Shown: one piece after another, positions 1-53,841 of the stretch
Layout: each line of letters opens with the position of its first letter
Position numbering within the stretch: position 1 is the stretch's first letter
IMG/VR virus record: IMGVR_UViG_3300034279_002133
Coordinates: 1 to 53,841 of that record
Direction: 5' to 3' (one strand)
DNA: 53,841 nt
Origin: a virus
The notes under the pieces: model-generated
The model's database searches: none
Seen by the model: the letters and a program-made list of their open reading frames with translations, nothing else
Told to the model about the DNA's origin: nothing
Translations under genes and position numbers: made by a program

Positions 1-900
1 TGGCTTTACATCCCCATCGTCAAAGAAAAATTCTTTTGCCCGTTGAACATGGAAGTTGTATGTTTTAACTAGGGAGTTTGTGCTCCCCCTGTCAAGCCAT
101 TCCGGAGAATACTTAAGTTTCCGCTTCTCATCATCATCAAGCAAATCAAAGTCCTTTTCAGCCAGCGCATAAAGCCACCTCTGACCTGATGCTAAGCCTG
201 ATACGCCAACGTGCGCTGACAGGGTATCAAAGTAGAAATTCTCCGGTTTGGTAAAATCTAGCGAATAACCCTCTTGAGCCCTCACACGGTCATAGGATAT
301 ATTATGGCCAATAACAAGCCTATCAGTTCCAATCGGGATCAACTTGAATTGGTCCCAGTCATTTTGGGGAATATCAAGGTTAACAAGCTCGGCGGCTAAC
401 CAAATATAGGCGGCCTCATCACTTAGGGCAGTTCCAATAATGGGAAAGGCCCCACCTTTAACGAAAGTTTCCGTGTCGAATGTAAATACTTCTTCCTCGG
501 GGTAGGGTACTTTTCTAGTTTGCCATTGCTTGTTGGGGCCATCCCCGATAAGCTCATACCGTGTCCACCCCGGTTGAAATACTAAATCGTTGATTGACGG
601 GATCTTTGGTAGGGTACATTTGGCAAATTTATTGCCCAGTTCCTTGTAGCGTCCAACTTGATTTTCTGCAATCTTTTCAAAGTGGTCGCGGATATTGTTA
701 GCCTTTAGGTTAGGCAGGGGGATTGGGCCATCATAGATGCTTTCGGGATAATCAACGGGGGTCTCAATCCCAAATTTCCTCAAAAGGGAAACGGCCTGGT
801 CCTTTTGCTTGCTATTCATTTCGGGCCTGTAATCAGATCCGAAAATCTTTAGGTGCAAGTCATCGGACAAGACCGGGTAGCCAAGGGCAGTAGTTTTCAT
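1..900 (-). CDS. Pol-gamma-like family A DNA polymerase, N-terminal part
   Basis: The gene starts with ATG at 900 and stays open to base 1, so only the first 300 residues are present and the polymerase domain lies outside. Residues 139-245 form a 3'-5' exonuclease domain: motif I FDTET (D142, E144) and motif II GHNISYDR (N200, D204), followed by FDTLSAHVGVSGLASGQRW. From memory this matches mitochondrial DNA polymerase gamma (GHNVSFDR, then DTMSMHMAISGLSSFQR). The match also covers the region before the exonuclease (LPNLKANNIRDHFEKIAENQ and PGWTRYE, about residues 62-115) and a later WLDRGSTNSL like the WLDISSVNSL of Pol gamma. Presumed role: phage genome replication with proofreading. It is the last gene in the direction of transcription. 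Family confidence is high; fine placement needs the rest of the gene. Confidence 0.88.
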   Translation of the reverse strand, partial: MKTTALGYPVLSDDLHLKIFGSDYRPEMNSKQKDQAVSLLRKFGIETPVDYPESIYDGPIPLPNLKANNIRDHFEKIAENQVGRYKELGNKFAKCTLPKIPSINDLVFQPGWTRYELIGDGPNKQWQTRKVPYPEEEVFTFDTETFVKGGAFPIIGTALSDEAAYIWLAAELVNLDIPQNDWDQFKLIPIGTDRLVIGHNISYDRVRAQEGYSLDFTKPENFYFDTLSAHVGVSGLASGQRWLYALAEKDFDLLDDDEKRKLKYSPEWLDRGSTNSLVKTYNFHVQRAKEFFFDDGDVKP

Positions 901-968
901 CGGCGTTAGGTTGATTTGACTGTGGGCTATTTGACTGTGGGCCATTTGACCGTTTGACTATTCAGCCA

Positions 969-1292
969 TTAGGACACGGAGTCCAAAGGTGGTGGCACTA
1001 GGCTGTCGGCGACTGGGGAAAGGATTGCACTAAAACCATTGCCAAATATACGTTTTGAAGGCTGCGCCCATCGTGGTTGGTTTCCTAGCCAACTATGGAC
1101 GTAATAGCTGAATGTTACGGGCCTGCCTAGAGTATCACTGGGGCCATTGCCTGAGGTGCCTAAGAAGTAACCGGAGTAAATGTTGCTCCACCCCATGTAA
1201 GGCTTGGCTATGATGTTGCCATATTCACTTACTGACTCCCCCCCAATAATGCCAGCTACGGCTTTCGCCATAGTTACTGTAAGTGGTACCAT
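969..1292 (-). CDS. Hypothetical protein, Gly/Ser-rich
   Basis: A 107-residue protein I do not recognise. Its start overlaps the end of the preceding coiled-coil gene by 19 bases. I chose the ATG at 1292 because a purine-rich GAGAGGAAGA lies directly before it; an ATG seven codons later (MAKAVAGIIGG) would avoid the overlap. It is rich in glycine, serine and aromatic residues, with no catalytic motif or clear membrane segment. Lying between a coiled-coil protein and the DNA polymerase, it could be a replication accessory protein, but that is only context. Confidence 0.6.
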   Translation of the reverse strand: MVPLTVTMAKAVAGIIGGESVSEYGNIIAKPYMGWSNIYSGYFLGTSGNGPSDTLGRPVTFSYYVHSWLGNQPRWAQPSKRIFGNGFSAILSPVADSLVPPPLDSVS

Positions 1293-2197
1293 TCTTCCTC
1301 TCTTTCAATTTCTTCAATTTTACCCCTTACCCAAGTTGATCCCGTATCCTCTAGGTCGGCATCTAGTTGGAAATTAATTGATTGGTTTAGTTTTTGAAAA
1401 CTTACTTCAAAATCCTGAAGACCTGAACTTATGTAAACATCTTTTCTATTTCTTTTGTAGATGTCAAATACGTCATCAATTTTTGAAAATTCATGGGGGC
1501 GGCATTCCGGGTGCTGCTGCCACTTTCTCATTTCGAAGAATGAAAATGGCTCATCGATTTCCCATGATTTATCTTTGCCTTCAAAAAGTCTAATAAGGGC
1601 GTCCCTCTTCCACCAATTGCTTACCCTGTCGATATAATACTCCCATGCAGTTTCGTCAGTTAAGTAAGTATCACAATCTTTACGGATTGTTTCAAGCTCT
1701 TTTTTACCGTCGTTTATGACATCCATGGTAGCTTCAGGGAGCACACCAAATAGGTACTCAGAGCGGCACTCATTGATGCGTTCATAAACACTGGGGAACA
1801 AAACCGAGTAGCACATTAGCTTATAGTCGTCAGAATCCCCACAAATTAAATCTAAGATGGTTTCAAAGATTGATATTGACGTTGCGATTTGCTTTTCCAG
1901 GTCTGGCTCTTGCTCTTCTTCCCGGTCTGGCAGTCCTCTTTCACTTCTAAGTTCACGAATTTCACTCATCAACCCCTCAATATCAAGCTTTAGCTTCTTG
2001 TTTTCCCTACCCATTTCTCTTTCTAGTCGTGCCTTGTAGGCTTCCACTTCGTAGAATAGGTTTGTAACTTTTTCTTTTAGATAATCAAGAGATAATGCCG
2101 TCTTATTATCTAGTTGGGTGCGAGCATTAAAGTCTTTTTCAACACTGCGGATACTGGAGAGAACGCTGGTTTTTAATTTGAGGATCGAATCGTTCAC
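1274..2197 (-). CDS. Coiled-coil protein of unknown function
   Basis: 307 residues. About residues 30-100 are a highly charged heptad-rich segment (KLKLDIEGLMSEIRELRSER), a likely coiled coil. The rest is a mixed, tryptophan-containing globular region (AWEYYIDRVSNWWKRDALI) without a motif I can name. It starts one base after the stop of the acidic protein upstream and overlaps the next gene by 19 bases, so it belongs to the polymerase-proximal operon. A structural or scaffold role is possible. No frameshift or truncation is visible. Confidence 0.75.
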   Translation of the reverse strand: MNDSILKLKTSVLSSIRSVEKDFNARTQLDNKTALSLDYLKEKVTNLFYEVEAYKARLEREMGRENKKLKLDIEGLMSEIRELRSERGLPDREEEQEPDLEKQIATSISIFETILDLICGDSDDYKLMCYSVLFPSVYERINECRSEYLFGVLPEATMDVINDGKKELETIRKDCDTYLTDETAWEYYIDRVSNWWKRDALIRLFEGKDKSWEIDEPFSFFEMRKWQQHPECRPHEFSKIDDVFDIYKRNRKDVYISSGLQDFEVSFQKLNQSINFQLDADLEDTGSTWVRGKIEEIEREEEWYHLQ

Positions 2198-2198
2198 G

Positions 2199-2768
2199 TT
2201 AAATTGGTTTGATGGTTGCTTTTAGTTTGTTTTCTGGTTCCCCGGGTTCAGTTGTATCTGATGGCCGGATTATGAAGCTGAATTTCTTTTCAGGGTCTGA
2301 TAGCAGGTGAAAATCACCCATAAAATGTTTGCCTTCAGAAGATAACAAAAATGAATTACCCGGTGTCGGCGGAGAACACAAGGCAATGTCACCTTCTAAA
2401 TCGGGGTCAGCCTCTTCGATGGCTATTACTAATTCCCTGTAAATGGCAGAGGTCTTAGCCAGATCCTCATCAGTGGTTATTTCAGCCCTGACTTCATCCT
2501 GTACGGCCTCTAAGCGAGATTCTAAACCAGTGTCAAGCTGGATGGTGAAGATAGCTCCGTCATTTTCCGACTCAAACATGACTTCCTCGGGTTCAAATTC
2601 ACAGTCTTCGGGCTCTTGATCTGTGAAATCAAACTCCAGAAGCGAGTAGAAAGCTTCTTTTAGTGTGTCACCGTCTGGGCCACCCAGATAGTTGGCTATG
2701 GCATAGAAGATTTTGGGGTTTGCTAACAATCTGGAGACAGGGTATACAATTGACATAGTTCGGTCCAT
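2199..2768 (-). CDS. Acidic hypothetical protein
   Basis: 189 residues, very rich in Asp and Glu (DFTDQEPEDCEFEPEEVM), no recognised domain. The ATG at 2768 is only about 9 bases from the -10 box at 2777-2782, so a transcript starting there would be nearly leaderless; a second in-frame ATG five codons in (MSIVYPVSRLL) may be the true start. It heads a short unit followed closely by the coiled-coil gene. Strong acidity could mean DNA mimicry or a chaperone role, but nothing specific supports either. Confidence 0.7.
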   Translation of the reverse strand: MDRTMSIVYPVSRLLANPKIFYAIANYLGGPDGDTLKEAFYSLLEFDFTDQEPEDCEFEPEEVMFESENDGAIFTIQLDTGLESRLEAVQDEVRAEITTDEDLAKTSAIYRELVIAIEEADPDLEGDIALCSPPTPGNSFLLSSEGKHFMGDFHLLSDPEKKFSFIIRPSDTTEPGEPENKLKATIKPI

Positions 2769-2776
2769 CTACTCTT

Positions 2777-2804
2777 AGTATAGCAGGGAGGCCCCGTAAG
2801 TAAA
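2777..2804 (-). promoter_or_regulatory. Sigma70-like promoter
   Basis: On the minus strand TTTACT, 16 bases, then TATACT preceded by TGC (extended -10). It lies just upstream of the acidic protein gene at 2768. Confidence 0.6.
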
Positions 2805-2827
2805 CCCCCCTTGTGTTTTACCCTGTT

Positions 2828-5596
2828 TCACTCTGGGTTTTCTCTAACTTGTTGGATTCTTTGCTGGGCGATGTCTAGGTACGTTTCTTCCATTTCAATG
2901 CCAACGAAGTTAAATCCTTCGAGTAGTGCAGCCTTTCCAGTTGTTCCAGAGCCAAGGAATGGATCAAGTACGGTACCACCGGGCGGCGTAATTAAGCGGC
3001 ACAAGTATCGCATTAAATCTGTCGGTTTGACTGTAGGGTGATTGTTGGTTTCACCATTGAGACCTTCGTTTCTGTCTTTTTTATTGGCTTTGGGGCAGTA
3101 GAAGAACCGGGCGGCGCTGCCGGTGTCGCCATAACCTGGGTTCACGCCGTCAGGTACGGCTCTGTCGGTGCCGGTGTTCCAGTTGTAGCGCCCAGTCCCG
3201 GCGTTGATCTGCTTTGAGTTACCTCCCCGGCTGATTCCCGTCTGTGGAAACAACCCCACCACTTCGCCTTCACCCGAATGGATCAGGTTGGCGGGCCAAC
3301 GGCCGGCGGTCGTCAGCTCACCGCTTGACGTGGCCCCCGTGCTTTGTCCGCTCATTGCCGTTGCAGACACTACGGTTTCAGTGCGCACCATCACCGGCCG
3401 CGCTTCCGTCCCCACCCTGCACCCATCCACATTCAGCGCCCCGGTGCCGTGCTTCAGCACGTTGGCGGCCACGGTGCCCTCTGAGATGGGCTTGCGGGCC
3501 ATCACTACAGGCTCAAGGCTGGGGCTGACGGCCTCGGACTGGGAGGCGTCCAGAACCCGCCACGTAGCAGGCTCGATTGCAGAAAGTGTGAGGGTGCTTT
3601 GCAATAACGCAAGCGAGGCGTTGAAGATCTGCGCCGCAGTGGAAGCATTGGCACCGAACCCACCGGGAAGGCTGCACGCCTGGATGATGCTCTCGGGCGT
3701 GATCTGCGATAGACAGTAGCTCAAGGTTTTCCAGTCGGTTGTCGTTTTTGATTCCGTTTCGGTGGTGGACGTTTTCTCCCTTGCACAGACGCCTTCCAAG
3801 GTGTGCCTCCATGACGAGGCAATGCTCCAAGCGATACTTGCCGCCGCCAATGTTGACGCCGATGTATCCACTAGAGAGCTGGTAGCGCCCGCCGCCCCAG
3901 TTGCCGTTTTTCTCTCCTGCTCTCCCTCGTGCTGGGTTGCTGCAGGCTCTTGAGCAAAACCGATCTTCGCCTCTGGCGAGCCTGCTTGGGTAGGTCTTGA
4001 ACTGCTTGCCGCAGCATTCGCAATTTGTAAGCACTGCGCCTCTAGTTCTGTTAGGTTCTCTAAAATTATAGCGCAGTAACCCATTGAGTCTACGGGCTTT
4101 GTGGCCCATGTCACGCTTTCAAAGGACGGTTTCAACGCGGTGCCCCAGCCGGCCCACTGCTGGGCTTCGGGGGTGATGCCCTGCGGCTTTACATAATCGG
4201 GGTGATCCGATCGCAGCTCTGGGCGTTGAATCACGCCTAGGCCCGAAGTTTTGCCAGCCACATTGAATCCCACGCTGTCATGCCCTCTGGCCCCTGCCGC
4301 CTTATCAATCGCCTTGCTCACATCCAGTGACTTCGGAAATCCGCTATTACCTGAAATAAACGGCTTACCATTTCTACGCACCAAGAACGCTCCGGTATCC
4401 GTCTTTAAGCACCAAACTTTATCACCGCTGTAACTAACTTTCTCTACGTTGTGTTTTGCCTGTAACTCAGTTGTGCAGCTTTTTCGATTAAGGTGTACGC
4501 ACCCTTTCCCGTAATCAATATGGTTACGAATAGCCAATGAGCTACAAATTGCTGAAACAATGTCAAGATATTGGGGCTTCTTTGACCAGAAAGTCTCAGC
4601 GGTCGTGTCTTTAGGCATAGAGCCGTCACCGTCAAGCAACCCCTTTAAGAGCGCGCCCCGGCTATAATAATCAAACTTAAGAACATCCCACTTTAATTGA
4701 CGGTCTGCGTAGTTTTCCAGCATGAAGTCAGCCAAATTGCCTGTAACGTAGAAACTGTGCTCATCTTTGTGATTAGGGTTCTTCGCTACTTTCACATACT
4801 CTGAGAATTTGCAGTTTTCAGAACTCAGACTATCCCGCAACTTAATAAGTGTGTCTGGCTTGGACTGCGAAAACATAATAGCTTTCCCGCCCTTGTGTTT
4901 CCAAGCGTCAGTCAACCACCAACCAATCATGTATGCGCGTGGCTCGTAAATACCCTCATTAAGATGCGAAGCCAACGGGAATACTTTAAGCCAACTCTTT
5001 TTAACATCACTAGCTAGAGTTACATCAAAGTCTGAGTATTCGTAGCGGGAGTTTGTTTTGTGTTTAAGGTAAACACGATGTTTTGCGGTAAGCAATTGAT
5101 CAGTATGCCTGTTTTGAAAATGGATCATACTGTCTGGTGCATCATATACTAACACTTCGTTCGGAGTAAACCAACTGAACTCATTGCTGGTGTGATTCCA
5201 TTGCAAGATTTTGTCTTTATTTGGTTGGATATCTTTGTAGTGTTTCCACCCAGAGTCAGTCAAACACTCGGTGTCTTCCGAGTAACACCCGTAGACCCAC
5301 GCGATCATGTCCCGAATTTCAAATCCCGCATCCTCAATCCGCACCGCCATCCGGTGCTGCGTGCGCGTACCAGCAAATGACAGTAAATGTCCACCAGGCT
5401 TCAAGACCCGTAGGCACTCTTTCCAAATATCAACACTTGGCACATCATAATCCCATTTTTTACCCATAAACGCCAGCCCATAGGGAGGATCAGTACAAAT
5501 AGCATCGATACTATTGTCGGGCATTTCCTTTAATACATCGAGGCAATTGCCATGGTAGAGTTGATAGCGATCTTCGGAAACGTAAGGCTTAATCAT
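2828..5596 (-). CDS. DNA methyltransferase (N6/N4 type) with intein and internal insertion
   Basis: 922 residues. The methylase parts are residues 1-103 (catalytic TDPPYG at 35-40), 418-500 (SGFPKSLDVSKAIDKAAGA, GWGTALKP) and the C-terminal ~200 residues (VVMARKPISEGT, GTGALNVDGCRV, HPTVKPTDLMRYL, SAM-binding DPFLGSGTTG). This is the phage-type N6_N4 methylase fold, which modifies adenine or cytosine, probably to protect phage DNA. Two insertions interrupt it: an intein (104-417) and a ~190-residue segment between GTALKPSFES and SLEPVVMARKP that overlaps an HNH nuclease gene in another frame. The start overlaps the topoisomerase stop as ATGA, implying translational coupling. With the intein removed it is still longer than typical relatives because of the second insertion. 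Confidence 0.9.
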   Translation of the reverse strand: MIKPYVSEDRYQLYHGNCLDVLKEMPDNSIDAICTDPPYGLAFMGKKWDYDVPSVDIWKECLRVLKPGGHLLSFAGTRTQHRMAVRIEDAGFEIRDMIAWVYGCYSEDTECLTDSGWKHYKDIQPNKDKILQWNHTSNEFSWFTPNEVLVYDAPDSMIHFQNRHTDQLLTAKHRVYLKHKTNSRYEYSDFDVTLASDVKKSWLKVFPLASHLNEGIYEPRAYMIGWWLTDAWKHKGGKAIMFSQSKPDTLIKLRDSLSSENCKFSEYVKVAKNPNHKDEHSFYVTGNLADFMLENYADRQLKWDVLKFDYYSRGALLKGLLDGDGSMPKDTTAETFWSKKPQYLDIVSAICSSLAIRNHIDYGKGCVHLNRKSCTTELQAKHNVEKVSYSGDKVWCLKTDTGAFLVRRNGKPFISGNSGFPKSLDVSKAIDKAAGARGHDSVGFNVAGKTSGLGVIQRPELRSDHPDYVKPQGITPEAQQWAGWGTALKPSFESVTWATKPVDSMGYCAIILENLTELEAQCLQIANAAASSSRPTQAGSPEAKIGFAQEPAATQHEGEQERKTATGAAGATSSLVDTSASTLAAASIAWSIASSWRHTLEGVCAREKTSTTETESKTTTDWKTLSYCLSQITPESIIQACSLPGGFGANASTAAQIFNASLALLQSTLTLSAIEPATWRVLDASQSEAVSPSLEPVVMARKPISEGTVAANVLKHGTGALNVDGCRVGTEARPVMVRTETVVSATAMSGQSTGATSSGELTTAGRWPANLIHSGEGEVVGLFPQTGISRGGNSKQINAGTGRYNWNTGTDRAVPDGVNPGYGDTGSAARFFYCPKANKKDRNEGLNGETNNHPTVKPTDLMRYLCRLITPPGGTVLDPFLGSGTTGKAALLEGFNFVGIEMEETYLDIAQQRIQQVRENPE
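3513..4109 (-). CDS. HNH endonuclease nested in the methylase gene, different frame
   Basis: A 198-residue open frame lying wholly inside the methylase coding region but in another frame of the same strand. It reads as a complete HNH homing-type nuclease: an N-terminal zinc finger (CECCGKQF...FCSRACSN), a beta-strand stretch (GGGRYQLSSGYIGVNI), the HNH core (LEHCLVMEAHLGRRL, VHHRNGIKNDNRLENLELLS, HAREHH) and a second zinc finger (CFHCGADL...FCNRACY). It starts at the ATG in GTGACATGGGCC and its stop TGA falls exactly where the conserved methylase sequence resumes (SLEPVVMARKP). So the insertion carries a nuclease in one frame while keeping the methylase frame open. Whether both are translated cannot be seen. 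Confidence 0.8.
   Translation of the reverse strand: MGHKARRLNGLLRYNFREPNRTRGAVLTNCECCGKQFKTYPSRLARGEDRFCSRACSNPARGRAGEKNGNWGGGRYQLSSGYIGVNIGGGKYRLEHCLVMEAHLGRRLCKGENVHHRNGIKNDNRLENLELLSIADHAREHHPGVQPSRWVRCQCFHCGADLQRLACVIAKHPHTFCNRACYVAGSGRLPVRGRQPQP
4346..5287 (-). other. Intein with LAGLIDADG endonuclease in the methylase
   Basis: Codons 104-417 (314 residues). It begins CYSEDTECLTDSGW (block A), has TAKHRVYL (block B, T-x-x-H) and two LAGLIDADG-type motifs, AYMIGWWLTDA and LLKGLLDGDGS, and ends FISGN followed by Ser in the extein. The extein junction G|S is restored between IAWVYG and SGFPKSL, where methylases are continuous. Block G has glycine instead of the usual penultimate histidine before the terminal Asn, a variant that can still splice in some inteins. 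Removal would restore a continuous methylase N-terminal half. Confidence 0.85.
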
Positions 5597-7653
5597 GGTA
5601 GTTTAATTTCTGTTAAGTTTGCAATTTTAGCCCCCTTCGCACCAGGTTTCCCTAGCTTTATGGAAAGGTCAATTTTTGTTGGTTTTTTCTTTGTCGATAC
5701 CCATTCGAAGGTAAATGGTTTCTCTCCGAAATATGTCAGGGTGGCCCCATCTGGCAACCATTGTTTGCCTGTACTTGTGGTTCTACACAGGGTTTCCCCA
5801 TCCATGGACATGGCCCTCAGTTGGCCATCAACCATGAATACGGCCAAATACTTGCGTCCCGAGACGTATGCTTCCGGTCTTGCGAGCACTACTGGAGAGT
5901 ACCCTGTGGAAATTACTCCCTTATAGGAAGCAGGCACCTTCTTTAGCATTCCGTCTTCGCACATCAGGATTAGCTTGTCGGTAGACCCCATGGCTAGGCA
6001 ACCCTTGGGCCCCTTAGACTGTTCAATCACACCTTTCTTCATGTCGATTTTTAAGAAACGTGGTTTTGCTATTGGGGTGGTGCCTGAGGGGGTAGTGGCC
6101 GGAGGGAGAGACCCTGCGTTGTCTACTTTGGGCCGGACCCCTACGGCAACAGGAACATCAATCAAAGGACTCCTACGGGGAACCCCATATTGCTTGTTGA
6201 TCCTAGCAAGTTCCTCCAACATGTAAGACTTTCGGGCACTGACATTATCGGCTTTGTCCCCCACCAGGGACTCTAACCTATTGATGTCAGCCAATAGCTC
6301 ATTTTTCTCACAAGACATCAAATCAAAGTCTAGGCCCGTTAATTGCCGCAATCTCATTTCTAAAATGGCATCAGCTTGTTGCTCGGTGAATTTAAGCGGT
6401 GCTGACATTAGGGACTGCTTGGCTTCAGATTTGCCATTTGCGGCACGAATACGCTTAATGACTAGGTCCATACGGTCAATAGCCTTTAGGAGACCATCAA
6501 CAATGTGTAATCTTTTGTTTTTTGCCTCCAGTTCATGTTCAAATTTAACATCAAGGCGACCCAATCTCCATTGGACCCATCGTTGGATGATTTGTACCGG
6601 TGATAACTCAACGGGCTTAAACCCATCGATAACCAAGGTTTTAGCTGAGTATTTGCAATCAAGGTCTGTATATGTGTATAGCAACTGCTTTACCAAATTA
6701 ATATCAGCACCAGGTTTGAGGACCACCACCAGCCTATCCCCACTAATATCACTTTCATCTGTGATTTCGGCGATCCCTTCAATACGTCCTTTTTCTAGCT
6801 CACTCTTGATCTGCTCACCAAGTTTCTCTGGATTGGTGCCAGGTGGCAAACAAGTGAAAGTCAAGGTGGATCGATCCCTTGATTTTCCGCCCCTTTTCTG
6901 AATACCGGACTCAACACGGGCCATACAGCGTATGCCCCCGATTCCAGTACGGGTATAAGCATCTAGTTGCTCGTCTTGGACGATTTGGGTGCCAGTTGGG
7001 AAGTCGGGAATTAGAGATAGGCTGGCTTTTTTTATATTATCAAGGTGGGCCTTTTCGGTGGGGGCATCCTTGCAAATTAACTTAATGGCTTCTACGATAG
7101 AACGTAAGCTGTGGGGAGCCAAACGAGTAGCAAAACCCACGGCAATTCCTGAGTCACCGTTTAGCAAAACGGTTGGCAAAGAAGTATTAAACCTGATGGC
7201 CTCCCGCTTACTGCCATCATAGTTTGATTTAGTTTCCCACACTTCCCGGTCTTGTAAAAGAAGTTCCACTGCGGAAATTCGTAGTCTATTTTCTAGGTAC
7301 CTTTCTGCTGAGGGGGAGTCAACTGTGCTTCCAATATTTCCGTGACAATCAATCCAAGGGACATTATTGTTCCAAGGAGTAGCCATGTTAATCAGGGCCC
7401 CGTATGCAGAACCATGGGGATGGTAATAGGCACTAGTTAGGCCCGTAGTTCGGGCACACTTCACATACGGTTTATTCGGAAGCAGCCCTTCTTCAATCAT
7501 TGTCTGAAGGATGCGTCTTTGAACTGGCTTTAGCCCATCGCAAATGTCCGGTATCGATCTCCCGATAAGCACGGCCATACTATAGCTCAAATAGTCTTCC
7601 TTGAGCTGATCGACAAGATTGACTTCTGTGATTTTTGGCCTAGTTTTAGTCAT
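5593..7653 (-). CDS. Type II DNA topoisomerase subunit A (GyrA/ParC-like)
   Basis: 686 residues, shorter than bacterial GyrA or ParC (about 750-870). The N-terminal breakage-reunion domain is clear: DYLSYSMAVLIGRSIPDICDGLKPVQRRIL (two segments at 20-49), HPHGSAYGALINM, and the catalytic tyrosine Y119 in SAERYLENRL; LLNGDSGIAVGFAT follows. The tower and coiled-coil region reaches about residue 480, and the C-terminal part (570-686) looks like a reduced beta-pinwheel. It passes one duplex through another together with an ATPase subunit, which is not in this window. It overlaps the HNH gene by 8 bases and the methylase start by 4, so these form one operon behind the kinase promoter. Confidence 0.92.
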   Translation of the reverse strand: MTKTRPKITEVNLVDQLKEDYLSYSMAVLIGRSIPDICDGLKPVQRRILQTMIEEGLLPNKPYVKCARTTGLTSAYYHPHGSAYGALINMATPWNNNVPWIDCHGNIGSTVDSPSAERYLENRLRISAVELLLQDREVWETKSNYDGSKREAIRFNTSLPTVLLNGDSGIAVGFATRLAPHSLRSIVEAIKLICKDAPTEKAHLDNIKKASLSLIPDFPTGTQIVQDEQLDAYTRTGIGGIRCMARVESGIQKRGGKSRDRSTLTFTCLPPGTNPEKLGEQIKSELEKGRIEGIAEITDESDISGDRLVVVLKPGADINLVKQLLYTYTDLDCKYSAKTLVIDGFKPVELSPVQIIQRWVQWRLGRLDVKFEHELEAKNKRLHIVDGLLKAIDRMDLVIKRIRAANGKSEAKQSLMSAPLKFTEQQADAILEMRLRQLTGLDFDLMSCEKNELLADINRLESLVGDKADNVSARKSYMLEELARINKQYGVPRRSPLIDVPVAVGVRPKVDNAGSLPPATTPSGTTPIAKPRFLKIDMKKGVIEQSKGPKGCLAMGSTDKLILMCEDGMLKKVPASYKGVISTGYSPVVLARPEAYVSGRKYLAVFMVDGQLRAMSMDGETLCRTTSTGKQWLPDGATLTYFGEKPFTFEWVSTKKKPTKIDLSIKLGKPGAKGAKIANLTEIKLP

Positions 7654-8338
7654 TAGTAATTTCTTCCCTTAGCGAGGGATCAATGCCCCTAGCAGTTTGA
7701 TATCGAGTGAGGGGGCCAGGTGTTGATATTTTCCCAGTCACTAAGCAGCGTACACGCCTAGAATTAATTTTTTTAGCCATATCGGAAAAATGCAGGGGAT
7801 TCTTGGCCAATGTCACACGCGCTGATCGCCTAGCATGATTGCTAAAAAACTCAGGGTCTTTGCTTAGTTTAGTTTGATTAGCTTTTTCATATGCTTGTTT
7901 CCTCTTTTCTGGAGTCATGGCCTTTTTCATCGCCAAATACCTACTTTCTTTTTCTTCAGGGGATAACTTGGCCATCGCCGCTCGACCCCCTGCTTGTTTC
8001 TGCTCCCGGGTTTCTTCTCTGGGGAGACCGTTCCATCTAATTATTGCGGGAATGGCTTTTACCTTCATCCACTTTCGCCAAAGAGATAAAATCTCCGCCT
8101 TAAGGTAAGATTTCTCCCAACCCCAAATACAAGGGTGGTTACACTCTTCTGACTGCAAAACACCTTGAATAGCGTGGTGCTCTTTGAGCAGAAGAACGGT
8201 ATTACTTCCCCCTAGGCATTTTGGGACGGGATAATGACATGACTCCCAATCCCCATGGCAAGGATTTCCAGGTTCTAGCCGGTTGTCAAAGTAATAGTCT
8301 TCGCACCACCTTACAAATTGCTCCTGAGTCGGCATCAT
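7646..8338 (-). CDS. HNH homing endonuclease-like protein
   Basis: About 230 residues from the ATG at 8338 (MMPTQEQFVRWCEDYYF). The core CHYPVPKCLGGSNTVLLLKE followed by HHAIQGVLQSEECNHPCI is an HNH-type metal site as in phage intron-associated or free-standing homing nucleases. The C-terminal half is lysine/arginine-rich with short repeat-like helices (KESRYLAMKKAMTPEKRKQA, SRRVRCLVTGK), typical of DNA-binding modules in such enzymes. It lies between a kinase and the topoisomerase gene, overlapping the latter by 8 bases. No intron boundaries are seen, so it is probably a free-standing mobile gene. Confidence 0.75.
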   Translation of the reverse strand: MMPTQEQFVRWCEDYYFDNRLEPGNPCHGDWESCHYPVPKCLGGSNTVLLLKEHHAIQGVLQSEECNHPCIWGWEKSYLKAEILSLWRKWMKVKAIPAIIRWNGLPREETREQKQAGGRAAMAKLSPEEKESRYLAMKKAMTPEKRKQAYEKANQTKLSKDPEFFSNHARRSARVTLAKNPLHFSDMAKKINSRRVRCLVTGKISTPGPLTRYQTARGIDPSLREEITND

Positions 8339-8345
8339 TTTGTCA

Positions 8346-8909
8346 TTAGTCAAGGTAAAAATCCAGATAGTCAAGGATCGTTTCCTTGGCTTCCGATGCT
8401 TTTACCCGAACAGGAGTAAAACTTTTGCCGTACTCAGTTGAAAACGAATTAAGATACTCCTCAAGGTGCCCATCCAAACGTAAAGCGTCTTCTTCAGATT
8501 CATATCTGCCTTGGGGATCATATGGGAAATCTCTACTTAATAGGAAATTTAAATGCACCACACCGTCATTAGTAGAGTGGTTTACAAACCCCTTGGCCGC
8601 CTCATCGACGTAACTGGATATCACACCGTGGTAATAGGTGGCATAAAACCCGGCAAGCAATACCGGGGAGTCAGTGACAATGTATCTCACGGTGCCATAC
8701 AGGAAAGACTCATAATGGGATTGTTTACCTAGTAGGTACAATTGGTCGTACTTCCCGATTTTTCTCTTTGTGTAAGCCCAGTGTTTGACATATTCGCGAA
8801 CAAGTTCTGCGCTTTCGCCTTGTTTCTTGAGTTCGCTGTAGATGTCGGGCGCAGCAGTGGATTTACCCGTACCTGGGCCACCAAATAGGTTGATTACGGT
8901 AGTTTGCAT
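8346..8909 (-). CDS. P-loop nucleotide kinase / AAA-type ATPase
   Basis: From the ATG at 8909 the protein begins MQTTVINLFGGPGTGKST; the Walker A motif is residues 10-18. It continues with AELVREYVKHWAY and IVTDSPVLLAGFY (Walker B-like), a pattern seen in NadR-type nicotinamide riboside kinases and related phage kinases (AAA_28). An upstream in-frame TTG at 8939 would add ten residues but sits almost at the predicted transcription start. First gene of the kinase-HNH-topoisomerase-methylase operon. The substrate cannot be deduced; nucleoside or nicotinamide riboside phosphorylation would both fit. Confidence 0.78.
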   Translation of the reverse strand: MQTTVINLFGGPGTGKSTAAPDIYSELKKQGESAELVREYVKHWAYTKRKIGKYDQLYLLGKQSHYESFLYGTVRYIVTDSPVLLAGFYATYYHGVISSYVDEAAKGFVNHSTNDGVVHLNFLLSRDFPYDPQGRYESEEDALRLDGHLEEYLNSFSTEYGKSFTPVRVKASEAKETILDYLDFYLD

Positions 8910-8947
8910 GGCGAATGTGGTTTGTGAAGATGGTGTCAATCATGGGT

Positions 8948-8975
8948 ATTGTATCGTTTGGCGCCCCAAAGTCAA
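8948..8975 (-). promoter_or_regulatory. Sigma70 promoter of the kinase-topoisomerase-methylase operon
   Basis: Minus-strand TTGACT, 16 bases, TACAAT. The -35 lies in a block (AAAGTCAATGG on the plus strand) also found at 14343 and 39256. Confidence 0.75.
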
Positions 8976-9006
8976 TGGCTATAGGTGTGGGTGTGGCTAG
9001 GGGGGG

Positions 9007-9204
9007 TTATTGTCGGCAGGCGCCTACTTCCCTCAAGCAATCAGGACATTGCCACCCGGTAATCTTACCATTTTCTAAAACTCCTATCAACCGCGAATGA
9101 AAAGCCCCTGGCTCGCATGTGTGAGGCAAAAGCATTTCGCTTGCGATGAGATTTGTGCAACAATGGGGGCATTGCTTGCAGTGTAGAATAGTGGGATATG
9201 GCAT
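9007..9204 (-). CDS. Small zinc-ribbon protein
   Basis: 65 residues with CKQCPHCC near the N-terminus, HTC in the middle and CPDCLREVGAC at the end, probably binding one zinc. Small phage zinc ribbons of this kind are common and usually uncharacterised. It lies alone between the metallophosphoesterase and the kinase promoter. Upstream (about 9180-9260) are two short direct repeats, GTGTAGAATAGTGGG twice and GGGGCTAGTAC twice. Confidence 0.7.
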   Translation of the reverse strand: MPYPTILHCKQCPHCCTNLIASEMLLPHTCEPGAFHSRLIGVLENGKITGWQCPDCLREVGACRQ

Positions 9205-9277
9205 TAGGGTTATTAGTGTAGAATAGTGGGGGGCTAGTACGGGGCTAGTACGGGCTATTTAGACCAACCCCTCAGCA

Positions 9278-9913
9278 TCAAACATCGATGTCAACGTATT
9301 CTAATTCACCTAGGCTAATAATCTCGACGCCGTTGTAAATTTTACGCGAAGATAGATGCCAATGGCCATGGATCCATAGGTCCGGCTTATGGATTTCAAG
9401 CATATTGTCGAAACACCTTCGGGTTACAGACGGGATATCATACTTATGTATTCCTTTTTCATGGCAAATACTGGTTATGACCGAATCCGGGCACTCATGG
9501 GTGACGACGATTTTCGGTTTTATCAACTCATAAGCATCCATTATATTGGACAATTCACCATAGGACAACTCCTCATCGTGCCACCAGTCGTAGTTTTCGG
9601 TCCGCCTATCCCTGTCAATGGAAAAAGCCCCGCCAACACAAAAGATATCGTCGCGGCCAAAGGCAGACCCACCGTCTTTGATCCAGAATGGATGTCTCTT
9701 GCAAGCTCCGGGACTATCGTGGTTTCCACGAATGAAGAAGTGCTCCCCCTTGGCCATGTGGTCGTAGGGCGGGTTGCTATGGGGCTTTTCGGTTCCGGGG
9801 TTAATGAAGCCAACTCCAAAGTCCCCAACTTGCAAGGAACGGTCGCACCCTTTAATGATGTCCTGAAATTTACTCCATTTCGCGTGGACATCTCCAATGA
9901 ATCTAATTTGCAT
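9278..9913 (-). CDS. Calcineurin-like metallophosphoesterase
   Basis: 211 residues with the whole two-metal signature: GDVH (7-10), LQVGDFG, FIRGNHDSPG, VVTHEC and IHGHWH. The family hydrolyses phosphoesters: protein phosphatases, Ap4A or cyclic nucleotide phosphodiesterases, or nucleases such as SbcD. The length suits a stand-alone phage phosphatase rather than SbcD. It overlaps the start region of the preceding 73-residue protein by 11 bases. The substrate cannot be told; dephosphorylation of host proteins or of DNA/RNA ends would both suit a phage. Confidence 0.88.
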   Translation of the reverse strand: MQIRFIGDVHAKWSKFQDIIKGCDRSLQVGDFGVGFINPGTEKPHSNPPYDHMAKGEHFFIRGNHDSPGACKRHPFWIKDGGSAFGRDDIFCVGGAFSIDRDRRTENYDWWHDEELSYGELSNIMDAYELIKPKIVVTHECPDSVITSICHEKGIHKYDIPSVTRRCFDNMLEIHKPDLWIHGHWHLSSRKIYNGVEIISLGELEYVDIDV

Positions 9914-10124
9914 TTTGTTTTTTGGCGATTTTGTTAAATTGCTTCACGATAGACTCAGCTTGTGCGGGGCTGTCTACTTCAAGGAGAACAATGGAGATAC
10001 CCGCGAATAGGGACCTGACTACCCTTGAACCCTGGGTAGTATAGGTTGCTGTGCCAACTTTTAGGGTATTACGTAGAATGAAGCTAATTAGGGGGATTTG
10101 TGGAATTACCATTTTCTCCATCAC
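9903..10124 (-). CDS. Small hypothetical protein
   Basis: 73 residues, overlapping the DUF1517 gene by 4 bases upstream and the phosphoesterase by 11 downstream, which supports translation. It has a hydrophobic stretch (SLFAGISIVLLEV) and a C-terminal basic helix (VKQFNKIAKKQ). No family recognised. Confidence 0.6.
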   Translation of the reverse strand: MMEKMVIPQIPLISFILRNTLKVGTATYTTQGSRVVRSLFAGISIVLLEVDSPAQAESIVKQFNKIAKKQNAN

Positions 10125-11185
10125 AAAATATTCAAATCGGGGTACAAACTCAAAAGCTCCTCCTTCGAAAGAACATCATACTCATCTTCCGGTTGCCAGA
10201 TAATCTCAAGGGCGACTAGGTCATCAGGTGTAATGGAGCCCAGAGCCACCAGATTTGATTTTAGGTTCTCATGTGAATCGGATGGCCTTAGGTTAAGATT
10301 CTCATTTGTAGCCGCCAGGACACTCACAAGGATGTATTCGTTGTCTTGGGTTTTTTCGTGAGCCTTTTCCTTACTCTTTGAGAGACGACCGTCAACGTTC
10401 GTCAAAGTTTCTTCCGACGCTCGGGAACGCTCTTCCATGGAGAACTGGTTAAAGAGATCTTCCGCATTGTCAATGGACTCCCTGTTCTTATCACTCCAAG
10501 CGTAGATTACCTTATCAGGGTGCCGGAGAAGCGTAAGGGTCGTTTCTTGCAGGATCTTGGCAAGACCGTATGAACTGTCGGTATCTCCTTGTTCGGCCAT
10601 CCGAATTAGGTCAGATTGAATGTCTTTGGCTGACGCGAGTAGGGCTACCCGTTGACGCACTACTGTGAGTTTCTTATACTTTTCTTTTTGGGTGCTTAAC
10701 CACGGGCCTACAAAGTCTTCCCACCCTCCGCACAAAAGAATGACCGCAATAATTACCACACCCATTGAAGCAAGCAGAGTCAAAAGAACCACCGGATTGG
10801 CAGGTTGTTGGCTAACTGTGGTTACTTGTGAGGGCGAGGGGTATGGGATAGCCGGTGCGAGATTTGGAGTCAAGTCAGGCATGACGATGATGTTAGTGCT
10901 TGAACGACTTGGAGGGTTGTAAGAAGGTCTAGGGGCAGGCAAGGGAGTGTATGTTCTCGGTGCTGAGTAACTATGGCTGGGACTACGACGGCTGTAGCTC
11001 GGGGTGCTAGGACGACTATAGCTCGGCCTACTATAGCTCGGGGAACTAGAGCGGCTGCGAAAGCTACTACCGCCGATGCGACCGGCAGATGCAGCAAAAG
11101 CGGGTGTTGCTGTTAGTAGCATCGCAATCGTGAGCGTCAGAATTATTGTCTTGAGTGATTTGGTGTTCATGGGTTTCATTTTCAT
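10121..11185 (-). CDS. DUF1517-family membrane protein (cyanobacterial type)
   Basis: 354 residues. Residues 1-31 are a signal peptide or first membrane segment ending LLTATPAFAASA. GRIGGSSFRSRSSSPSYSRP starts a Ser/Pro/Tyr low-complexity region, and a strong TM segment (VVLLTLLASMGVVIIAVILL) lies near 130-152. The C-terminal domain (LTVVRQRVALLASAKDIQSD, GLAKILQETTLTLLRHP) is the conserved part of DUF1517, known to me from cyanobacteria and plastid-bearing eukaryotes as a thylakoid or envelope membrane protein of unclear function. In this setting it is probably a host-derived accessory gene acting in host membranes. Its 5' leader has two adjacent hairpins. Confidence 0.85.
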   Translation of the reverse strand: MKMKPMNTKSLKTIILTLTIAMLLTATPAFAASAGRIGGSSFRSRSSSPSYSRPSYSRPSTPSYSRRSPSHSYSAPRTYTPLPAPRPSYNPPSRSSTNIIVMPDLTPNLAPAIPYPSPSQVTTVSQQPANPVVLLTLLASMGVVIIAVILLCGGWEDFVGPWLSTQKEKYKKLTVVRQRVALLASAKDIQSDLIRMAEQGDTDSSYGLAKILQETTLTLLRHPDKVIYAWSDKNRESIDNAEDLFNQFSMEERSRASEETLTNVDGRLSKSKEKAHEKTQDNEYILVSVLAATNENLNLRPSDSHENLKSNLVALGSITPDDLVALEIIWQPEDEYDVLSKEELLSLYPDLNIL

Positions 11186-11201
11186 GTACTAATGGTAACA
11201 G

Positions 11202-11240
11202 TTCTGCAACGCAGAAACAAGGGGAGAAGCCGAAGGCTTC
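11202..11240 (-). promoter_or_regulatory. Two adjacent hairpins before the DUF1517 gene
   Basis: Plus-strand TTCTGC-AAC-GCAGAA (11202-11216) and GAAGCC-GAA-GGCTTC (11226-11240). They lie between two membrane-protein genes. With no good U tract they look more like a leader structure or processing site than a terminator. Confidence 0.5.
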
Positions 11241-11279
11241 CGTTCGGTTAACCGTCCTTGGGTTCAATCAATCACAGCC

Positions 11280-11897
11280 TTAATCACTACCACAATCAAA
11301 GCCGCCAAAGTCGTGACCACCGCAATCATGACCTCCGTAGTCATGGCTGCTCCCATAGTCATGGCACCCGGGGTCATAACTGCTGTGGCTACTATAACTA
11401 ATGAAAGTATCATCGTCTACGTCTCTTGAGTAACGTTCAGTTGTAGCCCCTCTTCTTGTTTGTGATTTATTCCCTAACTCGGATCTCGGGCCACCTGCTT
11501 GGTGTTTAGATATGAAATTGACAGCGGCTTCTTCGCCGAACGACGTACGAATGCGACTAAGGAGTATAGGGTCTATAGGACCTTTGAAACCTTGGTTCGG
11601 GGCCAGGGATTCGAGGTTTTCCACTGGTTTGAGTAATTTTGGGTTAAGGGTGCGCTTAGCGGCGTCTTCCCCAAGTGAATCTCGAATGCGGGCAAAAACA
11701 ATAGGGTCAATAGCGCCGGTAAGGCTTCCGGTAAGCCCCTGTTGTTTCAGGTAGTCTTGATACAGGGCTAGGGATTCAGGATTTTTGATAGTATCCTCTT
11801 TGCGTTTGACTTTGGGGGCTTTTTGAGTTAAGCTCATGCTTGCGGTTAATGCCGTAGTGATTAGGAGAATGGCTATGACTGGTAAAAGAAAGGTCAT
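11280..11897 (-). CDS. Membrane-anchored protein with duplicated motif and His/Asp/Gly tail
   Basis: About 205 residues from the ATG at 11897 (MTFLLPVIAILLITTALTAS, one N-terminal TM). A ~27-residue motif occurs twice: GAIDPIVFARIRDSLGEDAA and GPIDPILLSRIRTSFGEEAA. The C-terminus is a repeat of His, Asp, Tyr, Cys and Gly (HDYGGHDCGGHDFGG), likely to bind metal or be flexible. Directly upstream of the DUF1517 gene and also membrane-bound, so the two may form one module. A longer frame upstream runs through a repeat element and is not the real start. Confidence 0.7.
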   Translation of the reverse strand: MTFLLPVIAILLITTALTASMSLTQKAPKVKRKEDTIKNPESLALYQDYLKQQGLTGSLTGAIDPIVFARIRDSLGEDAAKRTLNPKLLKPVENLESLAPNQGFKGPIDPILLSRIRTSFGEEAAVNFISKHQAGGPRSELGNKSQTRRGATTERYSRDVDDDTFISYSSHSSYDPGCHDYGSSHDYGGHDCGGHDFGGFDCGSD

Positions 11898-11924
11898 TTG
11901 TGGGTTGGTTGTAGGGGGTAGTGT

Positions 11925-11994
11925 GGGCCGGGTATCGCCTGCGGCGCCCGTCCCTGGTCGGGGGCTTACGCCCCCTCCCGAAATTTTGGGTTTT
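11925..11994. repeat. GC-rich double-hairpin repeat, copy E1
   Basis: Contains GGGGGC-TTAC-GCCCCC-type dyads flanked by CCTGCGGCGCCCG and CCCGAAATTTTGGG. Near-copies lie at 17891-17959 and, inverted, at 51109-51173. Here it fills the gap just after the stop at 11999. Confidence 0.8.
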
Positions 11995-11998
11995 GCTA

Positions 11999-12349
11999 TT
12001 AGCAACTTGCCCACTCCAACAACCGATCAACAACATCCCTGGGGGTGTGGCCATCCCACTCTTTGCCGTTTTCAAGGATGACGGCACCAGCATCCACTGC
12101 ACGGCACCACAACTCTATGGGCAAGTGATAGGTTATTTGTATTGGTACTCCTTCACGCCCCAAGTCCATCCCTGCAATAAACCAGTTTGGGTCCCCGAAT
12201 GGAATCTCCCCGTCGTGATGCCTCAGGCTGATCCAACTTTTTTTGGGATTGGAACGCATTAGTGCCAAAAACAAAGCGTGCCGGTGCTCGTAGAGTTCGG
12301 CAAAAGTATGGTAGCCATCTGATTGGAGTTGGGTGCTTTCGTGTGTCAT
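11999..12349 (-). CDS. Phage protein of the WDGHT type
   Basis: 116 residues. The C-terminal half (IQITYHLPIELWCRAVDAG, KEWDGHTPRDVVDRLLEWA) matches a small protein family I recall from many phages and prophages, of unknown function. FGDPNWFIAGMDLGREGVP precedes it. The stop is followed at once by repeat E1. Confidence 0.75.
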   Translation of the reverse strand: MTHESTQLQSDGYHTFAELYEHRHALFLALMRSNPKKSWISLRHHDGEIPFGDPNWFIAGMDLGREGVPIQITYHLPIELWCRAVDAGAVILENGKEWDGHTPRDVVDRLLEWASC

Positions 12350-12369
12350 GGTACTGCTGTGGTTTAAAT

Positions 12370-12693
12370 TTAAAGGAGGTTCCCCCTAAGGTATGCGATT
12401 GGTAGGGTAACTAAGCGATTTTGTAACTTCCCAAGGACAGAACATTCCCTAGTTACAATTGCTTCTATTGCCACCCAGTTGTTGCATTCGATGGTCCACC
12501 CATTCATACCCTCAATCGGTACTGAAACCTTGAAAAACCATTCGGTCATGAACGGTGTGATGTCCGAGGGTTCAGCAGCATCCGCAGTGATTACGGCTAC
12601 CTGACGCCCAGTTTCGTTGTCATACGCGACTATACGGGCTTTGTAGGGGGTGTTTAAAACAAGTTTTGCTGTTACCTTGCAGTTCTTAACCAT
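12370..12693 (-). CDS. Hypothetical protein
   Basis: 107 residues, mixed alpha/beta composition, no motif recognised. It overlaps the gene upstream by 8 bases. Beta-rich sections (VAVITADAAEPSDITPFM, GWTIECNNWVAIEAIV) suggest a small globular domain. Confidence 0.6.
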   Translation of the reverse strand: MVKNCKVTAKLVLNTPYKARIVAYDNETGRQVAVITADAAEPSDITPFMTEWFFKVSVPIEGMNGWTIECNNWVAIEAIVTRECSVLGKLQNRLVTLPIAYLRGNLL

Positions 12694-13375
12694 TGGTTAA
12701 CCCCTTGGCGTCGTCATACAAAGCGATGCCCCACCTTAGCGCCCAGCAGCACCGTAGGAATGAGGGGGTATACTCCGCGCAGTCGTATTCATAAAAGTCC
12801 TGGAATGGGTATGATCTGCTGGTAACTACGCATCGCGTGTGACTACCTTCCACGGCAAACATATAGGCAGCCTTTTGAGCGGCATATTCATTGTCGTCTG
12901 CATAATATAGAATTTCCTCTTCGACTCGTTCCCAGGTGTCTGCTATTAACTTTTCTTTTATGGATTCCCCCAAGCTATTGTTATGCCACCGTTGGTACTC
13001 GGCCCAGTTGTCAAAATCGGTTTTGATATTTTCCTTAAAGATTCTGGGACTAAATTTAGAAACGCCACTTTGCTTATCGAAGGCTTGGAGCTTTTCTGCC
13101 CAATACCGGTAGTCAATCCGATATCTATCGCAACCACCTCTAAAAAACTCAAACATATCCGTTATGCGGCTAAACACATACGTGCCCATATCCCCGGTGT
13201 AACACAGGCTGCCTGGCCATGTGATGATGTCGAAATACTGGTTGTTAGTGTCAGGGCACTTAAAGCGTAGGTGACGGTGGGTGCCTTCGTCTTTGATTAT
13301 GGTTATTTGGTGGTTAGCAACTTGCTTTTTGAATAGCTCAAGTTCCACCTTGTGGTCTTCAGATAGTTGGGGCAT
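12686..13375 (-). CDS. Conserved phage/plasmid protein (GDMGTYVFSR family)
   Basis: About 229 residues from the ATG at 13375 (MPQLSEDHKVELELFKKQ); the preceding 24 codons read through promoter sequence. The central LRFKCPDTNNQYFDIITWPG and LCYTGDMGTYVFSRITDMFE followed by FFRGG is a block I recall in many phages and plasmids of unknown function. The C-terminal YTPSFLRCCWALRWGIALYD is also typical of that family. Possibly an early host-interaction protein; no catalytic motif can be named. Confidence 0.78.
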   Translation of the reverse strand: MPQLSEDHKVELELFKKQVANHQITIIKDEGTHRHLRFKCPDTNNQYFDIITWPGSLCYTGDMGTYVFSRITDMFEFFRGGCDRYRIDYRYWAEKLQAFDKQSGVSKFSPRIFKENIKTDFDNWAEYQRWHNNSLGESIKEKLIADTWERVEEEILYYADDNEYAAQKAAYMFAVEGSHTRCVVTSRSYPFQDFYEYDCAEYTPSFLRCCWALRWGIALYDDAKGLTNG

Positions 13376-13417
13376 TTTGGTATGGGAGATGGCATTGTTG
13401 GCTGAGGAGTTGCCAAT

Positions 13418-13426
13418 GGTATAGCA
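13418..13426 (-). promoter_or_regulatory. Extended -10 promoter (TGC-TATACC)
   Basis: Minus-strand TGC followed by TATACC, 43 bases before the ATG at 13375. No good -35. It resembles the right-array promoters. Confidence 0.45.
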
Positions 13427-13457
13427 TGGTGTAGGATGGTATGGCAATTTACGGGTA

Positions 13458-14249
13458 CTAATCAGGAACCACCAGATCCCAACTCTCTGAGTCGAACCGG
13501 GGCTCGCGCCAATCTTTGATTATTCCATCGGGTCCAATGTTTAGAATGATGTAATCCCCAAACCCCTCATCCCCGTGGCAAAGATACGGGTCGGGAACGT
13601 AATAGTCCCTATACTTGAATAGTCTACGGAAGGTACTACGCAACCAATACTCCCCTTCGTCGCAAACTTTGTAATACACCCGTGCAGTCATCCCTTCAGG
13701 CCAATCCATGACTTTACCGTCGCTGAGTCGGATCGTAGGGGCCCATAAGTCTCCATTACGGAAAGGCATCAAAGTACCGTCAGTGTCCCTGTCGCCATTA
13801 ACATGGGCATCTTCCCAATACCTGACTTTGGCGGAAACTTCCAGGAATTCGGGCTTTTCTGGTACTGGTTGTTCCGGTACTGGTTGTTCCGGTACTGATG
13901 GTCCCGGCACTAGCCCTTCCGGTACTAGCTGTTCTCTTTTTGTAATTCTTTCACCCGATGCCCCCTTAGCCGCAACTAATACGTGGGGCCAGGTCCTCTT
14001 GGGGTTGGTATCAATAGCAATGTCCCCATGGTAGGGCAACCGCATCGTTTCCATCTGTGGTTCACCCAGGGGGATCACCTCAATGGTGTAACCTTCACCG
14101 TCGTTTGTAAATGAGTTGAATTTTGTTGCTTCTCCGGAATATAATGCTTCGGCCAAACAGTCGAGTAATGCAGCCAGAGACTGGCGGTCACCGACGATAT
14201 AAGCAGAATCATGCCAAGCGTCTTGGCCGTAAATGTGTAGTGTGTCCAT
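13458..14249 (-). CDS. Two-domain phage protein with Pro-rich linker
   Basis: 263 residues. The N-terminal domain (1-82) has LHIYGQDAWHDSAYIVGDRQ and SLAALLDCLAEALYSG, a motif of a small phage protein family. Residues ~107-130 are a linker of tandem VPEQP-like units. The C-terminal domain (KVRYWEDAHVNGD, GDLWAPTIRLSDGKVMDWPE, YYKVCDEGEYWL, GFGDYIILNIGPDGIIKDW) is a second conserved phage domain of unknown function that I recall standing alone elsewhere. The gene therefore looks like a fusion of two small phage proteins. Two promoters precede it. Confidence 0.75.
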   Translation of the reverse strand: MDTLHIYGQDAWHDSAYIVGDRQSLAALLDCLAEALYSGEATKFNSFTNDGEGYTIEVIPLGEPQMETMRLPYHGDIAIDTNPKRTWPHVLVAAKGASGERITKREQLVPEGLVPGPSVPEQPVPEQPVPEKPEFLEVSAKVRYWEDAHVNGDRDTDGTLMPFRNGDLWAPTIRLSDGKVMDWPEGMTARVYYKVCDEGEYWLRSTFRRLFKYRDYYVPDPYLCHGDEGFGDYIILNIGPDGIIKDWREPRFDSESWDLVVPD

Positions 14250-14319
14250 GCTTGTTGGGTGTTTGTGGTGGGATTAGCTAATTAGAATCGGAATTATTCC
14301 GGTTGCAGTTACCGAAAGT

Positions 14320-14348
14320 ATTATAGGGGGAGATCCGGCCAAAGTCAA
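14320..14348 (-). promoter_or_regulatory. Sigma70 promoter (TTGACT-17-TATAAT)
   Basis: Minus strand, exact 17-base spacer. Drives the two-domain protein at 14249; a second TATAAT lies upstream at 14381-14386. Confidence 0.8.
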
Positions 14349-14380
14349 TGGCTTGACTGGCTTCTATGTTGTGCAGTGTA

Positions 14381-14386
14381 ATTATA
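14381..14386 (-). promoter_or_regulatory. Second -10 box, tandem promoter
   Basis: Minus-strand TATAAT preceded by hexamer repeats that give CCTGAC at the -35 distance and TTGACC farther upstream. No good -35 at the ideal distance. Confidence 0.45.
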
Positions 14387-14455
14387 GGGTCAGGGTCAGG
14401 GTCAGGGTCAGGGTCAGGGCCGAAGTCAAGGTCAAGGTCAAGGTCAAGGTCAAGA
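14387..14455. repeat. Two hexanucleotide arrays, (GGGTCA)n and (AGGTCA)n
   Basis: About five GGGTCA units followed by CCGAAG and about five AGGTCA/GTCAAG units. The second array runs into the stop codon of the upstream gene (14450). On the minus strand it spells TTGACC repeatedly, just above the tandem promoters. Confidence 0.9.
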
Positions 14456-14854
14456 AAGGAGTTTGTTTGAAATTTCTTGCCTGAGATTCAAGATGGGGGT
14501 TTGCATTTTGTACTCGATGGCTTTTGATAGCGCCCCTAGTAACCCATCTTTCAGTACAGCATCGATTGTAGTGGTTACCTGCTCGGAATTATCCTGAAGC
14601 CAAGTGGTGATCGCTTTTTCCATCATGGGCTGTACTTGTTCGGTTACAAGTTCTTGGAATAGGGATGGTTTCTTTTTATCGCGATCATAATAATAATTCG
14701 AAGAGGGAACAATTCGTTCTTCGAAAAATGACTTTTCAATGGTTCTTTCTAGGAGTTCTTTCAAGTCGTCTTCTGAGAGGAGTTCCCCCATTGATTCACG
14801 GATGCGTTCAAACATTCGCTGTTGAAAAGTGTCTGCTTTTGTGAGTTCTGTCAT
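14450..14854 (-). CDS. Helical hypothetical protein
   Basis: About 134 residues from the ATG at 14854 (MTELTKADTFQQRMFERIRE). Mostly charged helix: SEDDLKELLERTIEKSFFEE, VQPMMEKAITTWLQ. No known family. The stop codon lies inside the hexamer repeat. The stretch before the ATG repeats sequence found before the next gene upstream, showing local duplication. Confidence 0.6.
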   Translation of the reverse strand: MTELTKADTFQQRMFERIRESMGELLSEDDLKELLERTIEKSFFEERIVPSSNYYYDRDKKKPSLFQELVTEQVQPMMEKAITTWLQDNSEQVTTTIDAVLKDGLLGALSKAIEYKMQTPILNLRQEISNKLLS

Positions 14855-14888
14855 TGTGGGTTTTGAGGTGAAAAGGGTGGGGGTGTAG

Positions 14889-15182
14889 TTAGAAATCGGG
14901 ATCAAGTTCTGTTGCGATGTCCATGAGTTTACTTCGCGTGGTATGACGCTGGAGACTTTGTGCTATTTCTGTCAGATTAAATTCGCCGGTAGCGTCATCA
15001 TAAAAATCATTCGGTCTGGAATGCTCCCATAGGAGTTCCTGTTCTGTTAATACTCGGATAATAAACGCAACATCCTCACGGCATTCTTCACACGGCTTCA
15101 CGCAAGGGCCTGCAGACGCAGGGTATCGACGTTGGCATAGTGCATTTACCAGGTTTTGGGGGACAGGTGATAGATCAGTCAT
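14889..15182 (-). CDS. I-A-x-E-L family small protein
   Basis: 97 residues from the ATG at 15182: starts MTDLSPVPQNLVNALCQRR and ends LMDIATELDPDF. The N-terminal LSP(A/V)xQxxV and C-terminal (L)xxIAxELxx are shared by several proteins here (16007, 16251, 17847, 21175, 21825) and by small proteins I recall from cyanobacteria. It has two Cys pairs (CVKPCEECRED). Function unknown. Confidence 0.7.
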   Translation of the reverse strand: MTDLSPVPQNLVNALCQRRYPASAGPCVKPCEECREDVAFIIRVLTEQELLWEHSRPNDFYDDATGEFNLTEIAQSLQRHTTRSKLMDIATELDPDF

Positions 15183-15199
15183 TGTGGGTTTGGGGGTGT

Positions 15200-15237
15200 A
15201 GTCAGAGGTTGGAATCAAGTTCTGTTGCGATGGTCAA
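15200..15237 (-). pseudogene. Relic of an I-A-x-E-L gene 3' end
   Basis: The minus strand reads TIATELDSNL-stop, matching the C-terminus of the gene at 14889 (DIATELDPDF) at DNA and protein level, but no gene body is attached upstream. A trace of a duplicated then deleted paralogue. Confidence 0.6.
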
Positions 15238-15243
15238 GGTTCC

Positions 15244-15366
15244 CTATTTGAGGGAGGACGCAAAAAAGAAGCACGACGCAAGGAAGCACAGCACCACAGG
15301 GTAAGATTGCCCTCCCGCGCAAATCAGAATCACACCACAAAGGGCGTATAGCTGTTTGTCAGTCAT
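15244..15366 (-). CDS. 40-residue single-TM peptide
   Basis: Starts MTDKQLYALCGVILICAGG and is almost wholly hydrophobic to the end (VVLCFLASCFFFASSLK), so one membrane helix. Its ATG overlaps the stop region of the zinc-ribbon gene by 8 bases. Small membrane peptides recur in this zone (23426-23874). Confidence 0.6.
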   Translation of the reverse strand: MTDKQLYALCGVILICAGGQSYPVVLCFLASCFFFASSLK

Positions 15367-15577
15367 TTGATTCACCTGTTTCAACACGCAAATGGCGCAC
15401 AGTGGGGTATCTCTCGGTAAGTGCTGCGGTCGCGCCACAGTGGGTGCAACTATGCGGGTACTGCACAGGGTCAGTCAGCCATGCGACTTTACCACGGGGT
15501 TCCATGGTTCCGATCCCGCACTTGTCGCACAGGTATTCAACGCCGACGACTCGGATTGGAAAGTTTCTCTCAGCCAT
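15359..15577 (-). CDS. Zinc-ribbon protein
   Basis: 72 residues with YLCDKCGIGTMEP and HSCTHCGATAALTERYP: two CxxC pairs forming one zinc ribbon, as in small phage and bacterial zinc-binding proteins. The ATG overlaps the stop of the upstream gene by 8 bases within a repeated gene-junction sequence (GGGCCCCAATGGCTGA). Function unknown. Confidence 0.75.
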   Translation of the reverse strand: MAERNFPIRVVGVEYLCDKCGIGTMEPRGKVAWLTDPVQYPHSCTHCGATAALTERYPTVRHLRVETGESND

Positions 15578-16007
15578 TGGGGCCCTCTAGATCGGTGGCA
15601 ATGGCTCTGGGTTTTCGTTGCACAAAGTGGTGAAGATCGCCACCGGGCCAGAACCTCTTTCTGTTGTTTAATGCCACCTCTTGTTCTTCATAAAAAGCAT
15701 CTCTCCAGAAATCATTGCGAGGATCGTTGTGGAAGCCTTTGTATCCTCCGCGATTCTCCCGATAGTACAGAGTCATTTTTGAAGCATACCATTCGTCAAA
15801 CTCCCAAACTTCTCGGGCAGACATAGTAAACTTGCACTCGGGGATGTCGTTTGTTTTGACTCCCCAAACTCCGGTATATGCCTCAGGATTATTGTGCCAT
15901 ACGTCTCTGGCACTTAGCCACTCTCCCGAAATAGCGCACCATCTTTCAATGGGGTGAAGACTGCCTATGGCCACTCGGTAGTGAATGCAGGATGAACAGG
16001 GTGACAT
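15570..16007 (-). CDS. Hypothetical protein ending in the IATDLEGPNG tail
   Basis: 145 residues. The N-terminus has CSSCIHYR and ERWCAISGEW, a four-Cys set, followed by an aromatic-rich body. The end (RAIATDLEGPNG) is almost the same as that of the gene at 16251 (LAIATELEGPNG), though the bodies differ, so the tail was probably copied with the gene junction. Its ATG overlaps the upstream TAA by one base (TAATG). Confidence 0.7.
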   Translation of the reverse strand: MSPCSSCIHYRVAIGSLHPIERWCAISGEWLSARDVWHNNPEAYTGVWGVKTNDIPECKFTMSAREVWEFDEWYASKMTLYYRENRGGYKGFHNDPRNDFWRDAFYEEQEVALNNRKRFWPGGDLHHFVQRKPRAIATDLEGPNG

Positions 16008-16258
16008 TAAATGGGGCCCTCCAACTCGGCGGCTAGGGCAAGGAGTTCGCGTCGGGTCTTGCTGCGCTGGTCTTGTCTGGTGTGGCCGTCTATCGGCGCT
16101 TGCTCTGGGAGAACCAGCTCAAGGGGAACTACCAGATCTGCCACGGCGCGAATGGTGACGGTGGCGACTTGGCGGTAGTAGACATCCCCGCGATCAATGC
16201 AGTCACTGGCAGCAATTTTGTTGACCACTGCTTGCGCGGCAGGTGATAGGTCAGCCAT
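16007..16258 (-). CDS. I-A-x-E-L family small protein
   Basis: 83 residues from the ATG at 16258: MADLSPAAQAVVNKIAASDC at the start, RRELLALAAELEGPI at the end. Same family as 14889 and 16251. Overlaps the upstream gene by 8 bases at a repeated junction. Confidence 0.72.
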   Translation of the reverse strand: MADLSPAAQAVVNKIAASDCIDRGDVYYRQVATVTIRAVADLVVPLELVLPEQAPIDGHTRQDQRSKTRRELLALAAELEGPI

Positions 16259-16451
16259 TGGGGCCCTCCAACTCGGTGGCGATGGCGAGAATGTTCTTTT
16301 CAGTAATTCCAATATACTTGAGTTCCTGTGTAAGAGCACGAAGGGCGGCAGCCATACCCGCTGTATGCGGCCTATTATCGCGGTAAGCAATTAGTACCGC
16401 CTGCGCGGCAGGGGAGAGGTTGTCCGTTGGTTTGGGAGTTGATTCGTTCAT
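16251..16451 (-). CDS. I-A-x-E-L family small protein
   Basis: 66 residues: NLSPAAQAVLIAYRD, MAAALRALTQEL, ILAIATELEGPNG. A compact version of the family: LSPAAQAV, then xAAALRAxA, then ILAIAxELE. Its ATG overlaps the stop of the micro-ORF upstream (ATGA). Function unknown. Confidence 0.72.
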   Translation of the reverse strand: MNESTPKPTDNLSPAAQAVLIAYRDNRPHTAGMAAALRALTQELKYIGITEKNILAIATELEGPNG

Positions 16452-16504
16452 TTTCCTAAAGGTTTAACAAATAGCTCGTGAAGCATTACATCGTCGTCAG
16501 TCAT
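16448..16504 (-). CDS. 18-residue micro-ORF (MTDDDVMLHELFVKPLGK)
   Basis: Begins ATG at 16504 after AGAAGC and ends in TGA overlapping the next ATG. It may be a coupled leader peptide or the relic of a larger gene. Supported only by the overlap and spacing. Confidence 0.35.
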   Translation of the reverse strand: MTDDDVMLHELFVKPLGK

Positions 16505-16556
16505 TGCTTCTAGGGTTGTACATAATGAATGAGTTTAACCATTAGGCGGTTGTTGT

Positions 16557-16964
16557 TCACGATTCGCCCAAAATGTCAAGTTCGTAAATGCCAACAACTA
16601 TCATTTTCTCCCCGTGGTGGTTTGAGGCTAAGCCGGAGATTTTGTCGATCGTTCTTCTAGTTAGCTTCTTCACTTGGGCATAATGTGTGGCGGTTACCAC
16701 TTTGGTTGACCCTTGAAGAGTGAACATGAAATCTCTCCAAGGTTCCGCAGGAACAGGTACATTTGCTAGTAACTCATCGTCCTCTGCTGCCATTTCTTCG
16801 GTGTAAACCACGGGGTTGCCCTCCAGAGTTTCCATGACATTTGCCAGCTCCAAAAGTTGCTCTTTTGTGAATGTCCCATCCAATTGAATTTGGTCGATTC
16901 CTACTTCGGCAATCCTATTAAGCCTATGGTCAGGGCGATTTGAGATTTTGTCAAGTTCGGTCAT
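16557..16964 (-). CDS. Hypothetical protein
   Basis: 135 residues. Residues 1-50 look helical and acidic (FTKEQLLELANVMETLEGNP); the C-terminal part has KVVTATHYAQVKKLTRRTID and GEKMIVVGIYELDILG. No recognised family. Overlaps the upstream gene by 4 bases. Confidence 0.65.
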   Translation of the reverse strand: MTELDKISNRPDHRLNRIAEVGIDQIQLDGTFTKEQLLELANVMETLEGNPVVYTEEMAAEDDELLANVPVPAEPWRDFMFTLQGSTKVVTATHYAQVKKLTRRTIDKISGLASNHHGEKMIVVGIYELDILGES

Positions 16965-17173
16965 TTTGCTTGCGGGTTAAATAGCGAGGCAATCACATTG
17001 ATGCAATCTGGGCAAGGAACAAGGCGACCTTCGTCCCTGACAGTATAAGCAGCGTGGTCGATGTCCACGAAAGGAAGGTCAAAGTTGCTCAAGGGAAGGC
17101 CGCACCATGACTGCTTTGGGAGAGCCTCGTGAGTGTGCCGTATGCAGCGGATGTATGAGGGTCGTTTGCTCAC
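16961..17173 (-). CDS. Small zinc-binding phage protein (SWCG/CPDC type)
   Basis: 70 residues if started at the GTG at 17173, which overlaps the upstream TGA as GTGA; an ATG at 17212 would overlap the upstream gene by 43 bases. Motifs: RCIRHTHEALPKQSWCGLPL, FVDIDHAAYT and RLVPCPDCINVI, which I recall in phage small proteins with two Cys pairs and no known function. Confidence 0.7.
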   Translation of the reverse strand: MSKRPSYIRCIRHTHEALPKQSWCGLPLSNFDLPFVDIDHAAYTVRDEGRLVPCPDCINVIASLFNPQAK

Positions 17174-17385
17174 GGTTTCTTCTGTGATACTGCGCCTAGA
17201 ACTCTCTTCCAATCTCTGTGAATGTTCTCTGCGTCTTTTGCAAAACCTTCCTCCGGATGTGCCCTGAGCCGAGTCTCAATCTTTCGGAGTTGCTTTTCAT
17301 TACGGTAGAACACCCTTCCCATTAAGAATCCGGTAGCACCGACAATGCCCGTATACACCATGAGAAAAAGAAATGTTGTAATCAT
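17170..17385 (-). CDS. Small membrane protein
   Basis: 71 residues. N-terminal TM (TFLFLMVYTGIVGATGFLMG) followed by a charged cytoplasmic helix (RNEKQLRKIETRLRAHPE). ATGA overlap with the gene upstream and GTGA with the one downstream. Function unknown. Confidence 0.65.
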   Translation of the reverse strand: MITTFLFLMVYTGIVGATGFLMGRVFYRNEKQLRKIETRLRAHPEEGFAKDAENIHRDWKRVLGAVSQKKP

Positions 17386-17777
17386 TGCTTATAAAGTTCA
17401 GACATAATCAATGGGCGGATAGTATTGTATTGGTCATTCTTGACTAGGAAACGTAACATTTCCTCTTCCAAACCCTTAGTTACATCCCCAGCAATAGACG
17501 CTGCAAGTTTCTTTACGGCTTCAACTGCCGAAGCTCCATTATTTGCTTGAACCCCTGATGTTGAAAAAGTAACATCACGAGTAGTTTCTTTTCCGTTTAA
17601 TTTCCACCTCGCCCGCAGTGTGCAATTATTGATAATAACTGAGGTGTTGTGCCAATGGTCTACAGCCACAGACAGGGAATTTTCCGGTGCGACTAAGTCT
17701 TTTGTGTATAGAGACAGGTAGTAATCAGAAAGCTCTTGCCATTCGGTAAGTTGTTGTAGCGGGGTTTTGTCAGTCAT
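17382..17777 (-). CDS. Hypothetical protein
   Basis: 131 residues. Starts MTDKTPLQQLTEWQELSDYY; the middle (NCTLRARWKLNGKETTRDVT) is beta-rich, the end helical (KGLEEEMLRFLVKNDQYN). No known family. Translationally coupled to the downstream membrane protein. Confidence 0.65.
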   Translation of the reverse strand: MTDKTPLQQLTEWQELSDYYLSLYTKDLVAPENSLSVAVDHWHNTSVIINNCTLRARWKLNGKETTRDVTFSTSGVQANNGASAVEAVKKLAASIAGDVTKGLEEEMLRFLVKNDQYNTIRPLIMSELYKQ

Positions 17778-17846
17778 TGCTTAATGGGTGTGGAATTTTG
17801 TCGTATGGTAACCAGTGAGTGAGGTCGTTGCAGTCGTCGAGGTAAT

Positions 17847-18314
17847 CTAGGAGTTGATGCGGTTGAAAGTCTTGGCGGGTTGGGGGTTGGGTCCGGGCAT
17901 AGCCTGCGGCACCCGTCCCTGGTCGGGGGCTACGCCCCCTCCCGAAATTTTTGGGTTTAGCTCAGAGGCAATTTCCCCCAGTTTCTCAACGATCGACATT
18001 TCACCTAAAGTTTCAAAATTCTCAAAGGTCTCATTGAGGTATAGGCTCTCGCCATTGGGACCAATCCAAGGGGTTCTGGATGGGAGGGGGCGTAAGTGGT
18101 TTGCAGCGGCCAGGAAAGCCACAGCCAGAATCTCCCGGTTAGCATAGCACGAACTGCACCCTTTCCAATCTTCATCAGACGGGTGGCAAGGTGGATCGTT
18201 GACGTTGTCCCACTCCCAGAGGCATTGGGCTTTGGTAACTGCGTCACAGATTGATTCGGTGATTTGGTTTATGTCAGTTTTCAGAAAGTGTCTTTTATAC
18301 AACTTAAGATTCAA
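17847..18314 (-). CDS. I-A-x-E-L family protein with repeat-encoded tail
   Basis: 155 residues. The body carries CSSCYANREILAVAFLAAAN, NGESLYLNETFENFETLGEM and the family end EKLGEIASELN. It then runs straight into repeat E2, which supplies a tail (PKISGGGVAPDQGRVPQ and on) unlike any relative. The family normally stops within a few residues of EL, so the repeat seems to have replaced the native stop. Confidence 0.7.
   Translation of the reverse strand: MNLKLYKRHFLKTDINQITESICDAVTKAQCLWEWDNVNDPPCHPSDEDWKGCSSCYANREILAVAFLAAANHLRPLPSRTPWIGPNGESLYLNETFENFETLGEMSIVEKLGEIASELNPKISGGGVAPDQGRVPQAMPGPNPQPAKTFNRINS
17891..17959. repeat. GC-rich double-hairpin repeat, copy E2
   Basis: About 90% like E1 by eye (CCTGCGGC[A/G]CCCGTCCCTGG, GGGGGC-TAC-GCCCCC-type dyad, CCCGAAATTTTTGGG). 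It lies inside the 3' end of the gene at 17847. Confidence 0.8.
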
Positions 18315-18549
18315 ATAGGGTGAATTGGTCAGGGTCAGCAGGCATGGCCTTTGGTGCTTTTACTCTTTCCGAAATTAGTTGCCGGTTGATCTCATCACAC
18401 CAGGTTTTGTATGGGTAATACTCCCTCAACCCAAATGGATAAGCCTCTCGGAGTTTGCTGCGGAGGATTTTCAGGTCGGCAGTTCCAACTTCGGAGATGA
18501 CGCGGGCGATTATCGGAGCGGCCCGCTCTCTCCAGGTTAGGTATTTCAT
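18304..18549 (-). CDS. Small phage protein (AYPFGxRxYxPYK family)
   Basis: 81 residues: WRERAAPIIARVISEVG, LRSKLREAYPFGLREYYPYK, TWCDEINRQL. I recall this motif set from many phages, function unknown. ATGA overlap with the end of tyrosyl-tRNA synthetase, so it is co-translated from the same message. Confidence 0.78.
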   Translation of the reverse strand: MKYLTWRERAAPIIARVISEVGTADLKILRSKLREAYPFGLREYYPYKTWCDEINRQLISERVKAPKAMPADPDQFTLFES

Positions 18550-19715
18550 TGCTGGATGAATTTAAAAATTTCTTTCTTGGAAAGCCTAATGATTTGATTG
18601 TTTAGGATTTCTATTGAAGGGATGATCGTGGTGTCATCCGATACCTTAATTCCGGACAAAACGACAGACCCGGCTCTGATTTTACGTCTGGCATCGCTGG
18701 TGCTTTTTACTAGGTTGAGTGTTTTTAGCAGGTTGGCTAGTGGTATAGGGAATGTAATGCCGTTGAGAAGGGCGGTTGGCACGTTGCTGTCCGTAGGATC
18801 TGCCAGGCCAGAAAATACAATGGACTCAGCACTCTGTTTGGCCTCTAAGGCTTTGTCCATGCCGTGAAAGGTCGCCGTAACTTCGATTGCCATTTGCCGT
18901 TGCTTTTCACGGGGGTTGGTAGGGAAATCCTCTGGGCCACAATCAGTAAGCAAAGTGATGAACTCATTGACGGCACTATCGGAAATTTTCTCCAGTTTGG
19001 AAAACATGTGGAGAGGGTGCTCGTTGATTCCGATGGTGTTCCCAAGGCTCTTTGACATCTTTTGGTGGCCGTCGGTACCCACAAGAATGGGCATTAGCAG
19101 TCCGATTTGTTGCACTTCCGAGCCAAGTCCCCTTTGGATGGTTCGCCCGATACTGATGTTGAACTTTTGGTCGATGCCACCTAGTTCTACATCAGATTGG
19201 GCAACAAAGCTGTCGAAACCTTGCAGCAACGGGTACATGAACTCGTGCAAGCTGATTGGTGTTTCGTTTTTTAGACGGTTGGAGAAATCTTGCTTAGCCA
19301 ATAGCTGCTGCACAGTCATTAGAGACTGGAGCTTGATGATGTCGTTGAGTTGTAGGGATTCTAAGTGTGTGGAATTAAATATGATTTCGCATTTTTCTAT
19401 GTCAAGGAATTTTCCCATAGTATCCAGAAAGGACCGCCCATTAGCGCTCACCACTTCAGGGTCAAGTTGCGGGCGAGTTGTGTTTTTGCCGGTTGGATCC
19501 CCAATCCTAGCAGTGAAATCACCGATAATTACAACCGGAGTATGACCCTCTTGCTGGAAGGCACGGAGCTTCCTCAGAAGCACAGAATGCCCCAGGTGCA
19601 AAAAATCTGAAGTCGGATCGAATCCAAGCTTGATGCGTTTGGGTTGTGATAGGAATTGGTTTAGGTTGGTGGCAGGTAGTACATCAACGATGCCGCTTTG
19701 TATGGGTCTTATCAT
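18546..19715 (-). CDS. tyrS: Tyrosyl-tRNA synthetase
   Basis: 389 residues from the ATG at 19715. HLGH (40-43) with KLGFDPTSDFLHLGH, GDFTARIGDPTGKNTTRP, SDVELGGIDQKFNISIGR and KMSKS (219-223) show a complete class I active site of the TyrZ-like branch; the C-terminus (about 320-389) is an S4 RNA-binding domain. It charges tRNA-Tyr. It appears intact, so the phage may bring its own enzyme to support translation or escape a host block. An ATG at 19745 would start upstream of the promoter -10 and is rejected. The transcript predicted from that promoter begins at about the ATG, so it may be leaderless. Confidence 0.95.
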   Translation of the reverse strand: MIRPIQSGIVDVLPATNLNQFLSQPKRIKLGFDPTSDFLHLGHSVLLRKLRAFQQEGHTPVVIIGDFTARIGDPTGKNTTRPQLDPEVVSANGRSFLDTMGKFLDIEKCEIIFNSTHLESLQLNDIIKLQSLMTVQQLLAKQDFSNRLKNETPISLHEFMYPLLQGFDSFVAQSDVELGGIDQKFNISIGRTIQRGLGSEVQQIGLLMPILVGTDGHQKMSKSLGNTIGINEHPLHMFSKLEKISDSAVNEFITLLTDCGPEDFPTNPREKQRQMAIEVTATFHGMDKALEAKQSAESIVFSGLADPTDSNVPTALLNGITFPIPLANLLKTLNLVKSTSDARRKIRAGSVVLSGIKVSDDTTIIPSIEILNNQIIRLSKKEIFKFIQQ

Positions 19716-19721
19716 GTTCCT

Positions 19722-19750
19722 ATTATAGGATCTCTTAGGCGGCAAGTAAA
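19722..19750 (-). promoter_or_regulatory. Sigma70 promoter of tyrS
   Basis: Minus-strand TTTACT, 17 bases, TATAAT, then AGGAAC-ATG. The start codon lies 6 bases after the -10 box, so little or no leader is expected. Confidence 0.75.
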
Positions 19751-19787
19751 GGGCGGATAACCGAATGCTGGTGGGGGAATCTAAGGG

Positions 19788-19815
19788 GATTCTGGGTCAA
19801 CATTCTGGGTCAACA
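19788..19815. repeat. Tandem 13-bp repeat at a gene end
   Basis: ATTCTGGGTCAAC twice in tandem, the second copy covering the stop region of the gene at 19797. Confidence 0.7.
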
Positions 19816-20384
19816 ATAGCCCAATGCGGCAACCAGTGAGTGTATTTATAGATTCTGCCCGAAAGATTGTAATTTTTAATGTCGGTGTCATGCTGTAATT
19901 TCTCCCAAAGTCCTTCGACGCCTGTACCATCAGTTCTCCACCACCAACATAGCCCATCTTCATCTGCATCAGTAAAGTCTGGAAGGCGGTCAAGTACAGA
20001 TACCGGGTCTACTCGAACGTCCGCCATGATAGCTGCCTTGATTGTCTCAATGTCTTGGTGCTGTTCGCGGATGTCATTTGCACCGGATGCTATTGCGTTC
20101 AGGGCAGTCAAGGCTTGTTGGCGTGTTGGGGCTTGCTGCCCACCACTTTTCAAGCTGTCTAAGATTGTTCGTGTTTCACCTGAAAGCTCTCGAATTCTGA
20201 CCATACTAGCTTCGATCCTGAGATCGGCATCTCTGAGTTTCTTTTCTAGCTCGGATTCCAAAGTGGTTGTTGGGTGCAAGAAGCGTAACTTCCTAATGAT
20301 TTGTAATTGTCTGCCGTACAATAGATAAACTGTAACCATGGTAACCAGTAGGCCAATCGTCAGAAAGAAGTCGTAGATAGTCAT
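19797..20384 (-). CDS. Membrane-anchored coiled-coil protein
   Basis: 195 residues. N-terminal TM (IYDFFLTIGLLVTMVTVYLL), a coiled coil (ESELEKKLRDADLRIEASMV), then a C-terminal domain ending GRIYKYTHWLPHWAIVDPE, reminiscent of small phage W-x-P modules. Probably anchored in the inner membrane with the coil in the cytoplasm. Overlaps the upstream gene by 4 bases. Function unknown. Confidence 0.65.
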   Translation of the reverse strand: MTIYDFFLTIGLLVTMVTVYLLYGRQLQIIRKLRFLHPTTTLESELEKKLRDADLRIEASMVRIRELSGETRTILDSLKSGGQQAPTRQQALTALNAIASGANDIREQHQDIETIKAAIMADVRVDPVSVLDRLPDFTDADEDGLCWWWRTDGTGVEGLWEKLQHDTDIKNYNLSGRIYKYTHWLPHWAIVDPEC

Positions 20385-20884
20385 TGTGATTCCGGTGAGT
20401 TTAAGTTGGCAGTTAAAGCCTTGCGAATCGTATCTGTGATTTCTGGCAAGTACCTGCCGTCTTTTTCGATTGTGCCTAGGAATTGTAGAGCCAACTCGTC
20501 TAGAGTTGGGGACTTTGGGCGCCGAATAGCACGAAGAACATTCCCAGATACATACGCTCCATTTATTTCCATAACGTTACAACAGGCATTTAGTTCACCA
20601 TCGGCAGCACTTTGCTCAAGGTACTGGATATACTCTCGGAGATATTCTACAATCTTTTCTGGAGTTGGAGTAATTCCTTTCCACTGCCAAAGAGAAGGGC
20701 CATCACCACCGATTTCGTCAATGAAATTTGTGAGTGCGTCTGCCCACTGGTCTGATATTTTTAATTTGGTTCCAGAACTCGTGACATCTGCAATTTCTCT
20801 AGCAAATGCTTTATAGTCTGCCGTAGTTCGCCAAAGGTAATCAATTACTTCAGGTGAAACGGTAAATTCAAGTTTGGTGGTCAT
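20381..20884 (-). CDS. RRPKxPS-family protein
   Basis: 167 residues. The C-terminal half (ELNACCNVMEINGAYV, LRAIRRPKSPTLDELALQFL, ITDTIRKALTA) is homologous to the end of the protein at 23871 (ELQACINFV, RRPKPPSEKEQALRLL, DIIRRALEA), so the two are paralogues. I recall the motif RRPKPPSLKEQAL from cyanobacterial genomes. Function unknown. Confidence 0.7.
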   Translation of the reverse strand: MTTKLEFTVSPEVIDYLWRTTADYKAFAREIADVTSSGTKLKISDQWADALTNFIDEIGGDGPSLWQWKGITPTPEKIVEYLREYIQYLEQSAADGELNACCNVMEINGAYVSGNVLRAIRRPKSPTLDELALQFLGTIEKDGRYLPEITDTIRKALTANLNSPESQ

Positions 20885-20893
20885 TGGTTGTTG

Positions 20894-20956
20894 TTATTGG
20901 GGGGGGGTTTCAAGTTCGGTGGCAATGTCAAATGTTAGCTTCGTGGGTTTGGTCAT
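20894..20956 (-). pseudogene. 20-residue I-A-x-E-L remnant (MTKPTKLTFDIATELETPPQ)
   Basis: A short ORF with only the family's C-terminal motif. It has a -10-like TATACT upstream (minus strand, 20980-20985) and a C9 run near its end. Either a gene relic or a peptide that keeps just the conserved tail. Confidence 0.45.
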
Positions 20957-21014
20957 GGTTTAGGGTGGTTAAGCAACCAAGTATAGCGCTCCCTCTTTGC
21001 GAAAGAAAGGACGG

Positions 21015-21170
21015 CTAACCGACCCTTATCAAGCTACGGATAGCGTCTGCATTTTCCAGGAACCACTCCACTGCTTCCCAGTTATTTGCATACCAGTCAT
21101 CTAGGGACTCTAAGTAACCGCCCCCAAAAGTCCACTCATCATAGGGGCGGCGAGGTGATACATGTGGCAT
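21015..21170 (-). CDS. Small acidic/aromatic protein
   Basis: 51 residues from the ATG at 21170 (MPHVSPRRPYDEWTFGGGYL); an earlier ATG at 21200 would overlap the upstream gene by 26 bases. The end is helical (WEAVEWFLENADAIRSLI). No family known. Confidence 0.5.
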   Translation of the reverse strand: MPHVSPRRPYDEWTFGGGYLESLDDWYANNWEAVEWFLENADAIRSLIRVG

Positions 21171-21174
21171 GGGG

Positions 21175-21540
21175 CTAAGTTTCGGTTTTTGCGATTCCAT
21201 CAAATTCGTTGGCAATGTCGCAAAGTTGATCTTTGCAGGAAAGTAGCATTCCGCCTTGAGAGTTTATTTCTGGGTCTAGAACAAGTTGATCAGCGGCGGC
21301 GCGAAGGGCAGCTGCAATTTGTCGGAGGCGTGTTGTTTCGATATCGCCGAGAGATACAGGTAAGTTCCAAGCCGCATCGAATACGGTCTGAGCGGTGGAT
21401 GTCAAGGGTGCTGGTTGGTCTTTTTCGGTGATATCCAAGGGGGGTTCCTTCATGTATTGGTAGCTGCCCGCGTATTCAAAACGGGGCTCTCCCCATAATT
21501 GCAAAGCGGCAAGGAGGAGGCGGTGGCTTGAGTCAGCCAT
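21175..21540 (-). CDS. I-A-x-E-L family protein
   Basis: 121 residues: MADSSHRLLLAALQLWGEPR, then TRLRQIAAALRAAADQLVLD (the AAALRAAAD block of the family), ending LCDIANEFDGIAKTET. The N-terminal LLLAALQL is shared with the gene just upstream (RLPPLLRAALQLRAEN). Overlaps it by 8 bases at the ENG-stop/ATGGCTGA junction. Confidence 0.7.
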   Translation of the reverse strand: MADSSHRLLLAALQLWGEPRFEYAGSYQYMKEPPLDITEKDQPAPLTSTAQTVFDAAWNLPVSLGDIETTRLRQIAAALRAAADQLVLDPEINSQGGMLLSCKDQLCDIANEFDGIAKTET

Positions 21541-21832
21541 TTTCCACCCTTAGCACAGAATCAACTGCTTCGTCAAATGATAGATTGGGGTCGCCTGAAA
21601 AAAATTTAATCTTCCAAATACAGCCTTCGCGGGGCAGAAACAAATCGTCATGTTTCGTGGCTTTGCTCTTGAGTGCGCGATACCGCTTAGCATCGAGGGC
21701 GTCTTGGGTAGTAGGGTTCAAGGATTGGTTATTCTCAGGGTCTGCCATGTGTAAAAAATATGCGGTAAGGTCGTTTTCTGCTCGTAATTGCAGAGCGGCC
21801 CGTAAGAGAGGTGGAAGCCTTAAGTCATCCAT
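21533..21832 (-). CDS. Hypothetical protein with LLxAALQL start
   Basis: 99 residues: MDDLRLPPLLRAALQLRAEN, LDAKRYRALKSKATKHDDLF, DEAVDSVLRVENG. Resembles small phage proteins where DxxRYRxL is followed by the LSFDEAVD block. Function unknown. Confidence 0.65.
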   Translation of the reverse strand: MDDLRLPPLLRAALQLRAENDLTAYFLHMADPENNQSLNPTTQDALDAKRYRALKSKATKHDDLFLPREGCIWKIKFFSGDPNLSFDEAVDSVLRVENG

Positions 21833-22490
21833 TGTAACTATCCAATTCTAAGGCAATAGCGCGAACTTCTTCTGGATGAATGTAGAGAGTCTCGCAATCA
21901 ACGACCCATGGATATTCCGTGAGGTCAGCAAGGGCACGGAGGGCGGCAGCGAGACCTTTGCGGAATTCGCATGTTGGGTCTGAGTCTGAGCCACATTCCG
22001 CATCAATAAAAGCATCAAGCAAGGCTTTGGCGATGGGACTTAGTGATGGCTTTTCGGATGAAGACACCGATGCAAGTACCGGCTTCTTAACGTATAGCAC
22101 CGACGCTGACCGGCCTGAACGTGTGGGTCGCTGATTTTCCTTGCCAGTTAAGGGGTCGGTTCGCTTCTCTAATTGACCCATTTGCACTAATTCCCGACAC
22201 CGGGCAGAAGCAGTTTGGTGCAACATTGAAAGGTCTTGTTCGATCTCGTCGCAAGTGGCACCATTGGGTTTGGTTCGGATGTGGTTGAGAACCTTTAGCC
22301 TTAGGCTTCCTGCGATTTGGGCGACTGAGTTTGCGGCAGCTTTTTGGGTTTGGGTGGTGGTTGGCATGGTTGGTTTGGGTGGTGGGTTTGGGTGGTGGTT
22401 GGCATGGTGAGTGAGACCCCCAGTAGCTACTATGGCAGGCAGGCTAGGTGCGGCGGTGCTTTTACTATCAGCAGTTTGACCCTTAGGCAT
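21825..22490 (-). CDS. Winged-helix / I-A-x-E-L fusion protein
   Basis: About 221 residues from the ATG at 22490, whose region overlaps the upstream stop (ATGCCTAA). After a low-complexity Pro/His/Thr segment comes a winged helix-turn-helix (SLRLKVLNHIRTKPNGATCD, EIEQDLSMLHQTASARCREL, TRSGRSASVLYV) of the type seen in phage DNA-binding proteins. The C-terminal part is the small-protein family (SLSPIAKALLDAFIDAE, GLAAALRALAD, EEVRAIALELDSYNG). A real fusion in one frame. It suggests the family domain acts with DNA-binding proteins. Confidence 0.75.
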   Translation of the reverse strand: MPKGQTADSKSTAAPSLPAIVATGGLTHHANHHPNPPPKPTMPTTTQTQKAAANSVAQIAGSLRLKVLNHIRTKPNGATCDEIEQDLSMLHQTASARCRELVQMGQLEKRTDPLTGKENQRPTRSGRSASVLYVKKPVLASVSSSEKPSLSPIAKALLDAFIDAECGSDSDPTCEFRKGLAAALRALADLTEYPWVVDCETLYIHPEEVRAIALELDSYNG

Positions 22491-22656
22491 AGTGACCCAC
22501 TGCTCTAGCATAAAAGTCATTAAGTGCCTTAAGCACATCAGGCTCTAACACAACCACAGGCTCATTACGGTGGTCATTTACTATTAGTGAAACGGCATAT
22601 CCGTCAAACTGGGCATATACGCCATCACCCAAATAGTCAATCCAGGGATCAGTCAT
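22483..22656 (-). CDS. 57-residue phage protein (DGVYAQFDGYAV family)
   Basis: MTDPWIDYLGDGVYAQFDGY, then AVSLIVNDHRNEPVVVLEPD and VLKALNDFYARA. I recall this small protein (GDGVYAxFDGYxIxL, YLEPxVLxAL) from many phages. ATGA overlap at its start and 8-base overlap at its stop. Function unknown. Confidence 0.8.
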   Translation of the reverse strand: MTDPWIDYLGDGVYAQFDGYAVSLIVNDHRNEPVVVLEPDVLKALNDFYARAVGHYA

Positions 22657-22922
22657 TGAAATGTCAACTCACGGTCGGCTTCATACGTGAGCAGGGCTCG
22701 AAGTTGTTTCCGGAAATCGTACTCGTGTTCAACTAAAGATCCAAACCAAATTGGGTCTAATGGCTCTTCTTCTGGTACAAGCCAGTCGCGAATAGCTCGG
22801 ATTCGAGCAGCATTGTAGTCTTCGTCGTTTAAACACTTACCGGTCTTCCCTTCTATTGCCAGAAGGTCGTCTTCTGACTTATCTATAGCTTGCCACAGTC
22901 TAGGGCCGGATTTTGTACTCAT
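22653..22922 (-). CDS. Hypothetical protein
   Basis: 89 residues, helical and acidic: LWQAIDKSEDDLLAIEGKTG, NDEDYNAARIRAIRDWLVPE, FRKQLRALLTYEADRELTF. No family known. ATGA-coupled to the next gene. Confidence 0.65.
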   Translation of the reverse strand: MSTKSGPRLWQAIDKSEDDLLAIEGKTGKCLNDEDYNAARIRAIRDWLVPEEEPLDPIWFGSLVEHEYDFRKQLRALLTYEADRELTFQ

Positions 22923-23021
22923 TAGGTCTCTTCGTTTGGTTCAAGCGTTGAGTTCATTGATCTGCAGGCGCTTATCTTTAGGCCGTATAGGACGCCGCTT
23001 TTACTTACCTCATTAAAATAG

Positions 23022-23429
23022 TCACTCCAGTGTGTATACGGCTCTGGGGGGCAGACCCGAAAATACGCAATTGGTGATGAGAGATAAAGGACTGTTGGTA
23101 TTCATTGGTGGGTGATTGTCAGTGGTCATTGGTGGATGGTTTAGTGGTTTGATGGTTTCAGTGTCATCGTTAAATTCACCCTCTTTGGACCTAGTAATCA
23201 TCTCGTTTAGGTGCTGTTGGGCCCTATTCCACTCTTCTAGCGAACTGTCAAATTTCCCCTTAGAGGTGTCATTGAATACCCTAATCAAGTCGTGAACAGT
23301 GTTCATTTCCCCGTAAAGTAAAGAGGAGGAGTATTTTCTGTTGTTGTGGTATCTTAGCCAATTTACCATTTGGCCGAACGTTTCTTTCGAGAGTTTTGGT
23401 TTACTTTGGTCCATATTTTCAAAAGTCAT
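23022..23429 (-). CDS. Helical hypothetical protein with Pro/Asn repeats
   Basis: 135 residues. The N-terminal ~95 residues are helical; then a low-complexity part repeats HPPMTTDNHPPMNTN. Its ATG overlaps the stop of the TM peptide upstream. The odd C-terminus (CVFSGLPPRAVYTLE) may reflect a shifted stop. Confidence 0.6.
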   Translation of the reverse strand: MTFENMDQSKPKLSKETFGQMVNWLRYHNNRKYSSSLLYGEMNTVHDLIRVFNDTSKGKFDSSLEEWNRAQQHLNEMITRSKEGEFNDDTETIKPLNHPPMTTDNHPPMNTNSPLSLITNCVFSGLPPRAVYTLE

Positions 23430-23551
23430 CGTAATCGGCTCTCCACGAATGCGGCTAATCCTATGTAGATAACTCCTGCTACAACCACAGTGCTAACGGT
23501 ACAAGCGGTACCGTAAAGGAGCGAAAGTGGAATTGTGAATGTGAACGTCAT
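23426..23551 (-). CDS. 41-residue single-TM peptide A
   Basis: MTFTFTIPLSLLYGTACTVS, then one hydrophobic helix (TVVVAGVIYIGLAAF) and a basic end. The start MT(F)TIP-x-x-LL is shared with peptides B and C downstream in coordinates, so these are tandem paralogues. Confidence 0.68.
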   Translation of the reverse strand: MTFTFTIPLSLLYGTACTVSTVVVAGVIYIGLAAFVESRLR

Positions 23552-23614
23552 TGGGTACTTATGGTAATAATCAAAGGTGCGTGAGAAGGTCGCTGTGTGA
23601 TAAGGTTTTGGTTA

Positions 23615-23755
23615 TTACTCCCAGGGCCCAAATCTATTGCCGCCGGTAACATGTTCTAGGAAAATAAAAGCCCCTAAACACATAAACACTAATGCCACAA
23701 GTGCGGCAAAGCCTCCTGCTGTGTATAGCAGCCAGATTGGAATTGTGAATGTCAT
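23615..23755 (-). CDS. 46-residue single-TM peptide B
   Basis: MTFTIPIWLLYTAGGFAALV, TM continues to FIFLEH, then a polar end. ATGA overlap with peptide C. Paralogue of A and C. Confidence 0.7.
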   Translation of the reverse strand: MTFTIPIWLLYTAGGFAALVALVFMCLGAFIFLEHVTGGNRFGPWE

Positions 23756-23874
23756 TGCAGTTTAATTGATCGAAGGTAGTGAAGCGCCAAGGCTCCGAAG
23801 CAAGCTAGGGCAAGCGTCACAATAATTGCAGCGCCTCCTACAAATAAGAGCCAGATTGGAATGGTTACTGTCAT
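23752..23874 (-). CDS. 40-residue single-TM peptide C
   Basis: MTVTIPIWLLFVGGAAIIVT, then LALACFGALALHYLRSIK. ATGA overlaps at both ends, strong evidence of translation. Small phage membrane peptides starting TIPxWLL are known to me from several phages; function unproven. Confidence 0.7.
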   Translation of the reverse strand: MTVTIPIWLLFVGGAAIIVTLALACFGALALHYLRSIKLQ

Positions 23875-24476
23875 TGGGGGACCTCAGGTGTAGCCTCTAG
23901 TGCGCGGCGAATGATGTCGCATTGGTCGGGTGTTAGTTTCACCGCTGATGTACCATAAGTCTCAAGTAAACGCAAGGCCTGTTCTTTTTCGGAGGGTGGT
24001 TTAGGACGGCGGGCAGTGCGAAGATCCTTGTAGAAGTTTGGACTACCTAAGACGTTGTCGTAAACAAAGTTGATGCACGCCTGCAATTCCATGTCGGCCG
24101 CCCATTTTACCAATGAGTCGATTTCTTCGAAGGAGAGTAACCAACCTTCGATAGCCTTCCCTGCCTGACCAGGTGATGACTCCTTGATCTCACGGATTTG
24201 ACAGTTTATTTGTTCTCGGGTGAGTGTCGGCGGGTTAGGGTCGGTCATTGTGGTTTGATGGTTGGTTGGTGAGGGAAAAAAGAAGCCACCCCTAAATTTA
24301 ATGATTCCATCTTCACTTAATTTCCACAGGATAGGTGCTACTTCATGTGGATAGCAAGGGTCAGCAAAATAATCGCTAATTCCAAAGTGTACGTCTATAA
24401 CGGAGTGACGCCCTGGGTGTTCCTTAAGGAAGGAAATGATTGCCTCTTGTAATTGGTGCTGGTTATGGGGTTCCAT
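23871..24476 (-). CDS. Winged-helix / RRPKxPS fusion protein
   Basis: 201 residues. Residues 1-75 form a winged-helix-like domain (LQEAIISFLKEHPGRHSVID, VAPILWKLSEDGIIKFRGGF); from MTDPNPPTLTREQ a second domain follows with ELQACINFVYDN, LRTARRPKPPSEKEQALRLL and PDQCDIIRRALEATP, paralogous to the protein at 20381. As in 21825, a DNA-binding domain is joined to one of the local small-protein families. Confidence 0.7.
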   Translation of the reverse strand: MEPHNQHQLQEAIISFLKEHPGRHSVIDVHFGISDYFADPCYPHEVAPILWKLSEDGIIKFRGGFFFPSPTNHQTTMTDPNPPTLTREQINCQIREIKESSPGQAGKAIEGWLLSFEEIDSLVKWAADMELQACINFVYDNVLGSPNFYKDLRTARRPKPPSEKEQALRLLETYGTSAVKLTPDQCDIIRRALEATPEVPQ

Positions 24477-24500
24477 GTTTCAAGGAGATAAAGGTGGCAT

Positions 24501-24593
24501 TCATCGCATGTCATTATAATAAAGAGTCATTCTACGGTCGCATAGCTTGCACTTGTAGTATTCGCAATGGAAGTCGGACCATGTTTCTAGCAT
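24501..24593 (-). CDS. Small zinc-finger ORF, possibly 5'-truncated
   Basis: From the ATG at 24593 the product is MLETWSDFHCEYYKCKLCDR plus ten residues. The same frame stays open upstream with CPH directly before and one more Cys, completing a zinc motif I recall in phage proteins (CPH..ESWSDFHCEYYxCxxC). No ATG, GTG or TTG precedes that extension before an in-frame stop, so either a short form is used or the start has been lost. Confidence 0.5.
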   Translation of the reverse strand: MLETWSDFHCEYYKCKLCDRRMTLYYNDMR

Positions 24594-24688
24594 ATGAGGG
24601 CATGACCATGACTCTTGTTCGGTGTTGCATCTTGTGGTTTTATCGAAGGCATTATTTATCTTTATTGCGGGTTAATGTCCTTAGCAAT

Positions 24689-25306
24689 TCAGGGTGTGAG
24701 GTCATTGCGGAATGCAATCCATAGGCGCCTAAAGACATTGTACTGACAGTATTTATGAACTCTTCGCCTAATGACAAAAAGTTCGCCCTCGGCAGAAAGC
24801 AACCTTTCATTCAAAGAGGCGTTCGTATTTAATGCATCGTTGAGTTTTTCCTCTAGTTTAGATTTTTCCTGCCTGGTTTGGGTGAGGCTTTCAAGGCACT
24901 TCTCTAACTTGCCAGTCTCTACCTGTTTCTCATGCTCTAATTTTGAGATTTTTCCTGCTACTTTTTCTCCATTGAATACGTGCCATAGGATGCTTTCTAG
25001 TTCGGGTTCAACGGCGAACAGGTGGTGGTAGGTATCTACGGTGTCGTAAGTTTCTAAGTCCTTATGGGTATCGTACAATTTCCACGGTCCCGGGGGAGAA
25101 ATTCCAGGGATGCCCTGGGTTATCCTAAACGATTTACACACATGGTGCAAAGGTAGGTAGGTCTCTTTTAAATACGATGGAATATACAAGGGTGGTCCTC
25201 CTTCAACCCGGAGAGGGGACACTTCCTCAGTCATGTATCTCACACTTTCGTGATTGTATACTGGAATGACTTTAGATTGAAGGGTGTATAAGGTGGCGGT
25301 TTGCAT
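24689..25306 (-). CDS. Coiled-coil hypothetical protein
   Basis: About 205 residues from the ATG at 25306 (MQTATLYTLQSKVIPVYNHE); the earlier TTG next to the deacetylase stop is less likely. Residues ~120-185 are a coiled coil (KISKLEHEKQVETGKLEKCL, KSKLEEKLNDALN), followed by a basic end. No known family. Immediately downstream of the deacetylase-family gene. Confidence 0.65.
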   Translation of the reverse strand: MQTATLYTLQSKVIPVYNHESVRYMTEEVSPLRVEGGPPLYIPSYLKETYLPLHHVCKSFRITQGIPGISPPGPWKLYDTHKDLETYDTVDTYHHLFAVEPELESILWHVFNGEKVAGKISKLEHEKQVETGKLEKCLESLTQTRQEKSKLEEKLNDALNTNASLNERLLSAEGELFVIRRRVHKYCQYNVFRRLWIAFRNDLTP

Positions 25307-25348
25307 CTTGCTGTGGGGGTTATGCGATGGTATTCGATGGATAGGCAA

Positions 25349-26428
25349 TCAGACGGGGGGCCGATAAAATCCGACACCAACAACCTCTTCCCAAAGCTGC
25401 CGCATCGTTACTAGTATAGCAGCTTGGTGCCTAGAGTCAAGCAGTCCGAAATCGTGGCGGTATCGCATGGCCATTGACTGTAGGAGTTTCGGATCTGGCC
25501 CCGTAGTTTCCTCCCCAAATAGGGCAGGTTCTGGTAGGGCATCGAGGCAACCTGCAATGCAGTCACCGAGGGAATGTATTGAGTAACCGCCCTCTAGAAT
25601 CAGGGCTAAGCCAATATCTAACTCTTGGGCAATTTCCCAGATTTGCTGAGTCATTTCCCCATAACCGGAACTCGTCATTGCCATATTGGACAGAGGGTCG
25701 TCCTTGTGCGCGTCAAATCCGGCCGATATTAGGATGACTTGGGGGTCGAAGTCTCGAATGACTGGAACCACAATTTCCTTGATGCAAAATAGGTAATCGT
25801 TATCGTCAGATTCTTCTTCCAGGGCAATGTTACGATTGAAGCCAAGTCCGGCCCCAGCCCCCATTTCTTCGCTTGTTCCTGAAGAAGGGTAAGCCGACTT
25901 CTGATGAATCGAGAAGAAAAACACCTTGTTGTTTTCATAGAAAATTTCCTGGGTGCCGTTCCCATGGTGGACATCCCAATCCAGGATGAAGACTCTTTCC
26001 GCCCCTTTGGCCAGGCAGTGGGCTGCAGCGATGGCAACGTTGTTAAATACGCAAAAACCCATCCCTGTATGGGGGCGGGCGTGGTGGCCTGCGGGGCGGC
26101 ATAGTGCTACGGCGGCATCTCCACCCATGGCCACATCGGCAGCTTCAATCGCAGCCCCAGCACTCCACAATGCAGCATCGACTGAATGCTCAGTCAGTGG
26201 TGCTCCGGGTCCTGCGGATCCTTTTTGGCCTTGCTGTTTGAGGACGCTACGGATGTAATCTGGCGTATGAGCTGTGGCAATTTCCTCGAAGGTGACTGGG
26301 CGCAGTGGCCGCTGAGTGCGGTACGGCTTGATTGCTTCTAGAATTGTATCAATTCGAGCAGGGTTGTCCGGGTGGTTGTAAGTTGGGTTGTGGAGCTTGG
26401 AGAATGGGTGGTATAGGATTGTTGTCAT
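25349..26428 (-). CDS. Histone-deacetylase-superfamily enzyme
   Basis: 359 residues, complete. The zinc hydrolase signature is intact: RPAGHHA (H115, H116), GFCVFNNVAIAAAH, LDWDVHHGNGTQ (D152, H154 as metal ligands), FFSIHQ, ISAGFDAHKDDPL (D239 ligand) and EGGYS (Y282). This is the class II-like bacterial branch (acetylpolyamine or protein deacetylases), common in cyanobacteria. With no histones the substrate could be acetyl-lysine on host proteins, acetylpolyamines or another amide. Its 5' end overlaps the upstream gene by 80 bases, unusual for this region. No truncation. Confidence 0.93.
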   Translation of the reverse strand: MTTILYHPFSKLHNPTYNHPDNPARIDTILEAIKPYRTQRPLRPVTFEEIATAHTPDYIRSVLKQQGQKGSAGPGAPLTEHSVDAALWSAGAAIEAADVAMGGDAAVALCRPAGHHARPHTGMGFCVFNNVAIAAAHCLAKGAERVFILDWDVHHGNGTQEIFYENNKVFFFSIHQKSAYPSSGTSEEMGAGAGLGFNRNIALEEESDDNDYLFCIKEIVVPVIRDFDPQVILISAGFDAHKDDPLSNMAMTSSGYGEMTQQIWEIAQELDIGLALILEGGYSIHSLGDCIAGCLDALPEPALFGEETTGPDPKLLQSMAMRYRHDFGLLDSRHQAAILVTMRQLWEEVVGVGFYRPPV

Positions 26429-26717
26429 TGTTGGGCTTCGGTAGGAATTCGGTGGGAAAGTTAATAGCTCTGTCGTTCACCATATCAATATTAATCGCAT
26501 GATAGTCGTCAATTCCTGATTTAGACACGATCCAGTCCCCGTCCCAACACTCAAAGGTGATCCATCGTTTGGTGCCAGGGCATTTGGTTACCCTTAGTCT
26601 GTCACCTCGCTTTAGGGTGGTTTTGGCCTGAGCTGTTGCTAGGTTGCAAATACGTCTCCTTTCGGAGTGGTCGGGTGTTTCAGTTTTAGGGTCTTGGGAA
26701 AGTTCCAAGTCAGTCAT
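26349..26717 (-). CDS. Conserved hypothetical protein (RVTKCPGTKR type)
   Basis: 122 residues from the ATG at 26717 (MTDLELSQDPKTETPDHSER). The core GDRLRVTKCPGTKRWITFEC and WDGDWIVSKSGIDDYHAINI resembles a small beta-rich phage/cyanobacterial protein. Its Pro-rich last 27 codons overlap the deacetylase gene, so translation may be coupled over this overlap. Confidence 0.65.
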   Translation of the reverse strand: MTDLELSQDPKTETPDHSERRRICNLATAQAKTTLKRGDRLRVTKCPGTKRWITFECWDGDWIVSKSGIDDYHAINIDMVNDRAINFPTEFLPKPNNDNNPIPPILQAPQPNLQPPGQPCSN

Positions 26718-26734
26718 TGGGAGGTGGCATGTAT

Positions 26735-26941
26735 TTAGTTTGGGCGGCGATTCCATGCGGCAATCAGCGGCTCCGGGGTCTCTCCGTCAACTTCCATGCC
26801 AGCGGGGCATTCTTCGCAATCTACCCACCATGTTGGAGCGTAAGTATCTCCCTGGTATTCGGCACAGTGCGGGCCTCTGAGGTTTATGCTTCCGCAATGG
26901 GGACATGGCTTGAGCGTGGTTGGGGACTCTGTGTCTTTCAT
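26735..26941 (-). CDS. Lar-like restriction alleviation zinc protein
   Basis: 68 residues: LKPCPHCGSINLRGPHCAEY, WVDCEECPAGMEVDG, AWNRRP. Two Cys pairs and the terminal W-N-R-R are typical of the Lar family, whose Rac-prophage member modulates type I restriction. Many phage members are untested. Overlaps the Panacea gene by 4 bases, so both may serve anti-defence. Confidence 0.75.
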   Translation of the reverse strand: MKDTESPTTLKPCPHCGSINLRGPHCAEYQGDTYAPTWWVDCEECPAGMEVDGETPEPLIAAWNRRPN

Positions 26942-27435
26942 GGTTTTTCGCTTGCGGTTGTTGAGGAATCTTGCATTCTACTTTTGAAATGATTCTCAAT
27001 GTCGTTATCATCAATGCTCACATGGGTTCTGTTGGGGTATTTTCTTATTGTTTTGCCCCATGGTCCATCGGCCACATTAACCATTCGTGTAAGTTGATAG
27101 GGATAATATTGGCCATACAGTTCCCAAATGCGCCTCAAGAGTGGGATTCTAGAGTCGTATTCTCGAAGAGTGGGGTAACCGTCGAGGGGTGAAAGGCAGG
27201 AAGGAATTGGCTCACATCCAAACTCCCCAGCAAAGCTATAAATACTTTGAAATCCAGGTCCCCATGGCATCATCGTCACTACTTCACTAATGAGGGGCTT
27301 ACCAAATAGGGCCAGGTGCCACCCGTAAGCGAAGTATACGAGTTTTTGCAACTTGGACAGCGTGATTTGCTGGCCATCTCGCCTAGCAGCATCTATGAAC
27401 CAGATGGCCACGGATAAGGTTTCTGGGTTATTCAT
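26938..27435 (-). CDS. Panacea (DUF4065/SocA-like) domain protein
   Basis: 165 residues. SVAIWFIDAARRDGQQITLS, KLQKLVYFAYGWHLALFGKP, LISEVVTMMPWGPGFQSIY give the DUF4065 fold (as in SocA and GepA). These proteins act as antitoxins or proteolysis adaptors in many toxin-antitoxin pairs. No classic toxin is adjacent: neighbours are a Lar-like protein and a 28-codon micro-ORF. A phage antitoxin that blocks host toxins would fit. Confidence 0.85.
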   Translation of the reverse strand: MNNPETLSVAIWFIDAARRDGQQITLSKLQKLVYFAYGWHLALFGKPLISEVVTMMPWGPGFQSIYSFAGEFGCEPIPSCLSPLDGYPTLREYDSRIPLLRRIWELYGQYYPYQLTRMVNVADGPWGKTIRKYPNRTHVSIDDNDIENHFKSRMQDSSTTASEKP

Positions 27436-27518
27436 TTATTTTCCGAATTATTCCAGGGCAACATCAAAGCGATGCTTTGTCGCAGGGGTTCTAGCCAATC
27501 ATCTTCAGGGTGTATCAT
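27432..27518 (-). CDS. 28-residue micro-ORF coupled to the Panacea gene
   Basis: ATG at 27518 overlaps the upstream stop (ATGA), and its own TGA overlaps the Panacea ATG (ATGA). It begins MIHPEDDWLEPLRQSIALML. Overlaps on both sides argue for real translation. Possibly a very small partner of the Panacea protein, otherwise a coupling peptide. Confidence 0.5.
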   Translation of the reverse strand: MIHPEDDWLEPLRQSIALMLPWNNSENK

Positions 27519-27817
27519 ATTAGGGACCTTAGCGGTATACCACAGGCCTTCAGCCAAAGGGCATCGTTACCGATGCGATCGGCGATCACCTTAAGCTCAG
27601 AAATATCGCATGGTACTTGTAGCCAGACTTGCTCTGAGTCTTTGTTTGGGGCGTATTTAGGGTGAGACCGATTTGCTTTTATGCAGAGGTGCCCGTCCTC
27701 ATCCATACCGTATTCTTGCCCATTGGCATCCGTCACGGTATTTCCCGCCAGCAAAACTCGAAGTAGGATTTCTACGGGTTCTTTGAGACTTGTGGATTCT
27801 TTACCATTTACAGTCAT
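27515..27817 (-). CDS. Hypothetical protein
   Basis: 100 residues: VEILLRVLLAGNTVTDANGQ, EYGMDEDGHLCIKANRSHP, WLQVPCDISELKVIADRIGN. Beta-rich N-terminal half. ATGA overlaps on both sides within the RHH-Panacea operon. No known family. Confidence 0.65.
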   Translation of the reverse strand: MTVNGKESTSLKEPVEILLRVLLAGNTVTDANGQEYGMDEDGHLCIKANRSHPKYAPNKDSEQVWLQVPCDISELKVIADRIGNDALWLKACGIPLRSLI

Positions 27818-28155
27818 ATCCCTAACCCCACAACATCACGCAAGGTGCCGTCCGAATCGCGAAGAATCACATTGCCCCCTTGCCGACGGGTATCTATTGC
27901 TTTCTTATAGAGAGCCATGGCGCGGCGGAAGATTTCACCACGGGAATGGCCCGTTTGTTCAACAAGGTCTTGCATGTCCTGGGCGAGGTCAAGTGGCATA
28001 ATTACGTCGAAGCGGCGCGGCGGTGGTTGTCGATTCACTTCCTCACCCCATTCCGACATATACATTTCTTTGAATTTTTTGGCCTTTACGTGATCTAATT
28101 TTATGGTGGCAAATAGATGTTCGAGTTTTTGATTGAACTTCTCTTCTGTATTCAT
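27814..28155 (-). CDS. Ribbon-helix-helix DNA-binding protein
   Basis: 113 residues. The RHH core is RRFDVIMPLDLAQDMQDLVE followed by QTGHSRGEIFRRAMALYKKA; the C-terminal beta arm is NVILRDSDGTLRDVVGLGI, a layout I recall from small cyanobacterial regulators. An N-terminal helix extension (1-45) may add a protein contact. Likely represses its own operon or a neighbour. Confidence 0.78.
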   Translation of the reverse strand: MNTEEKFNQKLEHLFATIKLDHVKAKKFKEMYMSEWGEEVNRQPPPRRFDVIMPLDLAQDMQDLVEQTGHSRGEIFRRAMALYKKAIDTRRQGGNVILRDSDGTLRDVVGLGI

Positions 28156-28499
28156 GATGGGTTTCCGTAAGTCTGCAGGAGCTTGGTGGCAAAGTCCACC
28201 ACGATGCCCCGAATGTCAGTGCCTTCAGTATAGGGAGAAAAAACGCCTGAATAAGAATTTTCGTAGACTAGGTCCGTTGAAACAGCCAACGCAATAATTT
28301 GGTCTGTGGTCGGGAGTGGTGGTGGTTGACGGCCAGTTGACACACCGGTAGTAGCCATTCCCCTAACTTCAGCAACAAACTCTAGGCAAGTTACTCTTTC
28401 AGGACAGGTAAAGCAGTCGTTCTCTGCAATTTCCTGAAAAGATTTGGTTCGGCCTGGACTATAACATTCTGGCTTTTTGCGGGCTTGAAATTCCATCAA
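28152..28499 (-). CDS. Cys-rich phage protein
   Basis: 115 residues. N-terminal CYSPGRTKSFQEIAENDCFT and CPERVTCLEF: four Cys in an arrangement that could hold an Fe-S cluster or zinc, reminiscent of but not equal to WhiB-type motifs. The C-terminal domain (TDQIIALAVSTDLVYEN, IRGIVVDFATKLLQTYG) occurs in small phage proteins I recall. Coupled to the HD gene (ATGA). Confidence 0.68.
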   Translation of the reverse strand: MMEFQARKKPECYSPGRTKSFQEIAENDCFTCPERVTCLEFVAEVRGMATTGVSTGRQPPPLPTTDQIIALAVSTDLVYENSYSGVFSPYTEGTDIRGIVVDFATKLLQTYGNPS

Positions 28500-28978
28500 A
28501 AATCACCTCCGTCAATCTCTTGGAGTTTAGCCATAATCTCCATGTAGAAAACATGGTACTTTGCCATTCGAGCAATGTCCTTCTCGGTTACACCTTTGAG
28601 GCGGCGCACATCGGTATTATGTCGGAGATCGCAGAGTTTCACCCTCATTGCATCCTCATTGGCAAAGACTCGGTGCTTGTATTCATCGTAGGTTTCCCCC
28701 GGAAGCTTAGTCAGGGCGCGGATGCCTTCGATTACCCGATGGGTGAATCCTTGCTCCCGGAGATCCGCATACGTCACCTTGGTATCTTCGATAATGTCGT
28801 GACCAAGCGCAATGCACTGGAGGTCTTCGTCGTCTGATTTTAGGAAATACATTACCTTCAGCGGGTGAAGGATATAAGGCTTTCCACCTTTGTCATACTG
28901 TCCAGCGTGGGCATTGGTTGCCAGAACCAGCATCTTGTTTAGCTGTTCGCCTTTTTGCATTTTGCTCGGGGTTTGCAT
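28496..28978 (-). CDS. HD-domain hydrolase, ppGpp-hydrolase (MESH1/SpoT) type
   Basis: 160 residues. NAHAGQYDKGGKPYILHPLK (H24, H38), ALGHDIIEDTKVT (HD at 60-61, ED at 64-65) and VKLCDLRHNTDVRRLKG match stand-alone SpoT/MESH1 hydrolases, which remove pyrophosphate from (p)ppGpp with Mn2+. A phage enzyme could blunt the host stringent response or act on another nucleotide alarm signal. A -10 box lies at 29001-29006. All key residues are present. Confidence 0.85.
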   Translation of the reverse strand: MQTPSKMQKGEQLNKMLVLATNAHAGQYDKGGKPYILHPLKVMYFLKSDDEDLQCIALGHDIIEDTKVTYADLREQGFTHRVIEGIRALTKLPGETYDEYKHRVFANEDAMRVKLCDLRHNTDVRRLKGVTEKDIARMAKYHVFYMEIMAKLQEIDGGDF

Positions 28979-29000
28979 TTTTATGGTTGGGTCTCAGTGT

Positions 29001-29006
29001 ATTATA
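29001..29006 (-). promoter_or_regulatory. -10 box before the HD hydrolase
   Basis: Minus-strand TATAAT 22 bases before the ATG at 28978; no convincing -35. Confidence 0.45.
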
Positions 29007-29059
29007 GGGTGTTCCTGTCCGGGTGTATAGGGTGGTTTACCGGCCCTGGGCCATTCGGG

Positions 29060-29434
29060 TTAGTAAGCCTGGGTGGAAGACTTCTTATTGACCTGGTCCC
29101 CCATAAGCATAATGCGGCCACACTCCCCATCAGTGAGTCCAATTTTGAGACTCTTCAGATCGTAGGTGGTTCTAATGTTCTTCAAGATACGGCTCAATGC
29201 CCAGGCAAAATCAGCTTCGGAGTACTCCGGATTTTTAGGAATCCATTCTTTGGTTCGTCTCCAAGGCCTAGTCCTACCTAGTTTGGTACAATCGTCCCTA
29301 TAGTGGCCCACATGCTGATAGTCCAGATGTTGATAGCCATCCTTGTCTTCGCCTAGTAAGATTTCAATACACCCGTCAGGGTCCATATCATCGAAGTCAG
29401 GGAGATGGGGTGGTTGGTTGAAGGGGGTTGTCAT
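29060..29434 (-). CDS. Hypothetical protein
   Basis: 124 residues: DFDDMDPDGCIEILLGEDKD, GYQHLDYQHVGHYRDDCTKL, ADFAWALSRILKNIRTTYDL. No recognised family. Stands between the deoxyribosyltransferase-like gene and the HD gene. Confidence 0.65.
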   Translation of the reverse strand: MTTPFNQPPHLPDFDDMDPDGCIEILLGEDKDGYQHLDYQHVGHYRDDCTKLGRTRPWRRTKEWIPKNPEYSEADFAWALSRILKNIRTTYDLKSLKIGLTDGECGRIMLMGDQVNKKSSTQAY

Positions 29435-29451
29435 TTACTTAAAGTGTGAAT

Positions 29452-29991
29452 TTATAATAAGGTTGTTAGATCCGTTATCGAAATCATCTGTTGGCTCATG
29501 TGGCCCATAAACTCGTGCCACGTCCGATGATAATACCAAATAGCATCCGTAAGCCCACCCAAGGAATCAACTTGTTCGACGCCGTAACGCTCGCAAACAA
29601 TGTCAACGTTTCCCTTTCGGTGGAAGCCTTCAGGGCAGCATACGACCAGCTTGTTGTCCATATTAGCAGCGTAAATCCCAAGCTCCAGCAACGAAATCGG
29701 ACTCATGGTGCCTGGTGCCAAATACATAACGACCAGATTCGCCTGAGCCAGGGCATCAAGTTCCCACTCCACTTGTTCACGGAACTGGGGATTGTCTGCG
29801 CTTTGCACCCATGTTGGGTCCCAGTTATCGCGGCGCGGATTGAAGATGTCAATGTCGAGGTGGGCAAGATTGCGTTCAATCTCGGCTTGCCAGTCAGGGG
29901 CAGCACCCATTTCGATGGATCCGGCGAGAAAAACGCTGTAGCCCTGCCATTTTGGCGGAAGTGGTGCGGGGGGTTTGTATGTGGTTGCCAT
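29452..29991 (-). CDS. Nucleoside 2-deoxyribosyltransferase-like protein
   Basis: 179 residues. YSVFLAGSIEMGAAPDWQAE, IDIFNPRRDNWDPTW, REQVEWELDALAQANLVVMY and SPISLLELG form the Nuc_deoxyrib_tr signature (catalytic Glu in LLELG). The family moves deoxyribose between bases or hydrolyses nucleotides; phage members may salvage or modify nucleotides, or destroy signalling ones. Length fits the family. Confidence 0.85.
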   Translation of the reverse strand: MATTYKPPAPLPPKWQGYSVFLAGSIEMGAAPDWQAEIERNLAHLDIDIFNPRRDNWDPTWVQSADNPQFREQVEWELDALAQANLVVMYLAPGTMSPISLLELGIYAANMDNKLVVCCPEGFHRKGNVDIVCERYGVEQVDSLGGLTDAIWYYHRTWHEFMGHMSQQMISITDLTTLL

Positions 29992-30032
29992 TTTGGGTTT
30001 TGGATTTGTACTTGAAGATCAGGATGTTAGAG

Positions 30033-30665
30033 TCATGCAGCTAGGCCATTGGCAACAAATTGCTGTGACCGCCAGTGCTTGTTGGCACGAACATGGTTGG
30101 CACGAACAAACTTAGCCACTGACATACCAAAATCATCGTAATGAAAAGAGTCAGCAAGGCGAACGACGTAGCCTTCGGTTTGATCCGGGTTTAGGGTATC
30201 GCAGAGACTGCGGATTGCGAGTTCATTCCATTTCCCGCCCCAGAGAACGGGTACAGGTTTTATTCCGAGCATAGAAAAATACTCTAAAGTGTCACTCCAG
30301 GGTAGGGCAATGTTGTGGCTATCCCATATGCTAAACCCATAAAAGTAAGATTCCAGCTCGGTGTATCGGACGCTATGACAAGCCCATAGGTTCTCACCAC
30401 AGATTCGCCACCCTTCAGGGATTTCATTTCGAATTGACCCCCAAAACTGCTTGACCCATGCCCTGTCCTCACCACCTTTGCTGTCTAGGCTTCTGGCATG
30501 AATATGGTTGCGGTACATGGTCGTATTCTCACCGTCCATCTTTTCGGTCACAATCACTTGACGGCCCCTAAAATGAGCGACCGAAGGCACAACCTTATCA
30601 TCGGATGTGACGCCTAGGGACCACGGAAGGTGCAAGGTGCGGGGATATTTGGTATGGTTTTCCAT
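30033..30665 (-). CDS. RNA ligase (nucleotidyltransferase family)
   Basis: 210 residues. KYPRTLHLPWSLGVTSDD at the start, nucleotidyl-lysine motif I EKMDGENT (K42), motif III-like YGFSIWDS, motif IV EGYVVR and motif V VAKFVR. Fits the compact phage RNA ligase family that seals RNA nicks, for example after anticodon nucleases cut tRNAs. A 15-codon leader ORF with a strong Shine-Dalgarno precedes it. Confidence 0.88.
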   Translation of the reverse strand: MENHTKYPRTLHLPWSLGVTSDDKVVPSVAHFRGRQVIVTEKMDGENTTMYRNHIHARSLDSKGGEDRAWVKQFWGSIRNEIPEGWRICGENLWACHSVRYTELESYFYGFSIWDSHNIALPWSDTLEYFSMLGIKPVPVLWGGKWNELAIRSLCDTLNPDQTEGYVVRLADSFHYDDFGMSVAKFVRANHVRANKHWRSQQFVANGLAA

Positions 30666-30672
30666 TTTGGCC

Positions 30673-30720
30673 TCAGTTTGTTGTCAAGGGCTTGCGTTGA
30701 TAGGGATACATAGGCATCAT
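30673..30720 (-). CDS. 15-residue leader peptide (MMPMYPYQRKPLTTN)
   Basis: Preceded by AAGGAG three bases before the ATG, one of the best ribosome sites in the window, and ended 7 bases before the RNA ligase ATG. It could couple or regulate translation of the ligase. Confidence 0.55.
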   Translation of the reverse strand: MMPMYPYQRKPLTTN

Positions 30721-30732
30721 AGCTCCTTAAGC

Positions 30733-30738
30733 ATTGTA
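30733..30738 (-). promoter_or_regulatory. -10 box (TACAAT) before the leader peptide
   Basis: Minus strand, 12 bases upstream of the leader ATG. No clear -35. Confidence 0.4.
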
Positions 30739-30755
30739 TAGGGCAAAAACCAAAC

Positions 30756-31421
30756 CTACATCCCCTCGGCCGTGTTTACACTAAGGTCTACACTAGGGAC
30801 AGCACCACTAGGGACATTAGCAGCTATCGCCACAGCAAATGGCCTCGGGACATTGACACGAGGGGCAATACGTTCCCCAGTAACTGCAGCTTGTTGTGGT
30901 ACGGATGGGGTCATTGCCACGGTCGTAGGAATCGACGGCAATTGGGTGGGGGGTTGATATGGCTGATATGGCTGATACGGTGGATACGACCCTGATGTTG
31001 GCGCAGCCTGGGAACCAATCGTATGCTGAGCATGTAGCGGATTAAATTCAGGTAGCGGGGCCGGAGTTGAACCCGGCGGGGAAATACTAATGATTAGTTC
31101 ATTTAGACAATCTGAGTATGGGGGCATTGCTCCCGTCGCCATGATGCGTTGGTTTAGGTTCTCCCGACGGTTGTTAACCCAATCAGCAACTAAAGCCGAA
31201 ATCCGATCAGCCCAAAACTGTGCCTCTTCCTTTCCATTATCCTCGTCAATGAACGCCGCATAGATGGCCCCCCACAGGGAATCTGACCGTCTACGTTCCC
31301 TTTCTAATTCCCCCATTAGGAATGCAACTTGTTCTTCTAGTTGGGAAATTCGGTCCTTGCTGTTTGGTTTGATTAATGGGGGTTCAGTAGCTGATGGTTT
31401 GATTGATGGGGGTTCAGTCAT
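30756..31421 (-). CDS. Pro-rich protein with repeats
   Basis: About 221 residues from the ATG at 31421 (MTEPPSIKPSATEPPLIKPN, a degenerate repeat). A helical middle (ISQLEEQVAFLMGELERERR) is followed by a Pro/Tyr/Gln section with YQPYQPYQP and a long Ala/Pro/Val tail. No known family. The DNA at 31425-31460 is a TGGT/TTGG-type simple repeat, so the longer frame starting at 31472 may be artefactual. Confidence 0.6.
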   Translation of the reverse strand: MTEPPSIKPSATEPPLIKPNSKDRISQLEEQVAFLMGELERERRRSDSLWGAIYAAFIDEDNGKEEAQFWADRISALVADWVNNRRENLNQRIMATGAMPPYSDCLNELIISISPPGSTPAPLPEFNPLHAQHTIGSQAAPTSGSYPPYQPYQPYQPPTQLPSIPTTVAMTPSVPQQAAVTGERIAPRVNVPRPFAVAIAANVPSGAVPSVDLSVNTAEGM

Positions 31422-31545
31422 TTTGGGTTGGTGGTTGGTGGTTGGTGGTTGGTGGAGTGGTGGTTGGGCCATTGATGCTTATAGACAGTAATTATCGTGC
31501 TGTTTCGCCGTAGTCATCGCCATAGTCGTCGGTGGCATGATATAA

Positions 31546-32361
31546 CTAGGCGGTAGCATGGGACCAACCTAGCCGTTCGTGAGACCCATTGGCATCATCT
31601 AAAAGGCTACAAAATACGATTTGACGCCATCTTGATACTAACATATCCGCATATTGCTGTCGGGTAGGGGGGTTAGATTGGGGGTCGTTATTTTCGTACA
31701 AACCTAATGCCCAGGCATCGTTAAGTTCGACTAGGCAGTACCTGCCTAAATCACACCTCCATCCGATGTCCACCGTATATGCCCCTGGGGCACCATTGCC
31801 TTCCAATTCTTTCATTATGGCTTCGACCAACCCGAAGTCGGGTTCAGGGCATTGCAGGTAGGTGTCATCGTAGCGAGACCAACCCTGGACTTTACCACCA
31901 CCAATGAAATCCTGAACATAAAAGCGAAACTCAGCCCCAAATGGTACGGCCTCGGAAATCCAAACTGGGGTGTCATTCGGTATGGAATCCGATGTTTCCA
32001 CATTAAGGTGCCCCTTCACATTTCCAGTAAATGACTTTATCTCAATGGGTTTGATGAAATCAGTCGTAGTAGCTTCGCCGTAGGTACCCTTTCGGACAGT
32101 CCTCATTAGGAATTTGTCCAGATCACCATCGCAAATCCCATAGGAAAAATCATCAGGTAGCCGGATACCGACGTGGTCTCCATAAGCCTTGGCAAACTCA
32201 ACTGAGCCGACCGGGATGTATCTGATTTTTGCTTCTTGGGGGTCTAACTTTGTTAGTTCCGCCAATGAGCAATACCTGATAGGGTAACATGAGAAGCTGC
32301 AGGCGATTTTTTCTGTCGGTAGTGGCCCGCCGGCTTGGAGTAGGAATGTTGGGTTTTTCAT
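31546..32361 (-). CDS. ATP-grasp family protein (R2K type)
   Basis: 271 residues. RYIPVGSVEFAKAYGDHVGI, DFIKPIEIKSFTGN, PVWISEAVPFGAEFRFYVQD, GAYTVDIGWRCDLGRYCLVE, LNDAWALGLY match the small phage/bacterial ATP-grasp group (R2K). ATP-grasp enzymes join a carboxylate to an amine or thiol; this group is largely untested and has been suggested to modify peptides or RNA. Preceded by a near-consensus promoter. Confidence 0.82.
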   Translation of the reverse strand: MKNPTFLLQAGGPLPTEKIACSFSCYPIRYCSLAELTKLDPQEAKIRYIPVGSVEFAKAYGDHVGIRLPDDFSYGICDGDLDKFLMRTVRKGTYGEATTTDFIKPIEIKSFTGNVKGHLNVETSDSIPNDTPVWISEAVPFGAEFRFYVQDFIGGGKVQGWSRYDDTYLQCPEPDFGLVEAIMKELEGNGAPGAYTVDIGWRCDLGRYCLVELNDAWALGLYENNDPQSNPPTRQQYADMLVSRWRQIVFCSLLDDANGSHERLGWSHATA

Positions 32362-32381
32362 TGAGGGTTGATTATCAGGTT

Positions 32382-32410
32382 ATTCTAGCAGGGTTAGTCC
32401 CGGTTGTCAA
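32382..32410 (-). promoter_or_regulatory. Sigma70 promoter (TTGACA-17-TAGAAT)
   Basis: Minus strand, with TGC just before the -10 (extended). Drives the ATP-grasp gene at 32361. Confidence 0.75.
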
Positions 32411-32457
32411 TGCTGACGGGGTCACATCGGAAATAAAATTGTGAGGCCAAGAAACTC

Positions 32458-32739
32458 TTAGTGTACACATGGTACCACCTTTTTTTTTACAGTTTTTTCT
32501 GAGACTTCGAAACCAAACTTTTTAAGGAGTTTCAAGGCAGTAATCATAGATGGTTTTCTTATGGAAGGGTCTCTTTTGTCCACAACACAGTAGATAGTAA
32601 ATTCTACGGAATTGTCACGCCTGTGGTGAGCTTTTTTAACCGATGTCCCAATATGTGAAAGCATTGATCCTAGCGAAATCAAGCCCTCTACATTTCCCTC
32701 TTCTATAAGGGGGTCGATGTGGTTTGATGTGATTGCCAT
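32458..32739 (-). CDS. Hypothetical protein
   Basis: 93 residues, basic C-terminus (VSEKTVKKKVVPCVH) encoded next to a T9 run on the plus strand. DPLIEEGNVEGLISLGSMLS is the most distinct segment. No known family. Confidence 0.6.
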   Translation of the reverse strand: MAITSNHIDPLIEEGNVEGLISLGSMLSHIGTSVKKAHHRRDNSVEFTIYCVVDKRDPSIRKPSMITALKLLKKFGFEVSEKTVKKKVVPCVH

Positions 32740-32784
32740 GTTGTTTATAGGGATGTTGAGGCCATAGGGTGGATAATACGAACA

Positions 32785-32952
32785 TTATGCTTCGGGGTAC
32801 GCCAACTCGTTATCATCGGAAATCAGATCTAGCCAGATCGGCTTCACTTCGCTAAAGAGGCTATTACTGGCTTCGATATTGCCTTCCAATAGCGACAAAT
32901 ACGAATCCCTTAGCTTTTGGGAATATGCCTGCATTTTTTCTGCGTGATTCAT
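32785..32952 (-). CDS. Small helical protein
   Basis: 55 residues from the ATG at 32952 (MNHAEKMQAYSQKLRDSYLS); the frame extends to a TTG at 33007-33009 but that is less likely. A TATACT -10-like box lies at 32962-32967. Acidic end (ISDDNELAYPEA). No family. Confidence 0.5.
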   Translation of the reverse strand: MNHAEKMQAYSQKLRDSYLSLLEGNIEASNSLFSEVKPIWLDLISDDNELAYPEA

Positions 32953-33005
32953 GGGTGGGAGAGTATACTTAGCTGTAAGGAAGTTAAAAGTAATGACTTG
33001 GGGGA

Positions 33006-33200
33006 TCAATCGTCACTAAAGATTGCAAAATCATACTGCTCTTTGCCATCGATATGCGCCATAATCAAGTTAATAACCGCCTGTATAGACTCAGGGTTGG
33101 CATATGGCCCAGATGAACCAGGAGTCTCATTGTACGCATCAACTAAGTCCCTACCAAGTTCGGTCAGGGGGCGAGTTTGTTTTGCTTTGAAGTATGTCAT
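33006..33200 (-). CDS. Small hypothetical protein
   Basis: 64 residues: MTYFKAKQTRPLTELGRDLV, then NPESIQAVINLIMAHIDGKE. No family known. Confidence 0.55.
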   Translation of the reverse strand: MTYFKAKQTRPLTELGRDLVDAYNETPGSSGPYANPESIQAVINLIMAHIDGKEQYDFAIFSDD

Positions 33201-33305
33201 TTTGATAGTTGCTGTCGGTCATGTGTCATTTTGACATTTGTGATATACTAATTGCTGGTTGCCAGTAGCCATTTGCCAGTTGCCCAATAACGAATTACCC
33301 GCACG

Positions 33306-33817
33306 TCAAGCATTGGCCCTCAGCATGTTGCAAAAAATACGGCCTTGCTCAATGGCATCATCAAGGGCTATATGGGTATGCTTAGACTTTGGGGGAAACC
33401 ACGCCTTTGGATAATTACGTTTTGTAGATTGCCTGTACGGTCTCTTCAAGAGAGCCATAGCATATGTCTTGCCATCTAGGGCAGAGAAGCTAAATGGGGA
33501 TTCCCCTGCGAATTTAATCATATACCAATACACGAACAGGAAGTCAAAGCCTGCGGGAAACGCAACAAATACAGGTTTGCCACTCCCTGTACGTTCTCCC
33601 GGCACGCCGCCCAAGCCCCAGGTTGAGACCTCCACCACTCGGCAGTTTGGGGATCTGGTTTTGCCCCTGGCAATGTTTTTAAGTTAATACTAAATGTCCC
33701 TAACAAAACACCATCCGAACTAAAAGCAGCTGACCCCAAAGATAACATACTGTGTGGGCCCGGGATTGGCCCGTCAGTTTCTATGTCGGTTGAGAAGTAG
33801 ATTTCATGGTTTGTCAT
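33306..33817 (-). pseudogene. DnaQ-like 3'-5' exonuclease, frameshifted with internal deletion
   Basis: Two overlapping frames carry the halves of one exonuclease. From 33817: [20 protein letters not shown] (catalytic D and E), [34 protein letters not shown]. From about 33605, in another frame: [40 protein letters not shown] (exo III). In relatives about 20 residues separate AACRE from GKPVF; these are missing and the frame changes there. Either a dead gene, or two fragments translated separately. The other catalytic residues are kept. Confidence 0.75.
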
Positions 33818-33877
33818 GGGTCGAGTCAGGTGTTTACCGTGGGTGATATAGATGGTGTAGATAACCCCAAACAGCGA

Positions 33878-34180
33878 TTAGCGAGGCAAAATAAGGCGGG
33901 ACTCTGGTTCGTCTTCGATTCGAATAGCCTCCTTGACGGTTAGATCGTTAGTCCCCTCAATCCGAGTGAATGATAAGGCATAGTTTCCTTCTTCAGCTTG
34001 AGATGCTACGGAGTAGAGACCAAGTGAGCGCATGAATAATTCATCTCGGGTCAGTCCCTCTCGTTCTGAGAGCGAATTAAAAGCTTCGGCAAAGTTGGTT
34101 GGTAAATTGATTGTGACTGCGGTTTGCTGTGGTTGCTTTGAGTTTTCTGCCGAATAGTCAGGTGGTTCTACAGTTGTCAT
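33878..34180 (-). CDS. Ribbon-helix-helix-like protein
   Basis: 100 residues. TAVTINLPTNFAEAFNSLSE followed by REGLTRDELFMRSLGLYSVA reads as an RHH fold; the C-terminal part (NDLTVKEAIRIEDEPESRLI) is an acidic extension. Second RHH protein in the window with 27814. Probable DNA-binding regulator. Confidence 0.65.
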   Translation of the reverse strand: MTTVEPPDYSAENSKQPQQTAVTINLPTNFAEAFNSLSEREGLTRDELFMRSLGLYSVASQAEEGNYALSFTRIEGTNDLTVKEAIRIEDEPESRLILPR

Positions 34181-34327
34181 TTGCTATTTGCGATTTGCGA
34201 ATGGGTGTTGTTGTTGCCTAGGGTTGTTGTTGCGATGCGTTAAGGACTTTTTCGTTGGCCCTATCAATGTAACTAAGCGTGATTGCCGTTAGCATAGGGG
34301 TCAAGTTTCGGCGTGCGACCACTCATT

Positions 34328-34708
34328 TCAGTTCACGCCTGCAATGTCACCGAAAGTTCTAACTTTCTTGACCGCAGGGGTAGTGGCATTAAACTCATCA
34401 ATGGCTTTTGATAATGACTGCGTTATAATGGTGGTTAGTTCTGCGTGGGTCAAAGCTGTCGAGTCGGAAAATTTGATGGCAGGTTCGATAACAACCGGTG
34501 CGGCAACAACTGGGCTACCCGATGCAGCCTTCATTGCGCGGATAGCATCGAGAGCAGTATTATGATCGGTGGCACCTAGGCACTCCAGAAGTTCACCATA
34601 GTTCGTCTGAATCTCCTCAGCCTCATCGCGCATATTGCAAACCCGCCTTCTTAAGTCAATGTTTGCATTCTCAATGCCCTGAAGAATCGAATCAAAATTA
34701 ATGGTCAT
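34328..34708 (-). CDS. Hypothetical protein with poly(A) leader
   Basis: 126 residues, helical N-terminus (NIDLRRRVCNMRDEAEEIQT), Ala/Val-rich middle, helical end (ELTTIITQSLSKAIDEF). No family known. Its ATG directly follows a run of 17 A on the minus strand, itself about 20 bases after a good sigma70 promoter. Confidence 0.65.
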   Translation of the reverse strand: MTINFDSILQGIENANIDLRRRVCNMRDEAEEIQTNYGELLECLGATDHNTALDAIRAMKAASGSPVVAAPVVIEPAIKFSDSTALTHAELTTIITQSLSKAIDEFNATTPAVKKVRTFGDIAGVN

Positions 34709-34725
34709 TTTTTTTTTTTTTTTTT
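34709..34725. repeat. T17/A17 homopolymer abutting a start codon
   Basis: Seventeen T on the plus strand, continuing into the T of CAT; on the coding strand A17-ATG. Far longer than any other homopolymer seen in the window. Confidence 0.9.
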
Positions 34726-34746
34726 GAGAAAGTCATTGTCATTACC

Positions 34747-34775
34747 ATTGTAACTACTCCCCCCCTACAAAGTCA
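34747..34775 (-). promoter_or_regulatory. Sigma70 promoter (TTGACT-17-TACAAT)
   Basis: Minus strand, spacer 17, upstream of the gene at 34708; the predicted leader holds the A17 run. Confidence 0.78.
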
Positions 34776-35327
34776 AGGTTCGGTTTCCACCCGGCAAACG
34801 ATCAGTCGCTTGCCCCTAACTGCGATGATAGACGCCCGCTCTGATTTTACCAGGTCCCTAAACCATTCCTTGACTTTTGCGGTTGGTAGCTGATGAGTTT
34901 TCGCGAATGTGGTTGCATTTACCCGGTGTGGTAACCCGAAGATACCTTCAAACATAGCAGGCAAACCCTTTGCATTGACTCTGAATAAGTCCTCAGGTTG
35001 CCGTATACCTAGCACAGAGTTATAATATCGAATGGTGCTTGATTTTAGGTTAGGGTTCTTTAAACCTAATCTAGCCCGGATGAGTTCAGGGTATGTCGCC
35101 ACTTTGGTTCTGCGGGGCCCTGGCCTAAACATTCCTCCACCACGATGGAATCTAACCACATATTCATTTTCAACCAACCAATTTAATGCGCAGGGCGTAT
35201 ACCCCTTGAGTTTACCAATTTGATTGGCATTTAGGGTAGAGTCTGCCAGTGGTGATCTAACCCATTCGAGTAATAGCGCCAGGGGGGCTAAGGGGGCCTC
35301 TATTATTTTCGGGCCGTCCTGCCCCAT
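34773..35327 (-). CDS. Possible DNA-binding protein
   Basis: 184 residues. LKGYTPCALNWLVENEYVVR and VNATTFAKTHQLPTAKVKEW could be helix-turn-helix segments; RPGPRRTKVATYPELIRARL is basic. No family firmly recognised. The stop overlaps the -35 of the next promoter. Confidence 0.6.
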   Translation of the reverse strand: MGQDGPKIIEAPLAPLALLLEWVRSPLADSTLNANQIGKLKGYTPCALNWLVENEYVVRFHRGGGMFRPGPRRTKVATYPELIRARLGLKNPNLKSSTIRYYNSVLGIRQPEDLFRVNAKGLPAMFEGIFGLPHRVNATTFAKTHQLPTAKVKEWFRDLVKSERASIIAVRGKRLIVCRVETEP

Positions 35328-35448
35328 GCTGCTTGTCTGCCGTGCAATTAGGGTTTACCCTGCACCCTGCTTCGAGGTTGCCGTCGGGATTGATCACCGC
35401 TGGTTAGGCTTCACATTAAGTATCAGTTACAAGCCTTTCATAGTATGG

Positions 35449-35928
35449 TCAATCATGCTCCCCCGAAAAGTCATTCACCTGGAACCCTTCCCGTGTTGCA
35501 ATTACAGTGTTGTCTGACCCGAAGGTTGCCTCCATAATCGGTTCCATCACCTTTGAGGTTAAAAGAGAAGAAAGAGATTTTGTTGAGACGGGGTCTACTC
35601 CTTCGGGGATAATAACCTCTCCATATTTACATGTGAACGAATACTCAGACCAAATGTCCTCTTTTTCCCCGTCGTATTCACCCCACGAGGTGATATCCTC
35701 AAGATCTTTTCCTTCGGCATTCGTGAAGTAAGGATCATTCACACTGAATTCGCATGGGTCTCCATCGTTGAAGTAAGGTGCATATTGGTTCCAAGTTACG
35801 GCTTTAATAGCAGGGTTCTCTTCCCAGAATTTTACGAAGAACTCTTTAAGTTTTTCCGTAGCTAATTTCCTGAATTGCTCTTGGTAAGAGATAAAATCTT
35901 GAATAAGGGAGTCAAGGGATTGAGTCAT
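35449..35928 (-). CDS. Acidic hypothetical protein
   Basis: 159 residues: helical start (EQFRKLATEKLKEFFVKFWE), acidic middle (DPCEFSVNDPYFTNAEGKDL), Val/Ile-rich end. No family known. Starts 3 bases after the stop of the DUF6915-like gene. Confidence 0.65.
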   Translation of the reverse strand: MTQSLDSLIQDFISYQEQFRKLATEKLKEFFVKFWEENPAIKAVTWNQYAPYFNDGDPCEFSVNDPYFTNAEGKDLEDITSWGEYDGEKEDIWSEYSFTCKYGEVIIPEGVDPVSTKSLSSLLTSKVMEPIMEATFGSDNTVIATREGFQVNDFSGEHD

Positions 35929-35931
35929 GGT

Positions 35932-36351
35932 TTAATCTCCGATTGGGATGAATTTAGTCTGTTTGTTTGGTGATTTGTTAGTTCCTGACATCCATGGTTG
36001 GACAACCATATTGTTCAGGTATTTCTCGACTGTGGGAATAAACCCCAGATCCTGAATAATGTGATCCTCAGCAATGTCTCGCGGAGAGTAAGTTACCCCC
36101 GCAGAGTTTACACGAGTGCGTCCGAACATTTGCTCGACGACGAAACACCCGAAAGAAGAGTGCAACAACGCACGGTGCCGAATGTCGGGGAACGCAATTT
36201 TACTACTGTCGATAAAGTCGTCGATGTCAGCGTAATCGTCTGGTAATCCGCCGTACTTCTTGGCATGTTTTCGCCCATGTAGAAAAGGTTTCATTTTGCT
36301 TTTGGGTCTAGGGTGTGTATGTATCCAGGTTTCATTGGTACCGCTCATCAC
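35932..36351 (-). CDS. DUF6915-like phage protein
   Basis: 139 residues. MKPFLHGRKHAKKYGGLPDD, YADIDDFIDSSKIAFPDIRH, RALLHSSFGCFVVEQMFG and RDIAEDHIIQDLGFIPTVEK match a conserved protein I associate with DUF6915, found in phages and bacteria, with His-rich helices and no known function. A first ATG one codon earlier is possible. Confidence 0.75.
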   Translation of the reverse strand: MMSGTNETWIHTHPRPKSKMKPFLHGRKHAKKYGGLPDDYADIDDFIDSSKIAFPDIRHRALLHSSFGCFVVEQMFGRTRVNSAGVTYSPRDIAEDHIIQDLGFIPTVEKYLNNMVVQPWMSGTNKSPNKQTKFIPIGD

Positions 36352-36374
36352 GGTCTACAAAAGCAGGGACTGAT

Positions 36375-37118
36375 TTACCACACGACCTTATAACGAGTTG
36401 GGCTAATTACCTTGGGGGCACTGACCACATCTAAGGCAGCAACAAAGTTGGCTATGGCATCCTTGCAATACTCAGTTACCTTGCCGATATCGCAACACCC
36501 ATCGATTGTAACATGCGGATACTCCTTAATAAAAGGTAACTTACTTGCATTGTCGTAACCTTCAATAACCCTATCCATAAATGGTCTCCCTTGGGACTCG
36601 AACCGATCTTTGACATCGGATTTCCTGCCATGTTCTTGCCTCAATTGTTTATTCCTCCTTTCAATCCTCAACGCAGCTTCATCGGCAGGAACATCAAAGT
36701 AAATCTCAAAGTCTGGATAAAACAAACCGCACGCAAGTTCATGTGCTTGCTTAACGGCTTGCCACCCTAAGGCTCTACCCCACCCTTGGTATGCCATGGT
36801 GCTGGTATAGAATCGGTCGCATAATACCCAATTGCCTCTTTCAAGTTCAGGCTTAATTACAGTTTCCACATGTTGGGCTCGATCAGCCATCATCAATAGG
36901 AGTTCGGCCCTTGGGGTTAATGCGGTGGCAGGATCTTTAAGTAGGGATCTAACTGCTGGTAGACATCCGGGTTCGCGAGTCTCTACAACCTGTGCTCCTT
37001 CTGGCAATAAACCACTTGACCATAGCCAATCAGCGATAGTTGCTAGTTGAGTTGTCTTTCCGCACCCATCTATGCCTTCGAAGGTTATGAATTTTCCTTT
37101 CTTTGCTTTAGTTTTCAT
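36375..37118 (-). CDS. tmk: Thymidylate kinase
   Basis: 247 residues. P-loop ITFEGIDGCGKTTQ (Walker A 15-22), VVETREPG, LLLMMADRAQHVE, VLCDRFYTSTMAYQGWGR (DRF/Y motif) and a LID-like basic stretch (RIERRNKQLRQEHGRKSD). Phosphorylates dTMP to dTDP for DNA synthesis. A C-terminal extension of about 25 residues goes beyond the usual ~210-residue enzyme. Intact and clear. Confidence 0.95.
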   Translation of the reverse strand: MKTKAKKGKFITFEGIDGCGKTTQLATIADWLWSSGLLPEGAQVVETREPGCLPAVRSLLKDPATALTPRAELLLMMADRAQHVETVIKPELERGNWVLCDRFYTSTMAYQGWGRALGWQAVKQAHELACGLFYPDFEIYFDVPADEAALRIERRNKQLRQEHGRKSDVKDRFESQGRPFMDRVIEGYDNASKLPFIKEYPHVTIDGCCDIGKVTEYCKDAIANFVAALDVVSAPKVISPTRYKVVW

Positions 37119-37155
37119 TGCTTGTATGTTGTTGATTGGCGTTAGTTGGCGTCCC

Positions 37156-37494
37156 TCAAAGCCACTGCTTGGCTAGTTTTTCAAAGTTCTCCCCGTTCTC
37201 AAAGTCAGCCTCTCCCAGAATCTCAGACGACCCGTCACTGTAGAAGTTCACCATGATGTATCTCTGGTACCCGCAACTGATTCTCCATGAACATTCTTTA
37301 AACTCTTCAGTTTCTTTTTCGGGGTACTTTGGGGTAAAGCGACCATCATCACCCCGAGCATTACAGTCTATGTCGCCCAAAAAGTGCAAATTAACTGCTT
37401 TTCTCAGTTCTCTCTGAGTTTTATCACTAAAGCCATAGCTGATGAAGACCGGGAAGGTCCCCAATAGGGCCTTATTGCGGGGTTCAGATTGCAT
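37156..37494 (-). CDS. Hypothetical protein
   Basis: 112 residues: PVFISYGFSDKTQRELRKAV, NLHFLGDIDCNARGDDGRFT, YIMVNFYSDGSSEILGEADF. Beta-rich; no family recognised. It starts 4 bases after the stop of the 57-residue protein upstream. Confidence 0.65.
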   Translation of the reverse strand: MQSEPRNKALLGTFPVFISYGFSDKTQRELRKAVNLHFLGDIDCNARGDDGRFTPKYPEKETEEFKECSWRISCGYQRYIMVNFYSDGSSEILGEADFENGENFEKLAKQWL

Positions 37495-37497
37495 GTT

Positions 37498-37671
37498 TTA
37501 TCGAATGATTGTCTTTAAATAGGCTTGATATCGCATAAACCTCCCAACCGATGGGTTAACACCTAGGCTCCGACAAACTTCGCAATACGACAAGAATTCA
37601 TACCACGGGGTTGTAGGATCTAAGGCTTCTAGGGATCTTGGGACTTTTGACTTTACAGCTGAACTAAGCAT
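37498..37671 (-). CDS. 57-residue basic protein
   Basis: Starts MLSSAVKSKVPRSLEALDPT, then PWYEFLSYCEVCRSLGVNPS and RFMRYQAYLKTIIR. Fits tightly between its neighbours (4 bases to the next start, 6 from the previous stop), so it is probably real. Function unknown. Confidence 0.65.
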   Translation of the reverse strand: MLSSAVKSKVPRSLEALDPTTPWYEFLSYCEVCRSLGVNPSVGRFMRYQAYLKTIIR

Positions 37672-37677
37672 TAACAC

Positions 37678-38241
37678 CTATGGAATAATACGATGAACCC
37701 ATGCCCTTCCGACATCAGGTTGAACTTTCTCGGAGTAATAACGAATTGAATCCCATCGGTTTGTCCCAACAACGCAAGAAGCATAGATGATGCGGTCGCT
37801 ATAGAACCCATCGAAGAAGTTTACCGAGGGTTTATTATAGCTCCATGTGGGACCATCAAATTCACTCCAAGGGTCCTTTACATTGAAAGCGTGCCCCTTA
37901 GAAGATGCTCCTGTGGTCTTCACTCCATCAAGAGCAATAACGTGACCACTATCAGTAAACCAACCATGAGTTATCAAAAACTCACCATTTTTCAGGTAGC
38001 CAACCATATCATTGATGGAAGCACTTTCGTCATAGATATACTTTTCCCCTTTGTAACGCCTAAGAATCTGCCCCATATTTGATGGGTGGCCTGCATCCCC
38101 TAGTTTCAAAAGCTGAGACCGGATACCATAGATGTCATTACTGCCGATTGCCATTGCGATGCAAGTTGCTTGACATGTGCTGCCATCGGGTTGGGATAGG
38201 TTTAAGGCTCGTACTTTAGTGCCCCATTCTGTTTGTGTCAT
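37678..38241 (-). CDS. C39-like cysteine peptidase domain protein
   Basis: 187 residues. PDGSTCQATCIAMAIG contains the likely catalytic Cys, DSGHVIALDGVKTTG the His, and FNVKDPWSEFDG the Asp: the order of bacteriocin-type C39/papain-like peptidases. No transporter parts are present. Phage forms may cleave host proteins or act in lysis. The fold is inferred from motifs only. Confidence 0.72.
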   Translation of the reverse strand: MTQTEWGTKVRALNLSQPDGSTCQATCIAMAIGSNDIYGIRSQLLKLGDAGHPSNMGQILRRYKGEKYIYDESASINDMVGYLKNGEFLITHGWFTDSGHVIALDGVKTTGASSKGHAFNVKDPWSEFDGPTWSYNKPSVNFFDGFYSDRIIYASCVVGTNRWDSIRYYSEKVQPDVGRAWVHRIIP

Positions 38242-38310
38242 GGTATGATAATTATGTAATTGAGTTCTAGTCTATGGCTATTTATTTAATGGTGGTTAGG
38301 ACAAAGGCCA

Positions 38311-38619
38311 TCAATCGTTCCTCAACCATGGGGGTGCCTTAAAGAAGTTTGCCAGATCGTCTGGACTTTGGGGGCCAATTAGGTGCCGCTCGGGGTCAGA
38401 AAAGCCGAGATTCATGCTGTCAATGAGTTCATCCATGGATCCCGGCTCAGGCTTTCCCGATATTGCTCTCCGCCTTGCTTTTTCCAGGATTTCATAAGCA
38501 TGGCGGTTGTGAGTTGCCCACTTCTGTATAAATGACGCCTCTTCAAATGAAACTTCGTCGCCAGTTGCAATCCTAGCCGCTATATCTTCGAGTCGTAGCC
38601 TAGTTTGGGTTGATATCAT
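38311..38619 (-). CDS. Phage protein (EEASFIQKWA family)
   Basis: 102 residues: RLRLEDIAARIATGDEVSFE, EASFIQKWATHNRHAYEILE, HLIGPQSPDDLANFFKAPPW. I recall similar sequences in phages and cyanobacteria, function unknown. Probably a small helical protein with virion or host contacts. Confidence 0.7.
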   Translation of the reverse strand: MISTQTRLRLEDIAARIATGDEVSFEEASFIQKWATHNRHAYEILEKARRRAISGKPEPGSMDELIDSMNLGFSDPERHLIGPQSPDDLANFFKAPPWLRND

Positions 38620-38640
38620 GTTAGGGGGGGAGTTTTGTTA

Positions 38641-38835
38641 CTAGGGCCCCGTAATCAAGGGACGATCACCTTTACCCACCAAAGACTTTACCATGAGTTC
38701 AGTAAATCGCTCTTGCCTGCTGGGGCAAACTGACTGGGGGTAGCCGTCAATTGCTTTTTTCAAGGTAGCAAGCTCTTGCCATTCTGCCAGGCTAATGGGG
38801 GCTGGGCCAATGGGTGCAACTTGTTGTGAATTCAT
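38641..38835 (-). CDS. Small hypothetical protein
   Basis: 64 residues from the ATG at 38835 (MNSQQVAPIGPAPISLAEWQ), ATGA overlap with the membrane protein upstream. ELATLKKAIDGYPQSVCPSR in the middle. No family known. Confidence 0.6.
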   Translation of the reverse strand: MNSQQVAPIGPAPISLAEWQELATLKKAIDGYPQSVCPSRQERFTELMVKSLVGKGDRPLITGP

Positions 38836-39161
38836 TTTGAGGTGGATGGTGTTAGAGGTTCGGGGATTACCACAGCGGGTGCCATAACCTTGGGAGCATA
38901 CACAGTTAGGGCACGATCGACGGCAATGATCATACCGACCGGGGGAATACAAGCTGCGAGTTTCCACCAAAACCATGGCGCAATCGCTATCCCAGCAAAC
39001 CACCATGCCATCGTGAGTATAGACAGGGCCTTCGTGATACCGAAATCTACCTTGAGTTCGATGGTCGGTTGGTTGGTGGCGGTTTCGATTGCCTTTAATG
39101 CAGTGTTGTCATTGGCGGGTTGTCTAGATGCGGAGCTAATTGATGCGGAGCTATCAGTCAT
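38832..39161 (-). CDS. Small membrane protein
   Basis: 109 residues. Ser/Thr/Ala-rich N-terminus, two TM segments (ALSILTMAWWFAGIAIAPWF and ACIPPVGMIIAVDRAL), Pro-rich end. First gene after the promoter at 39233-39261. Function unknown. Confidence 0.65.
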   Translation of the reverse strand: MTDSSASISSASRQPANDNTALKAIETATNQPTIELKVDFGITKALSILTMAWWFAGIAIAPWFWWKLAACIPPVGMIIAVDRALTVYAPKVMAPAVVIPEPLTPSTSK

Positions 39162-39232
39162 TTTAGTGGGTGTCGTTGGATCGGGTGAGTATCACTGGGA
39201 ACTAGAAGCGACGGGCAATCTGATTCTGTTCT

Positions 39233-39261
39233 ATTGTAGGGAGTTTACCCCCGAAAGTCAA
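39233..39261 (-). promoter_or_regulatory. Sigma70 promoter (TTGACT-17-TACAAT)
   Basis: Minus strand; its -35 block AAAGTCAATGG (plus) repeats those at 8970 and 14343. It heads the operon beginning at 39161. Confidence 0.8.
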
Positions 39262-39276
39262 TGGGTGCCGTTGGGA

Positions 39277-39465
39277 TTACCAGTCACCCTCCCGCGAACA
39301 ACGAACTAGGATCGAACCAGGGCCCGCGAGTTCTAACGCAGTAGTAATTGCGTGAGTTGAGTTGTGGGCCAGTATGTTGTGGGTTTGCGGTCCAATGGAT
39401 GAGTAGGTTGAGTTTGAAGTTATTTCGGTTATGACTCGATACGGGAGAAGTTTGAAGTTTGACAT
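39277..39465 (-). CDS. Small protein, start of the repeat-rich region
   Basis: 62 residues from the ATG at 39465 (MSNFKLLPYRVITEITSNST), ending ALELAGPGSILVRCSREGDW. No array-type promoter lies directly upstream (the gap is repeat DNA), so it may be read from farther up. No family. Confidence 0.5.
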   Translation of the reverse strand: MSNFKLLPYRVITEITSNSTYSSIGPQTHNILAHNSTHAITTALELAGPGSILVRCSREGDW

Positions 39466-39660
39466 TTGTTGCTCGGGGTTTAATATCGGTGTTGCGCTTC
39501 GGGTGTTGCGCTTCGGGTGAGTTAGCCACCGGGTATCAACACAAAACTTAACATTCCGATGGCAGTTTGACGGCAATGAGTTAGCTACCAGATAGCAACA
39601 CAAAACTTAACATTCCGGTAGTAACCGGGTGCAATGAGTTTGATGACAATTAGTTAAAGT
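39466..39660. repeat. Intergenic dispersed-repeat block
   Basis: Holds GCGCTTCGGGTGTTGCGCTTC, two copies of ACACAAAACTTAACATTCCG and GGCAATGAGTTAGCTACC, members of the families spread over 39.4-48.4 kb. No gene seen. Confidence 0.75.
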
Positions 39661-39670
39661 TCCAAACGAC

Positions 39671-39691
39671 AAAACCCCCGTTTCCGGGGGC
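39671..39691 (-). terminator. Intrinsic terminator
   Basis: Minus-strand CCCCCGG-AAA-CGGGGG followed by TTTT, after the stop at 39712. Confidence 0.8.
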
Positions 39692-39711
39692 GCTGTGGGA
39701 AGGTATGAGCC

Positions 39712-39927
39712 TCATCCAACCCGGCGAAGGTGGGGGGCGCTGTAGCCGTCACACCAATGCCCTTCAGGTGTGCGGCGGTAGCCCGTAATGCTCTTCGGAT
39801 TGACATAGCGGACGGGGCCCTGATGTCCGCCATCATTCTGCATACAACACCAGATGACAGCCTGTGCGGCGTCGTCGGTGACGTACTCCCAGGTACGGCC
39901 GGTAGCGTCGTCGGTAACGGTGGTCAC
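39712..39927 (-). CDS. Small protein with GTG start
   Basis: 71 residues: VTTVTDDATGRTWEYVTDDA, AQAVIWCCMQNDGGHQGPVR, YVNPKSITGYRRTPEGHWCD. GTG at 39927 sits in the context GGAACACACC-GTG, the same place as the ATG of the neighbour at 40575 (GGAACGCACC-ATG). Own promoter and terminator. Function unknown. Confidence 0.7.
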   Translation of the reverse strand: MTTVTDDATGRTWEYVTDDAAQAVIWCCMQNDGGHQGPVRYVNPKSITGYRRTPEGHWCDGYSAPHLRRVG

Positions 39928-39953
39928 GGTGTGTTCCGGTGCGGTACTTGCAT

Positions 39954-39962
39954 ATTGTAGCA
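39954..39962 (-). promoter_or_regulatory. Extended -10 promoter (TGC-TACAAT)
   Basis: Drives the gene at 39927. Confidence 0.65.
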
Positions 39963-40049
39963 CCCTGAGGTGAGGACTGTGGCTCCTGGTACCTAGGCTC
40001 GGGAAATCGTTACGGTTCGTCACATTGCCGTGGATGTCGAAACCATGGG

Positions 40050-40070
40050 AAAAGCCCCGGAAACCGGGGC
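40050..40070 (-). terminator. Intrinsic terminator
   Basis: GCCCCGG-TTT-CCGGGGC-TTTT on the minus strand, ending the micro-ORF unit. Confidence 0.85.
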
Positions 40071-40091
40071 GGTAGTGGCGGACCCGGAAAG

Positions 40092-40142
40092 TTACCAGCG
40101 GGCGGCCCAGACCTTAAGCTCAGCCAGGTTGTAAGTGGCCAT
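40092..40142 (-). CDS. 16-residue micro-ORF in its own transcription unit (MATYNLAELKVWAARW)
   Basis: ATG at 40142 follows an extended -10 promoter and the usual leader; the stop at 40092 is followed by a strong terminator. Predicted RNA about 110 nt. Either the smallest gene of the array or a small RNA whose ORF is incidental; the MA-start matches its neighbours. Confidence 0.55.
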   Translation of the reverse strand: MATYNLAELKVWAARW

Positions 40143-40168
40143 TGCGGTCCGGTGCGGATGACTCTGTA

Positions 40169-40177
40169 ATTATAGCA
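40169..40177 (-). promoter_or_regulatory. Extended -10 promoter (TGC-TATAAT)
   Basis: Starts the unit with the 16-residue ORF; TSS expected near 40162. Confidence 0.7.
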
Positions 40178-40198
40178 TGGTTGCCAGGGGTGCTGACG

Positions 40199-40352
40199 GG
40201 TCTGTGAACATTCGGTAAGTTTGCGCCTCGGGTGTGATGTTACAAAACTTAACACATCAAGGCAGGGAGTTTAACGGCAAGGAGTTTACCACGAGAGTAA
40301 TACACTTGTACTAGCTCACCTAGTGGCATTACCCGGTGGCAATACCCAAACA
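40199..40352. repeat. Intergenic dispersed-repeat block
   Basis: Contains GATGTTACAAAACTTAACAC, GGCAGGGAGTTTAACGGC and GAGTAATACACTTGTACTAG. No gene. Confidence 0.75.
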
Positions 40353-40354
40353 GC

Positions 40355-40377
40355 AAAAAGCCCCGGCGAACCGGGGC
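40355..40377 (-). terminator. Intrinsic terminator
   Basis: GCCCCGG-TTCG-CCGGGGC then T5 (minus strand), after the gene at 40390. Confidence 0.88.
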
Positions 40378-40389
40378 AGGGCCAGATAC

Positions 40390-40575
40390 TCAGCGGCGGT
40401 AGCAAAGTTCCCGGTGGAGTGCATTGGACTTTGCGACGCAGCCCCCAAGGCTCTCGGGGCGGATCCTGGCCTCGATGCCAAGACGACGGATGGCCCGGTG
40501 GATTTCAGGGTCCGTCATCAGGGTGGCCTCTTTCTGCCAAGCGGTGAGATCAGCGATGGTAGCGACGGCGGGCAT
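40390..40575 (-). CDS. Small basic helical protein
   Basis: 61 residues: MPAVATIADLTAWQKEATLM, TDPEIHRAIRRLGIEARIRP, GCVAKSNALHRELCYRR. Consensus promoter and terminator of its own. Function unknown. Confidence 0.7.
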   Translation of the reverse strand: MPAVATIADLTAWQKEATLMTDPEIHRAIRRLGIEARIRPESLGGCVAKSNALHRELCYRR

Positions 40576-40601
40576 GGTGCGTTCCGGTGCGGTACTTACA
40601 T

Positions 40602-40630
40602 ATTATATGCCAGGGATGGATGGGTGTCAA
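40602..40630 (-). promoter_or_regulatory. Consensus sigma70 promoter (TTGACA-17-TATAAT)
   Basis: A perfect match at both hexamers with ideal spacing; drives the gene at 40575. Confidence 0.85.
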
Positions 40631-40639
40631 GGCGCTGGG

Positions 40640-40800
40640 CGGTTTTGTTTGCGCCCTGTAACAATGCCGGTCGGTGAGTTTACGCTTCGGGTGTCGCGCT
40701 TCGGGTGAGTTGACTATCGGGTGCGATGTTACAAAACTTAACATTCCGATGCCAATGAGTTCGACCGCAATGAGTTAAGGGTCCAAGTAGCAAGAACCCG
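40640..40800. repeat. Intergenic dispersed-repeat block
   Basis: GGTTTTGTTTGCGCCCTGTA, ACAATGCCGGTCGGTGAGTT, CGCTTCGGGTG twice, GATGTTACAAAACTTAACAT. No gene. Confidence 0.75.
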
Positions 40801-40806
40801 GATAGC

Positions 40807-40830
40807 AAAAAGCCCCGGCAAGGCCAGGGC
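40807..40830 (-). terminator. Intrinsic terminator
   Basis: GCCCTGG/CCGGGGC stem (one wobble) then T5 on the minus strand. Confidence 0.75.
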
Positions 40831-40854
40831 AAGGCAGGCAATGGGCCGGAGCCC

Positions 40855-41106
40855 TTAGGTAAGTGCCTCGATAGACTCGATAGACTGGCTCAGCATTCCC
40901 CTCAGCAGACGCAGGGTCTCAAGGGTTTCAGGGGCAGGACGGAAGATAGCCTCGCCATCGGGCCGGTACACTTCCCTCAGGGACCCAATCAGGTTGGCCA
41001 GGGCGATTCCCTCGGTGACGGCCTTGTTCATAATCCGGTCTACCTCAGCGGCGACGGGTGTGGCGGCAGTGGTTGCCGTGAATGTGATGCCGGTTGCGGT
41101 TGCCAT
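40855..41106 (-). CDS. Small helical protein
   Basis: 83 residues from MATATGITFTATTAATPVAA; then DRIMNKAVTEGIALANLIGS and PETLETLRLLRGMLSQSIES. Alanine/threonine-rich leader typical of the array, then helices. Function unknown. Confidence 0.7.
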   Translation of the reverse strand: MATATGITFTATTAATPVAAEVDRIMNKAVTEGIALANLIGSLREVYRPDGEAIFRPAPETLETLRLLRGMLSQSIESIEALT

Positions 41107-41134
41107 TGGTGCGGTGTCGGTTGGTGACTCTGTA

Positions 41135-41143
41135 ATTGTAGCA
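41135..41143 (-). promoter_or_regulatory. Extended -10 promoter (TGC-TACAAT)
   Basis: Drives the gene at 41106. Confidence 0.65.
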
Positions 41144-41159
41144 CAGGGCCAAGGGTGCT

Positions 41160-41460
41160 GTGGGTTTGCCGTTGGTTTGCCGTTGGTTTTGTTTACGTTC
41201 GGTAACAATGCCGTTGAGGGTTGGCCGCTAGGAGTAATACACTTGTACTAGCTTGCCCGGTGTTGCTCTCCGGTGTTGCTCTCCGGTGAGTTAACTATCA
41301 TGTGACAACACAAAACTTTACATATCAGGGCAGGGAGTTTGGCGGCAATGAGTTTACTGTCAGGTGGCGACACAAAACTTAACACACCATGGCAGGGAGT
41401 AATACACTTGTACTAGCTCACCCGGTGAGTTTACGCTTCGTGACGATAGGCATGGCAAGG
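41160..41460. repeat. Intergenic dispersed-repeat block
   Basis: Contains TTTGTTTACGTTCGGTAAC, two GAGTAATACACTTGTACTAG, two ACAAAACTT[A/T]ACA, two CTCTCCGGTGTTGCT-type units. No gene between 41107 and 41492. Confidence 0.75.
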
Positions 41461-41492
41461 GGGCCCGGCAGGCAAGACCCCCCTAGGCACCC

Positions 41493-41627
41493 TCAGGCCT
41501 CGCCAACGACTTTCCAGCCCTTGGGTTTCAGGCTAAGGGGACCAGTGTAGACGACTTGCTCAAGGAAACCATCGCGGTTGGTGCGCTCAAGCAGCCACTG
41601 GCTGGAGGTGGTGGTTTTGGTGGCCAT
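41493..41627 (-). CDS. 44-residue protein
   Basis: MATKTTTSSQWLLERTNRDG, FLEQVVYTGPLSLKPKGWKV, VGEA. Own extended -10 promoter. The context (promoter, leader, MATxT start) is that of the other array genes. Function unknown. Confidence 0.65.
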   Translation of the reverse strand: MATKTTTSSQWLLERTNRDGFLEQVVYTGPLSLKPKGWKVVGEA

Positions 41628-41665
41628 TGCGGTTCGGTGGGTGACTCCCGGTTAGTGACTCTGAG

Positions 41666-41674
41666 ATTATAGCA
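41666..41674 (-). promoter_or_regulatory. Extended -10 promoter (TGC-TATAAT)
   Basis: Drives the gene at 41627. Confidence 0.65.
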
Positions 41675-41701
41675 CGGATAGGCAGGGGGGCGCAAGCCCC
41701 C

Positions 41702-41914
41702 TCAGGCAGGCATCGTGAAGTATGTATCCTCTTCGTCCCATCCTTGCTCGATAAGTTCTGCGATGCCCAGCTCCCCATCTTCCTTGGAAGGGTGCAGCCA
41801 ATTCAGCTCCCAGCTCCCATCGTAGCCAACCCGGAAAGTGGCACAGACGGTACCGGGTAGGAGGTGGTAGGGGTGGCCCTCAGGGCAGTAGCAGATGGAA
41901 GGGATGGTTGCCAT
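41702..41914 (-). CDS. Small acidic protein
   Basis: 70 residues: MATIPSICYCPEGHPYHLLP, GTVCATFRVGYDGSWELNWL, GIAELIEQGWDEEDTYFTMP. A beta-rich start with Cys/His pairs, acidic end. Function unknown. Confidence 0.7.
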   Translation of the reverse strand: MATIPSICYCPEGHPYHLLPGTVCATFRVGYDGSWELNWLHPSKEDGELGIAELIEQGWDEEDTYFTMPA

Positions 41915-41946
41915 GGTGCGTTGCGGTGTCGGTTGGTGACTCTGTG

Positions 41947-41955
41947 ATTATAGCA
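41947..41955 (-). promoter_or_regulatory. Extended -10 promoter (TGC-TATAAT)
   Basis: Drives the gene at 41914. Confidence 0.65.
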
Positions 41956-41998
41956 GGGATGGGCCAGGGAACACAAGCCCCCCCAATCCCCGTCACCC

Positions 41999-42451
41999 TC
42001 AGCCAGCAACCACAGCACCCTTGGCAACCTTACGGGGGGCACGCTTGCGGGCGGGGGCCGGTGCATCGGCGGTCACAGTGGCCTTGGTTGCCTTGGTTGC
42101 CTTGGTTGCCTTAGTCCGTTTCCGTGGTGCCGGGGCCGGTGCAGCAGCCAGCAGGGCGATAGGGCCACTTGCGGCCATCAGGACGGGAACCTCAGCGGGC
42201 ACGACAATTTCCTGGAACTCAATAGCGATGCCATCGATGGCTTCAACCGTGGCCCTAGCCAGGGCAGCTAATTGGTCGTTGCGGGCATCGATTGCCTCGC
42301 GGGTTTGACAACCCAGATCATAGGCAGTGTCTGCCGTGATGGTGGCCACGGTGATGATGTAGGCGATCACAATGCCAGCAATGCGGGCAGCCTTCTCAAG
42401 GGTGGGGGCCCAATCGGCCTTCAGGATGGTTGCGATGGTGGTGGTGGCCAT
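41999..42451 (-). CDS. Membrane protein with histone H1-like basic tail
   Basis: 150 residues from the ATG at 42451. A hydrophobic helix near residues 20-40 (AARIAGIVIAYIITVATITA), an acidic middle, then a tail from about 110 rich in Lys, Ala and Pro: APRKRTKATKATKATKAT, followed by PAPARKRAPRKVAKGAV. Such tails occur in histone H1-like bacterial and phage proteins that bind DNA. The DNA of the KAT repeats is a 9-bp tandem. It could tether DNA to membrane or cover the host nucleoid. Confidence 0.72.
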   Translation of the reverse strand: MATTTIATILKADWAPTLEKAARIAGIVIAYIITVATITADTAYDLGCQTREAIDARNDQLAALARATVEAIDGIAIEFQEIVVPAEVPVLMAASGPIALLAAAPAPAPRKRTKATKATKATKATVTADAPAPARKRAPRKVAKGAVVAG

Positions 42452-42484
42452 GGTGCGTTGCGGTGTCGGTTGGTTGACTCTGTA

Positions 42485-42493
42485 ATTGTACCA
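42485..42493 (-). promoter_or_regulatory. Extended -10 promoter (TGG-TACAAT)
   Basis: Drives the gene at 42451; a GGGGGC-GCAA-GCCCCC hairpin covers its -35 region. Confidence 0.65.
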
Positions 42494-42504
42494 TACGGCA
42501 GGCA

Positions 42505-42520
42505 GGGGGCGCAAGCCCCC
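42505..42520. repeat. GGGGGC-GCAA-GCCCCC hairpin between gene and promoter
   Basis: Perfect 6-bp stem with a GNRA tetraloop on the plus strand. Like elements occur at about 41684, 44657, 49596, 51038, 51662 and 52217. Confidence 0.8.
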
Positions 42521-42531
42521 CGTACCCGCAA

Positions 42532-42723
42532 TCACTCTGCGTCGTAACCGTCGAACCATGGGCCCCTTTGCCGTGTGCGGCGACGGGCGGTAGCACTGAT
42601 GGCGGTCTTGTAGGAAGTCTCAGGGCTTTTGCAGTGGGCTTGGGCCTCAGTCAGGGTTAGACCACGGGCAATGGTGCGATCGGGGCCGTTCATGAAGGAG
42701 CGAACGATCTTGTAGGTGGTCAT
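42532..42723 (-). CDS. Phage protein (GLTLTEAQAHCxxPETSY...GPWFDGY family)
   Basis: 63 residues: MTTYKIVRSFMNGPDRTIAR, GLTLTEAQAHCKSPETSYKT, RQRGPWFDGYDAE. I recall this small protein from many phages of actinobacteria and others; function unknown. It has a near-consensus promoter. Confidence 0.85.
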   Translation of the reverse strand: MTTYKIVRSFMNGPDRTIARGLTLTEAQAHCKSPETSYKTAISATARRRTRQRGPWFDGYDAE

Positions 42724-42749
42724 GATGCGTTCCGGTTCGGGACCCCCAT

Positions 42750-42778
42750 ATTGTATGCCATGGGTGGCCAGGTGTCAA
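42750..42778 (-). promoter_or_regulatory. Sigma70 promoter (TTGACA-17-TACAAT)
   Basis: Drives the gene at 42723. Confidence 0.8.
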
Positions 42779-42784
42779 GGTGCC

Positions 42785-43100
42785 GGGTTGTTTGTTTGCA
42801 TTTCGTAATAATGCTAGTGGGAGTAATACAAACGTACTAGCTTACCCGGTGAGTTTGCGCTTCGGGTGTCGCGGTCCGGTGAGTTTGCGCTTCGGGTGTC
42901 GCGGTCCGGTGAGTTTGCCGGTCGGTGAGTTTGCCGGTCGGTGAGTTAACTATCGGGTGCGATGTTACAAAACTTTACATACCGGGGCAGGGAGTTTAAC
43001 CGTAATGAGTTAGCCACCCGGTGACAACACAAAACTTAACATTCCGGTGGTAGCTTCACGGCAATGAGTTAGCCACTCGGTGTCAGCACACCATGGCAGG
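42785..43100. repeat. Intergenic dispersed-repeat block
   Basis: Holds GAGTAATACAAACGTACTAG, GAGTTTGCGCTTCGGGTGTC twice, GAGTTTGCCGGTCGGT twice, GATGTTACAAAACTTTACAT and ACAAAACTTAACATTCCG. No gene in 42724-43165. Confidence 0.78.
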
Positions 43101-43118
43101 GGGCATGTGAAACCAGCA

Positions 43119-43144
43119 TAAAGAAAGGCCGCCGATTGGCAGCC
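43119..43144 (-). terminator. Intrinsic terminator
   Basis: GGCTGCC-AATC-GGCGGCC then TTTCTTT (minus strand), after the stop at 43166. Confidence 0.75.
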
Positions 43145-43165
43145 CTTTACTATGCGGACTTTCGT

Positions 43166-43555
43166 TCACAAAGGGTTGAGATTATCATCCACATCATCCA
43201 TTCTTTCAAAGGAAGGGCAATGGAGCAGATTGCCGCTTTCCGCATACCCATCGATCACATATTGTGCGTACTGCTTAATCTTCTGCACAGCCACTTTGCT
43301 GTCTACTGTCTCCACGAACTCGCCCATGTTATAGTATGAAATCCGATCACCATTGTGGAAGTGATAAACCCTCTTTAGAATGAGGCGCATCCCGCTAACA
43401 AAAAACTCCATATCGACTTGACATTCGTCCCCTACCCCAAAGAATACGGGAAATGTATACAAATCGTTAGGGGAGGGATTAGCCCAGGGGCTGGAATTTT
43501 CCCACTGAAGGGTAACTGAAGTCGTCCCACGAGAAATGATCGAGGAGGTGGGCAT
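43166..43555 (-). CDS. Hypothetical protein
   Basis: 129 residues: MPTSSIISRGTTSVTLQWEN, FPVFFGVGDECQVDMEFFVS, GMRLILKRVYHFHNGDRISY, then a helical acidic end. Beta-rich core. One of the larger array genes; no family known. Own promoter and terminator. Confidence 0.7.
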   Translation of the reverse strand: MPTSSIISRGTTSVTLQWENSSPWANPSPNDLYTFPVFFGVGDECQVDMEFFVSGMRLILKRVYHFHNGDRISYYNMGEFVETVDSKVAVQKIKQYAQYVIDGYAESGNLLHCPSFERMDDVDDNLNPL

Positions 43556-43578
43556 GGTGCGTTCCGGTTGACTCTGTA

Positions 43579-43587
43579 ATTATAGCA
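43579..43587 (-). promoter_or_regulatory. Extended -10 promoter (TGC-TATAAT)
   Basis: Drives the gene at 43555. Confidence 0.7.
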
Positions 43588-43609
43588 TGGGGCGGGAGCC
43601 TGCTGTGGG

Positions 43610-43806
43610 TTTCCGGGGGTTTTGTTTGCATTCCGTAATAATGCCGGGTCGGTGAGTTTGCGGTTCGGTGAGTTGACCATCGGGTGAGATGTTACAAAAC
43701 TTAACACACCGGGGCAGGGGGTTTGACCGTAATGAGTTAGCCACTCGGTGTCAACACAAAACTTAACACATCATGGCAGGGGGTTTGACCGTAATGAGTT
43801 AAACCC
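43610..43806. repeat. Intergenic dispersed-repeat block
   Basis: GGTTTTGTTTGCATTCCGTA, GATGTTACAAAACTTAACAC, ACACAAAACTTAACACATC, GTTTGACCGTAATGAGTTA twice. No gene. Confidence 0.75.
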
Positions 43807-43860
43807 CCAAACAGCAAGCCCCAGCAAAGCCAGGGCAGTAGCAACAACCTGATGCAACCC

Positions 43861-44064
43861 TCAACCTCGCGCAGCCCGAGAAAAGTCCAACTCAGGGTAA
43901 ACCACCAACTCCCTAGGCAGGCTGCGGGCACGACGGGCCCATGCGTACTCATCGGAATACATCGCCTCGATGCGGGCATTATCACAGGCAACGGCAGCGG
44001 TGATACGTTCACGGGCGGCAGCACGACGGTCGGAGGCGATCTGGGTGCGGTAGGTGGTGGCCAT
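43861..44064 (-). CDS. Small helical basic protein
   Basis: 67 residues: MATTYRTQIASDRRAAARER, ITAAVACDNARIEAMYSDEY, AWARRARSLPRELVVYPELD. Function unknown. Confidence 0.68.
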   Translation of the reverse strand: MATTYRTQIASDRRAAARERITAAVACDNARIEAMYSDEYAWARRARSLPRELVVYPELDFSRAARG

Positions 44065-44090
44065 CGGGGCGTTTCGCTTGGGACCCCCTA

Positions 44091-44099
44091 ATTATAGCA
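44091..44099 (-). promoter_or_regulatory. Extended -10 promoter (TGC-TATAAT)
   Basis: Drives the gene at 44064. Confidence 0.68.
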
Positions 44100-44117
44100 T
44101 GGTGGGGCCTGCTGTGG

Positions 44118-44248
44118 GTTACTAATGGTTTTGTTTGCGTTTTGTGACAGTGCCGTGGGCAATGAGTTTGCTATCGGGTGAGTTGTAACAAAACTTTACA
44201 CACCAGGGCAATGAGTTTGACGGCAATGAGTTAAACCCCGGACAGCAA
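44118..44248. repeat. Intergenic dispersed-repeat block
   Basis: GGTTTTGTTTGCGTTTTGTG, GTAACAAAACTTTACACACC, GTTTGACGGCAATGAGTTAA. Confidence 0.72.
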
Positions 44249-44253
44249 ACAGC

Positions 44254-44276
44254 AAAAAACCCCAGCGAACCGGGGC
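44254..44276 (-). terminator. Intrinsic terminator
   Basis: CCCCGG-TTCG-CTGGGG then T6 (minus strand), after the stop at 44297. Confidence 0.82.
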
Positions 44277-44296
44277 GAGATGGAAAGGTCGCGGTA

Positions 44297-44605
44297 TCAT
44301 GCGCAGCGGTAGAGCCAGCCAGTCGTCGGCTGAACCGGGCTAGGATCGGCCAAAATTGAAGCCAGCCATGCCCGAACACCTTTAGCGGGGGCTTTCCAGC
44401 TATCGGCTTTCAAGATGGCCCCGTCTGTCAGGCGTATAAAGCAGTAGACCGAACGCTGCGACTCGCAGGGAACACCACTGTGGATAGGCGCCATTGATAC
44501 CTTGGCATTGCTGCGGCCCATTTGGTAGGCGTAGGCGTAGGCGCCAGCGCTCTTACTGGTCAAAATGGCGATAAAGGCATCGATCTGGGATGTGGTGGTG
44601 GCCAT
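44297..44605 (-). CDS. Hypothetical protein
   Basis: 102 residues from MATTTSQIDAFIAILTSKSA; GAYAYAYQMGRSNAKVSMAP, CESQRSVYCFIRLTDGAILK, GVRAWLASILADP. The core resembles small phage proteins of the DGxIxKAxxWKxP type. Own promoter and terminator. Function unknown. Confidence 0.7.
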   Translation of the reverse strand: MATTTSQIDAFIAILTSKSAGAYAYAYQMGRSNAKVSMAPIHSGVPCESQRSVYCFIRLTDGAILKADSWKAPAKGVRAWLASILADPSPVQPTTGWLYRCA

Positions 44606-44632
44606 CGGGGCGTCTCGGGTGGGGACTCTGTA

Positions 44633-44641
44633 ATTGTACCA
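44633..44641 (-). promoter_or_regulatory. Extended -10 promoter (TGG-TACAAT)
   Basis: Drives the gene at 44605. Confidence 0.65.
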
Positions 44642-44682
44642 TGGATGGGCTAGGGAACGCAAGCCCCCTAACCCCGTGGCGG

Positions 44683-44844
44683 TCAGGCGACTCTAACGTG
44701 GAGGCCCCGAGCGATCTCTTTAAGTTCGGATTCAGTGCGGAAGATCAGCATGAGCCAGAATTCTCCGGTGACTTCAAGATTGTTGGCCCTGATGACGTTC
44801 ATGATGTCGTGGCGGAGGGCTTGCTTGCGTTGGGTGGCGGTCAT
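44683..44844 (-). CDS. Small helical protein
   Basis: 53 residues: MTATQRKQALRHDIMNVIRA, NNLEVTGEFWLMLIFRTESE, LKEIARGLHVRVA. Phage-like, function unknown. Its promoter overlaps the end of the upstream gene. Confidence 0.68.
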   Translation of the reverse strand: MTATQRKQALRHDIMNVIRANNLEVTGEFWLMLIFRTESELKEIARGLHVRVA

Positions 44845-44872
44845 GGGTGGCTCCCGGTTGGTTGACTCTGTA

Positions 44873-44881
44873 ATTATAGCA
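44873..44881 (-). promoter_or_regulatory. Extended -10 promoter (TGC-TATAAT)
   Basis: Drives the gene at 44844; lies just past the stop at 44895. Confidence 0.68.
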
Positions 44882-44894
44882 CGGGGCCGTAGAG

Positions 44895-45128
44895 TCAGCA
44901 ATAAGCGTTTAGAGATCCGTATGGATTGGACGAAAGATCGAAAAAACCCTCCCAGCTTTCTGCTTCAGCGCGTGCCATTGGCATCAATGGAGAGGGTGAC
45001 TGAGAAGTGCCCCACTGGTGGCGATCATTTGCTCTAGCGAGGTGATGGTGGTGCTTAATCCTGGAGCGTGTTTCACTCCAGTAGCAAGCGGTTCCATGAA
45101 AGTAGCCGTAGCCGGTTGCATTGGTCAT
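44895..45128 (-). CDS. Small His-rich protein
   Basis: 77 residues: MTNATGYGYFHGTACYWSET, RSRIKHHHHLARANDRHQWG, AEAESWEGFFDLSSNPYGSL. Function unknown. Confidence 0.65.
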   Translation of the reverse strand: MTNATGYGYFHGTACYWSETRSRIKHHHHLARANDRHQWGTSQSPSPLMPMARAEAESWEGFFDLSSNPYGSLNAYC

Positions 45129-45162
45129 GGCGGGGCGGGTGGTGGTGGTTGGTGACAGGTGA

Positions 45163-45171
45163 ATTGTAGCA
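45163..45171 (-). promoter_or_regulatory. Extended -10 promoter (TGC-TACAAT)
   Basis: Drives the gene at 45128; CTGACT lies 18 bases upstream. Confidence 0.65.
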
Positions 45172-45269
45172 TGGGTGCCGGGGCAAAGTCAGCCCCCCTG
45201 GATTCTGCGGTAAGCACGGGGGCCCGAACGGCATCCGCCGAACAGCAACCCCCCCCCCGTTCATACCCC

Positions 45270-45557
45270 TTAAAGCCCCGCAACCCTAGCAAGCTCCTGC
45301 ATGGTGCAGGGGGAAGAACCCATCAGGGGCAAGATAGCAACCTCAAAATCCGAATGCAGATTCTGCCAGCGGATAGCAGCAGCGGCGGCATCTTCGATGG
45401 ACCAGCCTTCTACGGGGCCACCCTGCAGGAACCAGCGGCGCTGATGGGCGGTGGGGGTCTCAGGCTTGACGCGAGCCCACAGGCGGTAGGTTGTTGCTGG
45501 GGCGGGGGGTTGCATCGGGGCGGGGGGTTGCATCGGGGCGGCGGTTGCAGTAGCCAT
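45270..45557 (-). CDS. Small protein with PMQPPAP repeat
   Basis: 95 residues. APMQPPAPMQPPAPATTYRL at the start comes from an 18-base tandem repeat; the rest (WSIEDAAAAAIRWQNLHSDF, CTMQELARVAGL) looks like a small folded domain. Function unknown. Confidence 0.68.
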   Translation of the reverse strand: MATATAAPMQPPAPMQPPAPATTYRLWARVKPETPTAHQRRWFLQGGPVEGWSIEDAAAAAIRWQNLHSDFEVAILPLMGSSPCTMQELARVAGL

Positions 45558-45586
45558 CGTTGCGGTGTCGGTTGGTTGACTTCGGT

Positions 45587-45595
45587 ATTATAGCA
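45587..45595 (-). promoter_or_regulatory. Extended -10 promoter (TGC-TATAAT)
   Basis: Drives the gene at 45557. Confidence 0.68.
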
Positions 45596-45634
45596 CAGGG
45601 GGCCAGAGAACACAATCCCTAACCCCCCCGGTCA

Positions 45635-45844
45635 TCAGGCGGCAGCCAGGGCCAGCCAGTCGGCGGGTAGACACGTCGGATAGGGGCAGCGGCTGGTCCA
45701 GCGGACTTCTGCCCGCAGCTCGCCGCAGTCTTCCCACATGTCAACTACTTGCCCCCGCAGGCGGTTCCAGTGGAGGACGCGACCGGCGGTGTCTTCGCCG
45801 TTGTTGGCGGGGCGGACGGTGGCTCCAATGGTGATGGTGGTCAT
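45635..45844 (-). CDS. Small SH3-like protein
   Basis: 69 residues: ITIGATVRPANNGEDTAGRV, LHWNRLRGQVVDMWEDCGEL, RAEVRWTSRCPYPTCLPADW. The alternation suggests a small beta barrel (KOW/SH3-like, GxVxW motif). Function unknown. Confidence 0.65.
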   Translation of the reverse strand: MTTITIGATVRPANNGEDTAGRVLHWNRLRGQVVDMWEDCGELRAEVRWTSRCPYPTCLPADWLALAAA

Positions 45845-45878
45845 CGCTGGTTGGGGGGGGGGGGTGCGTTACCCTGAA

Positions 45879-45887
45879 ATTATAGCA
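45879..45887 (-). promoter_or_regulatory. Extended -10 promoter (TGC-TATAAT)
   Basis: Drives the gene at 45844. Confidence 0.68.
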
Positions 45888-45904
45888 CAGGGCCGAGGGT
45901 GCTG

Positions 45905-46118
45905 GGGTTGCCGGGTGTGCCGTTGGTTTTGTTTACGTTTGGTAACAATGCCGTTGGGAGTAATGCACTTGTACTAGCTTGCCTGTGGTTTGTTTGCGCT
46001 CCGGGTGCGATGTTACAAAACTTAACATTCCGATGGCAGGAAGTTTGACGGCAAGGAGTAATACACTTGTACTAGCTTGCCCGGTAAGTCTACGCTTCGT
46101 GACGGCAGGCAAGGGGCC
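45905..46118. repeat. Intergenic dispersed-repeat block
   Basis: TTTGTTTACGTTTGGTAAC, GAGTAATGCACTTGTACTAG, GAGTAATACACTTGTACTAG, GATGTTACAAAACTTAACAT. No gene in 45845-46186. Confidence 0.75.
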
Positions 46119-46125
46119 AACATAG

Positions 46126-46186
46126 TGTCAACCCCATGGCATTGTCAACCCCATGGCATTGTCAACCCCTGGGCATCGTCAACCCC
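46126..46186. repeat. 17-bp tandem repeat
   Basis: Unit TGTCAACCCCATGGCAT, about 3.5 copies, immediately after the stop of the gene at 46187. The minus strand spells TTGACA in each unit but no -10 follows. Confidence 0.85.
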
Positions 46187-46426
46187 TCAAGCAGCAGCCA
46201 AGGCATCCAGGGCGGTAGCCAGGGCAGTAGCAGGGAAATAGCGGTCCTCACCTTCGCAGATGTCAGACAGGCACCAGCGGAAGCCGTTACGGGTCGCATC
46301 AGCGGTCAGGATGTAGTCGGCACCTTTGAAGAAGGCACGGGATCCTTCACTGAATTCCACACCGGCAGGGAGGCCTTTGCGGAGAGCAGCGTTAATCATG
46401 GTGGATGGGGTGGTTGCCGGGCCCAT
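46187..46426 (-). CDS. Small hypothetical protein
   Basis: 79 residues: MGPATTPSTMINAALRKGLP, GVEFSEGSRAFFKGADYILT, FRWCLSDICEGEDRYFPATA. Function unknown; the end lies beside the 17-bp repeats. Confidence 0.68.
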   Translation of the reverse strand: MGPATTPSTMINAALRKGLPAGVEFSEGSRAFFKGADYILTADATRNGFRWCLSDICEGEDRYFPATALATALDALAAA

Positions 46427-46452
46427 GTTGTCGTTTGGTGCGTTACCTAGTA

Positions 46453-46461
46453 ATTATAGCA
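46453..46461 (-). promoter_or_regulatory. Extended -10 promoter (TGC-TATAAT)
   Basis: Drives the gene at 46426. Confidence 0.68.
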
Positions 46462-46489
46462 TGGGGTCGAGGGTACTGTGGGTTGCCGG

Positions 46490-46690
46490 TGGGTGTCGAT
46501 GGTTTTGTTTACGTTTGGTAACAATGCCGGTCAATGAGTTTGCAGTTCGGTGAGTTAACTAACGGGTGCGATGTTACAAAACTTTACATATCGGGGCAGG
46601 GAGTTTGGCGGCAATGAGTTTACTGCCAGGTGGCGACACAAAACTTAACACATTGAGGCAGGGAGTTTGACGACAAAGAGTTATCGCACC
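46490..46690. repeat. Intergenic dispersed-repeat block
   Basis: TTTGTTTACGTTTGGTAAC, GATGTTACAAAACTTTACAT, ACACAAAACTTAACACATT, GGCAGGGAGTTTGACGAC. No gene. Confidence 0.75.
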
Positions 46691-46697
46691 GGCCAAC

Positions 46698-46722
46698 AAA
46701 AAAAACCCCGGCGAACCGGGGC
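46698..46722 (-). terminator. Intrinsic terminator
   Basis: CCCCGG-TTCG-CCGGGG then T8 (minus strand), after the stop at 46749. Confidence 0.88.
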
Positions 46723-46748
46723 AGGGGCAGGGCAGTATTGGGTGGGTG

Positions 46749-46961
46749 TCAGCCTACGCCTTGTCCCCAGACGGTTAAGCAGCGGTCTCGGGCGACCCGG
46801 TAGGATTCAAGCTCCCTGCGGTTAAGATCCAACATGGGGCGATAACCGTTGATACCGGCTGCACATGCCGCTTTCCAAGCAGCCTCAGCACGGTCAATAG
46901 CACATTGGGCGATATTAGCCCAAGAATCGGCGGAGATGGTTGCGGTGGTGGTGGGAGCCAT
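46749..46961 (-). CDS. Small helical protein
   Basis: 70 residues from MAPTTTATISADSWANIAQC; AIDRAEAAWKAACAAGINGY, LNRRELESYRVARDRCLTVW. Function unknown; own promoter and terminator. Confidence 0.7.
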   Translation of the reverse strand: MAPTTTATISADSWANIAQCAIDRAEAAWKAACAAGINGYRPMLDLNRRELESYRVARDRCLTVWGQGVG

Positions 46962-46986
46962 TTGCCGTTTGGTGCGGTACCCTGTA

Positions 46987-46995
46987 ATTATAGCA
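46987..46995 (-). promoter_or_regulatory. Extended -10 promoter (TGC-TATAAT)
   Basis: Drives the gene at 46961. Confidence 0.68.
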
Positions 46996-47019
46996 TGGTG
47001 CAGGGGCAATTGCGGGGTG

Positions 47020-47240
47020 CCGTTTGATGGCGTTTGGTAACAATGCCGTTCGAGTAGTAGGTTTGTACTAGCGGACTTCGGCGGCAATTTTCGGTTCGAA
47101 CTATCGGGTGTGATGTTACAAAACTTAACATTCCGATGGCAGTTTGACGGCAATGAGTTTACCACAGGAGTAATACAAACGTACTAGCTGACTCCGGCGG
47201 CAATTTGCGGTTGAGAGTGGTACTAACGTACTACCTAACC
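47020..47240. repeat. Intergenic dispersed-repeat block
   Basis: GGCGTTTGGTAACAATGCCG, GTAGTAGGTTTGTACTAGC, GAGTAATACAAACGTACTAG, GATGTTACAAAACTTAACAT and GGTACTAACGTACTACC. Lies downstream of the tRNA. Confidence 0.75.
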
Positions 47241-47251
47241 CGGTGTCAAAA

Positions 47252-47324
47252 TGGGGGCCACGAGGATCGGACTCGTCTTCTATTTGTTATGAGCAAATTG
47301 CATTCACCAGATTGCTAGACCCCC
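47252..47324 (-). tRNA. tRNA with anticodon CAT (Met or Ile2)
   Basis: 73 nt, no encoded CCA. Acceptor stem GGGGGTC/GGCCCCC (one T-G pair), D arm GCA...TGC, anticodon stem ATTTG/CAAAT with loop CTCATAA (CAT), 5-nt variable loop, T arm ACGAG-TCCGATC-CTCGT, discriminator A. G1-C72 pairing excludes initiator type; elongator Met and lysidine-modified Ile cannot be told apart here. It follows the stop of the gene at 47332 by 7 bases, so both come from one transcript. Confidence 0.9.
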
Positions 47325-47331
47325 GTGAGTA

Positions 47332-47508
47332 TTACATTACCCTGGCAAGTAAGTTCCGGTCACTATTCCTAGCAGCCATGGCAACCAGCACAGGCAAGCA
47401 AGCCCCTGTAGGCATGGTGCGTCCCAACCGTGCAATGAGTTTGGGGTCCTCACCAGGGAGAACGACCGGTTTCCATGGGCCCGGTGGAAAGGTGGTTTCG
47501 GTGGTCAT
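47332..47508 (-). CDS. 58-residue protein upstream of the tRNA
   Basis: MTTETTFPPGPWKPVVLPGE, DPKLIARLGRTMPTGACLPV, LVAMAARNSDRNLLARVM. Own promoter (TTGACA-18-TATAAT). Function unknown. Confidence 0.65.
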   Translation of the reverse strand: MTTETTFPPGPWKPVVLPGEDPKLIARLGRTMPTGACLPVLVAMAARNSDRNLLARVM

Positions 47509-47530
47509 AAGCCTGGGGGGTGACAGGTTG

Positions 47531-47560
47531 ATTATAGCATAGGGGCCAACACAGTGTCAA
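47531..47560 (-). promoter_or_regulatory. Sigma70 promoter (TTGACA-18-TATAAT, extended)
   Basis: Expected to express the 58-residue gene and the tRNA together. Confidence 0.78.
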
Positions 47561-47580
47561 CCCCTCGGCAACCCCGACCA

Positions 47581-47874
47581 TCAATAACCCAGCCAAACCA
47601 GGGCCTGACCAGCATGGTTAGGGTTGACTTCAGGGTGGGAATCAGCCTTAAGGTCCGCAACATTTGCCTCATGCTGCCGTAGAAGCCGCCCAAGCTCGCG
47701 GTCAGTCAGGATCAGAGACTCGCTGCGGTCCCAAGCTGCGGCCAGAACGCTAGCGGCATAATTGTCGGGATCTTGACCCAGTGCATAATCAAAGCAGTCG
47801 GCCCACTGCTCGTCGGTGAAGGCAACCTGCTCGGCGCTGATGATGTGGCTGGTAGCGGTGACAGCGGTTGCCGT
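47581..47874 (-). CDS. Small protein with apparent ACG start
   Basis: About 97 residues. The reading frame holds EQVAFTDEQWADCFDYALGQ, DPDNYAASVLAAAWDRSESL and LTDRELGRLLRQHEANVADL. Where neighbours have ATG-GCA-ACC after the promoter leader, this gene has ACG-GCA-ACC (47874), and no ATG, GTG or TTG lies between promoter and body. Either ACG initiates or the start is mutated. Function unknown. Confidence 0.6.
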   Translation of the reverse strand, partial: TATAVTATSHIISAEQVAFTDEQWADCFDYALGQDPDNYAASVLAAAWDRSESLILTDRELGRLLRQHEANVADLKADSHPEVNPNHAGQALVWLGY

Positions 47875-47902
47875 GGGTGGCGGTCCAGGTAGTGACTCTG
47901 TA

Positions 47903-47911
47903 ATTGTAGCA
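47903..47911 (-). promoter_or_regulatory. Extended -10 promoter (TGC-TACAAT)
   Basis: Drives the ACG-start gene. Confidence 0.68.
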
Positions 47912-47988
47912 CACGGGGGTAGGGTGCCGTGGGTTCTGTTACGCTTCGTGATGATGGGCACGGCAAGGGGCCAACACAGTGTCAACCA

Positions 47989-48168
47989 TCACCCGATGCC
48001 TTCCCGATCGTATTCCCCGTAAGTCGATTCATATACGGCACGGTCATCGTAGAATTCAGCCTCAGCATTAGGATCGCCGTCAGCCAGTGCTTGGAGGAAT
48101 TTTAGGGTATCTTCGTCAGTGGGGGTAGCGGCGAAGGCGGCGGTAATGGTTGCTGATGTGGGGGCCAT
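47989..48168 (-). CDS. 59-residue acidic protein
   Basis: MAPTSATITAAFAATPTDED, TLKFLQALADGDPNAEAEFY, DDRAVYESTYGEYDREGIG. Own promoter; function unknown. Confidence 0.68.
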   Translation of the reverse strand: MAPTSATITAAFAATPTDEDTLKFLQALADGDPNAEAEFYDDRAVYESTYGEYDREGIG

Positions 48169-48190
48169 TTTTTCTCCGGGGTGTCCGTCT

Positions 48191-48199
48191 ATTGTAGCA
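48191..48199 (-). promoter_or_regulatory. Extended -10 promoter (TGC-TACAAT)
   Basis: Drives the gene at 48168. Confidence 0.65.
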
Positions 48200-48209
48200 T
48201 AGTGCTGGG

Positions 48210-48370
48210 GGGGGGGTTGGGGTTTGCGGGTCGGTGTTGTGCTTCGGGTGTTAGGCTTCGGTGAGGTTGCCGGTCGGTGAGTTTGCAGTCCGGTAAGTTG
48301 ACTATCGGGTGCGATGTTACAAAACTTAACATTTCATTGGCATCGAGTTTGTGGTATGAGTTACTTAAAT
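48210..48370. repeat. Intergenic dispersed-repeat block
   Basis: Last (rightmost) block of the GCTTCGGGTG and GATGTTACAAAACTTAACAT families, abutting long repeat copy 1. Confidence 0.72.
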
Positions 48371-48380
48371 GTAATTATAG

Positions 48381-48660
48381 GGTGCTTTTTGCGAGTAATG
48401 TAGAATTCCGGGGTGTGTTTTCGGAGTAATGTAGAACGCCCCAAAATAAAAACCCAAAATTCAATCCTTGAGATCGATTGCAGGGGAACGGAGTTACTCC
48501 TAAAAAAATTAAAAATTTTAGGACCTTTTCAAAAACAGCATGAAAAATTCTATATTTGAATGCAAATTCTGCACCCTACTACTATAATCGCATATAAATT
48601 ATTTAATAGAAGACTCTTATCAATGAGTTATGATACATAAGAGTTCCTTATCAATAGGTA
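48381..48660. repeat. Long repeat, copy 1 of 3
   Basis: Two ~31-bp direct units (GGTGCTTTTTGCGAGTAATG and GGTGTGTTTTCGGAGTAATG, each ending TAGAA), a core GGGGAACGGAGTTACTCC, an AT-rich hairpin TCCTAAAA/TTTTAGGA (48498-48523), TTTGAATGCAAATTCTGCAC, CCCTACTACTATAATCGC, ATTATTTAATAGAAGACTC and a cluster of TTATC motifs. No ORF. Similar to copies at 50275 and 53001. Confidence 0.9.
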
Positions 48661-48676
48661 ATAGCAGTAAAGCAAC

Positions 48677-48703
48677 AAAAAAAAGGGAGGGTTACCCCTA
48701 CCC
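48677..48703 (-). terminator. Intrinsic terminator
   Basis: GGGTAGGGGTAACCCTCCC stem-loop then T8 (minus strand), after the stop at 48730. Confidence 0.8.
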
Positions 48704-48729
48704 ATTCTTTGCGCTAAGTTTATCGCCAA

Positions 48730-49080
48730 TCAATCATTCTTGGCACCCCATGCACGCAACCGGCTAATCGCCTCCTCTATGCTGCTGGCATTAGACTTAC
48801 GGAATTTGGCCGTTTTGCTATAGGAGAACATTTCGATCTTCCCACCCCCGACGGAAAACATTGCGTAGCGGGAATTGTGGAAAATTCCGTTAATCCATTC
48901 TTCCTTGGGGTCTAGGGATACCTTGACGATTAGGGAAGCGTTTTGCTCACCGCCAAGTGTGGACCTTTGCACAGAAGAAACCGGGAAGGTGGCATTAAGG
49001 GCAGCAGCCAGGGTCTCACGGTCGGCTTCGGTCGGGATGAAGGCGGTTGCAAGGGTTGCGGTAGTTGCCGGGGCCATCAT
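48730..49080 (-). CDS. Small hypothetical protein
   Basis: 116 residues from MMAPATTATLATAFIPTEAD; VSSVQRSTLGGEQNASLIVK, EEWINGIFHNSRYAMFSVGG, SSIEEAISRLRAWGAKND. Beta-rich core, helical end. Function unknown. Confidence 0.7.
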   Translation of the reverse strand: MMAPATTATLATAFIPTEADRETLAAALNATFPVSSVQRSTLGGEQNASLIVKVSLDPKEEWINGIFHNSRYAMFSVGGGKIEMFSYSKTAKFRKSNASSIEEAISRLRAWGAKND

Positions 49081-49104
49081 TGCCGGTGGTTGGTTGGCTT
49101 CGTA

Positions 49105-49113
49105 ATTATAGCA
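49105..49113 (-). promoter_or_regulatory. Extended -10 promoter (TGC-TATAAT)
   Basis: Drives the gene at 49080. Confidence 0.68.
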
Positions 49114-49240
49114 CAGGGCCGAGGGTACTGTGGGTGATGTTACAAGGAGTGACAACAGGCACGGCAGGGTGCCGTCACGGCCTGCAACAACACGCAAGGC
49201 AGGGGGCCACCGGCAGGCAACCCCCCCCCCTGGCCATCAC

Positions 49241-49537
49241 TCACACAGCCGGAACCTGGCAGCCGGCAGCGATCACCCCTTTGCCTTCCATCTCATCCAG
49301 CAGGGTGACGTAAGCGGCAGCGATGGCGTTCTTGGTGGCACGGCCGGTTAGCTCAACCCGGAAACTCCGGCAGCTGAAGGGTAGGCATGTGAACGTGCTG
49401 TAGCCGGTGCTGGTCTCTACAGTGCCCTCACTGGCAGTGACCCTGGCAGGGCGGCCATTGGGTTTGTAGTAGGAGACTTGGAAAACCTTGCCGGGCTGGT
49501 CAAGGCTGTTCACGTAGAAGGAATTGGGGGTTGCCAT
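49241..49537 (-). CDS. Small hypothetical protein
   Basis: 98 residues: MATPNSFYVNSLDQPGKVFQ, VSYYKPNGRPARVTASEGTV, STFTCLPFSCRSFRVELTGR, AIAAAYVTLLDEMEGKGVIA. Beta sheet then helix. Function unknown. Confidence 0.7.
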   Translation of the reverse strand: MATPNSFYVNSLDQPGKVFQVSYYKPNGRPARVTASEGTVETSTGYSTFTCLPFSCRSFRVELTGRATKNAIAAAYVTLLDEMEGKGVIAAGCQVPAV

Positions 49538-49576
49538 TGCGGTTCGGGGTGGTTGCCGTTGGTTGGTTGCTCTGTG

Positions 49577-49582
49577 ATTATA
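49577..49582 (-). promoter_or_regulatory. -10 box (TATAAT)
   Basis: Drives the gene at 49537; preceded by TTC rather than TGC. Confidence 0.6.
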
Positions 49583-49626
49583 GAATGGAATGGAAGGGGG
49601 CGCAAGCCCCCCTCAACTCCTAGCAA

Positions 49627-49878
49627 TCACACAGCAGGCAGGTAAATTTCCAATGTGTAGGTAACCTCAGCCTCATTATAGGCAGCCAGCGTATCGGCTA
49701 GTTCCCCAAGCGTCACATAGTCGCTGTAGTCTCCATCGTCAATCAGGAATTCCATCTCATCGCCTTCGGCGGGTTCTTCCGATAGGTAGGGGGCACAGAA
49801 GGGGGCCAGTCCGGTGGGCATGGCGACGGGCAATGCAGCGAGGATTTCAGCTAGGGTAGGGGCGGTTGCGGTAGCCAT
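49627..49878 (-). CDS. Small acidic protein
   Basis: 83 residues from MATATAPTLAEILAALPVAM; PYLSEEPAEGDEMEFLIDDG, DYSDYVTLGELADTLAAYNE. Strongly acidic. Function unknown. Confidence 0.7.
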   Translation of the reverse strand: MATATAPTLAEILAALPVAMPTGLAPFCAPYLSEEPAEGDEMEFLIDDGDYSDYVTLGELADTLAAYNEAEVTYTLEIYLPAV

Positions 49879-49906
49879 GGTGGTCTCGGTGGGTGACGAC
49901 AGGTAA

Positions 49907-49915
49907 ATTGTAGCA
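49907..49915 (-). promoter_or_regulatory. Extended -10 promoter (TGC-TACAAT)
   Basis: Drives the gene at 49878. Confidence 0.65.
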
Positions 49916-49949
49916 CACGGGGTCCTGGAACGCAAGGCCCCCCCTACTA

Positions 49950-50188
49950 TTAGTTGCCAACTTTCGGTAGTATAGTCCCATACGTCAAATAGCCATACCT
50001 TTCGATGCCGTACTTGTGCAAAATATGCACACTGGACCATGGTACACCTTGTCCCCAAGTACCTGACTGACTCATACGCTCAAAAGCACATTCAACGCTG
50101 TTACGCAGCCAGGAATGATCAATACGGGATGCTGATGCCGCTTGGTTGCTGCGGTAGTTGCGGTACTTGGGGGGGTGGGGAATGCCAT
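49950..50188 (-). pseudogene. Small gene with frameshift at a C7 run
   Basis: ATG at 50188 begins MAFPTPP and then leaves the coding frame at seven C (50169-50175 as G on the plus strand). One extra C would continue as KYRNYRSNQAASASRIDHSW, LRNSVECAFERMSQSGTWGQ and so on to a stop at 49950 (79 residues). Promoter and start context are intact. A slippery or phase-variable site, a fresh mutation or a sequencing error are all possible. Confidence 0.6.
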
Positions 50189-50215
50189 TGTTGCCGGTGG
50201 TTGGTTGGCTCCGTA

Positions 50216-50224
50216 ATTATAGCA
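50216..50224 (-). promoter_or_regulatory. Extended -10 promoter (TGC-TATAAT)
   Basis: Drives the frameshifted gene at 50188. Confidence 0.68.
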
Positions 50225-50274
50225 CATTGCCTCGGGGGTTGGGGCCCCGGATTGCTGACTCCCAAGGTGTGGTG

Positions 50275-50612
50275 GACAGTTTGTAAACTGTCTATTTGAC
50301 TTCGTGAGTTTGACTTTTAGGGTTTGATTCTGGGGTGTGTTTTCGGGGTCAATGTGGAATCTCAGAGTGCTTTTTGCAGGTAATGCAGAAACCCCAATTT
50401 GAAAAGTTCGAAAGTCAACCGCTGAGATCGACTGCAGGGGAACGGAGTTACTCCTAAAAAAATTAAAAATTTTAGGACCTACTGAAAAACCATCCAAAAA
50501 ATTCTACATTTGAATGCAAATTCTGCACCCTACTATCATATACTCGCGTAAAAATTATTTAATAGAAGACTCTTATCTAAATGTCTAGACAGATAAGTAA
50601 TTCTTATCAATC
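50275..50612. repeat. Long repeat, copy 2 of 3
   Basis: Begins with the dyad GACAGTTTGTAAACTGTC (50275-50292), then two ~31-bp direct units, the GGGGAACGGAGTTACTCC core, hairpin TCCTAAAA/TTTTAGGA (50452-50477), TTTGAATGCAAATTCTGCAC, CTATCATATACTCGCG, ATTATTTAATAGAAGACTC and TTATC / GATAAG / TTATC. No ORF in this stretch. Confidence 0.9.
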
Positions 50613-50642
50613 TAATCCCCCATCAAACCGCAATGTTGTGGG

Positions 50643-50717
50643 CTATTCGAGGATGCTAACCGGAGTCTCACACCAAATAGCAAAGGGGGCGATGCCGTAG
50701 CACCAACCCCCAAACAT
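50643..50717 (-). CDS. 24-residue Trp/Cys-rich micro-ORF
   Basis: MFGGWCYGIAPFAIWCETPV plus SILE. Upstream the minus strand carries three TT[G/A][A/G]CCTT[G/A]G-type direct repeats. Weak evidence: no good promoter or Shine-Dalgarno. Confidence 0.25.
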   Translation of the reverse strand: MFGGWCYGIAPFAIWCETPVSILE

Positions 50718-50749
50718 TAAACTAAGGTCAATCTAAGGCCAAACCAAGG

Positions 50750-50938
50750 TCAAACATAGAGACGAACCTGAGCCAGGAAGCACTCCCGGTGTTGCTTGCG
50801 AAGGATGGTGCGGATTCGCTTAGCCTGCTCAAGACTCCATACCCGGTTGCCCCCTACGGGCTCAGACCATGGTTTGCGGGTGATTTCCTGAACAGTGTAG
50901 AAGATTCGGGTTTTCTTGGTTGCGGTTGCGGTGGCCAT
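50750..50938 (-). CDS. Small basic protein
   Basis: 62 residues from MATATATKKTRIFYTVQEIT; RKPWSEPVGGNRVWSLEQAK, RIRTILRKQHRECFLAQVRL. Basic, possibly nucleic-acid-binding. Near-consensus promoter. Function unknown. Confidence 0.7.
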   Translation of the reverse strand: MATATATKKTRIFYTVQEITRKPWSEPVGGNRVWSLEQAKRIRTILRKQHRECFLAQVRLYV

Positions 50939-50969
50939 TGGTGCGTGTCGGTTGGTTGGTGACAAGTGA

Positions 50970-50998
50970 ATTGTAGCACGGTCGCCGGGGGCTGTCAA
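50970..50998 (-). promoter_or_regulatory. Sigma70 promoter (TTGACA-17-TACAAT)
   Basis: Drives the gene at 50938; also TGC before the -10. Confidence 0.82.
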
Positions 50999-51023
50999 TG
51001 CTTTTGGGGTAGGGACCCGGCTT

Positions 51024-51052
51024 CCAAATTTTCGGAGGGGGCGCAAGCCCCT
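51024..51052. repeat. GC-rich hairpin repeat, partial copy E4
   Basis: CCAAATTTTCGGAGGGGGC-GCAA-GCCCCTT: half of the E element. Confidence 0.7.
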
Positions 51053-51108
51053 TGCCATCTGGTCATCATTCCCTAGGTATCAATGCCCTTGCAGTAGGAT
51101 CCAGTTCT

Positions 51109-51173
51109 CAAAATTTTCGGAGGGGGCGTTAGCCCCCGACTGGTTCGGGCGCCGTAGGCGGTAACCCGAACCC
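51109..51173. repeat. GC-rich double-hairpin repeat, copy E3 (inverted)
   Basis: Inverted relative to E1 and E2: CAAAATTTTCGGAGGGGGC, GTTA, GCCCCCGACTGGTTCGGG, CGCCGTAGGCGGTAACCCG. No gene between 51000 and 51300. Confidence 0.78.
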
Positions 51174-51222
51174 AATCCCAGGGCATCAATCCCAGGGCAT
51201 CAATCCCAGGGCATCAATCCCA
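51173..51222. repeat. 14-bp tandem repeat
   Basis: Unit GGGCATCAATCCCA, three full copies plus a partial. Confidence 0.85.
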
Positions 51223-51263
51223 TGGGCAAAGTTGCCAGTGGCTGATAACAATGGTAGTATAAC

Positions 51264-51295
51264 AAAAAAGGCCAGGAAGCACAAGCCCCCTGACC
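51264..51295 (-). terminator. Intrinsic terminator
   Basis: GGTCAGG/CCTGGCC stem with a 12-nt loop, then T6 (minus strand), after the stop at 51313. Confidence 0.72.
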
Positions 51296-51312
51296 ATGGT
51301 AGCTAATCCCTA

Positions 51313-51615
51313 TCAGGAACACTGATTTAATGGGGTAGGATCAAAGTGAATATCCCGCTCGATGCGTAGTCCAGCTGGGCCCCGAGTAGCTTCTAGGTCC
51401 CTGAGGTCGAAGTACCCAAGTTCCCGCTCCAGACCGATAACCAACCCAAAGCATAACCCTGTCGCAGGATCCATCTCCGTGAGATACCATGTCCAGTTTG
51501 ACCAGGGGGTGAAAAATTTGGTATAGGCGATTGCTGCCATACCTTTACCGTCCTGTGCGTACAGGGCAGGAACCTTGGTGGCGATTGCCTTGGTTAGTAG
51601 CTTGGTGTTGGCCAT
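51313..51615 (-). CDS. DUF2958-like protein
   Basis: 100 residues: LLTKAIATKVPALYAQDGKG, AYTKFFTPWSNWTWYLTEMD, TGLCFGLVIGLERELGYFDL, GPAGLRIERDIHFDP. This is the DUF2958 pattern (PLYA, VKFFxPxSxWTWY, GYFSLxEL, GLxIERDxxF), frequent on plasmids and phages, function unknown. Confidence 0.85.
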   Translation of the reverse strand: MANTKLLTKAIATKVPALYAQDGKGMAAIAYTKFFTPWSNWTWYLTEMDPATGLCFGLVIGLERELGYFDLRDLEATRGPAGLRIERDIHFDPTPLNQCS

Positions 51616-51641
51616 GGTTGCCGGTGGGTGACGACAGGGTA

Positions 51642-51650
51642 ATCATAGCA
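51642..51650 (-). promoter_or_regulatory. Extended -10 promoter (TGC-TATGAT)
   Basis: Drives the gene at 51615. Confidence 0.6.
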
Positions 51651-51697
51651 CAGGCAGGAAGGGGGGGCGCAAGCCCCTTGCCCCCCGGTTTTGTCCC

Positions 51698-51951
51698 TCA
51701 GTCTGGAATTGATTGGCCGTAGCGGAGGGGTTCGGCTTCTTTCATTACCTAATAGCTGCATGAATGTTTAATAGCCCCATGGTAAACCACGCTCACATTC
51801 TCATATATTCTTTGTTGAAAACAAAGACTTGGCATCATTCATGCAGGTTTTCGGCTCTTACTTCACCTCATTTAACTCTCGCTGAGACAATGCGAGTAGC
51901 CCCGTTGACTTTGCGGTTTGGGTGGTGGTGGTGGGTGACTTCGGTAGTATA
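51698..51951 (-). other. Degenerate transcription unit with micro-ORFs
   Basis: An extended -10 (TGC-TATACT, 51946-51954) is followed by an array-type Thr-rich frame (TTTTQTAKSTGLLALSQREL) without a start codon, then several short ORFs, the last being MKEAEPLRYGQSIPD (51698-51745). Probably the decayed remains of one or two array genes. Confidence 0.45.
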
Positions 51952-51995
51952 GCACTAATGGGAAGGGAACGCAAGCCCCCCCGACATGCCAATAA

Positions 51996-52169
51996 TCACT
52001 TGCTATCGGTCACTTCCCAAGCAGTGATTTCTTGGTCTACCAAGTTGCCTTGACCGGGATGCGGAAAGAAGTTGTAGTCCATATCGCACAGGGCATCTTC
52101 CATGTTCACACCCTCTTTAAGGTCAAAGGTGACCTTCACAGTGACGGTGGCGGTGACTTTGCGGCTCAT
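51996..52169 (-). CDS. Small beta-rich protein
   Basis: 57 residues: MSRKVTATVTVKVTFDLKEG, VNMEDALCDMDYNFFPHPGQ, DQEITAWEVTDSK. I recall similar small phage proteins ending in EVTDSK. Function unknown. Confidence 0.75.
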   Translation of the reverse strand: MSRKVTATVTVKVTFDLKEGVNMEDALCDMDYNFFPHPGQGNLVDQEITAWEVTDSK

Positions 52170-52196
52170 GGCGGTTCGGTGGTTGGTGACAGGGTA

Positions 52197-52205
52197 ATCA
52201 TAGCA
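52197..52205 (-). promoter_or_regulatory. Extended -10 promoter (TGC-TATGAT)
   Basis: Drives the gene at 52169. Confidence 0.62.
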
Positions 52206-52257
52206 CGGGCAGGCAGGGGGGCAAGCCCCCTCAACCGCCCGACAAGTTGACTTCGGT

Positions 52258-52266
52258 ATTATAGCA
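52258..52266 (-). promoter_or_regulatory. Orphan extended -10 promoter (TGC-TATAAT)
   Basis: Followed by a short leader, a GGGGGC-TT-GCCCCC-type hairpin and then the next promoter at 52197; no start codon in between. Probably left after loss of a gene. Confidence 0.6.
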
Positions 52267-52299
52267 CAGGTAGGCAGGCAGGTAGGCAGGCAGGCAGGG

Positions 52300-52548
52300 T
52301 CACTCCTCCCACAGTGGGCCAGCCGACATTGCGCCAACGGGGTCACCTAAGTTTTCTGCGCTAACCGGGACGGCGGCAACATCATAGCTGGGGTGGATTT
52401 CGCCGGCTGCATTACATACCCAGCAATCGACCGTCCAAAAGCGGCCCGTGTAAATCGGGTTATAGCAATCATACTCTGGACGGTTTTCATCGTGCGGAGC
52501 ATCAGCCTGATAGATCAAGCGAGCGGAAACGGTTTTAGCGTCAGCCAT
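52300..52548 (-). CDS. Small hypothetical protein
   Basis: 82 residues from MADAKTVSARLIYQADAPHD; YNPIYTGRFWTVDCWVCNAA, GDPVGAMSAGPLWEE. Its promoter is poor (TAATAA-like at about 52586). Function unknown. Confidence 0.66.
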   Translation of the reverse strand: MADAKTVSARLIYQADAPHDENRPEYDCYNPIYTGRFWTVDCWVCNAAGEIHPSYDVAAVPVSAENLGDPVGAMSAGPLWEE

Positions 52549-52591
52549 GGTTGGGGGGGGGTGGCGGTTGGTTGGTGTTGTCGAGTAATTA

Positions 52592-52882
52592 TTAGCGTTT
52601 GGCAAGTTTGCCAGTGGCCAGCATTCCATCACCTTGGCCGCGACAATTAAAAACACGACCATCAGGCAAGCGCACAACAAAGGAATACATCCTTGTTGCG
52701 TAAGGGCCGGTACGCCATGATCCAGTTACGGCACCAGTCCCTATTTGATTACCATGCCAATCCGTAAAGGTCCAATGAGAAGTCTGGAAGAAACCTTTTA
52801 CGTTTGACCCATTGGCTGGACGCTTGGCGTAACAAGCAATGCTGTCATTAGCCTTACAATTGGTTTCAACTAAAGTGACCAT
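52592..52882 (-). CDS. Small beta-rich protein
   Basis: 96 residues: MVTLVETNCKANDSIACYAK, FFQTSHWTFTDWHGNQIGTG, YSFVVRLPDGRVFNCRGQGD. Function unknown. Confidence 0.68.
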   Translation of the reverse strand: MVTLVETNCKANDSIACYAKRPANGSNVKGFFQTSHWTFTDWHGNQIGTGAVTGSWRTGPYATRMYSFVVRLPDGRVFNCRGQGDGMLATGKLAKR

Positions 52883-52940
52883 TGCATAATCCGGCTATCT
52901 GCCGGTGGGAGGAGGGGGCCGGGTTTGTCCCGATGGGTGA

Positions 52941-52949
52941 ATTATAGCA
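52941..52949 (-). promoter_or_regulatory. Extended -10 promoter (TGC-TATAAT)
   Basis: Drives the gene at 52882. Confidence 0.65.
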
Positions 52950-53000
52950 CATTGTCGGTGGTGCTGGGGGTCCAGGATTGTTGACTCCTGGGGTGTGGTG

Positions 53001-53338
53001 GACAGTTTGTAAACTGTCTATTTGCGTTGGGAGTTATGACTCTGGGGTTGGGTGCCGAGGGTGCATTTTGTGAGTAATGTGGAACCTTAGGGTGCGTTTT
53101 CAGGGCAATGTGGAAACTCTGAAATCAAAAACCGAAAATTCAATCCCTGAGATCCGTTGCAGGGCAACGGAGTTACTCCTAAAATTTTTGAATTTTTTAG
53201 GACCTAGTGAAAAATGAGTAAGAAAATTCTACATTTGAATGCATATTCTGCACCCTACTATCATATACTCGCGTAAAAATTATTTATAGTACACTCTTAT
53301 CTAAATATCTAAACAGATAAGAAATTCTTATCCATAAG
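53001..53338. repeat. Long repeat, copy 3 of 3
   Basis: Dyad GACAGTTTGTAAACTGTC (53001-53018), two ~31-bp direct units, core CAACGGAGTTACTCC, hairpin TCCTAAAA/TTTTAGGA (53177-53202) with a loop unlike the other copies, TTTGAATGCATATTCTGCAC, CTATCATATACTCGCG and the TTATC / GATAAG / TTATCCATA cluster. Fills 52950-53340, no ORF. Confidence 0.9.
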
Positions 53339-53367
53339 CACAATCAATGAGTTAAGAACCAGGAGAC

Positions 53368-53393
53368 AAAAAAAGGGGGGGCAACCCCCCCCC
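53368..53393 (-). terminator. Intrinsic terminator
   Basis: GGGGGGG-TTG-CCCCCCC then T7 (minus strand), after the stop at 53399. Confidence 0.88.
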
Positions 53394-53398
53394 GACCA

Positions 53399-53830
53399 TC
53401 ACAGCTCCTGAACTTCAACCCCGATGCGATCTGCTGCAGCAAGCAGAAGTTCCCGGTAGGAGTCGAACTTGTTGGGAGTTGGCACCCAGAACCTCAAGAC
53501 ACCTGGATCACTAGGAATACCACTGGACCACCCCTGGTAATCGGGAGTTGGGATACCGTCGCTTACTACAACGATTCCATCAGTTGGGTTGTAAGAAATA
53601 TTCGTCTTCACCATTCGGCCAGCAATATAATCGCCACGCAATTCGATAAAGCCATCATTGGCATAAGTAGGGTAATTGTGAACTTGGTCCAGGATTGTAA
53701 GCTCATTGAGACCACGAACAGCCTGAAGGAAACCCATACCAGTTTCAGTGCCACATGCTTCATAAGCAATTAGCAGGTATGTTGCAGCGAGTTTGGCAGT
53801 TTGTGACGGGTCGGATACTTGGAATTTCAT
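53399..53830 (-). CDS. Hypothetical protein
   Basis: 143 residues: MKFQVSDPSQTAKLAATYLL, IAYEACGTETGMGFLQAVRG, DGFIELRGDYIAGRMVKTNI, RELLLAAADRIGVEVQEL. A possible small alpha/beta domain, no family known. The promoter is outside the window. Confidence 0.72.
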   Translation of the reverse strand: MKFQVSDPSQTAKLAATYLLIAYEACGTETGMGFLQAVRGLNELTILDQVHNYPTYANDGFIELRGDYIAGRMVKTNISYNPTDGIVVVSDGIPTPDYQGWSSGIPSDPGVLRFWVPTPNKFDSYRELLLAAADRIGVEVQEL

Positions 53831-53841
53831 GGAGTTTGAGA

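Follow-up and report, generated by a model that had tools for sequence, protein, structure and literature searches.

The window, by which we mean the whole 53.8-kb virus record analysed here, encoded on its minus strand a protein of the histone deacetylase (HDAC) family fused to a short C-terminal phage module. We interpret this protein as a Zn2+-dependent deacylase of the class-II/cluster-1 type that would be made by a large cyanophage during infection and would most likely act on acylated lysines in host (and possibly phage) proteins, removing acetyl or propionyl groups; the probability of this reading was put at roughly 55%. The fold (predicted), the active site, the fusion, purifying selection, accessory status and the phage context are shown by the sequence; enzymatic activity, expression, the class of substrate, what the module does and how the phage would benefit are our inferences.

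The reprogramming of photosynthesis and carbon flow by cyanophages has mostly been described in terms of borrowed metabolic genes, and lysine acetylation has been reported to regulate photosynthesis in cyanobacteria. A protein deacylase encoded by a phage would offer a post-translational means of host reprogramming, and may give the virus a way to edit the acetyl marks of host proteins.

HDAC domain and active site

The ORF started with ATG, and the plus-strand reading of the same interval (25349–26428) was interrupted by stops throughout. The product matched the Pfam family Hist_deacetyl (PF00850) with 292 bits (E = 5.9e-87; curated cut-off 27.9 bits) over model positions 1–297 of 298, and a chance origin of this match can, by sequence comparison, be regarded as excluded. 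The whole 359-residue protein had no family match in PHROG and NCBIfam. The general base pair was assigned to H115/H116 and the zinc ligands to D152, H154 and D239. The other expected residues were also in place (D150, N157, G124/F125, Y180, L246 and an E279-G-G-Y282 motif with the catalytic Y282), and the catalytic and zinc positions showed no variation in an alignment with 34 cellular homologues. An AlphaFold2 model of the fusion protein (mean pLDDT 91.9, based on an alignment of 51 sequences) had the alpha/beta deacetylase fold and gave 450 PDB matches with Foldseek at E ≤ 0.001, among them bacterial HDAHs, A. baumannii Kdac1, HDAC6 and 5ZMP; the amide hydrolases DmhA and PrpH were among the best structural matches.

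The preliminary description had proposed an HDAC-family enzyme with a full set of catalytic and zinc-binding residues, and the profile match, the active site and the superposition of the model on solved deacylases bear this out. Its coordinates were also right; it had missed the minus strand, the phage-specific C-terminal module and the absence of the gene from near-identical phages. The features of the locus are listed in Table 1.

Table 1. Features of the HDAC locus in the window. G001 and G002 are related virus contigs.
Feature	Position	Strand	Remarks
HDAC–module fusion ORF	25349..26428	-	359 aa; 95% amino acid identity to the same fusion (L002) in G001
HDAC catalytic domain (predicted arginase/deacetylase fold), residues 19–297	25538..26374	-	PF00850; pLDDT mostly 90–99; 2.0 Å to 5ZMP
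Linker, residues 298–310	25499..25537	-	Low confidence at 303–308 (pLDDT < 50)
C-terminal phage module, residues 311–359, PDP-L--SMAMRYRHDFGLL...QLWEEVVG-GFY	25352..25498	-	Carried by about 30 viral contigs without HDAC
HDAC-specific indel	25500..26452	-	953 bp in the window and G001 versus 4 bp in G002; breakpoints from blastn and alignment
Gene B, upstream of HDAC, 80-nt overlap with HDAC start	26349..26756	-	Homologue fused in frame to the module (G002, L004)
Lar-type restriction-alleviation zinc-ribbon gene	26735..26941	-	PF14354, 29.1 bits (cut-off 28.6); TIGR03655 below cut-off
SocA/Panacea-domain protein	26938..27435	-	PF13274, 1.2e-8; NF047745 below cut-off
Gene downstream of HDAC	24689..25348	-	Conserved in G001–G004

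Phage context and probable host

Over long stretches, the window was syntenic with and approximately 90–95% identical to two virus contigs, G002 (103 kb) and G003 (279 kb); its relationship to two others, G001 (201 kb) and G004 (71 kb), was more distant. G003 encoded a large terminase, tail sheath, baseplate wedge, tail fibres and ribonucleotide reductase, a gene set that points to a large contractile-tailed phage. The polymerase exonuclease domain matched 11 phage records, all of them cyanobacterial phages by name (best match Synechococcus phage S-CBWM1, 50%), and the topoisomerase was 51% identical to its S-CBWM1 counterpart over the full length. A DUF1517 gene (10121–11185) was present in five of five related records; it matched control genomes of Synechococcus, Thermus and Deinobacterium, and its product had no match in 50,697 phage genomes. 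Based on the exonuclease domain, the topoisomerase and the DUF1517 gene, the host is probably a cyanobacterium. Photosystem genes of the psbA type were absent from the five related records.

HDAC genes are common in cyanobacteria, with matches in at least 168 of 386 Cyanobacteriota genomes, as would suit a fragment of a host chromosome or an assembly chimera. Such an origin is extremely improbable, as the flanks were 90–95% identical to virus records, the same fusion occurred in the independent contig G001, the module was seen in phage records only in the searches made here, and no close cellular relative was found (best 42–46% among the matches listed). The viral flanks and the second contig rule out host-chromosome origin, and the earlier view of the gene as phage-encoded was upheld by the flanks, the terminase, tail and baseplate genes of G003 and the exonuclease matches confined to cyanophages.

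Comparison with characterised deacylases

PDB entry 5ZMP ('lysine deacylase') is probably CddA, the lysine deacetylase/depropionylase of Synechococcus sp. PCC 7002, since H, H and F occupy its positions 126, 127 and 136 and cyanobacterial proteins are its closest relatives. All six residues named for the CddA pocket and catalytic site (H126, H127, F136, Y192, L255 and Y287; PMC12224894) were matched in the phage protein by H115, H116, F125, Y180, L246 and Y282. The two proteins also shared the fold (2.0 Å over 308 alignment columns) and a short L1 loop. They differed in that CddA lacked the phage module and was only about 33% identical, which was the level of identity to characterised enzymes overall.

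The class-I HDAC signature is HHGDG, and the phage protein had HHGNG instead, unlike AcuC and class I. HHGNG and the catalytic tyrosine were shared with the cluster-1 class-II HDAC/HdaH enzymes (Bordetella/Alcaligenes HDAH, P. aeruginosa HDAH and A. baumannii Kdac1), which were the top matches in structure and sequence. Unlike these enzymes, the phage protein carried the module and was without the extended L1 loop that was seen in the aligned class-II plasmid homologues and has been described for cluster 1 (PMC11532494).

A polyamine substrate, which had been suggested for this gene before, is disfavoured by three features of the sequence. Changing the Glu gatekeeper of HDAC10 to Leu converts this polyamine deacetylase into a lysine deacetylase (PMC5454378); the phage gatekeeper was Leu246, as in lysine deacetylases, and the alignment contained no P(E/A)CE 3-10 helix/L1 insert. 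The bacterial polyamine deacetylases of ApaH cluster 4 are described as head-to-head dimers that need a long L2 specificity loop (PMC11532494), and in the alignment the phage protein had no extra L2 loop relative to the two proteins used for this comparison, CddA and HDAC6 CD2. Because the CddA pocket is kept, the gatekeeper is Leu, and both the PACE insert and the long L2 loop are missing, we favour the interpretation of the protein as a putative lysine deacylase acting on proteins.

The same characters bear on the alternative of a small-molecule amidohydrolase that would deacetylate polyamines or hydrolyse other amides and so alter host metabolism. The family does hold ApaH, HDAC10, DmhA and PrpH, the last two being close in structure to our model, and functional acetylpolyamine amidohydrolases occur in giant viruses (PMC9992855); the pocket and loops nevertheless make this alternative unlikely. 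The substrate class cannot be read from the fold alone, since some cluster-1 relatives (DmhA, PrpH) hydrolyse small amides and showed no activity in certain lysine-deacylase assays (PMC11532494).

In the favoured lysine deacylase, D152, H154 and D239 would hold a zinc-bound water for activation by H115/H116, the acyl carbonyl would be polarised by Y282, and the acyl-lysine would lie in a tunnel lined by G124/F125, Y180 and L246. Chemistry and pocket would be those of the host-type cyanobacterial deacylase CddA.

The C-terminal phage module

The last approximately 47 residues of the fusion protein (311–357) constituted a separate two-helix phage module, with helices predicted by AlphaFold2 at residues 313–323 and 332–351. 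The linker stretch 303–308 is predicted to be disordered. The module had no match in Pfam or the PDB, and phrog_30214 was its sole family match. With the fusion protein as query, the viral contigs yielded a single full-length relative (L002 in G001, 95%), and a further 25 loci matched the C-terminal 50–75 or so residues only; module-bearing loci were L003–L027 and L125–L158. In all searches made here, the module was present in phage records only. The phages carrying it differ in host and included cyanophage-like phages and Enterobacterales jumbo phages.

The module was found in several settings. It was C-terminal to HDAC in the window and G001, to gene B (G002, L004), to a MORN-repeat protein in L130–L133 and to a Lar-like zinc ribbon in L134, where a relative of the Lar-type gene next to HDAC was fused directly to it; in L008–L012 and L014–L026 it was N-terminal to unrelated tails. 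Klebsiella phage BIS47 had a diverged copy, as did several jumbo phages (GAP32, BF and CBB among them), where an insertion split the module. No shared gene neighbourhood was found across module-bearing phages beyond this cyanophage group and L134. Per pair of copies, 23 of 44 differences fell at third codon positions and 5 at second positions, which argues for constraint on the protein; the similarity of the copies is partly ascertained, since exact peptides from within the module had served to find the contigs. A function as a sorting tag on multiple proteins of one genome was rejected, as 15 of the 16 phage records searched whole had a single match and the remaining one (Kaldavass) had one copy in two pieces.

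In bacterial cluster-1 enzymes, the extended L1 loop and a C-terminal helix build an active-site lid through oligomers (PMC11532494). By analogy with this lid, a role of the C-terminal helical hairpin in access, oligomerisation or recruitment is reasonable. We hypothesize that the existing 47-residue module received the HDAC domain as an in-frame insertion on its upstream side and now forms a flexible C-terminal helical hairpin. The module might supply recruitment, oligomerisation or localisation and thereby aim the deacylase at chosen targets, for which photosynthesis, carbon metabolism or another acetylated host system are candidates.

A more specific proposal, which we regard as tentative and rather doubtful, is that the module is a hitherto undescribed recruitment domain that phages with different hosts carry in one copy per genome and onto which, at this locus, different proteins (HDAC, gene B, Lar-like) are swapped. 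In the HDAC version, the module would then bring the enzyme to a specific host complex and the enzyme would reset the acyl-lysine state of that complex. If so, a module-directed HDAC would represent a post-translational takeover route undescribed for cyanophages. The shared module offers a small domain, found across large phages that differ in host, that lends itself to testing.

Presence and absence of the HDAC gene

The window and G002 were 93% identical on both sides of HDAC (24493–25499 and 26453–28052), and the segment in which they differed contained the HDAC domain plus its start. In G002, gene B ran directly and in frame into the module. In the window, gene B extended into the HDAC start in a different frame, and it was HDAC that read into the module. 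G003 and G004 had the module at the same locus without HDAC. Given that module copies lacking HDAC are widespread and that the HDAC–module form was seen only twice (window and G001), insertion of the HDAC domain ahead of an older phage module is the simpler history, with loss in G002 as the alternative. The HDAC DNA of the window and G001 was 93% identical, compared with 65–90% for the backbones elsewhere, which is consistent with an exchange of the gene between phage lineages. HDAC is an accessory cassette that appears to have taken over a phage C-terminal domain, and its absence from near-identical phages indicates that it is dispensable. Near-identical phages with and without HDAC provide a natural comparison. 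Elsewhere in the window, a gene for a 922-residue DNA methyltransferase (2828–5596) was gone almost exactly from the near-identical G003 and largely from G002, which makes it another accessory-gene polymorphism.

If the gene were merely a passenger, gained recently and of little consequence for infection, it would also be expected to be missing from near-identical phages, restricted to two contigs and low in abundance, as was the case here. This explanation is improbable: dN/dS of the HDAC domain between the window and G001 was 0.16, with 24 of 45 differences at third codon positions, and the active site was intact in two lineages with backbones 10–35% apart. The gene is under purifying selection.

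The Lar-type and SocA/Panacea genes beside HDAC (26735–27435) form a possible counter-defence cluster. Their position directly upstream, together with presence/absence between near-identical phages, which is typical of counter-defence genes, would agree with an enzyme that strips an acyl mark set by a host defence or toxin (e.g., a GNAT-type acetyltransferase) from a phage or host component. We consider this quite unlikely, as no cognate acetylating defence system was identified, the neighbourhood is weak evidence, and the Lar and Panacea calls were near or under strict NCBIfam cut-offs.

Origin of the gene and viral precedents

Cellular relatives came from many phyla and were approximately 36–46% identical among the matches listed in a profile genome scan; none of the listed cyanobacterial matches was close. 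No relative turned up when 84,980 genomes were scanned for specific peptides. In trees, the window and G001 proteins paired at the end of a long isolated branch of 1.23 changes per site. A grouping with the CddA clade was absent from the free trees; the constrained grouping was not rejected (p-AU 0.77). Recent capture from a cyanobacterial host was set aside, as the best cyanobacterial matches (about 36–46%) were no nearer than those of other phyla, among the matches listed; a closer cellular relative may exist.

The earlier impression that phage members are few proved accurate: at the sensitivity applied, 2.9 million viral contigs yielded seven loci. HDAC-family genes were already known from phages, where they are rare, and from giant viruses. 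Tailed-phage examples are Rhodococcus phage E3 gp202 (annotated as HDAC-family), Microbacterium phage Magritte gp204 (HDAC-family, annotated as hypothetical) and contigs L120–L124. Unlike the fusion protein, these lacked the 47-residue module, and they were 27–36% identical to it in partial matches. Giant viruses encode functional acetylpolyamine amidohydrolases, some of them proven polyamine deacetylases (PMC9992855). The giant-virus members (Hyperionvirus, Catovirus, Yasminevirus, Tupanvirus) are virus-encoded and of the same superfamily, but belong to viruses of eukaryotes, lack the module and were 18–27% identical in the structural search. The literature collection searched contained no paper on HDAC-family enzymes in cyanophages; the new elements are the probable cyanophage setting, the HDAC–module architecture and the natural presence/absence pair.

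Other phage HDAC matches in INPHARED (Staphylococcus, human-faecal and Pseudomonas Y10 records) were unverified or unannotated, mostly AcuC-like, and were left out as precedents because they look like host contamination. The phage records L031 and L033 (OR844993, MT836077) carried AcuC-like genes and are probably contaminated with bacterial DNA. The Magritte-type proteins formed a clade of their own with altered motifs (QGAKHHA, HHGDG).

Other features of the window and its relatives

A stand-alone HD-domain protein (28496–28978) showed RelA/SpoT hydrolase-like similarity and matched phrog_990 (metal-dependent phosphohydrolase); it is possibly a (p)ppGpp or nucleotide hydrolase. The window also encoded a tyrosyl-tRNA synthetase (18546–19745) that exceeded the NCBIfam equivalog cut-off. 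Dispersed direct repeats (242 nt and 155 nt, three copies each) were located at 42920–53286, with many further copies in G003. Two adjacent ORFs of G003 (L172:15274–18478; 576 and 472 aa) both matched terminase large subunit families and appear to represent a duplicated or split terminase.
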